This document shows positions 1 to 42,381 of a DNA stretch of 42,381 nt, one piece after another (position 1 is the stretch's first letter; each line of letters opens with the position of its first letter). Below the pieces are notes generated by a model, which did not search any database, had not been told where the DNA came from, and saw nothing but the letters and a program-made list of their open reading frames with translations. Location of the stretch: positions 1 to 42,381 of the forward strand of contig NZ_PDDM01000034.1 in assembly GCF_002914585.1 (NCBI RefSeq). Reading direction: 5' to 3'. The position numbers and the translations under genes are program-made. The stretch comes from Pseudanabaena sp. BC1403 (GTDB taxonomy: Bacteria > Cyanobacteriota > Cyanobacteriia > Pseudanabaenales > Pseudanabaenaceae).

Positions 1-287
1 TTTTTGATGAATATCTTCCTAAATGGAATTATAGAGCCATTCCTCAAAATAACTGAAATGCATAAGTTATTTATTTTTCATTCCTAAGTAGTGCATAGGT
101 CTCAACATCAGAAAGTCGAAACGTTTTACCTGAGTAGTCAATAAGGGATGTAATCAGGATACGTGTAATTTAGTGCCACGGAATTACACGTATCTTGCTC
201 TGGACCATATCGCTTAAAAGTGATGGTCTGAAATCCTTTTCTAGTTATGCAAATTAAGAACAAACCTCCTTTTTTATTAAGTCGCTA
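1..287. other. Intergenic, no gene seen
   Basis: No convincing reading frame. The only structure I see is the perfect palindrome at 158-194, described separately. The stretch lies downstream of the aldo/keto reductase gene, which reads toward it. Confidence 0.6.
158..194. repeat. Perfect 13-bp inverted repeat, member of a local repeat family
   Basis: GATACGTGTAATT (158-170) and AATTACACGTATC (182-194) are exact reverse complements with an 11-base loop. The left side, with AATCAG just before it and TAGTGCC after it, is nearly the same as the end of the element at 4684-4842. It may be a solo end of that MITE family. It could also act as a hairpin terminator for the reductase gene, although it has no T-tract. 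Confidence 0.6.
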
Positions 288-1337
288 TTACCAGCCTTGA
301 ACGTTCGTGCCGCCGAAGATATTGCGGTTTATCTCCTGAGTAAAAATGCTGTAAGGGAATCCTAGATCGATCGCAGTACTTTCATTCAATGTTTGAAGTT
401 GTTCTCCAGTGAGGCGGATTTCTAGGGAAGACAAGTTATCGTGCAACTGCTCCAGCTTGCTGACTCCCAATATCGGTGAGGTAATCTCCGCTTTTGCCGA
501 AACCCAAGCGAGGGCGACCTGCGCTAAGGGACGCTCAATCTGCACCGCTACCGTTCTCAGAGTATCGAGAATGCGCCAGTTGCGATCGGTAAACATCATA
601 TTCCCAAAAGGATTGGAGCCAATCAGCCGACCTTCACCGCTTGCCACTGCGCCTTCGCGCTGATACTTACCCGTGAGGAAACCAGCGGCAATCGGACTCC
701 AAGCGCAGATACCAAGACCGCATTCACGAGCGGCGGGTAGATGTTCGCGCTCGATATTACGCTCGACTAGGGAATATGCCAGTTGCATGGCGATCGGATG
801 GGAAAGATTGTTCACTGCCGCTAGGGTAGCGGCTTTGGCGGCATACCAAGCAGGAATGTCCGAGAAACCGAAGTAACGAATCTTGCCAGCGCTTACTAGG
901 TCTCCAAGTGACTGCAATACCTCTTCGACTGGTGTGACCATATCCCAGACGTGCATCCAGTAGAGGTCGATATAGTCGGTATTGAGACGACGCAGCGATT
1001 GCTCCAGCGCACGGTGAATGTTCTTACGACCATTACCACCAGCATTTGGGTTGCCTAGCTCGCCGCTGTGAAAACCGCACTTGGTTGCAAGCACAAGGCG
1101 ATCGCGCAAATCGCGATCAGCAATATAGCCACCGATTAGTTCTTCACTACGACCATTTGCATACACATCGGCGGTATCGATGAAGTTCCCACCCGCCTCG
1201 ACGTAGGTGTGGAAGATGGATTCAGAAACCTCATCGGGCGAACCCCATCGCTGAGTGCCGAAGGTCATAGTGCCGAGGGCAAGTGGACTCACAATTAGTC
1301 CAGATCGACCGAGGGTGCGGTAGGTATTGATGCTCAT
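288..1337 (-). CDS. Aldo/keto reductase
   Basis: Cytosolic NADPH-dependent carbonyl reductase of the AKR superfamily (TIM barrel), 349 aa, full length for the family. The catalytic tetrad is visible as D54 and Y59 (FIDTADVYANGRSEELIG), K86 (LATKCGFH) and H129 (YIDLYWMHVWD). The C-terminal cofactor-binding stretch with PILGVSKLEQLHDNL is present. The substrate cannot be told from sequence. It is the last of three minus-strand oxidoreductase genes that point away from an AraC regulator of the YqhC type. In other bacteria such regulators control aldehyde reductases, so a role in reactive-aldehyde detoxification is a reasonable inference. Confidence 0.93.
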   Translation of the reverse strand: MSINTYRTLGRSGLIVSPLALGTMTFGTQRWGSPDEVSESIFHTYVEAGGNFIDTADVYANGRSEELIGGYIADRDLRDRLVLATKCGFHSGELGNPNAGGNGRKNIHRALEQSLRRLNTDYIDLYWMHVWDMVTPVEEVLQSLGDLVSAGKIRYFGFSDIPAWYAAKAATLAAVNNLSHPIAMQLAYSLVERNIEREHLPAARECGLGICAWSPIAAGFLTGKYQREGAVASGEGRLIGSNPFGNMMFTDRNWRILDTLRTVAVQIERPLAQVALAWVSAKAEITSPILGVSKLEQLHDNLSSLEIRLTGEQLQTLNESTAIDLGFPYSIFTQEINRNIFGGTNVQGW

Positions 1338-1424
1338 TTAGGTTCTTTCCTGACTAAAATAAGAACGATGGAAGTGGCATAACTCGTCTCTTGGACAATC
1401 TTGAGATAGAACATCGTGTTCGTC

Positions 1425-2162
1425 TTAGTAAGGACTTGCGGTTGGTCTAACGATCATTTCGCTCACATCCACATCATCAGGTTGGGAGATAGCAAACTGA
1501 ATCGAGCGTGCGATCGCCTCAGATGGAATGCAGAGTTTGCGGAATTCTTGGATTCCCTTTCTAGCAGCTTCATCGCTGATTGTGTCGGCTAACTCAGACT
1601 TAGTGACACCAGGTGAAATCACCGTCACCCGAATATCGCCGCCAACTTCTTGTCTCAAACCTTCAGAGATTGCACCAACGGCAAATTTGGTTGCACAATA
1701 AACTGCTGACGTGGGGTAGACAGTGTGTCCAGCAATGGAAGAGAGATTAATAATCTGTCCAAACTTTTGCTCTTTCATAACAGGAAGTATTGCAGCGATC
1801 CCATACAAAACACCCTTGATATTGACATCAATCATCCGATCCCATTCTTCCACATTGAGTTGATCGAGGGTGGATAGTGGCATGACTCCTGCATTGTTAA
1901 TCAGGACATCAACGTGACCAAACTTGTCTTTTGCAAATTTTGCGATCGCTTCTAGTTGCTTTCGTTGTGTTACATCTAGCGTTTGGCATTCAGCAATTCC
2001 ACCTTCCGCGTGAATGTCCTTAACAATCGCTTCTAGGCGATCAATTCGACGCGCACCTAGAATGACTTTCGCACCATTTTTAGCAAGCAATCTAGCAGTC
2101 GCTTCACCAATTCCGCTACTGGCTCCAGTGATAATTACAACTTTGTCTTTTACGTTTAGCAT
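1425..2162 (-). CDS. SDR family oxidoreductase
   Basis: Classical short-chain dehydrogenase/reductase of 245 aa, complete. The Rossmann motif TGASSGIG is at residues 12-19, the NNAG motif at 89-92, the catalytic serine near 141-142, and the YCATK active site gives Y155 and K159. An arginine pair in GARRIDR after the second strand suggests NADP preference. It sits 87 bases upstream of the aldo/keto reductase in the same direction. A 145-bp inverted-repeat element lies between it and the next SDR upstream, so the two SDR genes may not share one uninterrupted transcript. The substrate is unknown. Confidence 0.93.
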   Translation of the reverse strand: MLNVKDKVVIITGASSGIGEATARLLAKNGAKVILGARRIDRLEAIVKDIHAEGGIAECQTLDVTQRKQLEAIAKFAKDKFGHVDVLINNAGVMPLSTLDQLNVEEWDRMIDVNIKGVLYGIAAILPVMKEQKFGQIINLSSIAGHTVYPTSAVYCATKFAVGAISEGLRQEVGGDIRVTVISPGVTKSELADTISDEAARKGIQEFRKLCIPSEAIARSIQFAISQPDDVDVSEMIVRPTASPY

Positions 2163-2202
2163 GTTTTTTCCCTACTGTTGAGATTAATTTGAATTACAGA
2201 CT

Positions 2203-2347
2203 GATGTTACGTGGAAGTTTCTAAAACCTCACCCCTAGCCCCTCTCCTTGCAAAGGAGAGGGGAACAAGAAAAAGCTCTGGCTCCCCTTCTCCTTGCAAG
2301 GAGAAGGGGTTGGGGGATGTGGTGCATTTTTCTTTCCACGTAACATC
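2203..2347. repeat. MITE-like nested inverted repeat between two SDR genes
   Basis: A perfect 14-bp terminal inverted repeat (GATGTTACGTGGAA at 2203-2216, TTCCACGTAACATC at 2334-2347) encloses two further palindromic units built on CCCCTCTCCTTGCAAAGGAG (about 2236-2264) and CCCCTTCTCCTTGCAAGGAG (about 2284-2309). As RNA the whole unit could fold into a long arm with two side hairpins. The inner C-rich motif resembles intergenic repeats common in filamentous cyanobacteria. Confidence 0.8.
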
Positions 2348-2358
2348 ACTTACAGAGA

Positions 2359-3126
2359 TTACAGAGACTGACCGCCAGAGACTTCGATTCTCTGCCCATT
2401 AATCCATCTACTTTCTTCGGACAGTAAAGCTGCGATCGCACCACCAATATCATCAGGAAGACCAACACGACCCAAGGCAGTTTGGGAAGCAATCAAATTG
2501 TTCAGATCTAGATTGTCCCGTACCGTACCACCACCAAAATCAGTTTCGATCGCACCTGGAGCCACCACATTTACGGTAATTTGTCTGGAGCCTAATTCTT
2601 TAGCCATATAGCGAGTCAAAACCTCGATCGCACCCTTCATGCTGGCATAGGCGGCATAACCTGGGTAGGTAAAACGGGCAAGCCCAGACGAAATATTCAC
2701 GATCCGCCCGCCATCCTCGATCAGCGGAAGTAGTTTTTGGGTGAGGAAGAAAACACCCTTGAAGTGAATATTCATCAAGCGATCAAAATCATCTTCGGTC
2801 GTATCTGAAAAAGAGGCATAAACTCCAACACCAGCATTGTTGACAAGAAAATCGAAATGCTCGGTCTGCCAGTTTTCTTGGAGAGATCGCTTCACTTCTT
2901 CAGCAAATCCATTAAAGGATTTAATATTGGAAGTATCCAATTGCAGGACGATGGCTTTTGCACCAATCAATTCGATCTCCGCAACAACTCTATTGGCTTC
3001 TTCTTTGCCATTGTGATAAGTCACAATTACATCTACACCTTTTTTAGCAAGGTTTAAAGCGGTATTTTTGCCCAGCCCTCGGCTTGCTCCAGTTACCAAT
3101 GCGATTTTTGGTCTGTGCTGTGTCAT
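2359..3126 (-). CDS. SDR family oxidoreductase
   Basis: Second classical SDR, 255 aa. TGASRGLG is at residues 12-19, NNAG at 97-100, serines S146/S147 in NISSGLARF, and the catalytic pair Y160/K164 in YAAYASMKGA. The C-terminus ends with the INGQRIEVSGGQSL pattern typical of the FabG-like group. It is only moderately similar to the neighbouring SDR, so they are not recent duplicates. It is the gene closest to the divergent AraC regulator, with 166 bases between starts, and is the most likely direct target of that regulator. Confidence 0.93.
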   Translation of the reverse strand: MTQHRPKIALVTGASRGLGKNTALNLAKKGVDVIVTYHNGKEEANRVVAEIELIGAKAIVLQLDTSNIKSFNGFAEEVKRSLQENWQTEHFDFLVNNAGVGVYASFSDTTEDDFDRLMNIHFKGVFFLTQKLLPLIEDGGRIVNISSGLARFTYPGYAAYASMKGAIEVLTRYMAKELGSRQITVNVVAPGAIETDFGGGTVRDNLDLNNLIASQTALGRVGLPDDIGGAIAALLSEESRWINGQRIEVSGGQSL

Positions 3127-3248
3127 CGCTTCATTCTCTATCTAATTTATTTGGATGCATTGACTGTATGGGTAAATGCAAAAATCCAAAATACATAGAC
3201 CTCGCGCTTTATTGCCTAATCCTCTAAGTCAAGATTATATGCATACTC

Positions 3249-3299
3249 TATAATGCTTAAAAGGAGATGATTATGTTAGTCGAGCAAACAATATGGTGA
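3249..3299 (+). promoter_or_regulatory. -10 box, strong RBS and 8-codon upstream ORF before the AraC gene
   Basis: A TATAAT box lies at 3249-3254 with no good -35 match. AAAAGGAG at about 3259-3266 is an excellent ribosome site, but it is placed for the ATG at 3273. That ATG opens MLVEQTIW and stops at 3297-3299. The stop overlaps the ATG at 3293, which is used here as the start of the regulator. This is either a leader peptide coupled to the regulator or the true N-terminus after a frameshift. Confidence 0.55.
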
Positions 3300-4249
3300 T
3301 TGAAATCATTAACCACAAAATAAATTTAAATGCGACGGCACAGATCCCACAGAAGATTGCAAATCAATGCCAAGAACTAGCGACCTTAGTAGCACGTCAC
3401 ACCGAAGGAATAGGAAACGGTTTTCATAGAACAGCGATCGATTTACTAGAATTTCAGCGACAATCTTCCGCTCCCTCCGCGCTCCGTGGAGTTTCCAATC
3501 CAATTTTTGCTATCCTGCTTCAGGGCAAAAAAGAAGCTTTGCTGGGGGAAGAAACCTATCGTTATGGTGCGGGTCAATACCTTGTGGTTTCGGTTGATTT
3601 GCCAATAAGTGGATTTGTGGTAGAGGCGACTCCAGAAAAGCCCTATTTAGGATTTAAGCTAAATTTAGATCCACTCCAGCTTTGCGATATTATTACTTCC
3701 CAAACCAGTCTAAATATAAGCAAAAAAGTAAAATCGGTGAGAGGCTTGTTTGTGAGTAATGCTGATGCTCCACTACTCGACTGCGCGCTGCGATTGACAA
3801 AGCTTTTGGATACGCCCCAAGATATTCCCATTTTGGCTCCGATGATTATCCGCGAAATCTATTATCGGCTTTTGATGGGCGAACAAGGCGAGTCTGTGCG
3901 CCAGATTGCTACGTCGGGTAGCAATATGCAGCGCATCGCTGAAGTTATTCAATTGCTTAAGACTGATTTTGCTCAACCGATGCGAGTTGAGAATCTTGCT
4001 GATCGGGTCAGTATGTCTCCTTCATCTTTCCATTATCATTTCAAAGAAGTTACATCCATGAGTCCCCTTCAATATCAAAAGCAACTAAGACTATTGGAAG
4101 CACGTCGCCTCATGCTTGCCGAAAACTCCGATGCGGCAAATGCTGCTTATCAAGTAGGTTACGAGAGTCCATCACAATTTAACCGCGAGTATTCTCGTAT
4201 GTTCGGTGCGCCACCAATAAAGGACATTGAACGTTTGCGAACTGTTTGA
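3293..4249 (+). CDS. AraC family transcriptional regulator (YqhC-like)
   Basis: DNA-binding regulator of 318 aa. Residues about 30-185 match the AraC_N effector domain (PF06719 type), recognisable in ATLVARHTEGIGNGFHRTAI and in the cupin-like core around FAILLQGKKEALLGEETYRY. Residues about 215-315 hold two helix-turn-helix units (VENLADRVSMSPSSFHYHFK and AAYQVGYESPSQFNREYSRM). It is divergent from two SDR genes and an aldo/keto reductase and probably controls them. The N-terminus is uncertain, because the only strong ribosome site upstream serves an ATG 20 bases earlier in another frame. Confidence 0.9.
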   Translation: MVIEIINHKINLNATAQIPQKIANQCQELATLVARHTEGIGNGFHRTAIDLLEFQRQSSAPSALRGVSNPIFAILLQGKKEALLGEETYRYGAGQYLVVSVDLPISGFVVEATPEKPYLGFKLNLDPLQLCDIITSQTSLNISKKVKSVRGLFVSNADAPLLDCALRLTKLLDTPQDIPILAPMIIREIYYRLLMGEQGESVRQIATSGSNMQRIAEVIQLLKTDFAQPMRVENLADRVSMSPSSFHYHFKEVTSMSPLQYQKQLRLLEARRLMLAENSDAANAAYQVGYESPSQFNREYSRMFGAPPIKDIERLRTV

Positions 4250-4476
4250 GCGAATTTTCTTGCTGTGAAGTTATTTGCGATCGAGCCGAAAAGATACAGT
4301 CTGTGACAAGTGGAGTTTGGGGATCAAGTAATAAATAGACAGAAACCAACTTTAAGACAATAGGAACCCTCGAATCCTAACATCTTTATATTTTTGGGAA
4401 TTAGGAGACTTGTACTTATATATTCCTGCTGATATTTGTAAAACAATTTCCCCATTCTTCTAAGTCAATGCTTATT

Positions 4477-4644
4477 GGGGTAGATACAGGATACGTGTAA
4501 AAACCTGCAAGATGACCTTTAAAGCTATACAAGGAGTACATTCCAAAAATATGATTTTCTGTTTTTTCGCCCAAAAAAACAAACGATAGAATGCGCGTTT
4601 AAGACCGATCTTGCAGGTTTTTACACGTACCCTGTATCTATCCC
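4477..4644. repeat. MITE-like element with 36-bp terminal inverted repeats
   Basis: The left arm at 4477-4512 and right arm at 4609-4644 are reverse complements with two mismatches. Together they enclose about 96 bases with no convincing gene. The arm carries CAGGATACGTGTAA, the same core as the palindrome at 158-194. The 60-codon minus-strand frame inside has no recognisable protein character. The element lies in the 540-base gap between the AraC gene and the broken MFS gene; the rest of that gap (4250-4476, 4645-4683) shows nothing further. Confidence 0.8.
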
Positions 4645-4683
4645 ATCTCGTCATGCGCTGCCAAATTAGATGATCTAGAGGCG

Positions 4684-4842
4684 CAATCAGGATAGTTGTA
4701 ATTTAGTGCCGCAAAAGCTGGAAATGCCTGATTCTACGTGCTTCCTTAAGTGTAATTTGCGTAGAAAATGGCTACTTCTAGAACTTTTGCTAGGTAAAGG
4801 TTTCAGGAGTCGGGGGCACTGAAAAACACTTATCCTGATTAC
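4684..4842. repeat. MITE-like element that truncates the MFS gene
   Basis: The left end at 4684-4712 (CAATCAGGATAGTTGTAATT, then TAGTGCC) is an imperfect reverse complement of the right end at 4811-4842, which reads TAATCAGGATAAGTGTTTTT then CAGTGCC on the minus strand. The right end falls inside the MFS reading frame and supplies its last codons. No clear target duplication was seen. Confidence 0.7.
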
Positions 4843-5128
4843 ATACCTTGATGCCTAGCGCCATTGTCAGCATACTAGCTGCGAAGAAAAGCATCTTTCC
4901 TAATCCCAGGCGGCTACTGACAACGCTACTGGTCAAGGCGGCAAGAATATAGCCGCTAATCTGACTGACAAATAGAAGTGTGATTGTCGCTGGATTAAGA
5001 TTATATTCCCGTAAAATGGAAGGAAGTAAAACTCCTAAACCTGCTTCTGCAATGGCAATAGCAATGAAAGCATAAAAGGAAATTGCTATTCCTATCCAAA
5101 GGGGTGGTGAGATTTTAGGAGAAATCAT
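4790..5128 (-). pseudogene. MFS transporter, N-terminal fragment truncated by an inserted element
   Basis: Only about 95 residues of a normally ~400-residue major facilitator permease remain: three membrane segments, including FYAFIAIAIAEAGLGVLLPS and ITLLFVSQISGYILAALTSS. After GIKV the frame runs into the end of the element at 4684-4842 and stops a few codons later with unrelated sequence. The start codon overlaps the stop of the preceding transporter gene (ATGA at 5125-5128), so it was translationally coupled to it. A working permease is very unlikely. Confidence 0.85.
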
Positions 5129-5595
5129 AGGGTATGTCTACGATCATCTCGATCAAATTGAGTCAGTGTCACGGCAATTAATAACAACGCGATCGCCACA
5201 ATTCTCGCAGGGCTAATGGGATGCGGTGTCACTCCAAACCAGCCCCATTGATCGATCAACAGAGAACCAGTCATCTGGCTACACACCACAGCTAAAGCCG
5301 TTGTCGTTAGTCCTAATTTGGGAATGATGATCGTGTTTAAAGTCACATAGATAGCCCCGAGTAAGCCGCTTAAAAAAGCCCACCAAGGAACTTGAGGCAG
5401 TCGATCCAGATTTTGAGAACCAAAGATTCCCAATAGAATTAGGAGAGTCAGAGTCAGCGAACCCACTACAAAATTAATTGCTGCTGCTCCAATCGAAGAT
5501 TGCAAAGTCTTTCGCAATCGCGTATTTGCAGCTGCACCGATCGCTAAAAAACTACCACCTGAACCCGCACCAATCAAAGCAATGAGCATATTCAT
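5125..5595 (-). CDS. DMT superfamily transporter, YdcZ (DUF606) type
   Basis: Inner-membrane protein of 156 aa with about five hydrophobic segments, matching the half-size YdcZ family of the drug/metabolite transporter superfamily. Conserved small-residue motifs are visible in IGAGSGGSFLAIGAAANTRL and GLLGAIYVTLNTIIIPKLG. It follows a second YdcZ-like gene after a 67-base gap. Paired half-size transporters often work as heterodimers. The substrate is unknown. The divergent MarR regulator suggests export of a toxic or signalling compound. Confidence 0.88.
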   Translation of the reverse strand: MNMLIALIGAGSGGSFLAIGAAANTRLRKTLQSSIGAAAINFVVGSLTLTLLILLGIFGSQNLDRLPQVPWWAFLSGLLGAIYVTLNTIIIPKLGLTTTALAVVCSQMTGSLLIDQWGWFGVTPHPISPARIVAIALLLIAVTLTQFDRDDRRHTL

Positions 5596-5662
5596 AATTT
5601 TTATCTAAATCATTTTTTTTGAAGATAGAAATGACAACGTTTTGCGCTGTTATTTCTATCTA

Positions 5663-6154
5663 TTAAGATTGCGCGAGAAAGAAGATAGCGACGATTAATA
5701 AACCGATCGCAAAGCGACGATTGCGCGTGAGTCGATGTTTGGGCAAGTCCAACCAACCGTAATGATCGACGATAATACCTGCGAGGGACTGTCCTCCGAC
5801 CACCAATCCCAAGGTCAGAGTAGTACCTAAAACTGAAGTGAAGTAAGTACTCGAACAGATATACCAAGTCCCCAGTATTCCACCGATCAGACTCCATTTC
5901 GGGGCTTTGGCGATCGCCGACCAATCAGGATGCCCGAACTTTTGCGTCGCAATTAGTACCACTAAAACCAATGTGCCGACGATATAGGAGATGTCTGCGG
6001 CTAAGGGAACAGAATTTAGCGATCGGGCTAATTGGGCATTGAAACTGGCTTGAATGGGCAGCAGTGCACCACTCAAGAGCGCGAGTAGTAAATACAAATA
6101 GATTTGATATCGCGATGCGATCGACTGTAGGTGTTTCAAAGGAAGAGATGTCAT
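5663..6154 (-). CDS. DMT superfamily transporter, YdcZ (DUF606) type
   Basis: Inner-membrane protein of 163 aa and first gene of the efflux operon. About five membrane segments are visible, beginning with YLYLLLALLSGALLPIQASF. The family signature FNAQLARSLNSVPLAADISY is followed by the glycine-rich GGILGTWYICSSTYFTSVLG. It resembles the gene downstream in layout, so the two probably form a paired transporter. Two longer overlapping frames in this stretch lack family features and are shadows. Confidence 0.88.
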   Translation of the reverse strand: MTSLPLKHLQSIASRYQIYLYLLLALLSGALLPIQASFNAQLARSLNSVPLAADISYIVGTLVLVVLIATQKFGHPDWSAIAKAPKWSLIGGILGTWYICSSTYFTSVLGTTLTLGLVVGGQSLAGIIVDHYGWLDLPKHRLTRNRRFAIGLLIVAIFFLAQS

Positions 6155-6271
6155 GGCAAAACAAGGGTGAATATGGGATTGGCAATAGATAGAAGCCTTG
6201 TTCTGAAAACTGAGTGATGGATTAAGGATCGATGCACTGCGGATCGACTTGCGATCGCTAACAACTAAAAT

Positions 6272-6350
6272 TATCTTGACATCATTTATCTCTACATCAA
6301 GATAAATGATGTAGAGATAATTGTCAACTATCTCGACATCAAGATATAAT
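6272..6350. promoter_or_regulatory. Divergent MarR-controlled promoters with four 18-bp operators
   Basis: Four related 18-mers are visible: 6272-6289 (TATCTTGACATCATTTAT), 6287-6304 (TATCTCTACATCAAGATA), 6302-6319 (minus strand TATCTCTACATCATTTAT) and 6329-6346 (TATCTCGACATCAAGATA). They overlap plausible promoters. On the plus strand TTGTCA (6321-6326) is 18 bases from TATAAT (6345-6350). On the minus strand TTGACA (6322-6327) is 17 bases from TATCTT (6299-6304). The last operator lies between the plus-strand -35 and -10 boxes, so binding should repress the regulator gene itself. Confidence 0.8.
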
Positions 6351-6357
6351 GCCCGCT

Positions 6358-6861
6358 ATGGAACAAGATAAAATTGATCTTATTTGTGAGCAATGGCGAT
6401 GGGAATTGCCTCAATTAGACACTTCTCCACTGGGCATAGTTGGGCGAGTGCTAAGGATAGCCCGTCTGCTCGAAAAACATCGCGAAATGGTTCTGGCGGA
6501 ATATGGGTTGAGTGTTTGGTCGTTTGATGTGGTCACAACTCTAAGGCGGCAGGGAAAGCCCTATCAACTCAAGCCTACCGACTTGTATAGTTTGCTCATG
6601 CTCTCGTCAGGGGCAACGACTAACCGCATCGATCGCTTAGAACAGGATGGCATTGTCATGCGCCTGCGAGATCCTAGCGATCGCCGCAGTGTAATCGTAC
6701 AATTGACCTCTAAAGGAGTTCAATTGGCTGATGTAGTAATTCCGAAATTATTGAAAAGTGAACAGGATTTACTCAGTCAGTTTGCTAATGCTGATGAAAG
6801 GGAATCTTTCATAGCGATACTACGACAATTGCTAGTATCCCTCGACAACAATCTGGAGTAG
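6358..6861 (+). CDS. MarR family transcriptional regulator
   Basis: Winged helix-turn-helix repressor of about 167 aa from the start chosen here. The recognition region is PTDLYSLLMLSSGATTNRID and the wing carries the family motif RDPSDRRSVIVQLTSKG. An ATG three codons earlier (6349) overlaps the TATAAT box, so I prefer the ATG at 6358, which would lie at or very near the expected transcript start. It is divergent from the YdcZ pair and MFS gene and probably represses both directions in the absence of a ligand such as a phenolic compound or an oxidant. A C-terminal amphipathic helix fits dimerisation. Confidence 0.92.
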   Translation: MEQDKIDLICEQWRWELPQLDTSPLGIVGRVLRIARLLEKHREMVLAEYGLSVWSFDVVTTLRRQGKPYQLKPTDLYSLLMLSSGATTNRIDRLEQDGIVMRLRDPSDRRSVIVQLTSKGVQLADVVIPKLLKSEQDLLSQFANADERESFIAILRQLLVSLDNNLE

Positions 6862-7003
6862 AAGAGTATGGTATTAAATGTCAATGGTTTTGTCGTGTCG
6901 CGACAGAATAATGTCGTGTAGTTGACGCGAAGTATCTGATCCTACATAAAACTAAAACCCTTAATAAATAAGGAAACCATACTATCTAAAATAAAGATTA
7001 GTA

Positions 7004-7124
7004 CGTGATGTGCAACTAAAAGTTTGAAAGCCTTGATTTCTCGTACTGTACTAATGAGTCGTTTGAATTTTCGGTAGCCCAAACAACCTCAGAGCAATAG
7101 CTCAAAAATAGTTGCACATCGCGT
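7004..7124. repeat. MITE-like inverted repeat
   Basis: CGTGATGTGCAACT (7004-7017) is the reverse complement of AGTTGCACATCGCG (7111-7124) with one mismatch, and looser similarity continues outward. The 93 bases between carry no gene. It fills most of the 275-base gap after the MarR gene. It could be a small non-autonomous element. Confidence 0.65.
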
Positions 7125-7136
7125 GATTAGTTGTAG

Positions 7137-7586
7137 TTATGAAAGGGTTTTAATTTTCCATGCGGGCTTATTCTCAGGAGTGAAAGCAGCTACCAAGCCG
7201 ACGGCGGCTAACTTCTCACTATTGGCTTTTTTGCTCTCATCAGATTTAGAAGTGAGAGAGGCTTTGCTCCAATCATAGAGATTTTGTCCTTTGCCGATGA
7301 ATCCAAAGTTTTGAGCGATCGCTAGTGCTTCGGTACGGGAAAGTATTGGATTTGCAATCGCTGAGATCGCATCGCTCAAAGTCTCGTCAGGTAAAGTATT
7401 TTCAATCGTAGGAGCTGCGATATCCTCGATCTCCTCGATGATTAGCAATGGTTCAGTTTCTACGATGCTTTCTGTGACATCAGGGGCGCTACTTGCTTCG
7501 CTCTCTGAAGTAAGCACTTGGGTAAAATTTGCGGGTGATGTTGCCTCGCTGCGAGTATTTTCTAGAGTTTCAATTCTGGCAAACAT
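7137..7586 (-). CDS. Hypothetical protein, probably an N-terminally truncated remnant
   Basis: 149 aa from the first ATG; I do not recognise the family. Residues about 25-80 are acidic and of low complexity. The C-terminal ~65 residues (LSRTEALAIAQNFGFIGKGQ onward) look like a small helical DNA-binding-like domain with a basic linker. The frame stays open about 20 codons upstream of the ATG (to about 7649), encoding the protein-like GSTEQVEAIFDGAIGLM that leads into the helix FARIETLE. No start codon is seen there, so the N-terminal part of a longer gene may have been lost. It ends just beyond an inverted repeat. Confidence 0.45.
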   Translation of the reverse strand: MFARIETLENTRSEATSPANFTQVLTSESEASSAPDVTESIVETEPLLIIEEIEDIAAPTIENTLPDETLSDAISAIANPILSRTEALAIAQNFGFIGKGQNLYDWSKASLTSKSDESKKANSEKLAAVGLVAAFTPENKPAWKIKTLS

Positions 7587-7707
7587 TAGTCCAATCGCCC
7601 CGTCAAAAATCGCCTCAACCTGCTCGGTCGATCCCTTGTGCTGATAGTCTTAGAGAATATACTGCTGTTTTTTTATACGAGTAGCTAGCGAGAATAGGAA
7701 TTTAAAT

Positions 7708-7923
7708 ATGGCTTTTGAGCAAATCGAAGCATTTTTAAAGAAAATGCAGTCTGAACCTGAACTGAAAAATGAGGTGGTCGCAGCATCAACCGCAGATGAT
7801 GTTGCGCGAATAGCACTAAAGCTTGGTTTTGAATTTTCAGGTGATGAATTATTGAGAATGTCAGGGAAGAAAGTTGACAGGGTTACTGTTAGAAAAACTG
7901 ATATTCCTGGAGAGTACAACTAA
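7708..7923 (+). CDS. Nif11-like leader peptide family protein
   Basis: 71 aa starting at an ATG preceded by AGGA. The first ~50 residues fit the Nif11 domain: EQIEAFLKKMQSEPELKNEV, then the alanine-rich AASTADDVARIALKLGFEFS and GDELLRM. In many bacteria Nif11-like domains are leader peptides of ribosomally made, modified peptides, with a Gly-Gly cleavage site and a Cys/Ser/Thr-rich core. Here the tail after the domain is only about 20 residues, has no cysteine and no Gly-Gly, and ends in GEYN. It may therefore be a stand-alone Nif11 protein rather than a precursor. No modification enzyme lies beside it. Confidence 0.75.
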   Translation: MAFEQIEAFLKKMQSEPELKNEVVAASTADDVARIALKLGFEFSGDELLRMSGKKVDRVTVRKTDIPGEYN

Positions 7924-7981
7924 ATGCGATGCCGATAGTCAACATTGATGATTTATAAAAATGACCCTCTTTTATAAATTT

Positions 7982-8142
7982 TGGCTCTATAGGTGTTTCG
8001 GGGAGGTGCTTTAGTTTAAGTGGCTTAAATGGTTGATGCACAATGGTTTTAACGTCGGAGGTGTTCGATATTTGAAATACCCGTCATGAAAAGCATTGAG
8101 CCATTTATGATGTTTGACCTTCCCGAAACACCTATAGAGCCA
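7982..8142. repeat. Element with 21-bp perfect terminal inverted repeats next to a NuiA fragment
   Basis: The 21 bases at 7982-8002 (beginning TGGCTCTATAGGTGTTTCGG) are exactly complementary to 8122-8142. With one mismatch the arms extend to 26 bases (7982-8007, 8117-8142). The ~110 bases between have no recognised gene. Immediately after the right end, NuiA-like coding sequence begins, so insertion here, or a deletion at its edge, removed the 5' part of that gene. The ends resemble insertion-sequence termini, but the family is not certain. Confidence 0.75.
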
Positions 8143-8304
8143 GATTTATTATTTCCCTGTGAATCCGAATATCCCCTAGAACTGCTTCCTTGGGAATCGG
8201 CAACTCTTACATCAGAAATCATCCTGACGCGATCGCATCTCGTAACGCTTTCAACAGACTGGGGTGCAAAAATACAAATGTTGCTTTTGTTACGGATTAG
8301 TTAG
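8143..8304 (+). pseudogene. Nuclease A inhibitor (NuiA-like) fragment
   Basis: The frame 8086-8304 contains DLLFPCESEYPLELLPWESA and TSEIILTRSH, nearly matching residues of the intact NuiA-family gene at 10827-11216 (DLLFPSESEYPLE and ETILTRSQ). Only this N-terminal third is recognisable; the tail after ILTRSH is unrelated. The codons before position 8143 come from the right end of the inverted-repeat element. It is a decayed paralogue of the downstream gene. Confidence 0.75.
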
Positions 8305-9921
8305 TTATTTCTTTGTTGTATTACAATCCCTACTATCATTGGCTTCAATCCACGCCATCTGATGATCTTTAAGTTCCTGTTTCCATTTTTCGTTACATTT
8401 ATTCTGATCAGCTTTCTTTCCATACAGAGCTAGCGAATAAATCAAATCTAGGCAAAACTTTCCTTTAAAGTAGCCACCATGAGAGTCAACTCTACAGATG
8501 CCAGAGAAATGTCTGATCGCCGTTAAAATGTAATTAAAAAAAGCTGTGAAGGAATTGTTTGCTGTAAATGCACTCAATAGCCGTTTAGAAGAAGGATAGG
8601 ACTTGTTATCAACAAATTTATCTTTGTAATCAGTACAGTCAAAAATTGTGAATGACTTATTTACGTCTGTTTCACAATAGAAAGGTTTCTCTTTAAGTGA
8701 GATGAAATGGATTAATGAACGGACACCAAGGGCATCATTGCTTAAATTCGATACACCATATTTTCGCTCTTGAGTAATTGTAAGATTACCAAGTCGATAG
8801 CCGCCAACGCGAGAATTAGAAGGGAACATGAAAAAGTTTGCTGCTGTAGACGCTAGACGAAGTATCATATCTGCATCGTTGGTGAATAGATAAACTTCCT
8901 TGAAACGTCGTAGACAACTTTGAAGAAAGTTGGAGCGCCCCGTTGTAATTGCCCAAATAGGAATATCAGGCGAGGCAATAACCAGTGTTTTTAGGCTAAA
9001 GAAGTCTCCAAGATTTTGAATCTCTTCGTCTTTCTCTATGTTTTCTGTAGGTTTAGGATTTTCCCCAAAAGGGCCATCAGGTGAATTTTTTTTCCAACGT
9101 TCAATCGCAGATTTATCAAAAACATCAGAGAGAACACGAATAGTGTGGGTTGCCACAAAACAACCAACACTATGAGCGATAAAGCTTAGATTAGCTCTTC
9201 CATACAACTCTAGATGCTCATTATTATTAATGTTTTCTTCTAAAATAATTTCTTTTAATATGACTTGAATCCATCGGACTAGCTCAACAGCATCAAACAC
9301 GCCGTAGTTAGCAGCGCGATCTCGATCTCGAAAATAGACAGCCAAACGAAGAAAAATCAAACAAACCACCATCCCCACTAGGATTAAAGCTAATGATGAC
9401 AGTGGATTTGACCAAAAAAATGCTGTGGATATTCCTGTAATAAGAAATATCCACAGCATCAGAGGCATTGCTTGAATTGGCTCGAGCCACTCGATACATT
9501 TTGATTTGATAATCGGTTCTGAGGACCAAGAAAAGTTGATGAAAAGTACGAAATCTTCAAAATCTTCGATATTTTTTTTAGCTACATCAGCCTCAAATTT
9601 CTTTGCTAAAGGCTCAAAAGTATTTTCTTCAAGACTTTTGAATGGAACGTTAAAACCGTGAATATCCAGAACAATACTAATTTTGTTAAGGACATCCTTA
9701 CCTGATTCTCCCCATTTTGCTTTAATAAAATCTCGTAGAACACGTTTGATAACAGCTATCGGATATGAAGAATCTAGGGAGACTTTTGAAGAAAGATCAT
9801 TGCGGTAATGACTTTCAGCATTTAAGGGGGCGGTGCTACAGATTAAACAATGAGCAAATGGTTTTTCATTTTTTTGGTATCTTTTGATCACAAGTTGGGC
9901 ATTAGATTCTTGTAGATTCAT
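8305..9921 (-). CDS. Membrane-anchored alpha/beta hydrolase-like protein (DUF900-like)
   Basis: 538 aa. A split alpha/beta-hydrolase pattern is visible: strand and oxyanion-type loop VLDIHGFNVPF (about 85-95), INFSWSS (128-134), nucleophile elbow FIAHSVGCF with candidate S251, then VIASPDIPIW and VYLFTNDADMILRLAS, which carries a likely acid. This order matches DUF900 esterase-like proteins. Unusually, two membrane helices (about 152-170 and 174-194) interrupt the fold between the WSS motif and the nucleophile. The C-terminal ~150 residues are unassigned. Substrate and role are unknown. The gene abuts the end of the NuiA fragment frame. Confidence 0.65.
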   Translation of the reverse strand: MNLQESNAQLVIKRYQKNEKPFAHCLICSTAPLNAESHYRNDLSSKVSLDSSYPIAVIKRVLRDFIKAKWGESGKDVLNKISIVLDIHGFNVPFKSLEENTFEPLAKKFEADVAKKNIEDFEDFVLFINFSWSSEPIIKSKCIEWLEPIQAMPLMLWIFLITGISTAFFWSNPLSSLALILVGMVVCLIFLRLAVYFRDRDRAANYGVFDAVELVRWIQVILKEIILEENINNNEHLELYGRANLSFIAHSVGCFVATHTIRVLSDVFDKSAIERWKKNSPDGPFGENPKPTENIEKDEEIQNLGDFFSLKTLVIASPDIPIWAITTGRSNFLQSCLRRFKEVYLFTNDADMILRLASTAANFFMFPSNSRVGGYRLGNLTITQERKYGVSNLSNDALGVRSLIHFISLKEKPFYCETDVNKSFTIFDCTDYKDKFVDNKSYPSSKRLLSAFTANNSFTAFFNYILTAIRHFSGICRVDSHGGYFKGKFCLDLIYSLALYGKKADQNKCNEKWKQELKDHQMAWIEANDSRDCNTTKK

Positions 9922-9984
9922 CGTGATTCACTGTTTTATATCAGATGTGAAAATCTTAGCTTTATTGCACATAAAATCCATTAT

Positions 9985-10066
9985 GCGATCGCATTTTGTA
10001 ACAGCAGTCGATCCAATTCACGCTATCCGATCCAGTGGCGATCGCACTTTATAACAGCAATCGATC
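9985..10066. repeat. HIP1-led direct repeat
   Basis: Two 29-base copies at 9985-10013 and 10038-10066, 53 bases apart, differ at three positions. Each starts with GCGATCGCA and ends with TCGATC. They lie in the 250-base gap between divergent genes, where I see no other signal. Confidence 0.7.
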
Positions 10067-10172
10067 ATTGTCGTACCCGACTTTGAAGTCTAATAGTTTA
10101 CGATACTAATGCTTGCCTATTGTCTTACCTGATTACCGATATCAAGTTATATTTGCATGAGTAACTCTAATC

Positions 10173-10688
10173 ATGACCTACGACATCGCTCTTCCGTTTT
10201 TTCAAAGTGTCAAATTTCCTCACCGTTGCGTTGTTTGTGAATCCCCTAATCCCGATGCGATCGCAGAGTTGAACATCGTAATTGCTAACCCACCGCAAGG
10301 ATTAGCCGAAGATGCTGTGGATGCTATTCTCGATATCAGTAGGATCGGTATTAATGGAAGAATTACCCTCAAACCAGAAGTATGTCATCAATGTTAGAAA
10401 GGTTTGAAAAGGTATCACTTCTGGAAACAGATTTGGCAATATTTAGTGCCACTGTCTGGAGTTGCGATTATGGGAATTTGTCTATTTAAGAATCTCACTA
10501 TTTTAGGTGCTGTAGCATTAGCTGCTGGAATTATTTTACCCGTTGTCTATGAAATGATGTATCCACCAGCAATTAGCGCAACAGGTGTAGGTAAAAATAT
10601 AAATTATGAGTTTCTGTCGCAGCTATACTCCCAAGAGTTCGCAGAATTAAATCAAACTAACGTTCCGATTAATCCTACTGACGAATAG
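10173..10688 (+). pseudogene. Cys-pair membrane protein interrupted by an in-frame TAG
   Basis: One reading frame from 10173 to 10688 is broken only by TAG at 10395-10397. Before it: MTYDIALPFFQSVKFPHRCVVCESP and a CHQC motif directly at the stop. After it, in the same frame: KGLKRYHFWKQIWQY, two membrane segments (YLVPLSGVAIMGICLF and ILGAVALAAGIILPVVYEMM) and a polar tail. CVVC and CHQC would make a four-cysteine metal site, so the two halves belong to one protein of about 171 aa. A translated second half from TTG at 10404 is possible but less natural. The function is unknown. Confidence 0.8.
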
Positions 10689-10826
10689 ATACAGCGCAAA
10701 GCACTAGAAGCTTGTATGGGTATAACAACGATTCGGGTATTTTGTATCATCAGGGCTTTTCTTCAGCGTTGAACTACATTCTCTGTATCGCAGTATGGTC
10801 ATATCAAACAAATTTAGGCTTTACCC

Positions 10827-11216
10827 ATGACCACCAAAGAAACCACCGATCGCCTCTCGACCCTATCCAAAGATTTGCTATTCCCAAGCGAATCCGAATA
10901 TCCCCTAGAACCGTTCACTTGGAAATCTGCAACCCTTAAACCTGAAACCATCCTCACGCGATCGCAAAAACCTTCAGACACGCCAATCGAAGCGATCGCC
11001 CTAGATGATTTCTTTGCGCCCGTTGTCACCGATGAAGATTGGTTTGAAGATGAAGATCGAGCGATCGCCCAAAGGTTTCGCGATCTCCAAGCTGCGATCG
11101 CTACATTAGAAAATGTCCAAGTTTTTAAAGTTGGCGCAGTCGAAATTGATGTTTATATCGTTGGTGCGATCGGACCAGATCTAATCGGCTTAAAAACAAC
11201 GGTAATTGAAACCTAA
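10827..11216 (+). CDS. nuiA: Nuclease A inhibitor family protein
   Basis: 129 aa and complete. It matches the NuiA family, whose Anabaena member binds and inhibits the sugar-nonspecific nuclease NucA. Family landmarks are DLLFPSESEYPLEPF near residue 16, ILTRSQKPSDTPIEAI, the DDFFAP segment, the acidic DEDWFEDEDRAIAQRF, and the C-terminal VGAVEIDVYIVGAI followed by GLKTTVIET. No NucA-type nuclease gene is seen in the window, so the partner must be elsewhere or the protein has another target. A fragment of a second copy lies at 8143-8304. Confidence 0.9.
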   Translation: MTTKETTDRLSTLSKDLLFPSESEYPLEPFTWKSATLKPETILTRSQKPSDTPIEAIALDDFFAPVVTDEDWFEDEDRAIAQRFRDLQAAIATLENVQVFKVGAVEIDVYIVGAIGPDLIGLKTTVIET

Positions 11217-11324
11217 CAACCTTTCTTTGATTCAATCTGCTTTTGGATGTCGGGCGGCACGTTGGAAAAGAAATCATAGCCCGTCAACGCTTAGCGCTGT
11301 ATGCAAAGTTAAGCTGTGGCTTTT

Positions 11325-11386
11325 AAATCTTTTAAGCTCAATTCTCTTTGAGCCACTGCTTAGAGGGAATTGAGCTTAAAAGATTT
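11325..11386. terminator. Bidirectional terminator-like hairpin between convergent genes
   Basis: A perfect 20-bp inverted repeat (AAATCTTTTAAGCTCAATTC at 11325-11344; complement at 11367-11386) with a 22-base loop lies between the NuiA gene and the oppositely directed flavoprotein gene. The right arm covers the stop codon of the flavoprotein gene (11376-11378). Confidence 0.75.
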
Positions 11387-12926
11387 CGTTCAACATATTT
11401 TGCTGCTGCTTCAGCGAAGCCAGAGAATTAGCCAGAATCTCGCCACTGGCGGCAACCGCAGGCAAGCCGATACCAGGGAAAGTGGAATCACCACAACAAT
11501 ACAAATTTGATAAGGGAGTATTAGCATTTGGAAATATCCCCTGTCCTGCCGCGATCGCTGGCCCATAACTGCCGCGATCTCTTCTCAGGAATCTTGCATG
11601 GGTTAGGGGTGTTCCAATCAAAGTAACTTCGCAGCGAGTTCTTATATCGGGAATATAACGCTCTATCCCTTGCCATAGAATTTCAGCCCGTTCTTGTTTT
11701 AATTGTTCATAAGCCTCAGATTTACGATCTAAGCCTGACCATAACTCAAAGGGTTCCGTTGCAGGCGTATAAGCATGAATTGTATGCTTGCCTATGGGCG
11801 AGAGGGATGGGTCTAAGACCGAAGGCATGGATACGGCAACAACATTTTGTGGGGCTGCCACTCCGACTTCCCAATCGTTTACAACTAACCAGTGACAGGG
11901 CAAATCTTTGGGTAAATCCGATGCTTCTATGCCTAGATGTAAATGCATAAAGCTAGGACAAGCGGGGATGTCTTGCCGCTCTTTATGTAATTGGTGCAGT
12001 TTTTTAGGCGATCGCTCTGATAGCGGTAATAATTTCAAGGTATCCCAAATCGATGTTCCTGAAACTACGGCTCGCTTCGCATGAATTGTCTCGCCGTTAG
12101 CTAACCTCACGCCTGTAGCATTTTCCCCATTGAGGATAATTTCTTGCACATGGGTATTGAGCCGTAATTCTCCTCCATGCTTTTGCATTCCCATTACTAA
12201 CGCATCGACAACGACTCCGACTCCACCTTTGGGATAGTCAAGTTGGACATCAGGGCGATACCAATCGGCAAACATAAAGGCAATTTCGGCGGTGAGTGTA
12301 CCATTGGCGGGTAGTCCTGACAGCATGAAGCAGAGCAAGTTCATCCAGTTCAAGACAAATGGGTCGCTAACTTCTGCTTCTAGGATCTTGGAAAAGGGCT
12401 GGGTCAGCATTGGAAGTTGCGGTAGTTCTCTCAGCATCTTCCAGAAGTACTTACCTGCGGATAGAGCTACCTGCCAGTCATTCCGTAGAGCGATCGGTGG
12501 TAAGGCGGTAGCGGCTCTCCCTAGCGGCAACATCACTGTTTGTAATTTTTGCCATTCTTGAACTGCCTGCTTGGTTCTCAGGTTGGTTAAGATTTCGCTA
12601 AATGAGTCGTTCCCAACGGCGGCAAAGAATTGACCTTCGGGCATGGCACATCCCCATCCGTCGTAGGTTAGCCAATCAATTTTCTCTTCTAAAGCATCAA
12701 GCACATGGGCTAAAGGATTGGTGGAAGGTAGTGCAGACATTCCTGAAAATAGCGATGGACCTGAATCAAATGTATAGCCTTGACGAGTAAAGCTATGGGC
12801 GGCTCCCCCTGCAATGCTATGGCTTTCACAAACAATGACTTTGAGTCCATATTTTGCCAGCAGCCCTGCACAGCATAGCCCACCAATACCACTGCCTATT
12901 ACTACTATGTCTGCTACTTGATTCAT
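11376..12926 (-). CDS. FAD-dependent oxidoreductase, CrtISO/phytoene desaturase-like
   Basis: 516 aa flavoprotein of the carotenoid isomerase/desaturase superfamily. The N-terminal dinucleotide fold is VVIGSGIGGLCCAGLLAKYG followed by the acidic VIVCESHSIAGGAAHSF. A mid-protein ADWYRPDVQLDYPKGGVGVV segment and the C-terminal FAD signature NLYCCGDSTFPGIGLPAVAAS are present. Cyanobacterial relatives act on carotenoids, but this superfamily has many unassigned branches and the substrate here is not known. It is divergent (185 bases) from the gene set containing an asparagine-synthetase-like ligase and may belong with it. No carotenoid pathway gene is nearby. Confidence 0.85.
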   Translation of the reverse strand: MNQVADIVVIGSGIGGLCCAGLLAKYGLKVIVCESHSIAGGAAHSFTRQGYTFDSGPSLFSGMSALPSTNPLAHVLDALEEKIDWLTYDGWGCAMPEGQFFAAVGNDSFSEILTNLRTKQAVQEWQKLQTVMLPLGRAATALPPIALRNDWQVALSAGKYFWKMLRELPQLPMLTQPFSKILEAEVSDPFVLNWMNLLCFMLSGLPANGTLTAEIAFMFADWYRPDVQLDYPKGGVGVVVDALVMGMQKHGGELRLNTHVQEIILNGENATGVRLANGETIHAKRAVVSGTSIWDTLKLLPLSERSPKKLHQLHKERQDIPACPSFMHLHLGIEASDLPKDLPCHWLVVNDWEVGVAAPQNVVAVSMPSVLDPSLSPIGKHTIHAYTPATEPFELWSGLDRKSEAYEQLKQERAEILWQGIERYIPDIRTRCEVTLIGTPLTHARFLRRDRGSYGPAIAAGQGIFPNANTPLSNLYCCGDSTFPGIGLPAVAASGEILANSLASLKQQQNMLNEIF

Positions 12927-13110
12927 GGTTTCGATTGGGTAATTAACGCTTTTACTAATGTGGGGAATCAGGTAAAACTTGATTTCACCCAGAAATTTCC
13001 CCTGCTAGCTATAAGGATCTCAGTTTTTTGAGTTAGCCGACTTCACCTATTTACATAGATGAATGAATAACTTTGCATGATAAGATTGAGACAAAATTTG
13101 GGTTTATATC

Positions 13111-13728
13111 ATGCCTGAAAATATAACTCAAGAACAGTTTAATCAGGTAATTGCAGAAATACAAAAGATTTCTGATCAGGGTGGTGGTTCTGTGACCATT
13201 GACCAAGCTAGAGAGATTTTGCAGGAAATGAATCTGCCCTCTGAATTACTAGAAGAAGCTCTGCTGCAAGTTAAACGAAAACAAGTCCAAGCAGAACAAA
13301 ATCGCCTTAATTTTATAGTTGTCGGTGGAGCCATATTAATCTTAACTGTAGCGGTTATAGGAACTTTCTTTTGGCAACAACAGCAAAGTCAAGTCTTAGA
13401 GCAAGTAAAAAGTCAAAGCGGAAAAATTACCCTCGCTGTAAGTAAAGATAAGAGCATTCAAGTGGTTTCTCCTCCGAATGAAATTGCCTATAGTGTAATT
13501 TTAGAAAATGCTCCAATTGGGCAGACTCTATCTATGGGCTGTAATTGGATCAATCCCCAAGGTCTTACGGCGCATCAAAATCGTTACCAAACCAAGCAAA
13601 TTACTACCGCCATCTGGAATACGCAATGCAAATATAAACTTGATTCTGGTGCTGTGCTTGGGAAGTGGCAGGTCACAATGCTGATCAATGATCGTCCTTT
13701 ATCTACGGCTACGTTTGAGGTGAAGTAA
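13111..13728 (+). CDS. Hypothetical one-pass membrane protein
   Basis: 205 aa, family not recognised. The N-terminal ~65 residues are helical and charged, with two short helical hairpins (QEQFNQVIAEIQKIS and IDQAREILQEMNLPSELLEE) and a basic end KVKRKQVQAEQNR-like stretch. One membrane helix spans about 70-88 (FIVVGGAILILTVAVIGTFF), then a glutamine-rich stretch. The C-terminal ~110 residues look like an outward-facing beta-sandwich with two cysteines in MGCNW and NTQCKYK, possibly a disulfide. Its stop overlaps the next start (TAATG at 13726-13730), so it is co-translated with the ligase. It could anchor that enzyme at the membrane. Confidence 0.75.
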   Translation: MPENITQEQFNQVIAEIQKISDQGGGSVTIDQAREILQEMNLPSELLEEALLQVKRKQVQAEQNRLNFIVVGGAILILTVAVIGTFFWQQQQSQVLEQVKSQSGKITLAVSKDKSIQVVSPPNEIAYSVILENAPIGQTLSMGCNWINPQGLTAHQNRYQTKQITTAIWNTQCKYKLDSGAVLGKWQVTMLINDRPLSTATFEVK

Positions 13729-15392
13729 TGGAGGTGGGGATTGCAGGCTTGGGCTTTGTTGGCTCATGGGGTGCAGACTTAGACATACTGATCAATGCTA
13801 ATCCTGACGAATCTTGGCAAAAAGTTACAGTAGACCGCATTGCTATTGATGCTGGTAAAGGGATTCTGACTGATAGTGGAACTGATATCGGAGATGCTTG
13901 GGCAAATGCAGAGCCAACAACTATCACTCTGGGGAGGCAGGCTTTTGGCAGAGTCTCACTTTACTGGTGTCAGACCGAGCAGGGATTATGGTTTGCTACC
14001 CGATTTAGATGGTTACTGCCCTTGGTTAAGCGGGAAATTGATCCTATAGCGGTTTACAGTTACGCTTGCTTTTCCTATGTAACCACACCTCTAACGCCTA
14101 TCAAATCCATTCACGCGATCGCCTCAGGTGGGATACAAACTTGGGAACAAGGACAAATAGTCCCTACAAAAAGACCTTGCCTTACACTCAGCCATTGGCA
14201 AGAGAAAGAAACTCTATTAAATGATGAGGCGACGGCAGTAAAAGAGTTACGAACTTTATTAGAACTGGCGGTATTTAACCAAGTATCTGATTTAACTAAC
14301 GAGACTGTGGGGGTTTTACTTTCGGGAGGGTTAGACTCTGCGATCGTGGCAGCATTACTAAGCCGATCGGGTTTAAAAGTAAGAGCCTACACCCTAGATT
14401 TTGGTGGATATGGCATCTCCGAAGTACCCTACGCCGAGCAAGTGGCAAATTATCTGCAAATTCCCCTGATTAAAGTCGATTGTTCGCCTCAAAAAGTAAA
14501 ACGATCGCTTTTAGAAGTTGCCAAAGCCTTAGACTTACCCTTTGGTGATGGCGTGAGTGTACCTTTTTGGCTGCTTTATCAAACTGCTCTTCAAGACTGT
14601 GACCTATTATTCAATGGCGAAGGAGGAGATCAGTTATTTGGTGGCTGGACGAACAAACCCCTAATTGCGGCAAGTCTCTATCAAACAAGCCCGATTACTT
14701 TTGCTGAACAATATCTTCAAACATTCCATCGATTATGGGGCTACGAAGAACGGGTTTTTAGTTCTATATTTTGGCAGATGGTGAAAGATTGGCAACCAGT
14801 CGATAGCCTTGAGTCCGCCCTAGATGGTTCAGGTTCTCTCCTCTCCCGATTACGCAGGGCAACACTGATGCTTAAGGGAGCGCAGAATATCCATCCCCGC
14901 GCTACTAATATGGCTTTGGCTTTGGGATTGCGACTGCGATCGCCGTTTTGTGACGAAGATTTAGCCCAATGGACATTTGGGGTAGATAGTAGCCTCTTTT
15001 TGCAAGGGGCTTGCGAGAAATACATTATGAAACGGGCGGTCGAACCTTGGCTCCCTGCTGAAATAGTTTGGCGACCGAAACGGGGCATGGGAGTTCCCTT
15101 AACCCAGTGGTGTTTAGAACCGCTATGGCATGACTTAGGTAAGTGGCTTAATCCAGGCTTACTGGAAACCGAGGGAATATGGCGGTCTGATTTGGCTAGT
15201 AGCATTGTTTTTGGGCAACTTAGCGGGAGCCTTCGGAAACGAAGGATAGGGGAAATTCTCTGGCTTTTGCTGCAATGGCAGTTCTGGCAAAGCCAAATGG
15301 GTGTCCCGATTAAGGACTATAGCTGGGGGCATCCATTCCATCTGCCCTATTGGTTTTGGGAACGAATGAATTTATATCGGGAAAATCTATGA
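13728..15392 (+). CDS. Asparagine synthetase-like ligase without glutaminase cysteine
   Basis: 554 aa. Residues 1-~165 resemble the N-terminal glutaminase domain of AsnB, but the protein begins MEVGIAG and lacks the Cys2 nucleophile, so it should not hydrolyse glutamine. Residues ~180-500 form the ATP-pyrophosphatase synthetase domain: SGGLDS PP-loop at 199-204, NGEGGDQLFGG near 296-306, and a C-terminal EKYIMKR with RPKRGMGVPL. Cys2-less members include beta-lactam synthetase and lasso-peptide cyclase, which adenylate a carboxylate and form an intramolecular amide. The substrate here is unknown. It overlaps the following gene (ATGA at 15389-15392). Confidence 0.88.
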   Translation: MEVGIAGLGFVGSWGADLDILINANPDESWQKVTVDRIAIDAGKGILTDSGTDIGDAWANAEPTTITLGRQAFGRVSLYWCQTEQGLWFATRFRWLLPLVKREIDPIAVYSYACFSYVTTPLTPIKSIHAIASGGIQTWEQGQIVPTKRPCLTLSHWQEKETLLNDEATAVKELRTLLELAVFNQVSDLTNETVGVLLSGGLDSAIVAALLSRSGLKVRAYTLDFGGYGISEVPYAEQVANYLQIPLIKVDCSPQKVKRSLLEVAKALDLPFGDGVSVPFWLLYQTALQDCDLLFNGEGGDQLFGGWTNKPLIAASLYQTSPITFAEQYLQTFHRLWGYEERVFSSIFWQMVKDWQPVDSLESALDGSGSLLSRLRRATLMLKGAQNIHPRATNMALALGLRLRSPFCDEDLAQWTFGVDSSLFLQGACEKYIMKRAVEPWLPAEIVWRPKRGMGVPLTQWCLEPLWHDLGKWLNPGLLETEGIWRSDLASSIVFGQLSGSLRKRRIGEILWLLLQWQFWQSQMGVPIKDYSWGHPFHLPYWFWERMNLYRENL

Positions 15393-16555
15393 TAGAAAAT
15401 GCTCTTTTGCTGAAACTGCTGGCAACCTATGGCTCACCATTGTATGTATATGACGGTGATCGCTTTTGGCAAAATCTTCAAGCGATTCCCCAGCAGGTAG
15501 GTTATCCCCTTACCACCTACTGCTTTGCTAGTGTTACCAACGGCAATATTTCATTACTTCAGATCGCCCAAAAGAGTGGATGGGGGATACATGCCAACAC
15601 TCCTGGCGATATTTATTTGGGACTAAACGCGGGATTTTCGCCTGATCAAATTATCTATAGTGGCAGTAACCTTAGTCGGCAAGACATTGCCCAAGTCTTA
15701 GATTGGGGCGTAAGTACCTTCAACCTCGACAGCCTCTGTCAACTAGAGCAGCTTTGTGAAATGAGTTTAACCATTCCTGATCTGCGTTTAGGACTGCGCC
15801 TGAATGACCCAAGTTTAACCGCAGAAAGTCGCATTGGCGTTCAACCACAGGAATTTGCGATCGCAGTAGCGATCGCCGAACGATTCGGTCGCCAAATTCA
15901 GGGACTCCATTTCTATCGCGGCACAGGCACTAATGTTACCAAGGCTTTTACCGTCACGATTGATCGGCTTTTAACTTTAGGAAAGACTCTTCCCCATTGG
16001 CAATATTTAGATTTTGGCGGTGGCTTTGGTTATCCCTATCGTCATGGTAAGGCGGCTTTTGAATGGACGGAGTTTGGGCAGGCAATATCTCAAAAACTTG
16101 AAGGTACTAGCATTCACCTAATTTTAGAACCAGGTCGAAATGTGATTGCCGAATGTGGAATTCTGATGACCACGGTTGTAGCTGTCAAATATCAAGGAGA
16201 AAAACAAATTGTCGGCGTTGATACCACGATCGCTAATCTCACAGCCCCCAATGTTTATGGTGACTACCGCCAAATCATTGCCCTCCAAGAAAATGACAAA
16301 CAAGTAATCACAGATGTTTGCGGCAATACCACTTATTCTGGCGACTATTTAGGCAGAAATATAAACTTACCGCCTTTACAAAGGGGAGATACCTTAGCCA
16401 TTCTTGATGTTGGTGCTTATGGATATGCCATGTCTTCCCATTTTCTCCATCGTCCTAAGCCCGCCGAAGTATTAATTAAAGGAAGCGATCATTACTTAAT
16501 TCGAGAAAGAGAAGACTACAGCGTTTTACTATCAAAGCAAATATCAATGAAATAA
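15389..16555 (+). CDS. PLP-dependent decarboxylase-like protein lacking the cofactor lysine
   Basis: 388 aa with the layout of fold-type III decarboxylases (diaminopimelate/ornithine group): barrel N-terminus, LDFGGGFGYPY glycine loop, EPGRNVIAECGILM, and C-terminal CGNTTYSGDYL followed by LPPLQRGDTLAILDVGAYGY. Where active members have the lysine in a YAVKAN-type motif, this one reads CFASVTNGN, putting valine in the lysine position. The usual H-x-H of strand 'GLHFH' reads LHFYRGTGT. The fold is clear, while normal PLP catalysis is doubtful. The start at 15389 overlaps the ligase stop by ATGA; an earlier ATG at 15350 is unlikely. Confidence 0.8.
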   Translation: MIENALLLKLLATYGSPLYVYDGDRFWQNLQAIPQQVGYPLTTYCFASVTNGNISLLQIAQKSGWGIHANTPGDIYLGLNAGFSPDQIIYSGSNLSRQDIAQVLDWGVSTFNLDSLCQLEQLCEMSLTIPDLRLGLRLNDPSLTAESRIGVQPQEFAIAVAIAERFGRQIQGLHFYRGTGTNVTKAFTVTIDRLLTLGKTLPHWQYLDFGGGFGYPYRHGKAAFEWTEFGQAISQKLEGTSIHLILEPGRNVIAECGILMTTVVAVKYQGEKQIVGVDTTIANLTAPNVYGDYRQIIALQENDKQVITDVCGNTTYSGDYLGRNINLPPLQRGDTLAILDVGAYGYAMSSHFLHRPKPAEVLIKGSDHYLIREREDYSVLLSKQISMK

Positions 16556-16559
16556 ATCT

Positions 16560-17900
16560 ATGAAATGCATTAACTGCGGTACAGACAGCAATTTAAGAGA
16601 CAGGACAAACAATCAAGGTAAATGTCAAAAGTGTGGCACTCGCTTTGCTTTTGAACCAACATCAATGCCAAGCGATTGTCGATTTACTGATCCTAGTTTC
16701 CAAAAGATTTTAAATAATATATCTGCTAACGATACTTTGTTTTTCACAAAAGGGCAGTTATTCCATGCTCTGCCACGACGAAAAAACAGTTCTGTCCGTG
16801 ACTGGCTTCGTGCTTATTTTACATCTGTTGGCTTTTCGGCTTTCCTAGTAGTGATTATAACTCCAGCTCTTGTATCAGATTCACGACTTACATTGTCGTT
16901 TAATGAAGCTTTTATCAAATCAGCATTAATTATTTCTACTGTGAACTCTATCTGGTGGTTTGTGCGATTGTGGCTTATTAGTCAAGATCTTAAATATTTT
17001 CGCCGCGAACGACTGACAAGGGCTAGGTCACTCCAAGCTTTGGGAGTTATCTTACTTAATGCTGCCACTGTAAGTCTTTTTTTGCAACAGTTGCTAGGGG
17101 TTGGAATTTTCTTCATCTTAGGAGCTAGCGCAGTCGGTTTAGGCGTTTGGCAAGCTCGCAGGATTCCTAACACAATGGAAGCCACTCCACCAATAACACC
17201 TCAAATGTTTGACTCATTACTAGAAAAATGGATATCTGCCCACGGAGCGCCTCCAAAATTACTATTGGATACCAATGAGAATAATTTTTCTGTTCCTAAT
17301 TTACCAGGAGTCGATGTTACCAATTACAGCTTTGATCGGTTGATTATCTGTCAGAGCGACAATATTGCCCAGATGTTACTGTCTAATAATTTTCACTTTG
17401 AATATAACAGTGGAATTGTAAGTATAAATCATTATCCTTCTAGTATTTTTGAAACAATAATGATCATGGCAAGGCGTAATCCTGATTTGAAAGTTTTTGT
17501 GTTACATGATTGCAGTCCAGATGGCATTCGGACTCTTAATATGGTCAAATACAACTCCCAATGGTTTGGCGGACAAACAACTGCAATAATGGATGTGGGG
17601 ATTTCCCCTCGACAGATTTTATCTGCCAAGCGATCGGTTGTTACTCAAAGTAGTGAGCAATCAATTAGGGTGTCTTTGGGGTTAGAATCAGAAATTCGCG
17701 ACAATTTAACCACTGAAGAATTAAAATGGTTTGATGCTGGAAATTATGTGCTTTTAGAATTTTTCTCTCCCCAACGCATTCTCCAAACTCTCAGCCGTTG
17801 CTTATATCTAGGAGAACAATCAGGGGCGATCGAAGGTAATGATAGTGATTTAATTATTTTGGGTGGTGATAGTTTCTATGGTGTTGAAAACTTTGGCTAA
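16560..17900 (+). CDS. Hypothetical zinc-ribbon membrane protein
   Basis: 446 aa, family not recognised. It starts with a four-cysteine zinc ribbon (C3, C6, C22, C25). Four hydrophobic segments follow between about residues 85 and 198, including FSAFLVVIITPALV and LLGVGIFFILGASAVGLGVW. The C-terminal ~220 residues are soluble, with alternating strands and helices: FDRLIICQSDNIAQML, then LKVFVLHDCSPDGIRTL. The last piece weakly recalls Toprim-type folds, but I cannot claim it. It follows the decarboxylase-like gene by four bases and ends exactly where the convergent second ligase gene ends (17900/17901). Confidence 0.75.
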   Translation: MKCINCGTDSNLRDRTNNQGKCQKCGTRFAFEPTSMPSDCRFTDPSFQKILNNISANDTLFFTKGQLFHALPRRKNSSVRDWLRAYFTSVGFSAFLVVIITPALVSDSRLTLSFNEAFIKSALIISTVNSIWWFVRLWLISQDLKYFRRERLTRARSLQALGVILLNAATVSLFLQQLLGVGIFFILGASAVGLGVWQARRIPNTMEATPPITPQMFDSLLEKWISAHGAPPKLLLDTNENNFSVPNLPGVDVTNYSFDRLIICQSDNIAQMLLSNNFHFEYNSGIVSINHYPSSIFETIMIMARRNPDLKVFVLHDCSPDGIRTLNMVKYNSQWFGGQTTAIMDVGISPRQILSAKRSVVTQSSEQSIRVSLGLESEIRDNLTTEELKWFDAGNYVLLEFFSPQRILQTLSRCLYLGEQSGAIEGNDSDLIILGGDSFYGVENFG

Positions 17901-19517
17901 CTATCGGTGTTGTTGTATCCATAGTTCCAGACTTACTAACAGCCATAATTTAACCCCATAGCGCTTCCAAGGATCGCCTTGATAGTTTAACCAAGATCGA
18001 ATGGTTTCTGTCTGTAAATAGGGTGCGATCGCCGCATTTTTTGATAGTAATAAATCCTTAGCTTGCTTGTTCCAATACTTTTGAAACCCTAACTGCACAG
18101 GAACCATCATGCCACTCTTGGGGCGATGAATAATTTCTGTCGGTAAAAAATCAATCATCGCTTGTTTTAAGACCGATTTTTCGATCGCCCCAGACACCTT
18201 ACAGTTGATGGGCATACTCAAACTTAAATCTACGATTCGCGGGTCAAATAGAGGCGATCGCCCTTCTATTTCAACTGCTCCTAATAAATTATTAACCTTA
18301 GTCAGAATATGATCTGCGCCCTTAAATTTAATATTGATCATAAATAATTTCTGCAAAAAATCCATGTCTGAATTTAGATCGGATTCAAAAAAGAATGGCT
18401 GATCTTTAACTAATTCCCAAATCTCTGGTTTGAGCAGTTGGGGTAAATCATCTGCACATTTTTGAAATGAACGCAAATAACTTGTGTTTAAATTTCCTCC
18501 ATACACTTGATTAAGTAGCATCGGTTGATTCTTGGGACCACCAAAACAAGGATCACCGCCTTCGCCATTGAGAATGATCGAAACTGATTGCTTTGCTAAT
18601 TTTGCCAATAGTAAATTAGGAACTGTTAAAGGATCGCCGATCGGATCGTCTAAAAGCGCCATTGCTTCTGGTAAAAACTTCCACATATCCCTAAAGGAAA
18701 TTTCTAAAAGTTGATGTTCTAAACCGCAATGTTGGGCTACCAAACTAGAAAACTCTAACTCGTTGGGCAAGTCCTTCCCAAAGTGAATAGAATAGGCAAT
18801 AACTTCCTGTTGATGAATCTTGGCACTCAACGCGGCTACGGCACTGGAGTCTAGCCCGCCCGACAAAAATACCCCTACTTTTTCATGTTCAGGCAAGTTT
18901 TCTCGAACAACTTGTAACAATAGGTTGCGTAAGCGATCGGCATAGTAACCCATATCTTCTATTTCTGACTCACTCTTATCTTCTATTCTCCAAAAGACGT
19001 TTGTTTCTTCTTGAGGCAGAGTTAAAACATTTCCAGAAGACAATTCTTTTACTCCTTTCCACATTGTGCGTTCTCCTGGAACAAAAGCACAACATAGATA
19101 ATCTCTGAGAGCAATGGGGTCTATTTCTGCTTGATGATAGGGGCGTAAAGACTGCAAGCAAGGGGCTATCCACCATGATGAATGGTCGGTTGTGTAATAC
19201 AGAGTCTTGCCACCCACTCCATCTCTGCACAAATGTAGCTGATGTTTCTCACAGTCCCAAATAACAAAAGCAAAAAAGCTGTAAATGTTTCTTAAACATT
19301 CACGACCATCTTTCTCCCACATTTGGACAATATCATTGAGATTAAGTCCTTTTGTTATCTCTCCCACAATTACGAATCTTTTAGATGCACTAAAGGCCAT
19401 AGAAGATGGAGAACCGAATGTAGCAAATAAGTCTTGATCGTGCCAAATAGCATTTTTTGTGGGTATTTTACCGAATCCAACCAGCCAATATGTTTTTGTG
19501 AGGGAAAAATGAGCCAT
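17901..19517 (-). CDS. Second asparagine synthetase-like ligase without glutaminase cysteine
   Basis: 538 aa, same family and architecture as the gene at 13728-15392 but clearly diverged. It starts MAHFSLTK, with no Cys2. The degenerate N-terminal domain spans ~1-170, including SFFAFVIWDCEKHQLHLCRD and KTLYYTTD. The synthetase domain has SGGLDS at 219-224, ILNGEGGDPCFGG at about 313-325, and RSPLFDPRIVDLS with EKSVLKQAMIDFLP and RPKSGMMVPV near the C-terminus. The usual acidic residue after NGEGGD is replaced by Pro-Cys. Two such ligases in one locus suggest two successive amide bonds or two substrates. It is convergent with the zinc-ribbon gene. Confidence 0.87.
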   Translation of the reverse strand: MAHFSLTKTYWLVGFGKIPTKNAIWHDQDLFATFGSPSSMAFSASKRFVIVGEITKGLNLNDIVQMWEKDGRECLRNIYSFFAFVIWDCEKHQLHLCRDGVGGKTLYYTTDHSSWWIAPCLQSLRPYHQAEIDPIALRDYLCCAFVPGERTMWKGVKELSSGNVLTLPQEETNVFWRIEDKSESEIEDMGYYADRLRNLLLQVVRENLPEHEKVGVFLSGGLDSSAVAALSAKIHQQEVIAYSIHFGKDLPNELEFSSLVAQHCGLEHQLLEISFRDMWKFLPEAMALLDDPIGDPLTVPNLLLAKLAKQSVSIILNGEGGDPCFGGPKNQPMLLNQVYGGNLNTSYLRSFQKCADDLPQLLKPEIWELVKDQPFFFESDLNSDMDFLQKLFMINIKFKGADHILTKVNNLLGAVEIEGRSPLFDPRIVDLSLSMPINCKVSGAIEKSVLKQAMIDFLPTEIIHRPKSGMMVPVQLGFQKYWNKQAKDLLLSKNAAIAPYLQTETIRSWLNYQGDPWKRYGVKLWLLVSLELWIQQHR

Positions 19518-19844
19518 TGTTAGTTTATAGAATTTATTTTTTCTGTTGACTATTAAAAATTGCTTTCCGCCTAAAAATTAGACAGAAAGAAACCTTGAAC
19601 ATTATCTAAATGTTTTGAGAAATCTTTCTATTTATAGCAGATTTATAGCAAAATCATCATGGATTAAAGAATCAAGTAGCAACTACAACCATCATCAAAT
19701 TTTGGGAGATTTGAGAACAGTTAACAAGAGAATCCACCAAGGCGCTCGCAGATCGGGAACGAACGTAGCTATACTTTTAAGAGTCGAGAAAGCTTGCGCC
19801 AATAAAAACCTAAGAGAGCGTAAAGAAACAGGACGATACTCATA
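19518..19844. other. Gene-poor stretch with one doubtful ORF
   Basis: The only frame is 19615-19848 (+, 77 codons, TTG-type start). Its middle, DLRTVNKRIHQGARRSGTNV followed by AILLR, looks protein-like and could be the tail of a lost gene. There is no good start and the first 30 codons look random. I do not call it a gene. Confidence 0.4.
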
Positions 19845-20395
19845 TTAATCAACTATTCCATAACGCGCTGCTAATTCCGCCACAATCTGAACCTTGCCAG
19901 TTCACATCATCAGGTCTGGATCGTTACAAAGTGACGCAATTACCCTACCGACAAATAAAGGAGTCTCCCAATTAAACTTGTCAGAGATCGCGGCTACACC
20001 AAGATTACCCTCATGGTTTTCATCCGCCAACTGATGAAACTGTTCAGTGCCAACAATCCCCGGCCAAAGTGAAATCGAAGCAATATTAAATGGCTTGAGT
20101 TCGACAGCCATATCCGCCGCAAGGCGATCGCAAGCTGATTTACTAGTACCATAGGCAACACCAAAGATAGGAGCTAAACCACCCCAAGAAGAAATCGTCA
20201 CGATCAAACCTTGCTTGCGTTTGGTCGTCATCTTCGCTGCAAAATGACTTGCCACATGGTGATTTCGCAAACCGACTTGATTGCAAGCATCCCAAAGATT
20301 TATATCTGCTTCCCAGAAGGGTTTACCACTAGACGAGATTAGCGATCGCACACCACCATAAGCATTATTGACCAATAGATCCAATTGTCTATGTA
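19845..20395 (-). pseudogene. SDR oxidoreductase remnant
   Basis: SDR of the DHRS1-like group. RQLDLLVNNAYGGV opens the recognisable part; the catalytic region TISSWGGLAPIFGVAYGTSK and the C-terminal LWPGIVGTEQF are present. The N-terminal ~85 residues with the cofactor glycine motif are missing. A TGA at 19902-19904 splits off the normal C-terminus, which resumes in frame as TGKVQIVAELAARYGIVD and stops at 19845-19847. Both lesions make it a pseudogene. Confidence 0.85.
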
Positions 20396-20744
20396 GCGCT
20401 TACCGATCGATGGCTAATCAGTTTATTCTTCAACAAAAGCTAGAAGATATCCTGAATCTTCCCTTTGAAATATTCCCAGAACTTAATTGAGAAGATTATG
20501 CTGATAGAAGTTACTAAAGAGGTCAAGTAATCGAAGTTAGAGATTGACAGAATGCTCTTAAACATTCTTGAGAATAATTTATCCATTCTCGAAAGATATA
20601 ATTACATGAAACATTTCAGTCAAAGAAATTAACAAATAATTGTCGGACAAATCAATGATTAGCAGTACAAAGCATTAAAAGATCGACCTGCACACCTTGG
20701 GACTAACTGGAAAAAGTGTCACTTTACAAAACGTTATTTGAAAC
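20396..20744. other. Degenerate intergenic DNA
   Basis: A short plus-strand frame from ATG at about 20411 reads MANQFILQQKLEDILNLPFE then IFPELN and stops. The frame resumes with EDYADRSY, stops again, then RGQVIEVRD. This looks like an old gene broken by several stops, but I cannot name it. No RNA gene or repeat was seen. Confidence 0.35.
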
Positions 20745-20993
20745 ATGGAAAGACTAAAAATCACGCTCACCACAGCCGATTATCGTCAATGTGTAACCCT
20801 ATGCCTAAAAGGTCATAGTCATGCGTCAACGATCAACCGCGCACAGGTATTACTAGCCCTGCATGACGGTGTGGATATCTCAGAAGTAATGAAGGTTTTG
20901 AGGGTTAAAAGAACCCGTCTCTGGCGATTGCGGAAGCAATATCTGCAAGGTGGCTTAAATGATGCTTTAGCAGATCGGCGGAGGCGATCATAA
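20745..20993 (+). pseudogene. IS630-type transposase, N-terminal fragment
   Basis: 82 codons covering only the N-terminal helix-turn-helix of IS630/Tc1-like transposases: STINRAQVLLALHDGVDISE, VMKVLRVKRTRLWRLRKQYL, then GGLNDALADRRRRS and a stop. The DDE catalytic domain (about 250 more residues) is missing and was not found in any frame downstream. No terminal inverted repeats were recognised. Confidence 0.75.
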
Positions 20994-21057
20994 TGTTTCA
21001 AATACAGTCTAAATTGACTGTGCGTATAGAGTTTGGCTATTGACTAGAACTGAACTA

Positions 21058-21150
21058 TCGATAAAAATGCTTTCCAAGAACTGAAGCTCAAAGGTGATGA
21101 GATCGCATTGCGACCTATGCCTTTTGGTTATCACATCTCCAATTTTAGCT
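21058..21150 (+). pseudogene. C-terminal tail of a lost gene
   Basis: An in-frame stretch ending at TAG 21148-21150 reads NAFQELKLKGDEIALRPMPF then GYHISNFS. It has protein-like composition but is closed by a stop at its 5' side and has no start. It lies just before the secretion operon and marks a probable junction. The family was not recognised. Confidence 0.35.
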
Positions 21151-21161
21151 AGATAGCAACA

Positions 21162-21743
21162 ATGAAAACCGATTCAATTAATCCGATGAGAGTAACCTAT
21201 AGTCCTCATCGCCGTAAATTCCTCGACAAGATCCAAGATCCTCAGTTAGCCGCATTGACTGCTGCGATTGTGGGAATCGTTATCACCTTTACCTACTCTA
21301 AAGGGATGTATCTAACGGCGCTACTTGCCTTAATTGGTTTACTCTTAGCATTCCCGAAAGTATTGCTGATGCTGTATGGCAAATTCGAGCAAATGATTCG
21401 GCATTACAAGTACAGTCCCGTTTTATTACTGGGCATAGTAATTGGCTTCCTGATCGGCTTGCTGTTGATTTTTACTGTTGAGCCAGCCCAAGCCCAGTTT
21501 TTTAACAAAACCCAGACATGGATGACGGGTGCAATTCCTGGCATCGATACAGGACTTGTTGCTTTGATTTTCAATGTGTTGCGAGCCTTGTTTGTAATCT
21601 ATCTGGGGATTGGACTTGTAAAGGTGATTCAATCAGCCAGAAATGATGATGACTGGCAGCAAATGGCAAGGACACCATTGATTCTGGTAGTGACGGTGAC
21701 GATGGGTGACATTTTGGCAGGCATTATCACGGGTGCAACCTAA
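21162..21743 (+). CDS. virB2: VirB2/TrbC-like pilin precursor
   Basis: 193 aa and first gene of the T4SS operon. The C-terminal 82 residues match VirB2-type pilins: after a hydrophobic stretch a signal-peptidase-like site EPAQAQ (cleavage after A111) releases a protein with two membrane helices (GLVALIFNVLRALFVIYLGI and TPLILVVTVTMGDILAGIIT) joined by a short basic loop. The leader is unusually long (~111 residues) and holds two extra hydrophobic segments (about 29-45 and 49-70). It probably forms the conjugative pilus shaft. Confidence 0.8.
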   Translation: MKTDSINPMRVTYSPHRRKFLDKIQDPQLAALTAAIVGIVITFTYSKGMYLTALLALIGLLLAFPKVLLMLYGKFEQMIRHYKYSPVLLLGIVIGFLIGLLLIFTVEPAQAQFFNKTQTWMTGAIPGIDTGLVALIFNVLRALFVIYLGIGLVKVIQSARNDDDWQQMARTPLILVVTVTMGDILAGIITGAT

Positions 21744-21747
21744 AGCT

Positions 21748-22068
21748 ATGGCAGAAGATTACAAATTTCGTAAGGTCAATGCCATTCTGGGTGCAAGTCC
21801 CAAGATTGGACCTTTTCCCACCGAGCTAATCATTCCTTGGGCAATTATCAGCTTTACCCTGTTCATGATTTGCTACGTGGTTCTAAATCTGCCTTGGTTA
21901 TGGGTATTGCTGATCGTGGCTTGGGGCAATGCGACATGGTGGATTTTAACTGGTTCAAAGCCCTATCGATTTTTATCAAAATTTATCCCTGTGCCACGAT
22001 GGACGCGAGGCGTTTATCAGTACAGAGGAATGCGTAAGCAGGAGGTAAAGAAATATGCAGAGCGTTAG
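21748..22068 (+). CDS. virB3: VirB3-like T4SS inner-membrane protein
   Basis: 106 aa from the ATG at 21748, four bases after the pilin stop. The longer frame from 21706 overlaps the pilin gene and is rejected. It has two adjacent membrane segments (IIPWAIISFTLFMICYVVLN and LPWLWVLLIVAWGNATWWIL) and a basic C-terminus, the usual VirB3 layout. VirB3 works with the VirB4 ATPase. The two genes overlap by 14 bases here, which supports coupled expression. Confidence 0.8.
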   Translation: MAEDYKFRKVNAILGASPKIGPFPTELIIPWAIISFTLFMICYVVLNLPWLWVLLIVAWGNATWWILTGSKPYRFLSKFIPVPRWTRGVYQYRGMRKQEVKKYAER

Positions 22069-24802
22069 TCAGAAGCGATATCGCCACTTTGAAAAAGAGC
22101 TTGCCGTGGAATGTCTGCTCAAGTTTGAGCTACGCGGTCGCACTGTTAGTTGCTTTGTACTCAAGCAAGGTCAATCATCGCTGGAGTCATTGCAGTTTGT
22201 ATTTGGCTGGGAGTCAAAGGGGATTCACACCACCCTCTCAACAGAGCAGGAAGAATCGCTCTTTGAGGCGATTCAATCAGGTTTAAAAGATATTCCTGAT
22301 GGTGAAAAGCTGACGGTGCATTTTGGTTCAGTTAGCTCCGACAGCGATCGCCAACAGCAACTCCAAGAACTATACGAACAAGCGGATACTCCGCAACTCA
22401 AGTTTCTGGTAATGGGTGAAAAGCAGAGGGTGCAGGAATTAGCGAAGTCAGGACTACGCAAACCTAAATTCCTGAGACTTTATGCCACTTATACCCTGCG
22501 TGGTGCGACGGCTGGTGGCAATGATGTGCTTGAAAAAGCACTGGCTTGGATACAGAAACTATCACAGCAACTAATGGGTCAGGAAAAGCAAATTGAGCAG
22601 GAGCGTCATGAGATTGCTTTTGCCAAAGCCTTTACCGATGGGTTCTTGAACTGGGAACAGATTCTGGTGAATCGTATGGGTTTAGACCTGCGACCCTTGA
22701 CTGAGAATGAACTATGGGAACACCTCTGGCGGCAATTTAATAGCAGCAACCCACCTGCAATTCCCCAATTACTGGTGATGTCCGAGCGTGGTGTAGAAGA
22801 GCGCATCAATACGCAGGTGCATCTAAAAACACTATTACTAGAGCGTCCCGATTCAATTCCTTTTGCTGACAATGGCTTTGTGCATCTCAATGGTGAATAT
22901 ATTGGCGTACTCACCTTCATGGATAAACCAGGGGGCTGGGTATCCAAGGGTAAGCAGATGCGCTATCTCTGGGAGGCGATCGCCCGCGACTCTGTAGCAA
23001 ATACGGAAGTATTCTGCCAGTTCACAAGGGCAAATGAAACCATTGTCAAAGCAAATATGCAACGGGTGACGAAGCAAAGCATTGTCTCGCAAGAACAGTC
23101 CGCTTCCTTGAATAACATCAACGTCAATGCATCACTGAAACAGCAAAAAGCAGTCAAGGCTCAAGAAGCGCTTTATGAGGGAGCCATGCCCATTAACGTG
23201 GCTGTAGCTGTCTTAATCCGTCGTCCTAACCTGATCGCCCTTGATGATGCTTGCCGCTATTTTTGCAGTTGCTTCCAGCGTCCTGCGTGGGTAGAGCGCG
23301 AAACTGAATATGCATGGCTAATGTGGAAACAAACCCTACCCGTGACCGTGGGTAATCTGCTGGCTCAACCCTTTCCCCGTCGCCATGTTTATTTATCCGA
23401 TGAAGCAGTTGCTTTTACGGGTTGTGTGATGCCTAGATCGGTCGATGAGACTGGCTTTGAATTGATTACGGAAGAAGGTGGAATGCCTATTTATATCGAC
23501 GTGCGAAAGCATCGCAATATCGGTATTTTCGCGACTACCCGTGCGGGTAAGTCGGTATTGGTATCGGCAGTTTTGTCTCAAGCCCTGTGCCAAGAACAGC
23601 AAATTGTGGCTCTCGATTTCCCAAAACCCGATGGCACGAGTACGTTTACGGACTATACCCATTTCATAGGCGAACTGGGAGCCTATTTTGATATCAGTAA
23701 AGAGTCATCGAATTTACTGGAATTGCCAGATTTACGCACCTTTGACCCCGAACAAGCAGAAGAAAGGCTACGGGATTTCAAATCCTTTGTGGAATCGGCG
23801 CTCATGACAATGGTATTTGGGGCAAGTCAGCATGACCTGTCCTCATCGGAAAGACAACTGCGGCAATTGATTAGGGCTTTTTTAGTACCTGTGGTCAATA
23901 GCTTCTTTGACGATCAGCAAATCAAAGCCAGATACGATCGGGCGATCGCAGAGGGATTCGGTACAGAGGCATGGAGTAATATGCCCACTCTGTCGGACTT
24001 TCTCGATTACTTTTTGAATGAAGGGAAATCAGCTATTACATCCGATGTTGCCGATAGCGAACAGATCGATCAAGCCACCAATCAAATTGTGATTCAACTG
24101 CGGTTCTGGCTTAATTCTAGAATTGGTCGCGCTATTTCCCGTCCATCCACTTTTCGCAGTGATGCGAGACTGTTGGTGTTTGCCCTGCGAAACCTATCGG
24201 AAGCGGAGGATGCGGCAATTTTAGCTTTATCGGCATATTCCGCCGCCCTAAGACGCGCTTTATCGTCACCTGCCAGCATCCTGTTCATCGATGAAGCACC
24301 AATTTTATTTGAATATCCCACCATCTCGGAAATGGTAGCAAGGCTCTGTGCCAATGGAGCCAAGGCAGACATCAAAGTAATTATTTCCGCCCAAGACCCC
24401 GACACGATCGCGAGATCGCCCTCTGCGCCAAAAATCCTGCAAAACCTATCCACCAGATTGATTGGTCGCATCCAACCATCGGCAGTAGATAGTTTTGTCA
24501 GCATCCTCAAATATCCCAGAGAGGTGATTGCCCAGAATGCAGAGGAGCGGTTCTTCCCGAAACGTGAGGCGATTTATTCGCAATGGTTGCTAGATGATGC
24601 GGGCATTTATACGTTCGTGCGCTTTTTCCCTAGTTATATCCAACTGGGCGTAGTGGCAAACAATCCCGATGAGCAAGAGGCACGTACCGCTTACATGCTG
24701 GCGATGGCAGATCCATACAAAGGACTGGCTGCTTTTTCACGCGAGATGGCAAGTGCCTTGAGGGATGGGCGCAAGCTGAAACTGCCCGAATTGGCTGCTT
24801 AA
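22055..24802 (+). CDS. virB4: VirB4-like T4SS ATPase
   Basis: 915 aa, full length for VirB4/TraC-type ATPases, which power pilus assembly and substrate transfer at the inner membrane. The N-terminal ~470 residues are the VirB3-facing domain. The nucleotide site is near 488-500, IGIFATTRAGKSVLVSA: the GKS is present but the usual first glycine of the P-loop is alanine. Walker B is ILFIDEAPIL near 740-749. The motor-domain glutamine motif is IISAQDPDTIA, and the C-terminal LLDDAGIYTFVRFFPS is typical of the family. It is the largest gene of the operon. Confidence 0.88.
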   Translation: MQSVSQKRYRHFEKELAVECLLKFELRGRTVSCFVLKQGQSSLESLQFVFGWESKGIHTTLSTEQEESLFEAIQSGLKDIPDGEKLTVHFGSVSSDSDRQQQLQELYEQADTPQLKFLVMGEKQRVQELAKSGLRKPKFLRLYATYTLRGATAGGNDVLEKALAWIQKLSQQLMGQEKQIEQERHEIAFAKAFTDGFLNWEQILVNRMGLDLRPLTENELWEHLWRQFNSSNPPAIPQLLVMSERGVEERINTQVHLKTLLLERPDSIPFADNGFVHLNGEYIGVLTFMDKPGGWVSKGKQMRYLWEAIARDSVANTEVFCQFTRANETIVKANMQRVTKQSIVSQEQSASLNNINVNASLKQQKAVKAQEALYEGAMPINVAVAVLIRRPNLIALDDACRYFCSCFQRPAWVERETEYAWLMWKQTLPVTVGNLLAQPFPRRHVYLSDEAVAFTGCVMPRSVDETGFELITEEGGMPIYIDVRKHRNIGIFATTRAGKSVLVSAVLSQALCQEQQIVALDFPKPDGTSTFTDYTHFIGELGAYFDISKESSNLLELPDLRTFDPEQAEERLRDFKSFVESALMTMVFGASQHDLSSSERQLRQLIRAFLVPVVNSFFDDQQIKARYDRAIAEGFGTEAWSNMPTLSDFLDYFLNEGKSAITSDVADSEQIDQATNQIVIQLRFWLNSRIGRAISRPSTFRSDARLLVFALRNLSEAEDAAILALSAYSAALRRALSSPASILFIDEAPILFEYPTISEMVARLCANGAKADIKVIISAQDPDTIARSPSAPKILQNLSTRLIGRIQPSAVDSFVSILKYPREVIAQNAEERFFPKREAIYSQWLLDDAGIYTFVRFFPSYIQLGVVANNPDEQEARTAYMLAMADPYKGLAAFSREMASALRDGRKLKLPELAA

Positions 24803-24836
24803 TTTCAAATCACTAGAAACTACTTCCCCCACTGCC

Positions 24837-25802
24837 ATGAACAAGCCAAAAACTCATCAGATTGCAGTCATCAGCCTCGCAACCTGTTCGCTTTTGCTAT
24901 TTAGTCCCCGCCCTGCGGAAGCTCAAGTGCCATTACCACCCGAACTCTCAGGATTAATCCAACAGGTCAATCAACTGATTACCTCGATCGATTCTGGCGA
25001 TTTCTTAAAAGCGCAGATGGACAAGCTACTTGGGCAGTACTTACCACAGGTACAGGCTGCCATTACTCAGTCAATCGGGCAACTGGGATTACCAGATCCC
25101 AGCAAAGCCGAAGCCACAGTCCTTGCTCAGATCGAGGGAGCCTTTAACAGTGCAGGACTAAATGGCACATCGATCAATCAAGGTGTGGTCACCTCGGCGA
25201 TTACGAATACCTCGATCCAAAATGTATTGGGAGAAGAAGGACAAGCAAGGCTGAAGAAAACCCTTGAAGATATGCTCGTTAATGCTCAAAACGTTGGACA
25301 GCTATCTTTGAATACAGCGACAGGTGCGGAAAATAGCACGGCGATCGCTGATGTCTCCCAGCAGATGGCCGCGAACTCTGTTACCTTTGCTCAGAACTCA
25401 TTATCCCGTTCCCAACAGGTAGATGGCTTGTCACAACAGGCGCAAGCCGCCTTATCGACACAGGATGTCCTCAAGATCGTGGCACAACAGAATGCGGGTA
25501 ATTCGGCAATCCTTGCCAATATTGCTTCCCAGTTTGGTAACAATGCCAATCAGGTTAGTAATGTAGCTAATCAACTGGAACTACTATCAAACCAGAACTC
25601 ACAGGTTGCCGAACAGAATAGCCAACGCGCTCAGATTGATGCTCAACAGTTAGCTCTGCAAGTGCAGCAAACCCAACAGGGTGCAACATCTTTGCTTAAT
25701 CTCGACCAGATTAACGCTTCACTCAAGGGCGATCGCCAAGATCGGCTGATCGAGCGTAATTCTACGGTTCAACAACGGATGCCCTATACCTTTCTAAGAT
25801 AG
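24837..25802 (+). CDS. VirB5/TrbJ-like periplasmic protein
   Basis: 321 aa. Signal peptide VISLATCSLLLFSPRPAEAQ has a site after AEA (about residue 29). The mature part is helical and glutamine/asparagine-rich with long predicted coiled coils, for example LEDMLVNAQNVGQL and QLELLSNQNSQVAEQNSQRA. Position between the VirB4 and VirB6 genes, together with this fold, fits VirB5/TrbJ, the minor pilus-tip component. Sequence identity with named members is not obvious, so the call rests partly on order. Confidence 0.65.
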   Translation: MNKPKTHQIAVISLATCSLLLFSPRPAEAQVPLPPELSGLIQQVNQLITSIDSGDFLKAQMDKLLGQYLPQVQAAITQSIGQLGLPDPSKAEATVLAQIEGAFNSAGLNGTSINQGVVTSAITNTSIQNVLGEEGQARLKKTLEDMLVNAQNVGQLSLNTATGAENSTAIADVSQQMAANSVTFAQNSLSRSQQVDGLSQQAQAALSTQDVLKIVAQQNAGNSAILANIASQFGNNANQVSNVANQLELLSNQNSQVAEQNSQRAQIDAQQLALQVQQTQQGATSLLNLDQINASLKGDRQDRLIERNSTVQQRMPYTFLR

Positions 25803-25813
25803 TGAGATAACCG

Positions 25814-26851
25814 ATGCTGATTGCTCAAGCGATTGTCAATAATTCCGAAGAGGTATCGCTAGCGGTACAAGGCTCATGGCAGAACACTTGGGAACTTGCC
25901 TTTAATGGCACTCTTTATCAAGCGCTCACCAATCTGGGATTAATCATTGCCGTGGCTTCGCTGTTGCTATGGATCATCCAATTCACTAAAAACCTGATTG
26001 ATGACCAGAGCTATCGTCAATTTGGCGAGTTAATCTGGCCGGTAATTGTGATTGTGCTGCTCACCAATGGTGGTCAAAACCTGATCGGACTCACCAATGG
26101 GATGCGGACGGTGATTAACAATGCCAATAACTCGGTCTTAGGCGCAATTACCTCCACCGCCCAATTGGAGAAAACCTTATCAGCTCTAGCTGATTTCTCC
26201 GTTACCCAAGAACAAATCATTGCCTACCGTCAGCAATGCAATGGACTCACCAAAAATGAGGAGATGCAGGTCTGCTTACAAGAGGTGAATACCAAAGCTC
26301 AAGCTTTGCTCGGTAACTATCAATCTAACTATGGTGCAGTTGCTGCGGCTCTGGTGGGCAAGTTGCAAAAACAAATCCAGAAGGCAAGTGAAAACCCTCT
26401 CGAAGCCGTTACCAATCTCTTTCCTGGCACGGTGATTTCAAGGTCAATCATGCTGGCGGCGATCGAGACTTTTATGGTAGCGATGCAGTCGGCATTTCAG
26501 GCTTTGATTGAAGTCGGGTTTCTACTGACAGGTTTACTCGGTCCTCTTGCGGTTGGGGCTTCCTTACTACCGATTGGCGCAAAGCCTCTCTATGCATGGA
26601 TGACAGGATTCTGGTCATTGGGCATGGCAAAGCTGAGCTTGAACATCGTCACAGGACTTGCCGCCACTGCGATCGCGGCTTCAGCACAGATGGATACGCT
26701 CTCGATCGCAATTGTTCTCGGACTACTTGCACCAATTCTGGCGCTATCCCTATCGGCGGGTGGTGGCATGGCAATATTTAGCGCCATTCTCTCGGCGGCA
26801 AGTGCTGCCGCTTCCGCAGGTTTAAATATCGGTCTACGCATCTCTAGGTAA
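25814..26851 (+). CDS. VirB6/TrbL-like T4SS membrane protein
   Basis: 345 aa polytopic protein, starting 11 bases after the preceding stop. Segments include YQALTNLGLIIAVASLLLWI near the N-terminus and a C-terminal cluster of about five helices (FQALIEVGFLLTGLLGPLAV, LSLNIVTGLAATAIAASA, LSIAIVLGLLAPILALSLSA). A central loop has two cysteines (RQQCNG, QVCLQE). This matches the TrbL/VirB6 channel component, with a periplasmic loop and C-terminal helix bundle. Confidence 0.78.
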   Translation: MLIAQAIVNNSEEVSLAVQGSWQNTWELAFNGTLYQALTNLGLIIAVASLLLWIIQFTKNLIDDQSYRQFGELIWPVIVIVLLTNGGQNLIGLTNGMRTVINNANNSVLGAITSTAQLEKTLSALADFSVTQEQIIAYRQQCNGLTKNEEMQVCLQEVNTKAQALLGNYQSNYGAVAAALVGKLQKQIQKASENPLEAVTNLFPGTVISRSIMLAAIETFMVAMQSAFQALIEVGFLLTGLLGPLAVGASLLPIGAKPLYAWMTGFWSLGMAKLSLNIVTGLAATAIAASAQMDTLSIAIVLGLLAPILALSLSAGGGMAIFSAILSAASAAASAGLNIGLRISR

Positions 26852-26856
26852 TTCCC

Positions 26857-27690
26857 ATGAACTCATATCCAAATACTGAAGTGAATACTGAACCAAAACC
26901 AGAAACAGATGAAACTAATGCTTTCCATCGCTTTATTCCTGCTGGTCTATCCCACCGTGGTAAAGCCAAAACTCCTAAAGACGTACTGGTGGTATCGATT
27001 TTGTTCGGCATACTTGGCTTATCGGCACTGAATAGCCTAGGGCTGATCGCTCTGATTGGTGCATATGCCTCCCTTGCTTCCCAGAAACCACCTACGCTCG
27101 TGCAATTGTCAGGCGGGAAAGCGATTACGGCGATCGCTAGCGAGAATAAAACCAGATCTCCTGAAGTGGTGAAGCAGTTTGTCACGCAACAGGTGATGGC
27201 GCTAATGACATGGACAGGAGAACTGCCCTCTGATGCTAGTCAAAATGGCAAGCCGCTTTTGGATACTGGTGTGGAAGTTAAGGCGGACAAGGGTTTAAAA
27301 AAGAAAATCACCACTACAGCATGGCAAGCTAGCTTTGCTTTTTCTGAAGATTTCCGTAAAGGATTGCTCTCGTCGATCTCGGAACTCACGCCGATAGAAG
27401 TGTTCTCAGGGAGCAGCAAGGTAATCCTCGTGCCGCAGACGATTACCGCTCCTGAAGAGATTGAGAAAGGGAAATGGAAAGTCAATCTTGTGGCAAATCT
27501 GGTTACTTTCAGTCCCCTCAATCAAGTTGGCGAATCGGTTCCCTTTAACAAGGAAATCTTTATTCAGGCGATCGATGTACCGAATCTGAAAGCCGATGCT
27601 TCACCTCTGGAGCAAGCCATTTTCAAAGTGAGATCCTCTGGGCTAGAAATCTATGCCATGCGGGATCTCACCAGAAATGATTTGAAATAA
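26857..27690 (+). CDS. VirB8/TrbF-like T4SS protein
   Basis: 277 aa bitopic inner-membrane protein. The N-terminal ~45 residues are polar and cytoplasmic, one membrane helix spans about 55-75 (SALNSLGLIALIGAYASLAS), and a periplasmic domain of ~190 residues follows with an NTF2-like alpha-beta pattern (VVKQFVTQQVMALMTWTGEL, then strands ending EIYAMRDLTRNDLK). Size, topology and position between VirB6 and VirB10 fit VirB8/TrbF. It starts five bases after the preceding stop. Confidence 0.72.
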   Translation: MNSYPNTEVNTEPKPETDETNAFHRFIPAGLSHRGKAKTPKDVLVVSILFGILGLSALNSLGLIALIGAYASLASQKPPTLVQLSGGKAITAIASENKTRSPEVVKQFVTQQVMALMTWTGELPSDASQNGKPLLDTGVEVKADKGLKKKITTTAWQASFAFSEDFRKGLLSSISELTPIEVFSGSSKVILVPQTITAPEEIEKGKWKVNLVANLVTFSPLNQVGESVPFNKEIFIQAIDVPNLKADASPLEQAIFKVRSSGLEIYAMRDLTRNDLK

Positions 27691-27725
27691 CCTTTCTTAT
27701 TTTGTCGATACTTCAAGGAGTTGTA

Positions 27726-29225
27726 ATGATTACCGAAGTTCAAGAACCACAATCAGTAAGCGTAACCGATGAAATTGACTTTGCTCGGTTAACTGGATTT
27801 CAACCCGATACCCTAAATGGTGCGGGCTTGGCGATCGATGATTTTAGTGATGACCCAGATCCAGAGCAACATCGGACAATTAGGGGTATTGTTAGTAGTC
27901 CTTTTTCTAAGATTGCTTTAGTTGGTGGGGTTGGTTCTCTAGGATTTTTGCTGATGGGGCTATTCATGAATAGCATTATGTCGCCATCTAATGCCAAGCA
28001 ATTAACGGCTAAATCCAATGATGAAAAGCTTGCCCTAACCTCGACCACCGATCCTAAGGATGCGGAAATTGCCAAGTTCAAAACGGATTTAGCTTTAGGT
28101 AGTCAGCTTTCTGCGGGTAAATCAAAAACACTGCGTCCAAGCAATCTACCAAAGTCAGATGCATTGGCTTCTAAAGCTGATTCCAAAGACAAGTTAGAAG
28201 CCAATCCCGCACAGTCTGCCGATCTCCCAACCGTCTCACCCGTGAGAAATCTATCGGCTCCACCCCTTGAGCCAATACCGATGCGACAGGTGATGTCACA
28301 GCCCACTCCTGTGATGCTTCCGCCTCGTAACTTTGCGGCGAGTCCACCTGAAGCTAAAAATCCCGCCGATGAATGGCAGCGCTTGGCAAGTATTGGCAGT
28401 TATGGCAATCTGGCTGCACCTGCGGAAATACCGAAAGCGATCGCGGTCAGTCCAGTTGCTACAAATAATGCAAACAATCCCAATTCTGCAAGTCCTCCGA
28501 TTGAGAAACCACCCTTAAATTCACTCACCAGCTATCTCGCTCAAGCGGAAAAATCCTTGCCAAGCGCTACACCTGCGAATACTTTGCTGGTCGGGACGAC
28601 GGCTAAAGCCGCTTTGAAAACATCGGTCGTGTTCTCCACCGATGGCAGTCGGATTATGGGTAGCGCTCCTGGAGTTGTTCCCAAATTTATTGTCACTCTG
28701 CAAGAGCCAATCACGACAGCGGATGGTAAGCCTGTAATTCCTGCGGATGCGGTTTTAATTGTCACTGCTCGTCCCCTCGATGCCAAGTCGGGGCTAGCTG
28801 AATTGGATGTGGTGGGTATAGCGATCTCTGGGCGCGAGTTGATTCCACCACCCAATGCCATCTCCATTCGTGGTGCAAAGGGTTCGCCTTTAGTCTCGGA
28901 CAAGTACTTCGATCGCGGTTCGGAAATTAGTGGGATGGATGTGGCGAGCTTCATTACTTCGGCGTTAGCTGAAGTTGGCAAACTTACCAACAGTCCCACA
29001 ACTACTAGCAGCATCTCATCGATTGGCGGTAGTGCCACGATCAGTACTGCACCACCACCCAATTATCTTGGTGCGGCGATCAGTGGTGGGTTTGGCATTC
29101 TCTCGGAAACTCTGAATCGTCGCAGTCAACAGGCGATCGAGGATATCAAAACCCGTCCTAATGTCTTCTTTATCCCCGCAGGGAAGGAACTGCAAGTGTT
29201 TGTCAATCAAACTGTGACTTTCTAG
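27726..29225 (+). CDS. virB10: VirB10/TrbI-like T4SS protein
   Basis: 499 aa from ATG 27726, which has AAGGAG six bases upstream; the TTG at 27702 is rejected for lack of such a site. A short cytoplasmic N-terminus is followed by one membrane helix (about 63-85, ALVGGVGSLGFLLMGLFM), a long proline/alanine-rich periplasmic spacer and a C-terminal TrbI-type beta-barrel domain (GSRIMGSAPGVVPKFIVTLQ through FFIPAGKELQVFVNQTV). VirB10 bridges the inner and outer membranes. Confidence 0.88.
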   Translation: MITEVQEPQSVSVTDEIDFARLTGFQPDTLNGAGLAIDDFSDDPDPEQHRTIRGIVSSPFSKIALVGGVGSLGFLLMGLFMNSIMSPSNAKQLTAKSNDEKLALTSTTDPKDAEIAKFKTDLALGSQLSAGKSKTLRPSNLPKSDALASKADSKDKLEANPAQSADLPTVSPVRNLSAPPLEPIPMRQVMSQPTPVMLPPRNFAASPPEAKNPADEWQRLASIGSYGNLAAPAEIPKAIAVSPVATNNANNPNSASPPIEKPPLNSLTSYLAQAEKSLPSATPANTLLVGTTAKAALKTSVVFSTDGSRIMGSAPGVVPKFIVTLQEPITTADGKPVIPADAVLIVTARPLDAKSGLAELDVVGIAISGRELIPPPNAISIRGAKGSPLVSDKYFDRGSEISGMDVASFITSALAEVGKLTNSPTTTSSISSIGGSATISTAPPPNYLGAAISGGFGILSETLNRRSQQAIEDIKTRPNVFFIPAGKELQVFVNQTVTF

Positions 29226-29258
29226 CTAATACCAACCTTCTATCAACGATCCAGTTCT

Positions 29259-29840
29259 ATGGTTATGAACTTTTTGCCATGTCGAAAATATGCCATCTCA
29301 GGGATAGTCGCTATTCTAGTCTTGTCTCTGCCCGCGATCGCTCATGCCGAGACGATCTTTCCTGCCAAACGGCAGATTGGTGTCAGTCAGGCGATGGGTG
29401 TAAGCGGCGTAACCTCAGTAGTTAGCCTATCGCCGATGCAATCTCTCAATATCAGCTTCATCAAAACAGGCGAGATTATCAAAAAGGTGCGGTTGGGCAA
29501 TCCTTCTAAGGTGGTCATGGACTATGACAGTCCCCTCTGTAAGGACAGCGTAAAAGACAGCAATTGCGGGGCAACGGTAATTAATCTGCGGCAACTCGCT
29601 CAACCGATTGATTTGGATATGAATTTACCTGCCTCGGCAAGAGGCGATCTCACATCCCTAACTGTGATCACTACAGGCGCAGGGGGGCTGAGAAATCTCT
29701 ATCAGTTTCAATTAGTCCTGAATGTCCCCACTCCTGCCTACAGCATTTTGGAAGTCGTTCCCGATGCTCAAATCCCTCGCCTTGCTCCGCTTACACCGAC
29801 TGCTCCATCTCAAATGAATAAAACCTCGTTGGATTTCTAA
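29259..29840 (+). CDS. VirB9/TraK-like secreted protein
   Basis: 193 aa. Signal peptide ISGIVAILVLSLPAIAHAE is followed by a beta-rich domain: SLNISFIKTGEIIKKVRLGN and LTSLTVITTGAGGLRNLYQF, the pattern of the VirB9/CagX N-terminal domain. The C-terminal domain of full VirB9 (another ~100 residues) is absent; instead there is a short proline-rich tail. The paired cysteines in PLCKDSVKDSNCG may form a disulfide. It is probably an outer-membrane-complex partner of the VirB10 protein upstream. A second ATG at 29265 is also possible as start. Confidence 0.6.
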   Translation: MVMNFLPCRKYAISGIVAILVLSLPAIAHAETIFPAKRQIGVSQAMGVSGVTSVVSLSPMQSLNISFIKTGEIIKKVRLGNPSKVVMDYDSPLCKDSVKDSNCGATVINLRQLAQPIDLDMNLPASARGDLTSLTVITTGAGGLRNLYQFQLVLNVPTPAYSILEVVPDAQIPRLAPLTPTAPSQMNKTSLDF

Positions 29841-29842
29841 TC

Positions 29843-31117
29843 ATGTTGTATAAAAGTATCATCCAAATAACGGCGTTAGCGATCTCCTCTGGGGCGATCG
29901 CTATTTTCAATGCTGATTTTGCTACGGCTCAGTCTTTGCCCATGTCCACGCAACCGATTGGGAACGCTCAATCGGTGATGATTCCTGATTTTACGCAAAT
30001 CAGTTTCGAGAATTTACCGAAAATCCAAGTTACCGCCCAATTGCAGCAACAACTATCGCAATTACTTTCTCCATCGGCATTAACTAATCTGGCGATCGGT
30101 AGTTATGTCAGTCCAGATCGCTATCTGACGGTGGGTTCGCTTCAGTCTCTGGGTTTAGAGCAAATGAGCTTACAGGCGATCTCTAGTCGTGCTGGTGTTT
30201 CCCTTGTCAATGTCAGTCTCGGTCAATTGGGCGAACTCACTTCACAGCAAACGATTAATAGTTTGTTGCAGTCGCTGCCAGATCTGCGTAATCAGCCTTT
30301 GAGCCAAGTTCAACCCATCCTCGATCTGGTTACTCAGAAATCTGGATCTGCCAATCTCAACCGTCTGCGTGGTGAAATCTCTGATATGACCGTGGGACAA
30401 TTAGTCAATACTTTCCCAGATCTTGGCAATTTATCCTTGGGCAGTCTGGGCGATGGGTTAAATATCTATAGTCTTGAATCGATTGCGGGATTTGCTCAGT
30501 TGCCATTAGACAATATTCAAGGTGCATCGGGCGTGGTTTTATCGGATTTGAATGCTACGGGTTTAGGTAAACTGAGTCTTTCCCAATTTCCCAATGCACC
30601 TGCATTACTGCCCAATGTCAGGTTTGGCATGGTGGATATTGCCCTTGGCAATAGGGAGAAGAATCGCATCAATCCGATTAGCGGTGGCGTTACCGAGTCT
30701 GGATTTCAAGCGGTGGGTTGCGATGGTAATAATGATTGCCCGCATATAGAGGTTACGGACTTTGCAGGTGGTTACTATACTGGCAAGCAATGGATGACCG
30801 CATCACAACAAGTACCCGATGGTTACGGGTTTTTAGGTGGTCTATTTGGCAATCGCGGTCCCGCAGGCAATCATCCCTTTGGCGATGCTTTTCGCGTCAC
30901 CATTGAATCTTTAGATGAGGCTTCAGGCACAATTACCCTCGGTCTGCGGTTTCGTTGGTGTCAGCGGTCATGGTTTGTGGATTTAGGTTGTACTCCCTAC
31001 ATTACGCCTCCCTTGCCCTTGGTTGTTCTCCAAGAAAAAAGCGCGATTCCCTATGCCGTTCCCAGTAATGCGGCGGTCAACACGCCGATTTCCACTAGCA
31101 AACCTTTCAGCAAATAG
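29843..31117 (+). CDS. Hypothetical secreted protein of the T4SS operon
   Basis: 424 aa, family not recognised. N-terminal signal peptide (ALAISSGAIAIFNADFATAQ). Residues ~50-270 are helical with irregular leucine-rich turns (GSLQSLGLEQMSLQAISSRA, MTVGQLVNTFPDLGNLSLGS). The last ~150 residues form a cysteine-containing domain (VGCDGNNDCPHIEVTDF, FRWCQRSWFVDLGCTPYITP), suggesting two disulfides. It starts two bases after the preceding stop and lies before the coupling protein. A periplasmic or outer-membrane role in the transfer apparatus is inferred from position only. Confidence 0.7.
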   Translation: MLYKSIIQITALAISSGAIAIFNADFATAQSLPMSTQPIGNAQSVMIPDFTQISFENLPKIQVTAQLQQQLSQLLSPSALTNLAIGSYVSPDRYLTVGSLQSLGLEQMSLQAISSRAGVSLVNVSLGQLGELTSQQTINSLLQSLPDLRNQPLSQVQPILDLVTQKSGSANLNRLRGEISDMTVGQLVNTFPDLGNLSLGSLGDGLNIYSLESIAGFAQLPLDNIQGASGVVLSDLNATGLGKLSLSQFPNAPALLPNVRFGMVDIALGNREKNRINPISGGVTESGFQAVGCDGNNDCPHIEVTDFAGGYYTGKQWMTASQQVPDGYGFLGGLFGNRGPAGNHPFGDAFRVTIESLDEASGTITLGLRFRWCQRSWFVDLGCTPYITPPLPLVVLQEKSAIPYAVPSNAAVNTPISTSKPFSK

Positions 31118-31123
31118 ATTGCC

Positions 31124-33067
31124 ATGAATTTTTTGATGTTTTGGTTTAGCCAAAAGAATCTCTCCAAGAAAATCCCCAAGAAAATATTTTTGCTGGCGAT
31201 CGCGGTTTCGATCGCTTGTCTCGTTCCTGTAGAGATGGCGTATTCTCAGGAAATGGACAGTTCTCCCCCGTCAGCAGAGAAGAAGTCTTCAGCCAATGGT
31301 TTGCCTCCTGAACTTGCTTCCATTGCTAATCAGCTACTCACACCCACAGGTGGAATTATTGCGGCTTGTGCGATCGGTATGGTCTTCTTGGGCATGAATG
31401 GTGGTGGCAATAGTAAAAATAAGTTAGCTAATGCTCACTGGGCAAATGGTGCGGAGATTGCGGCGGCGAGGAAAAAGGCTAAGGAACAGATTAATCGGCG
31501 CGAACGTAATAAGCTGTCTCTATTTATCGTTAAGCCTAAATTAATTTTTCCGCCCGAATTGATTTCTCGCCCAGGGGTGGCTACACCTAACCATGAAATT
31601 CCTGTTGCGGGTCAAAAGCCTAAAGTCATTCAGGTATCGCAAGCGGATCGGACGATCTGGCTCCCCGATGCTAATCGTGGCATTGCGGTACTTGGCGGTA
31701 CGGGTTCGGGTAAAACCTATGGCGTGATTGACCCTGCGATTCGGAGTGCGATCGATCAGGGATTTCCAATTATTCTCTACGATTACAAATATGCCGAACA
31801 ATCGTCATGCATTGCAGGCGTGGCGGCGGCGGCAGGCTATCAGGTTAGTATCTTTGCTCCAAGTTTTCCTGAAAGTGGTATCTGCAATCCCCTTGATTTT
31901 ATTCGTGATGCTGCGGATGTGGATATGGCGCGACAGGTAGCGATCGTCCTTAATCGCAACTTCAAGTCTGGCGGCAAAGGTAGTGAAGACCCTTTCTTTA
32001 CCAATAGTGGCGACCAACTAATTCAAGCAGTGCTGTTACTGGCAAAGACCACTCCCTATCCCGATATTATTTTCTGTGCCAAGGCATTGGGTGCGAATAA
32101 TCTGCCCGCTAGAGTCCAAAATGCGAACTTACCAACTTGGGTGGAAACCAGCTTCGGGCAGTTGATTTCGATGGCGGATTCTGAGAAAACCGTTGCTTCG
32201 GTAATCTCGACTGCGAGTATTCTCTTTAGCCGTTTCATGTCCCCTGATATCCTCAGCGTGTTCTGTGGCAAGACGACGATTCCTTTGCAGTTGAAAGGCA
32301 AGCAATTGCTGATTATCGGCATGAAGCGAGAAAAGCAGGATGTGGTTGCACCATTATTGGCGACGGTGTTGCACATGATTGTTACCCGTAATGTCGTGTC
32401 TACTAAACGAGAAGATCCCCTGCTAGTAGCGATCGACGAATTACCAACGCTTTATTTACCAAGCCTTGTCCAATGGCTGAACGTTCATCGTGAGGATGGC
32501 TTGTCCTGTATGTTGGGTTTCCAAAATCTCGTACAACTCGAAGAAACCTATGGCAAGGAAGTATCAAGAGCAATCTTTGGTGGCTGTGCGACTAAGGCAA
32601 TCTTCAATCCCCTTGAGCCTGAATCAGCGAAGATTTTCTCTGACTACCTTGACGATGAGCATTTGAAGTACAAGTCCAAGTCCCGTAGTTCGGGTGGTGG
32701 TCGGACTAGCACCAGTACATCGGAGCAGGAGCGTACGCGCAAACTATTTGCCCCAGAGGATTTTCTCAAGTTACCGCAAGGTAATTGTATTCTCATATCT
32801 CCTGGCTATAGCTCTAAGAAAGAAGCGAATGTGCCTCGGCGTTGCCATATCAAAATTCCAAAAGTTGATGCGGAGAGGGCTGATAGGAGCAAGTCCAAAT
32901 GGGAGGCACTGAAGCTTAAATTAGTGCAGCAAGGACATCAAGTACCGATTACGGATGCGGCGATCGCTTCGCGTAAGGATTACTTTCAAGAGCATTTTCC
33001 TTTACCTGCGAAAGATGCTCCCAATGCTCCTAAGTCCACTGTTCCTGCTTGGGCTGAAGGTTTATAG
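31124..33067 (+). CDS. virD4: VirD4/TraG-like type IV coupling protein
   Basis: 647 aa hexameric ATPase that brings the DNA-relaxase complex to the secretion channel. Two N-terminal hydrophobic segments (KIFLLAIAVSIACLVPVEMA and LTPTGGIIAACAIGMVFLGM) place it in the inner membrane. The first could be a cleaved signal, with YSQ at its end. P-loop: LGGTGSGKTYG near 190-198. Walker B: LLVAIDELPTLYLP near 435-448. Arginine/glutamine motif region: CMLGFQNLVQLEETYG. A C-terminal serine-rich, basic patch (KSKSRSSGGGRTSTSTSEQE) may contact partners. Confidence 0.9.
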   Translation: MNFLMFWFSQKNLSKKIPKKIFLLAIAVSIACLVPVEMAYSQEMDSSPPSAEKKSSANGLPPELASIANQLLTPTGGIIAACAIGMVFLGMNGGGNSKNKLANAHWANGAEIAAARKKAKEQINRRERNKLSLFIVKPKLIFPPELISRPGVATPNHEIPVAGQKPKVIQVSQADRTIWLPDANRGIAVLGGTGSGKTYGVIDPAIRSAIDQGFPIILYDYKYAEQSSCIAGVAAAAGYQVSIFAPSFPESGICNPLDFIRDAADVDMARQVAIVLNRNFKSGGKGSEDPFFTNSGDQLIQAVLLLAKTTPYPDIIFCAKALGANNLPARVQNANLPTWVETSFGQLISMADSEKTVASVISTASILFSRFMSPDILSVFCGKTTIPLQLKGKQLLIIGMKREKQDVVAPLLATVLHMIVTRNVVSTKREDPLLVAIDELPTLYLPSLVQWLNVHREDGLSCMLGFQNLVQLEETYGKEVSRAIFGGCATKAIFNPLEPESAKIFSDYLDDEHLKYKSKSRSSGGGRTSTSTSEQERTRKLFAPEDFLKLPQGNCILISPGYSSKKEANVPRRCHIKIPKVDAERADRSKSKWEALKLKLVQQGHQVPITDAAIASRKDYFQEHFPLPAKDAPNAPKSTVPAWAEGL

Positions 33068-33076
33068 AGGTAAATT

Positions 33077-34288
33077 ATGGTTTTTATACAGACATCGGAA
33101 GCATCTCAGGCGAATACTCAGCAATTGGCGATCGCGCAAACTACGATTGAAGCTCTGGCGGAACTGCTGAAGCGATTGTTAAGCAAGCAAGACGAGCTAT
33201 TGCAAGAGAAAGATGAAAACACGCAACAGCCTGATGTTCCATCATTGGGATTCAGTGATGCGGAGTGGGATCGGGTATCCCAGCAATGGGATCAGGACAT
33301 CATGGATGATTGGTGGCGCAGATATCAGGCTGCACCAGATCGCTCTACTGCTCCTGAGACTTCACAGGCTTTGACTGTCACTTTGAGTAGTCCTCGTGAT
33401 AAAGGCGATCCAGATTTTGCGATGCTTCCCAATACACCGATTCAGCCATCACCGCTATCTGGCAGTAATCTACCGCCATTGCCTGTTCCTGTTGAGCAGA
33501 ACTATATCGATGTGGATTGGCGAGAACTCCCGAAAATAGAGTTGTCTGAGCTACTGCGTCGCGATTTGGATGGGGATGGGATTACTGATGTCGATGAACT
33601 GCGGATAGGACTCAATCCTCGCAGCATTGATACTGATGGCGATGGTATCACCGATCGCGATGAGTTGGGACGTTCTAATCCTCTGACGTTTGATGACTTC
33701 AGACAACAGGTAATGGCGGCGGTGTCGGTTGCCCTAGTTGCAAAATTGGGTATCGATGGCAAGTATGAAGCAGAAAACTATCGCATTCAATCTCAGGATA
33801 ATTTCTATGAGATTTTTAACCTTGATGGTGAGGCGATCGCTAAGTTTGAACTGCAAAGCGATCGGGCTGTGTTTATGGGGGATAGGACTACTGTTGACCA
33901 GCAAATTGACTTTACCAAAACTGCTTTTAGGACAACGACTGTGGATATTGCCAGTTTGACTCAGAATCAGGGCTATCTCGCAGCGATCGATAAGCTGGGA
34001 GATCTAGCTCCTGCTGGGGCTAGAGGTGTGGTAGTGGTCGAAAGTGTCCTTACGGAAATTGGGCAGGAGTCTTTTAAGGGTGGGTATTACAATTTTCAAA
34101 GGAATGAGGATGGTGATATTGCCATTGTCAATAACCATACTGGCAAAGATATTTTACGAACTACTGAAGGTCAAATCTCTCATCTTGCAATGACTCCGAC
34201 TGATTTAAACAACTTTCAGCAAGCGTTTCAACGGATGAATTCGCCTCAGTCGATGCTAGAACAATCTAGTCCAGATCTGGAGCGTTAG
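33077..34288 (+). CDS. Hypothetical protein with thrombospondin-3-type calcium repeats
   Basis: 403 aa, family not recognised, and no signal peptide. N-terminal coiled coil (about 10-50), then a tryptophan-rich acidic patch (SDAEWDRVSQQWDQDIMDDW). Residues ~163-197 hold two adjacent calcium-binding loops, DLDGDGITDVDELR and DTDGDGITDRDELG, of the thrombospondin type-3/dockerin kind. The C-terminal ~200 residues look like beta-rich repeats, including YNFQRNEDGDIAIVNN. It starts nine bases after the coupling-protein stop. Its last ~60 residues align by eye with the end of the next gene. Confidence 0.72.
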   Translation: MVFIQTSEASQANTQQLAIAQTTIEALAELLKRLLSKQDELLQEKDENTQQPDVPSLGFSDAEWDRVSQQWDQDIMDDWWRRYQAAPDRSTAPETSQALTVTLSSPRDKGDPDFAMLPNTPIQPSPLSGSNLPPLPVPVEQNYIDVDWRELPKIELSELLRRDLDGDGITDVDELRIGLNPRSIDTDGDGITDRDELGRSNPLTFDDFRQQVMAAVSVALVAKLGIDGKYEAENYRIQSQDNFYEIFNLDGEAIAKFELQSDRAVFMGDRTTVDQQIDFTKTAFRTTTVDIASLTQNQGYLAAIDKLGDLAPAGARGVVVVESVLTEIGQESFKGGYYNFQRNEDGDIAIVNNHTGKDILRTTEGQISHLAMTPTDLNNFQQAFQRMNSPQSMLEQSSPDLER

Positions 34289-34297
34289 GTAAAGGCG

Positions 34298-35005
34298 ATG
34301 ATTACTGCGAATCCAGAACTTGACATGGCTCAGTTCATGACTGTGTTTAACCAAGTTGTTGAACTGCATAGCGTCCAAATTTTAGCGATCGCTGAACGAG
34401 AAATGTCTTCTAGTAATTTGATGGATTTGACGATGATAGATAAAGATGATGTATTTGATGAAGCGTGGCAACCATCTCAGATGCTGAGCAAAGGTAGCGA
34501 TCCTAATTCGGGTGCTAATGATACTCAACAGGTGAATGCTGTTACTCCAGAACAGAACCAAATCAATTATGCAACGCAGATTCAGAATTTGGCTCTGTCA
34601 ATGTTTGATGGTTTGAGTAATCTGCGTAAGGATAGTTCCGAGAGTAAATCTGAAGATGTTGAAACTGCTGCTATTCCCAGTTCTCCTAATCAAGTTACCG
34701 ATGCAGAGCGAGATCTGAAACTGGCGCAGGATTGTCGCGAACTGTTGCAAGTAAAAGGCAAAGATGATGGTAATAATCTTATCTTTGAGCGTCCTGATGG
34801 CAAGGGGAATTACAAGTTCAATCTCGAAAAAGCCTCAGATACAATAACTTTAAAGGCAAAAGATCGTCCTGTTAATGCGATCCTTGTGGAGTCGCAGGGG
34901 AAGGTCTTAGAGTCCCATGTTACCGATCTTGATGCGGCAAATATTGCTAGGGCTGTGGAGATGTTAAATGCACAGCAGTCCACACCTCTTGAAAATCAGA
35001 AATAA
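34298..35005 (+). CDS. Hypothetical T4SS-operon protein, paralogous C-terminal domain
   Basis: 235 aa, family not recognised. The N-terminal ~140 residues are acidic and mostly disordered (SSESKSEDVETAAIPSSPNQ near the end). The C-terminal ~95 residues form a compact domain, DLKLAQDCRELLQVKGKDDG through AANIARAVEMLNAQQS. Its pattern (IL-5x-G-x-I/V, then T-x-x-D-L/A, then helix ending M-N-x-x-Q-S) repeats in the preceding gene (residues ~345-400). It is the last plus-strand gene of the run. A role in substrate processing or as a transferred effector is speculative. Confidence 0.65.
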   Translation: MITANPELDMAQFMTVFNQVVELHSVQILAIAEREMSSSNLMDLTMIDKDDVFDEAWQPSQMLSKGSDPNSGANDTQQVNAVTPEQNQINYATQIQNLALSMFDGLSNLRKDSSESKSEDVETAAIPSSPNQVTDAERDLKLAQDCRELLQVKGKDDGNNLIFERPDGKGNYKFNLEKASDTITLKAKDRPVNAILVESQGKVLESHVTDLDAANIARAVEMLNAQQSTPLENQK

Positions 35006-35060
35006 CTATGTTTTACACTTTTCAGGTATTTATTGAGTCTATCTCTATCAACGATACGAG

Positions 35061-35636
35061 TTAATCTTCTAACCAACTAAACAATTCACCCACCGTAAGC
35101 TGAAACGATTCTGCAAAGGATGGCAATGGCAAGCGATCGCTTTTATTTTCAAACACAGCAATCGTGCGATCGCTAAAATATACAAATACCAATTCCTCAT
35201 CGGGATCGAGTAACCATCCCATCTCTGTCCCATGATCTAAACAGTAGAGAATATTCCGAATTACTTTTGTTTGGTTTTGGTCTGGCGAAAGGATCTCGAT
35301 TACCCAATTAGGCGCAGTCTCAAATAGATTCGATACTTTGCCATCGTTATCCCTAGGAATTCGTTCCCAAGTAAAAACGGCGATGTCTGGAATAACCGAG
35401 CGATCGCCAAAATTACACCGCAACTCTGAATAAGCACGGGCAATCTTTTTCGGTTTGAGAGCTAGGTTAATTGCCGAGCCAAGGTCAAGCTGAACTGTAC
35501 TATGTTTTCCCTGCGGCATTGGCTTTTGGACTATCTCCCCATCAATAAATTCACAAGCGGGTTTTGTCTCTGGTAATTTCAGAAACTCTTCAAGGGTTAA
35601 AGGTTTAACAGGAGTTTGAACCATTGCGATCGCCAC
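35061..35636 (-). CDS. Uma2 family endonuclease-like protein (DUF820)
   Basis: 191 aa, complete. The family is abundant in cyanobacteria and has a PD-(D/E)XK nuclease fold. Visible features are the N-terminal TLEEFLKLPETKPACEFIDG, then the core VIPDIAVF, APNWVIEILSPDQNQTKVI (E-x-L-S-P with a downstream lysine) and MGWLLDPDEELVFVYF. Its true role is not established; copies often sit in mobile regions. It runs opposite to the flanking secretion and topoisomerase genes and may have been inserted there. Confidence 0.88.
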   Translation of the reverse strand: MAIAMVQTPVKPLTLEEFLKLPETKPACEFIDGEIVQKPMPQGKHSTVQLDLGSAINLALKPKKIARAYSELRCNFGDRSVIPDIAVFTWERIPRDNDGKVSNLFETAPNWVIEILSPDQNQTKVIRNILYCLDHGTEMGWLLDPDEELVFVYFSDRTIAVFENKSDRLPLPSFAESFQLTVGELFSWLED

Positions 35637-35731
35637 TTTTAATGATGATTATAGACTACAAGCACTGTCGTTTATCGTCTCCATAGATTTTTAGACCAGA
35701 TTCAAGATAAAGTCCATATAGGTATAAAAAT

Positions 35732-37999
35732 ATGAAAAAGCTGTTACTCGTTGAATCTCCATCTAAGTGCAAAACCATCCAAGCCATCCTTGGTAGTGAA
35801 TGGCAAGTGGAAGCTTCCTTTGGTCACTTTACAGAACTTGCCAAAGATGGTGAAGATAGCTTGGGCTTTACGATGCACAAAGATACCAACAAAATTGAAT
35901 GTCGTTACCAATTGACTGAAGGTAAAGGTCAACAGGTAGTCGCTAAACTTCGCGCTGCTGTGAAGAATGCATCAGAAGTGGTGCTTGCTACCGATGGCGA
36001 TCGCGAGGGTGAGGGGATTGCTTGGCATTTACAACAGCAACTGCATCTGCGTAATCCCAAACGCGCTGTCTATAACCAGATTACGCCTACGGCGGTTAAG
36101 GTGGCGATCGCCAATGCTCATCAGTTAGATTTGAACCTGATTTCCGCACAACGCGCTAGACAATGCTTGGACAGGTTGATTGGGTTCAAGGTTTCTCCCC
36201 TTGTGCGTCTTACAAGTGGCGGTAGCTCGGCGGGTCGGGTGCAGTCGGTAGCTTTGCATATTGTCTGCCAGCGTGAACGCGAGATTAATACCTTTGTGCC
36301 GATTACTTACTGGTCGGTATGGACGGAATATGCTGAAGGATTCACGGCTTTTTATGCGGGTAGTAGTGAGATTGAGCCTGTGCTTGACGATCAGGATGTC
36401 ACCGATGATGCGGCGGAAGTGAATACGGAATCTACGGTGGAGTCAAAACGGGTATTGTCGGAAGCGGAAGCTACCCGAATTATTCAAGTGGCGCGTAATC
36501 ATCCCCATGTCGTTCGCGAAGCTACGGGTGTCACGGCTCAAAAATCACCTCTACCGCCTTTTATTACCAGTTCGCTCCAGCAAGCTGCCTCAGTGAGGTT
36601 AGGGCTATCGCCTGAAGAGACGATGAAGGTGGCTCAAGAGTTGTTTGAGGGTGTCGATTTACCTCAAGGTCGTAAGGGTTTGATTACCTATCACCGCACT
36701 GATAGCACTAGTCTCGCTCCTGAGTTTTGCGCTGAGGTGAAGGAATGGCTGTCAAAGCACGATCCTGATAATGTTCCTAAAAAAACTACTCGTTATCGCG
36801 AACAGGCAACTGCTCAATCCGCCCATGAAGCGATTCGTCCTACCTATTTGAGTATTACTCCGAAAACGGTGAGAGACCATCTCAGTACCAAACAGCATCA
36901 ACTCTATGAGTTAATCTGGCGCAGAGCCGTTGCCTCTCAATGTGCGAATGCTTTGATTCAGAAAAGTCGGGTGATTATTCAGGCAGGTTCCACGCTTTGG
37001 CAGACTAGGGGCAGTATTCTCACCTTTGCGGGTTATACGCGCTATTGGAATGATTTGAGTAAGGATAAACATATTCCTGCTTTAACAAGCGGTCAGACTT
37101 TGGCTTTGGTAAATGCAGGTTTTACGCAGAAACAAACTCAACCTCCTGCTAGGTATAGCGAGGCGAAGTTAGTGCAGGTACTGGAACGTCAGGGTGTGGG
37201 TAGACCGAGTACGTTTGCGGCGATCGTTAAGACGCTGAAGGATCGGAACTATGTGTTACTCAAGGGTAAGGTTCTCGAACCTTCGGCTTTGGGAATGTCT
37301 ACGGATGATGTGTTGCACAAAACTTTCCCTGATTTGCTCAGAGCCGATTTTACCGCAGGGATGGAGACGACTTTGGATGAGATCTCGGTGGGTAAGTTAG
37401 AGTGGCAAAGCTATTTGATTGGTTGGCATCAGTCTTATTTTCAGCCAATGTTAGCGCGGGCTTATACGAATCTCGGTGCGGATTTACAGCCAAGCGATCG
37501 CAAAAATGAGCTTTCGGATGTGGGTTGTCCTGCTTGTAACCATCCGCTTAGTAAGATTCCTTCTAAGAAAGTCAGTGGTGGGCATTTTCTCAAGTGTGAG
37601 CATGGCTGTGAGAATCTAGTGATGTTTTGGAGCGATCGCCGCAATCAGTGGGAGATTCCTCAACCGAAGGGTGAGAATGCAGTGACGGCAGAGGTGACTA
37701 GTTTTGCTTGTCCTGTCTGTGGTAAGCCTTTGGCTAAGTTTCCCTATACTAAGGATGGTGTGGATAAGGTGATGTTGAAGTGTGCGGATGTTCAGGCGCG
37801 TCAACGCAAGGATCATGCGGATGTGGTCTTTTTCTGGTCTTCTCAGGAAAGGTGGTGGTCGAAGAAGTTTGGTGATCTGGATGAGGCGGCTAAGCCGAAT
37901 TTGGGTAAGAGTTCAACGGGTAAAGAGAAGAAAGCTGCTCAGGGAAAGCCTAAACAGGCAGGTAAAGTGGCTAAGCCTAGTCCTAAAAAGTTGTCTTAA
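35732..37999 (+). CDS. topA: Type IA DNA topoisomerase
   Basis: 755 aa. Toprim domain: E8 in LLLVESPSK and DGDREGE at 88-94. Nucleophile Y320 in GLITYHRTDSTSL. GRVQSVAL lies at 169-176, with SAHEAIRPT and GVGRPSTFA further on. Two C-terminal zinc fingers follow: CPAC...KCEHGC from about 599 and CPVC...LKC from about 660. A lysine-rich tail ends the protein. It relaxes negative supercoils. Topoisomerase I copies beside conjugation genes are common on plasmids and are thought to help transfer or replication. It is probably an extra copy beside the chromosomal enzyme. Confidence 0.93.
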   Translation: MKKLLLVESPSKCKTIQAILGSEWQVEASFGHFTELAKDGEDSLGFTMHKDTNKIECRYQLTEGKGQQVVAKLRAAVKNASEVVLATDGDREGEGIAWHLQQQLHLRNPKRAVYNQITPTAVKVAIANAHQLDLNLISAQRARQCLDRLIGFKVSPLVRLTSGGSSAGRVQSVALHIVCQREREINTFVPITYWSVWTEYAEGFTAFYAGSSEIEPVLDDQDVTDDAAEVNTESTVESKRVLSEAEATRIIQVARNHPHVVREATGVTAQKSPLPPFITSSLQQAASVRLGLSPEETMKVAQELFEGVDLPQGRKGLITYHRTDSTSLAPEFCAEVKEWLSKHDPDNVPKKTTRYREQATAQSAHEAIRPTYLSITPKTVRDHLSTKQHQLYELIWRRAVASQCANALIQKSRVIIQAGSTLWQTRGSILTFAGYTRYWNDLSKDKHIPALTSGQTLALVNAGFTQKQTQPPARYSEAKLVQVLERQGVGRPSTFAAIVKTLKDRNYVLLKGKVLEPSALGMSTDDVLHKTFPDLLRADFTAGMETTLDEISVGKLEWQSYLIGWHQSYFQPMLARAYTNLGADLQPSDRKNELSDVGCPACNHPLSKIPSKKVSGGHFLKCEHGCENLVMFWSDRRNQWEIPQPKGENAVTAEVTSFACPVCGKPLAKFPYTKDGVDKVMLKCADVQARQRKDHADVVFFWSSQERWWSKKFGDLDEAAKPNLGKSSTGKEKKAAQGKPKQAGKVAKPSPKKLS

Positions 38000-38070
38000 T
38001 AAGCAATCTGATTTGCCAATTTTCAATTGCAAGCATTCACTAGCGAAAAGATGATCTTCTGACACTTCAT

Positions 38071-38559
38071 TTAAAAATCTCCCAATTTTGACTTGATGAT
38101 TGAATCAATATGCTGCCATTCTTCAATATTTGCTTGAGACAATGATAGATATCTTTGTGAACCCAAATTTAACCTATCTCGAATCTCATAATAAAAATCA
38201 TGTTGGTTTACGGATGGGTCAGCCAGAGAATGCTCAACTATGACGGCATTCAAGGCAAACCACAAGCTATAAATCAAATAGCAATAACTATTGGTTTCTA
38301 ATGCTCCTAAATAAATTTTTATTGCTGATGCAATGCTGGCGAACTCTTCTTCTGCTTTGGTATTAGTCATTCCCATTTCGGCTACAAGGTCATAGTTTAG
38401 AACAGAATATTTGTTTTTAGCCTTAGTCCAAAATCTATTAAAAAGTTCATTACTGTTAACCTTTTTTGGACTTTCTCGATCATTGACGATTCTGCAAATC
38501 GAAGTTATTACATCATCAATTGCAAAATATAAGGCGTAAACTTTGGCTTTGTTATCCAT
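38071..38559 (-). CDS. Hypothetical protein
   Basis: 162 aa, family not recognised. It appears all-helical, with two stretches of helix (AIDDVITSICRIVNDRESPK, EFASIASAIKIYLGALETNS) and a hydrophobic SYCYLIYSLWFALNAVIVEH that is probably a buried helix rather than a membrane span. No signal peptide. It is convergent with the topoisomerase gene (71 bases apart). Codon use and composition are a little more AT-rich than the transfer genes. Confidence 0.6.
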   Translation of the reverse strand: MDNKAKVYALYFAIDDVITSICRIVNDRESPKKVNSNELFNRFWTKAKNKYSVLNYDLVAEMGMTNTKAEEEFASIASAIKIYLGALETNSYCYLIYSLWFALNAVIVEHSLADPSVNQHDFYYEIRDRLNLGSQRYLSLSQANIEEWQHIDSIIKSKLGDF

Positions 38560-38648
38560 GTTCTTATTTTCGCTGCATGTTATAGCCCTTCACACTAACT
38601 TCAAACCTATTAAAGATTTTTTGAAAGCGACAATAGCTGTAGGATAGT

Positions 38649-39698
38649 TCATGAACAGATAGCGCGAAGTTTTCCAGCCTCATTACCGCGTGCACAAATG
38701 TAGGCGCGAGAGGCGATCGCATTTCCTACCATTCCACCATCGGTATACATACGGAATACTGAAGCCATAATACTGTCATCAGCAGCTCGCATAACAAAAT
38801 AGGCTTGATAGCCACCAGCATTACCTGAATAATTATCGATTAGGACTTCGATCCAAGGGCGATCTTGACTGACCCCTTCGGGAATTTCGCCATCTCTCCA
38901 AACCATCTCATTCCCATTCAGTTTAAGTTTACCAGCCTGCATTGAAAGCCCACGTACCATGGCAAAGACACTATTCGGTTTCTGCTCCCAAGGAGCGCGT
39001 ACCAAGTTGCGTTCTTGCTCACTGCCCCATTGGGAGTCTGCTAAATCCGTGAATAGGTCTGCACAACCAGATACTAATCTACAATCACGGGGATTTTGGG
39101 TAGCATTAGATTGCGATCGCTTTAGAGATGTCGGATCAAAATCAGCGACTACATTCATGACTGGACGAAAAATCATCTGGATATGTTGGTGAGGAGTTGT
39201 ATTATTCAGACTCGGATCAGCATTTTCTTTTCCATAGGCGCTAACAACATCACGATATAAAGCTGGAGACAAATTGTAGTGATCCACCTTGACGCGATAG
39301 CTAAAGCCATCGCGTCTACCCGTGTTTTCAGGATAGAGTCGCAACCTGATGCGCCACGCTGGGGTAGTGGGAATACCTGTTAATCGCACCGCATGTTCTA
39401 GTGGCCCCATACCTTGAAAGTAAGCTAAATCTAGTTGATTAGGTTGAGCAATATCTTCGGGAAAGACTGATTGTAGTTTCAGATTTTTGAGCTTGGCTGC
39501 TTCAAGATTTTCAGTCACTGCTGAGCTGGTGTCTAATGGCTTTGGGGCTTGATTTGGCTGAAAAGTGGAATTGGCGATCGCCGTTGCTTGGGCCGTTGCT
39601 TGATCTTTAGCCTGATCGCCTTTAAAACAAGCACTCAGCGTTAAAAGAGCTGCAAGAAGTAAACCTTGTATAGCAATAGATCTTGAATTTATCTTCAT
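38649..39698 (-). CDS. Putative lipoprotein
   Basis: 349 aa. N-terminal lipoprotein signal with a clear lipobox, LLAALLTLSAC, so C24 should be acylated. An alanine/glutamine-rich linker follows (to about residue 60), then a ~290-residue globular part that I do not recognise. It has four further cysteines, including RDCRLVSGCADLF and the C-terminal YICARGNEAGKLRAICS, which could form two disulfides. It would sit in the periplasm on a membrane. No functional clue comes from neighbours. Confidence 0.75.
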   Translation of the reverse strand: MKINSRSIAIQGLLLAALLTLSACFKGDQAKDQATAQATAIANSTFQPNQAPKPLDTSSAVTENLEAAKLKNLKLQSVFPEDIAQPNQLDLAYFQGMGPLEHAVRLTGIPTTPAWRIRLRLYPENTGRRDGFSYRVKVDHYNLSPALYRDVVSAYGKENADPSLNNTTPHQHIQMIFRPVMNVVADFDPTSLKRSQSNATQNPRDCRLVSGCADLFTDLADSQWGSEQERNLVRAPWEQKPNSVFAMVRGLSMQAGKLKLNGNEMVWRDGEIPEGVSQDRPWIEVLIDNYSGNAGGYQAYFVMRAADDSIMASVFRMYTDGGMVGNAIASRAYICARGNEAGKLRAICS

Positions 39699-39764
39699 TT
39701 TATTCCTCAGTTTTTGTAAATTAGACTCTCATGTGAAGCAATAGAAATAAATTTATACCAAACT

Positions 39765-39785
39765 AAAAATGGCTACGCCATTTTT
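39765..39785. terminator. Hairpin terminator
   Basis: AAAAATGGC (39765-39773), loop TAC, GCCATTTTT (39777-39785), with a T-run on the plus strand and A/T symmetry that gives a T-run on the minus strand as well. It is placed to end transcription from the NTF2-like gene before the lipoprotein gene. Confidence 0.6.
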
Positions 39786-39817
39786 TAATTCCAAAATCCT
39801 TACTGGGTTTAGTTTTT

Positions 39818-39851
39818 AAATCACAAAAGTGTTACCACACTTTCGTGATTT
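39818..39851. terminator. Second hairpin, 15-bp stem
   Basis: AAATCACAAAAGTGT (39818-39832) and ACACTTTCGTGATTT (39837-39851) pair with one mismatch around a TACC loop. Together with the hairpin at 39765 it fills the 216-base gap between two minus-strand genes, where no gene is seen. It could be a terminator or a small repeat. Confidence 0.55.
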
Positions 39852-39914
39852 GATATTACTTACCTGATTTAACAGTCATCGGCTAATTCACAGTGAATTT
39901 AACATTCCTCTTGG

Positions 39915-40292
39915 TTAAATCACCATACCAATATGGGCGGCAATGATATGCCAAGTTTCCCTAGAAGAGACAGTCCAAATGCGCGTGAAACGAAAGTCCC
40001 CATTTGCAGGGTTACCATCATAGCTACCTAATATTTGCATTCGGACTGAGACAATTGCTATCTCTCTATGGATTTGAATATGCTGTTCAGAAGGTTTTAA
40101 ATCGCTTATCTTGATCAAACCAGAGGCGTGAGCAGCTAGATCGTCTTGTTTTTTCAATAATTGCCCAAGATGATTGGTAATGATAATTTCAGGAGCTAGG
40201 AGTTCATCTAAAATGCTGACATCAGAAGCAAGCATTGCTTGCCTGAGCCGTTCTTCGAGGTTGATAATCTGAGTTTCAACTGTTTCAATCAT
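39915..40292 (-). CDS. NTF2-like (SnoaL/DUF4440) protein
   Basis: 125 aa. A cone-shaped NTF2-like fold is suggested by EERLRQAMLASDVSILDELL, then APEIIITNHLGQLLKKQDDL, then the strand-rich end VSVRMQILGSYDGNPANGDF, RFTRIWTVSSRETWHIIAAH. The C-terminal tryptophan and histidine pattern is typical of DUF4440 and related domains, whose functions vary widely. Its ATG lies inside the stop region of the DUF1993 remnant upstream (ATGATTGA), indicating that the two were once translationally coupled. Confidence 0.8.
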   Translation of the reverse strand: MIETVETQIINLEERLRQAMLASDVSILDELLAPEIIITNHLGQLLKKQDDLAAHASGLIKISDLKPSEQHIQIHREIAIVSVRMQILGSYDGNPANGDFRFTRIWTVSSRETWHIIAAHIGMVI

Positions 40293-40440
40293 GGTGTTTC
40301 ACGAAAGGTACTAAGTGCGTCATAAAATCCTGCTTGCCTATTGGTGCTCCTGACATACGCATGATGTTGTATGCCGTCGTGATATGAAAATAAAAGTTTG
40401 GCATCAGAAGATCATTTACGTAAGCTCGCAACCCAAAATG
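40285..40440 (-). pseudogene. DUF1993 protein, C-terminal remnant
   Basis: Read on the minus strand, the sequence just upstream of the NTF2-like gene gives GLRAYVNDLLMPNFYFHITT, then AYNIMRMSGAPIGKQDF, MTHLVPFVKHHD and stop (40285-40287). This is the conserved end of DUF1993 proteins, with its PNFYFH, TTAYNI and GAPIGKQDF motifs. The N-terminal ~110 residues are missing; upstream DNA is unrelated, next to a transposase fragment, so a rearrangement probably removed them. Confidence 0.8.
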
Positions 40441-40508
40441 AGTCTGCTACCACACTACCCAACAATACAAGTTTCCCAAACATACAATTCATTCCAATAT
40501 TAATTAAC

Positions 40509-40781
40509 CTAAGTTGCTACCCATAGATTAACGCTAAGAGCAAGGACAAAGAGCATGACTTTAAGCTCAAAACCTTTTGCCGTAACAGAATGAATAGATT
40601 TAGGTAAAAGTTGGGATATCAAACTACCCGTGGTTTCGACTATTTTGCGTTTATGGTGCTGGAGAAACTGAACATAACCAAGTACAGGTCGTTTTGAATT
40701 GCTCTTTCGTATAGCCGAGAGCTGGATATTCTCGGTATTCAATCTTGCTAGTGCCGCAAGTCTAGAATTCAGCGTCATCAT
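40509..40781 (-). pseudogene. IS982-like transposase, C-terminal fragment
   Basis: 90 codons. HHKRKIVETTGSLISQLLPK, then SVTAKGFELKVMLFVLALSV matches the last part of IS982-type transposases, where the conserved R-K-x-x-E-T contains the final catalytic glutamate. The N-terminal two-thirds and the first two catalytic acids are missing. The beginning of the frame appears to be fused to other sequence. Confidence 0.6.
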
Positions 40782-40793
40782 ATCGCCTGTGCC

Positions 40794-40928
40794 ATGTTAG
40801 TTTGGCATCATCTTAAACGTTTAGCTTTTCAAGCTGGTAACACTATCTAGCAACTTAAATTTGGGCTTTTGTCTGATTATTTGCGGACTCAGCTTAAGCA
40901 TCCTTCTATTCCTATGGCGCTTGCTTAA
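40794..40928 (+). pseudogene. Transposase C-terminal fragment with in-frame TAG
   Basis: The frame reads MLVWHHLKRLAFQAGNTI, TAG at 40848-40850, then QLKFGLLSDYLRTQLKHPSI, PMALA and stop. The pattern K-R-x-A-x-x-x-G-x-T-I-x-Q-L-K with L-L-x-x-Y-L is the tail of an IS4-superfamily-type transposase, with a nonsense codon where a tyrosine is usual. It lies tail to tail with no intact element. No terminal repeats were recognised. Confidence 0.6.
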
Positions 40929-41047
40929 GTCCTAATCAGAATATTGAATACAGTCTTGCCAAATTGCCAATCTGTTCGGTCTATGTAGATCGCATATTCA
41001 TCCGTGATCATCATCACCAATAAACTTGCGATCGCGCTACGGAATAT

Positions 41048-42331
41048 CTAGAACCGACAGATAGATGCTGGCTTGACTGGACAAGACTTTTCACTGATTT
41101 GATTTTCACCAAGATATAGAACTTTCAACTTAATCAAGCCTTCCAGTGACTTGATGTCAATAATTTGATTGCTTTCGAGAGTGAGATTAATCAAGTTAGT
41201 CAAACCCATAATTGGCTTAACATCAATAATTTGGTTGTGGTTGAGCTGGAGTTCAGTCAAATTAGTTAGACTCGCAAGTGACTTGATATCACTTATTTTG
41301 TTGAAGCTGAGACTGAGTTCAGTCAAATTAGTTAGATTTGCAAGTGACTTGACATAACTTATTTTATTAAAAGCAAGATATAGTGCGGTCAGATTAGTTA
41401 GTTTAGCAAATGGATTGATATCACTAATTTTATTATTCATGAGAGAGAGCCGAGTCAAATTAGTTAAACTCGCTAGGGGTTTAATGTCAACGATTTTATT
41501 ACCTCCAAGATCGAGAGAAGTCAAATTAGTCAAGTTCGCCAGAGGTGTAATGTTACTGATTTTATTGCTACTAAGATGGAGGCTGGTCAACTTAATTAAA
41601 CCTGCAAGAGGTGCAACATCGCTTATTTGGTTGTAGTCGGGCCAGTCGGTTAAGTCATCTAGAGCCTTGAATGTGAACTGAGTGCTACTTAGGTCTAAGC
41701 TGGTCAAATTAGTCAAACCCATGAGAGGAACAATGTCTTTTATTTGATTGTTTTGAAGACTGAGGGAAGTTAAATTAGTCAGGTTTGCAAGTGGCTTAAT
41801 ATCAGCGATTTGATTGCGATGGAGACTGAGCTTAGTCAATTTAGTCAACCCCGCAAGTGGTTTGAGATCAATAATTTGATTTCCGTTAAGCGCGAGTGAA
41901 GTCAAATTAGTCAGATTGACAAGTGGCTTGATATCAAAGATTTTATTCTCGCCGAGATCGACTTCAGGAAGCATAGTCAAATTCGTAAGTGGCTTGATGT
42001 CAATAATTTGATTTCTGTTAAGCGCGAGTGAAGTCAAATTAGTCAGATTGACAAGTGGCTTGATATCAGCGATTTGATTGCGATTGAGACTGAGCTTAGT
42101 TAATTTAGTCAGCCCCGTAAGTGGTTTGAGATCAATAATTTGATTGTCATTAATACTGAGAGTAGCTAAATTAGTCAAACTTACCAGAACCTTGATATCA
42201 GAGATTTGATTGCTTCCAAGATAGAGCCAAGTCAACTTGGTCAAACTCCCAAGTGGTTTAATATAGCAAAGAAAGGGATAGTTAGGACAATTGGCAGAAG
42301 GCTTGCTGTACGGCATCCCATAAACTTTCAC
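41048..42331 (-). CDS. Leucine-rich repeat protein (internalin-type 22-residue units)
   Basis: 427 aa built from about 17-18 consecutive 22-residue repeats of the form LTNLTSLxLxxNQIxDIKPL, forming a solenoid likely used for protein binding. One repeat near residue 215-235 is irregular (FTFKALDDLTDWPDYNQ). The C-terminal SEKSCPVKPASICRF is a usual end for cyanobacterial members. The start used is a GTG at 42331 preceded by AGGA; an ATG five codons in (42316) is an alternative. The first residues before the repeats are short (GMPYSKPSANCPNYPFLCYI) with no signal peptide, so a longer N-terminal part may have been lost or may lie past the window edge in another frame. Confidence 0.85.
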   Translation of the reverse strand: MKVYGMPYSKPSANCPNYPFLCYIKPLGSLTKLTWLYLGSNQISDIKVLVSLTNLATLSINDNQIIDLKPLTGLTKLTKLSLNRNQIADIKPLVNLTNLTSLALNRNQIIDIKPLTNLTMLPEVDLGENKIFDIKPLVNLTNLTSLALNGNQIIDLKPLAGLTKLTKLSLHRNQIADIKPLANLTNLTSLSLQNNQIKDIVPLMGLTNLTSLDLSSTQFTFKALDDLTDWPDYNQISDVAPLAGLIKLTSLHLSSNKISNITPLANLTNLTSLDLGGNKIVDIKPLASLTNLTRLSLMNNKISDINPFAKLTNLTALYLAFNKISYVKSLANLTNLTELSLSFNKISDIKSLASLTNLTELQLNHNQIIDVKPIMGLTNLINLTLESNQIIDIKSLEGLIKLKVLYLGENQISEKSCPVKPASICRF

Positions 42332-42381
42332 ATTTTCCTATAATCTTACTGACATGATGTTTTAACCTTGCCCAAAATTTC

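Follow-up and report, generated by a model that had tools for sequence, protein, structure and literature searches.

Five genes, here named mem205, asn1, lysAx, mem446 and asn2 (positions 13111-19517), are a real system that is mostly co-directional and conserved in cyanobacteria, and its limits differ from those of the cluster first read from this DNA. The window, which is the whole stretch that was analysed, comprises 42,381 nucleotides of Pseudanabaena sp. BC1403 (contig NZ_PDDM01000034.1). The members of the system and their main features are as follows.

mem205, 13111-13728, forward strand: 205 residues, with N-terminal helices, one membrane helix and a C-terminal Ig-like beta-sandwich.
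asn1, 13728-15392, forward strand: 554 residues, an asparagine-synthetase-type ligase without Cys2 in which the PP-loop SGGLDS is kept.
lysAx, 15389-16555, forward strand: 388 residues, a fold-III protein resembling LysA, in which Val replaces the PLP lysine and the phosphate cup is kept.
Val codon of lysAx where LysA has its catalytic lysine, 15533-15535, forward strand: FASVTN aligned with YAVKAN.
mem446, 16560-17900, forward strand: 446 residues, with a zinc ribbon, four putative membrane helices, a TOPRIM-like domain and an acidic flexible tail.
Zinc ribbon of mem446, 16560-16649, forward strand: C3, C6, C22 and C25, each unchanged in all 47 aligned rows.
C-terminal tail of mem446, 17829-17897, forward strand: residues 424-446, ending in Asn-Phe-Gly in the window and in Ser-Phe-Gly in most homologs.
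asn2, 17901-19517, reverse strand: 538 residues, a second asparagine-synthetase-type ligase without Cys2, convergent with mem446.

The junctions described earlier can all be read in the sequence. TAATG at 13726 holds the mem205 stop and the asn1 start, ATGA at 15389 overlaps the asn1 stop with the lysAx start, four bases (16556-16559) separate lysAx from mem446, and the asn2 stop at 17901 abuts the mem446 stop at 17900. The window was compared with 80 loci, the best 80 of 156 relatives, so that the locus set leans to close homologs. Across these 81 loci the order mem205-asn1-lysAx-mem446 is repeated with small gaps, each junction being represented by 64-71 pairs no more than 300 bases apart; the recurrence extends over many cyanobacterial genera, an outcome that the preliminary description had named as support for a functional system. 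mem205 is present in 67 loci, immediately 5' of asn1 with a median gap of 6 bases, asn1 in 70 and mem446 in 76. asn2 lies at the locus in 48, and in all 20 genomes searched from the 33 loci without a local copy it is found elsewhere in the genome. Local asn1 is missing at 11 loci, and a search of eight of these genomes (all except those of L021, L044 and L064) was positive in six; in the other two, which have no clear asn1, a Chamaesiphon (G437) gives a match only at the level of asn2 and a Moorena MAG (G440) gives none. mem446 is missing at five loci: the DNA of L061 and L080 stops just past lysAx, while L052, L082 and L085 carry lysAx and continue beyond it with no mem446 in the locus DNA, which is what was searched. 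L064 lacks a separate lysAx ORF and is not among the 80 aligned lysAx rows. Two or more ORFs of the mem446 family, some of them fragments, occur at 15 of the 81 loci. Divergence among the five families is strongly correlated. In three distant genomes mem446 and asn2 are adjacent and neither lysAx nor asn1 was found.

All six open reading frames of the cluster in the preliminary description are present; five of them recur across loci, whereas the sixth, the CrtISO-like gene at 11376-12926, does not belong. Its product is an amine-oxidase/CrtISO-type flavoprotein by Pfam (TIGR02730 311.3 bits, cut-off 586.9), and it was rejected as a member, being found in 2 of 81 loci, namely the window and a close relative, Pseudanabaena L012 (95% identical). 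Single linkage clustering of ORFs of at least 55 residues from the 81 loci shows that, beyond the five families, the next commonest are a 343-residue family in 19 loci and an 84-residue family in 15. Seven minor neighbour families of 7 to 19 loci each were scanned, and these correspond to DUF7219, DUF4351, a short-chain dehydrogenase, a subtilase, a sodium/proton exchanger and two families without a match. Among ORFs of this size there is no recurrent small family near the ligases that could be a precursor peptide. Thirty-two ORFs that clustered with the ligases matched neither of them and were dropped; they appear to have been joined through a response-regulator part of the L012 asn2 ORF, and a scan of two of them gave a kinase/histidine kinase and a CHASE2/CHAT protein. 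The lasso B protein, whose absence had been remarked on at the outset, was not found in the window's genome (PF13471, Transglut_core3; the control search matches 2 of 14 genomes), nor is that family among the Pfam matches of 30 window proteins or of the seven minor neighbour families. The same 30 window proteins include no Pfam match to carboxyethylarginine synthase or carboxymethylproline synthase. Where the ligases are unlinked (18 asn2 loci and 2 asn1 loci), no partner is constant among their neighbours; the most frequent group, in 9 loci, is a mixed one, and in L201 the unlinked asn1 adjoins mem205.

Both ligases match the Asn_synthase family of Pfam (E 1.4e-52 and 1.5e-63). This domain, the SGGLDS loop and a C-terminal R-x-K-[R/S]-G-M motif are shared with AsnB, lasso cyclase, beta-lactam synthetase and CarA, and sequence searches match both proteins to AsnB and CarA structures and asn2 also to beta-lactam synthetase. 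Among sequences longer than 400 residues, a limit that excludes three shorter asn1 and four shorter asn2, the PP-loop SGGxDS is retained in 68/68 asn1 and 46/46 asn2, and the C-terminal motif in 67/68 and 45/46. Unlike AsnB, neither ligase has the glutaminase cysteine, as was first noted: an MCG-type start, containing the Cys2 nucleophile, occurs in the first 120 residues of none of the 68 asn1 and none of the 46 asn2, and a distant asn1 starts with MSGICGW, which places Ser at the Cys2 position. The GEGSDE sequence of AsnB is also altered, to GEGGDQ in 55 of 68 asn1 (12 others are off pattern and one has GEGSDQ) and to GEGGDP in all 46 asn2. In contrast to the lasso, beta-lactam and CarA ligases, asn1 and asn2 fall under the cut-off of every named model listed, and the partner genes of those enzymes were not seen. 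The two proteins score 152.4 and 209.3 against the glutamine-hydrolysing asparagine synthetase model (cut-off 267.1) and 42.3 and 153.6 bits against the lasso cyclase model NF033535 (cut-off 525). PADLOC gives the ligases just a short PP-loop match to QueC (best E 1e-7).

lysAx is related over its full length to LysA, and Pfam assigns it to the LysA/ornithine-decarboxylase type. A passage on the cyanobacterial diaminopimelate decarboxylase describes Cys399 and Glu400 as coming from the second subunit and GGG, EPGR and GAY as the phosphate cup (PMC12599289). The three cup motifs are intact in lysAx, each in 80/80 rows, whereas the catalytic residues are replaced. The Schiff-base lysine is Val in all 80 aligned rows, which bears out the earlier reading of a lysine-less decarboxylase-like protein, and likewise in two distant homologs; Cys-Glu from the second subunit has become Thr-Tyr (80/80); HAHIGSQ has become HFYRGTG, and an Asp 19 residues past the Lys position has become His, each in 79-80 of 80 rows. 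The window's genome has a separate LysA in which the Lys is present. Against TIGR01048 lysAx scores 255.8 bits, under the cut-off of 297.9. The XrtA/PEP-CTERM system likewise pairs an Asn_synthase protein, its amidotransferase, with one of the LysA type, its decarboxylase; the present proteins differ from these, since the ligases score 144.8 and 217.4 against an XrtA amidotransferase cut-off of 816.9, and lysAx scores 104.7 against an XrtA-type decarboxylase cut-off of 478.45.

Neither mem446 nor mem205 matches a family in Pfam or NCBIfam. In the AlphaFold2 model of mem446, residues 238-420 have a TOPRIM-like fold, which Foldseek matches to a TOPRIM of the Topo VI-A type with E 2.8e-4 and VIA superposes on Topo VI-A with Z 12.1 (160 residues, rmsd 3.7 Å, 17% identity). 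The TOPRIM domains of Spo11 and JetD give Z 7.9 and 7.8, below the tool's mark of 8; the absence of a family from the VIA list excludes nothing. The TOPRIM fold is common to mem446, Topo VI-A, Spo11 and JetD, but mem446 adds a zinc ribbon and putative membrane helices in front of it. Where the DxDPxG motif was placed by eye, mem446 reads HDCSP or HNCSP, with D/N and Ser for the two acids. The metal-binding acids of the TOPRIM seem not to be conserved. The model consists of ribbon, helices and TOPRIM; no beta-grasp or ubiquitin fold is listed for the parts searched. For mem205, PADLOC offers DruF at E 0.002.

The distinctive feature of mem446 is its C-terminal end. Of 84 mem446 ORFs longer than 300 residues, 81 end exactly in Phe-Gly, and the exceptions are L014 (an early stop, after which a second piece ends in ESFG), L054 (an early stop) and L081 (a second tandem copy). 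Twelve shorter mem446-family ORFs, mostly pieces, are outside this count, three of which end in FG. In a further genome search all 28 mem446 ORFs from 29 loci end in Phe-Gly (at least 7 of these ORFs are on contigs equal in length to those of loci already counted), and so do 5 of 5 homologs from another class. Among other ORFs of at least 100 residues in the same loci an FG end occurs in just 4 of 991, and the C-termini of asn1, asn2 and lysAx show no comparable conservation. The last two positions have an entropy of 0.28 bits each, compared with about 2 to 3 bits at positions -8 to -25. The tail as a whole is variable, with many Asp, Ser and Gly residues but no fixed Asp positions. Since the tail is mostly predicted to be disordered (pLDDT below 50 for residues 424-441), packing is unlikely to be the reason for the conservation of Phe-Gly. 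L049 has a 106-residue copy in which hardly anything separates the ribbon from the tail; L171 probably represents the same contig. A whole-genome scan for the DNA pattern of Phe-Gly followed by a stop gave 74 matches against 76 in the reversed control and so indicates no set of further Phe-Gly-tailed proteins, although the test is a weak one because the pattern misses the window's own Asn-Phe-Gly end. Of the 74 matches, 30 were given as loci, and among the 15 read, on the forward strand, the longest open stretch ahead is 61 residues.

In the phylum, mem446 is found in 39 of 386 sampled genomes, representing 26 of 142 genera, and in 5 of 18 genomes from a second class. lysAx has a patchy distribution (26 of 292 genomes), and all 26 genomes with lysAx also have mem446. 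Four mem446-positive genomes are not among the lysAx matches: G041, G055, G075, which is 73% complete, and G158, which has only a 48-residue piece of mem446. The best LysA-type matches in the first three carry CESGD, and of these only the G075 match shows the lysine motif in a pattern search. In plasmid records the system is carried by a conjugative plasmid of Gloeothece, with a relative at 57% identity; a second record, from Aeromonas, is at 30.5% identity, which is the range of ordinary LysA. T4SS genes lie beside the cluster in the window. One scan of viral contigs gave no mem446 relative, and no description of the five-gene cluster was found in the titles and abstract openings of the open-licence papers listed.

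The strongest single signal is the conserved Phe-Gly end of mem446; taken with the mem446/asn2 pairs of three distant genomes, it speaks more for a protein C-terminus as the substrate of a ligase. A conserved C-terminus can also be a docking motif. The best explanation, held tentatively and at less than even confidence, is a system around mem446, in which, we infer, asn2 would adenylate the C-terminal glycine and couple an amine to it. mem446 would be the central membrane protein, its flexible acidic tail presenting a free Phe-Gly carboxylate, and asn2 is taken as its partner because, of the two ligases, it alone accompanies mem446 down to the smallest versions seen. The coupling is modelled on asparagine-synthetase-type enzymes without a glutaminase, which join a carboxylate to a substrate amine. 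lysAx may hold a phosphorylated ligand in the former PLP phosphate cup and so supply or gate the amine side, and asn1 with mem205 may be a module for further ligation or a membrane partner. To our knowledge, proteins are adenylated at a C-terminal glycine by E1-like enzymes and not by any of the asparagine-synthetase type. Ubiquitin-like and Atg8-like tails offer an analogy, as they too have a flexible C-terminus with an exact terminal Gly, and the tail of the Atg8 family is Phe-Gly; for mem446, however, no beta-grasp fold is listed in the parts of the model searched, and an E1-type enzyme is absent among the five genes. A protein-conjugation system of a new kind, in which an asparagine-synthetase-type ligase replaces E1, the substrate is membrane-anchored and TOPRIM-like, and a lysine-less LysA relative serves a phosphorylated amine side, is conceivable and somewhat unlikely. 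Other observations that run counter to the best explanation include the absence of mem446 from the locus DNA of L052, L082 and L085, the two genomes without a clear asn1, the lack of a ubiquitin fold among those listed for the mem446 model, and the DNA pattern for Phe-Gly ends, which showed no excess over its control.

Alternatively, asn1, asn2 and lysAx might make a small molecule, such as an amide, a cyclic amide or a peptide-like osmolyte or signal, with mem446 and mem205 acting as scaffold or exporter and the tail docking the enzymes to the membrane. This is a possible, rather improbable account, under which the early label of a biosynthetic cluster would hold, a small-molecule product being possible. 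Amino-acid and natural-product chemistry typically employs proteins of the asparagine-synthetase and LysA types, the closest named ligase models include the N-acetylglutaminylglutamine and XrtA amidotransferases, both far under their cut-offs, and several mem446-family ORFs at a locus, part of them fragments, would suit a scaffold. Yet further families reach no more than 19 of 81 loci, mem446 and asn2 occur alone in three genomes, and the C-terminal end is exact, as a docking motif need not be.

A ribosomal-peptide-like route, with the tail as core, the rest of mem446 as a membrane leader and the ligases linking a tail Asp to an amine by an isopeptide or lactam bond in the manner of lasso cyclases, is improbable. 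The variable tail rich in Asp, Ser and Gly and the short L049 copy would fit it, and lasso cyclases belong to the ligases' own superfamily and likewise lack Cys2; against it, the Asp positions vary while the terminal Phe-Gly is fixed, the window's genome has no Transglut_core3 protein, and the ligases score far under the lasso cyclase cut-off. A defence or conflict system borne by mobile elements, in which the TOPRIM-like protein would be the effector or sensor, is similarly doubtful. It would agree with the patchy lysAx distribution, the Gloeothece plasmid, the T4SS genes and the TOPRIM domains known from defence systems, but the PADLOC matches are short or weak, the TOPRIM acids seem not to be conserved, the wider neighbourhood is not recurrent, the viral contigs scanned hold no relative, and the five families diverge in strong correlation. 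A chance neighbourhood of unrelated metabolic genes, for which the unshared CrtISO-like gene and outer flanks might speak, is scarcely credible, given the order and spacing repeated in most of the 81 loci, the unlinked asn2 in every genome searched and the mem446 in every lysAx-positive genome.

The occurrence of mem446 in many genera and in a second class means that the function is not tied to one species. The annotations 'asparagine synthetase family' and 'decarboxylase' given in Gloeothece are contradicted by the active sites of these proteins. Even if the mem446 tail is not a substrate, the system is one that recurs in cyanobacteria; if it is one, the C-terminus of a protein would be marked here by a new kind of chemistry.

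The candidate biosynthetic cluster at 11376-19517 of the preliminary description comprises six open reading frames, all of which are present, and every junction stated there reads as described. The features, with their results in the Pfam scan, are:

11376-12926, CrtISO-like flavoprotein, amine-oxidase/CrtISO-type
13111-13728, mem205, small membrane protein, no family
13728-15392, asn1, asparagine-synthetase-type ligase, Asn_synthase
15389-16555, lysAx, LysA-like protein, LysA/ornithine-decarboxylase-type match
16560-17900, mem446, larger membrane protein, no family
17901-19517, asn2, second asparagine-synthetase-type ligase, Asn_synthase

With lysAx as the query, bacterial and archaeal genomes were scanned once, and the best 80 of 156 loci, all recorded as cyanobacterial and with identities of 55-95%, were kept. 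Recurrence of the gene order, earlier named as support for a functional system, is borne out: the mem205-asn1-lysAx-mem446 junctions repeat across the window and these 80 loci. Counting fragments, mem446 is present in 76 of the 81 loci, asn1 in 70, mem205 in 67 and asn2 in 48. Neighbours are mem205 and asn1 in 67 loci (64 within 300 bases, median gap 6), asn1 and lysAx in 69 (65 within 300, with a median overlap of 31 on unrefined start codons) and lysAx and mem446 in 75 (71 within 300, median gap 35), while mem446 is followed by asn2 on the opposite strand in 34, 23 of them within 300 bases. No further neighbour family occurs in more than 19 of the 81 loci. The CrtISO-like gene (scoring 311 bits where the model's cut-off is 587), previously counted as a cluster member, drops out, being seen among the 81 loci only in the window and, at the same place, in L012, a locus of a close Pseudanabaena relative. 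In L012, the asn2 frame (9769-11802) runs to 677 residues, since it also takes in a response-regulator receiver domain (residues 5-115), whereas the asn2 of the window has its own start. Local asn2 is missing from 33 loci, and in all 20 of their genomes that were searched it lies elsewhere, with 56-80% identity to the query; asn1 lies elsewhere in six of eight searched genomes that lack it locally. Pairwise divergences of the five families are correlated across loci (Spearman 0.83-0.92; maximum of 200 permutations, 0.42), as expected of parts inherited together, with shared species history adding to the correlation.

Within the phylum, mem446 is found in 39 of 386 genomes (26 of 142 genera) and lysAx, at E ≤1e-60, in 26 of 292, all 26 of which also have mem446. 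The window's own taxonomic order is sparse in the system: of 38 genomes, four have an asn1 match. In the second class of the phylum, mem446 occurs in 5 of 18 genomes, the two centre genomes counted. One of these, G081, has lysAx, asn1, mem446 and asn2 consecutively; G047 has lysAx, mem446 and asn2; and in G041, G055 and G075 mem446 adjoins asn2. The best lysAx matches in these last three have 33-34% identity and the CESGD motif of ordinary LysA, so that lysAx is taken to be absent, and the asn1 query lands on asn2; the G075 genome is only 73% complete. Since neither lysAx nor a separate asn1 is seen there, mem446 with asn2 is the smallest form observed. In Gloeothece verrucosa, a conjugative plasmid carries the set, whose members are named in its annotation as asparagine synthetase B family, asparagine synthase-related, decarboxylase and hypothetical proteins. 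The window carries a weakly matched VirB4/TraC-like ATPase, TrbI, a T4SS coupling protein and a type IA topoisomerase after the cluster (21162-38000), and these conjugation-type genes make it probable that its contig is plasmid DNA or an integrated conjugative element. Other genes of the window encode a full-length homolog of the nuclease A inhibitor NuiA (10827-11216, E 2e-39), a protein made up mostly of leucine-rich repeats (41048-42331, 12 LRR_4 stretches) and a 538-residue protein whose one family match, serine esterase (DUF676), is under the cut-off (8305-9921).

In the AlphaFold2 model of mem446 (47 sequences, mean pLDDT 83.9), a ribbon carrying the four invariant cysteines precedes four helices (79-201), a mixed domain (260-400) and one more helix (404-421); in the tail, pLDDT is below 50 at residues 424-441. 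The four helices are taken as membrane helices; by hydropathy, helices 1, 3 and 4 are clearly hydrophobic and helix 2 is marginal, and a structure search with the bundle gave generic matches only. The mixed domain matches the TOPRIM domain of topoisomerase VI-A (Foldseek E 2.8e-4; VIA Z 12.1 over 160 residues at 3.7 Å), followed in VIA by a C. glutamicum nuclease (Z 9.9), Spo11 (7.9) and JetD (7.8). At the position that we provisionally align with the TOPRIM motif DxDPxG, mem446 has HDCSPxG or HNCSPxG instead, which makes metal catalysis doubtful. In mem205, with one hydrophobic helix, the model (mean pLDDT 76.3) is confident for a C-terminal β-sandwich and weaker for the N-terminal helices; Foldseek ranks the DNA glycosylase AlkC and a Wzt transporter domain at the top, and the best small-protein match is the immunoglobulin-like Pseudomonas PA1606 (rank 5, E 1.0e-5).

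Right alignment of the 84 mem446 frames longer than 300 residues shows that 81 close with Phe-Gly as their last two residues; position -3 is Ser in 73 and position -7 is Tyr in 72, and the part of the tail before these varies in both sequence and length. The three exceptions are two frames that stop early and one second tandem copy. The same end closes all 28 mem446 frames from 29 genome-search loci, at least seven of these frames lying on contigs equal in length to those of loci already counted, and all five homologs of the other class, whose tails are rich in Gly and Asp; among other frames from the same loci it closes 4 of 991. More than one mem446-family frame, fragments included, occurs in 15 of the 81 loci. 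A 106-residue mini copy in L049 (12590-12910) joins the ribbon region almost directly to a VESFG tail, without the TOPRIM domain; L171 carries the same copy (8815-9135), and the two loci are probably one contig. In L172 (7152-8545), the frame is split in two and the second piece nonetheless ends in ASDSFG.

That both ligases lack the glutaminase Cys2 holds throughout, an MCG start being found in 0 of 68 asn1 and 0 of 46 asn2 sequences, while SGGxDS is present in every one. The GEGSDE of the aligned AsnB is GEGGDQ in 55 of the 68 asn1 and GEGGDP in all 46 asn2. One distant asn1 starts with MSGICGW, apparently a glutaminase start in which Ser stands in for Cys2. Both ligases score below the cut-offs of the asparagine synthetase, lasso cyclase, NAGGN and XrtA amidotransferase models. 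Since SGGxDS is kept and the MCG start is not, activation of a carboxylate with ATP is plausible and use of ammonia from glutamine is not.

In a study of a cyanobacterial LysA (PMC12599289), the PLP phosphate is held by glycine, EPGR and GAY motifs, the ring is contacted by Lys99, Asp118 and Arg196, and the second subunit contributes Cys399 and Glu400. In an alignment of 80 lysAx sequences with LysA, including that of the window's genome, every lysAx shares GGG, EPGR and GAY but has Val for the Schiff-base lysine, the absence of which in the window the preliminary description had noted, His for the Asp 19 residues beyond, HFYRG for HAHIG and Thr-Tyr for the Cys-Glu pair. Against the residue roles described there, lysAx keeps the phosphate cup, while another fixed set of residues replaces the second-subunit pair and no fewer than two of the ring contacts. 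Such changes suggest a new role rather than decay; most simply, lysAx may bind a different phosphorylated ligand, or PLP non-covalently.

An exactly conserved glycine on a flexible tail, with a carboxylate-activating ligase as its most constant partner, leads us to propose, tentatively, as the best explanation that the terminal glycine carboxylate of mem446 would be the ligase substrate. A small-molecule product of the system, somewhat unlikely in itself, comes close behind tail activation. None of the known systems tested was found with its defining set complete. The individual folds of the five proteins are already known; no system in the scanned model libraries or in the literature searched corresponds to the five-gene combination, to a LysA family without its lysine, to a membrane TOPRIM family that ends in Phe-Gly or to the minimal mem446-asn2 pair.
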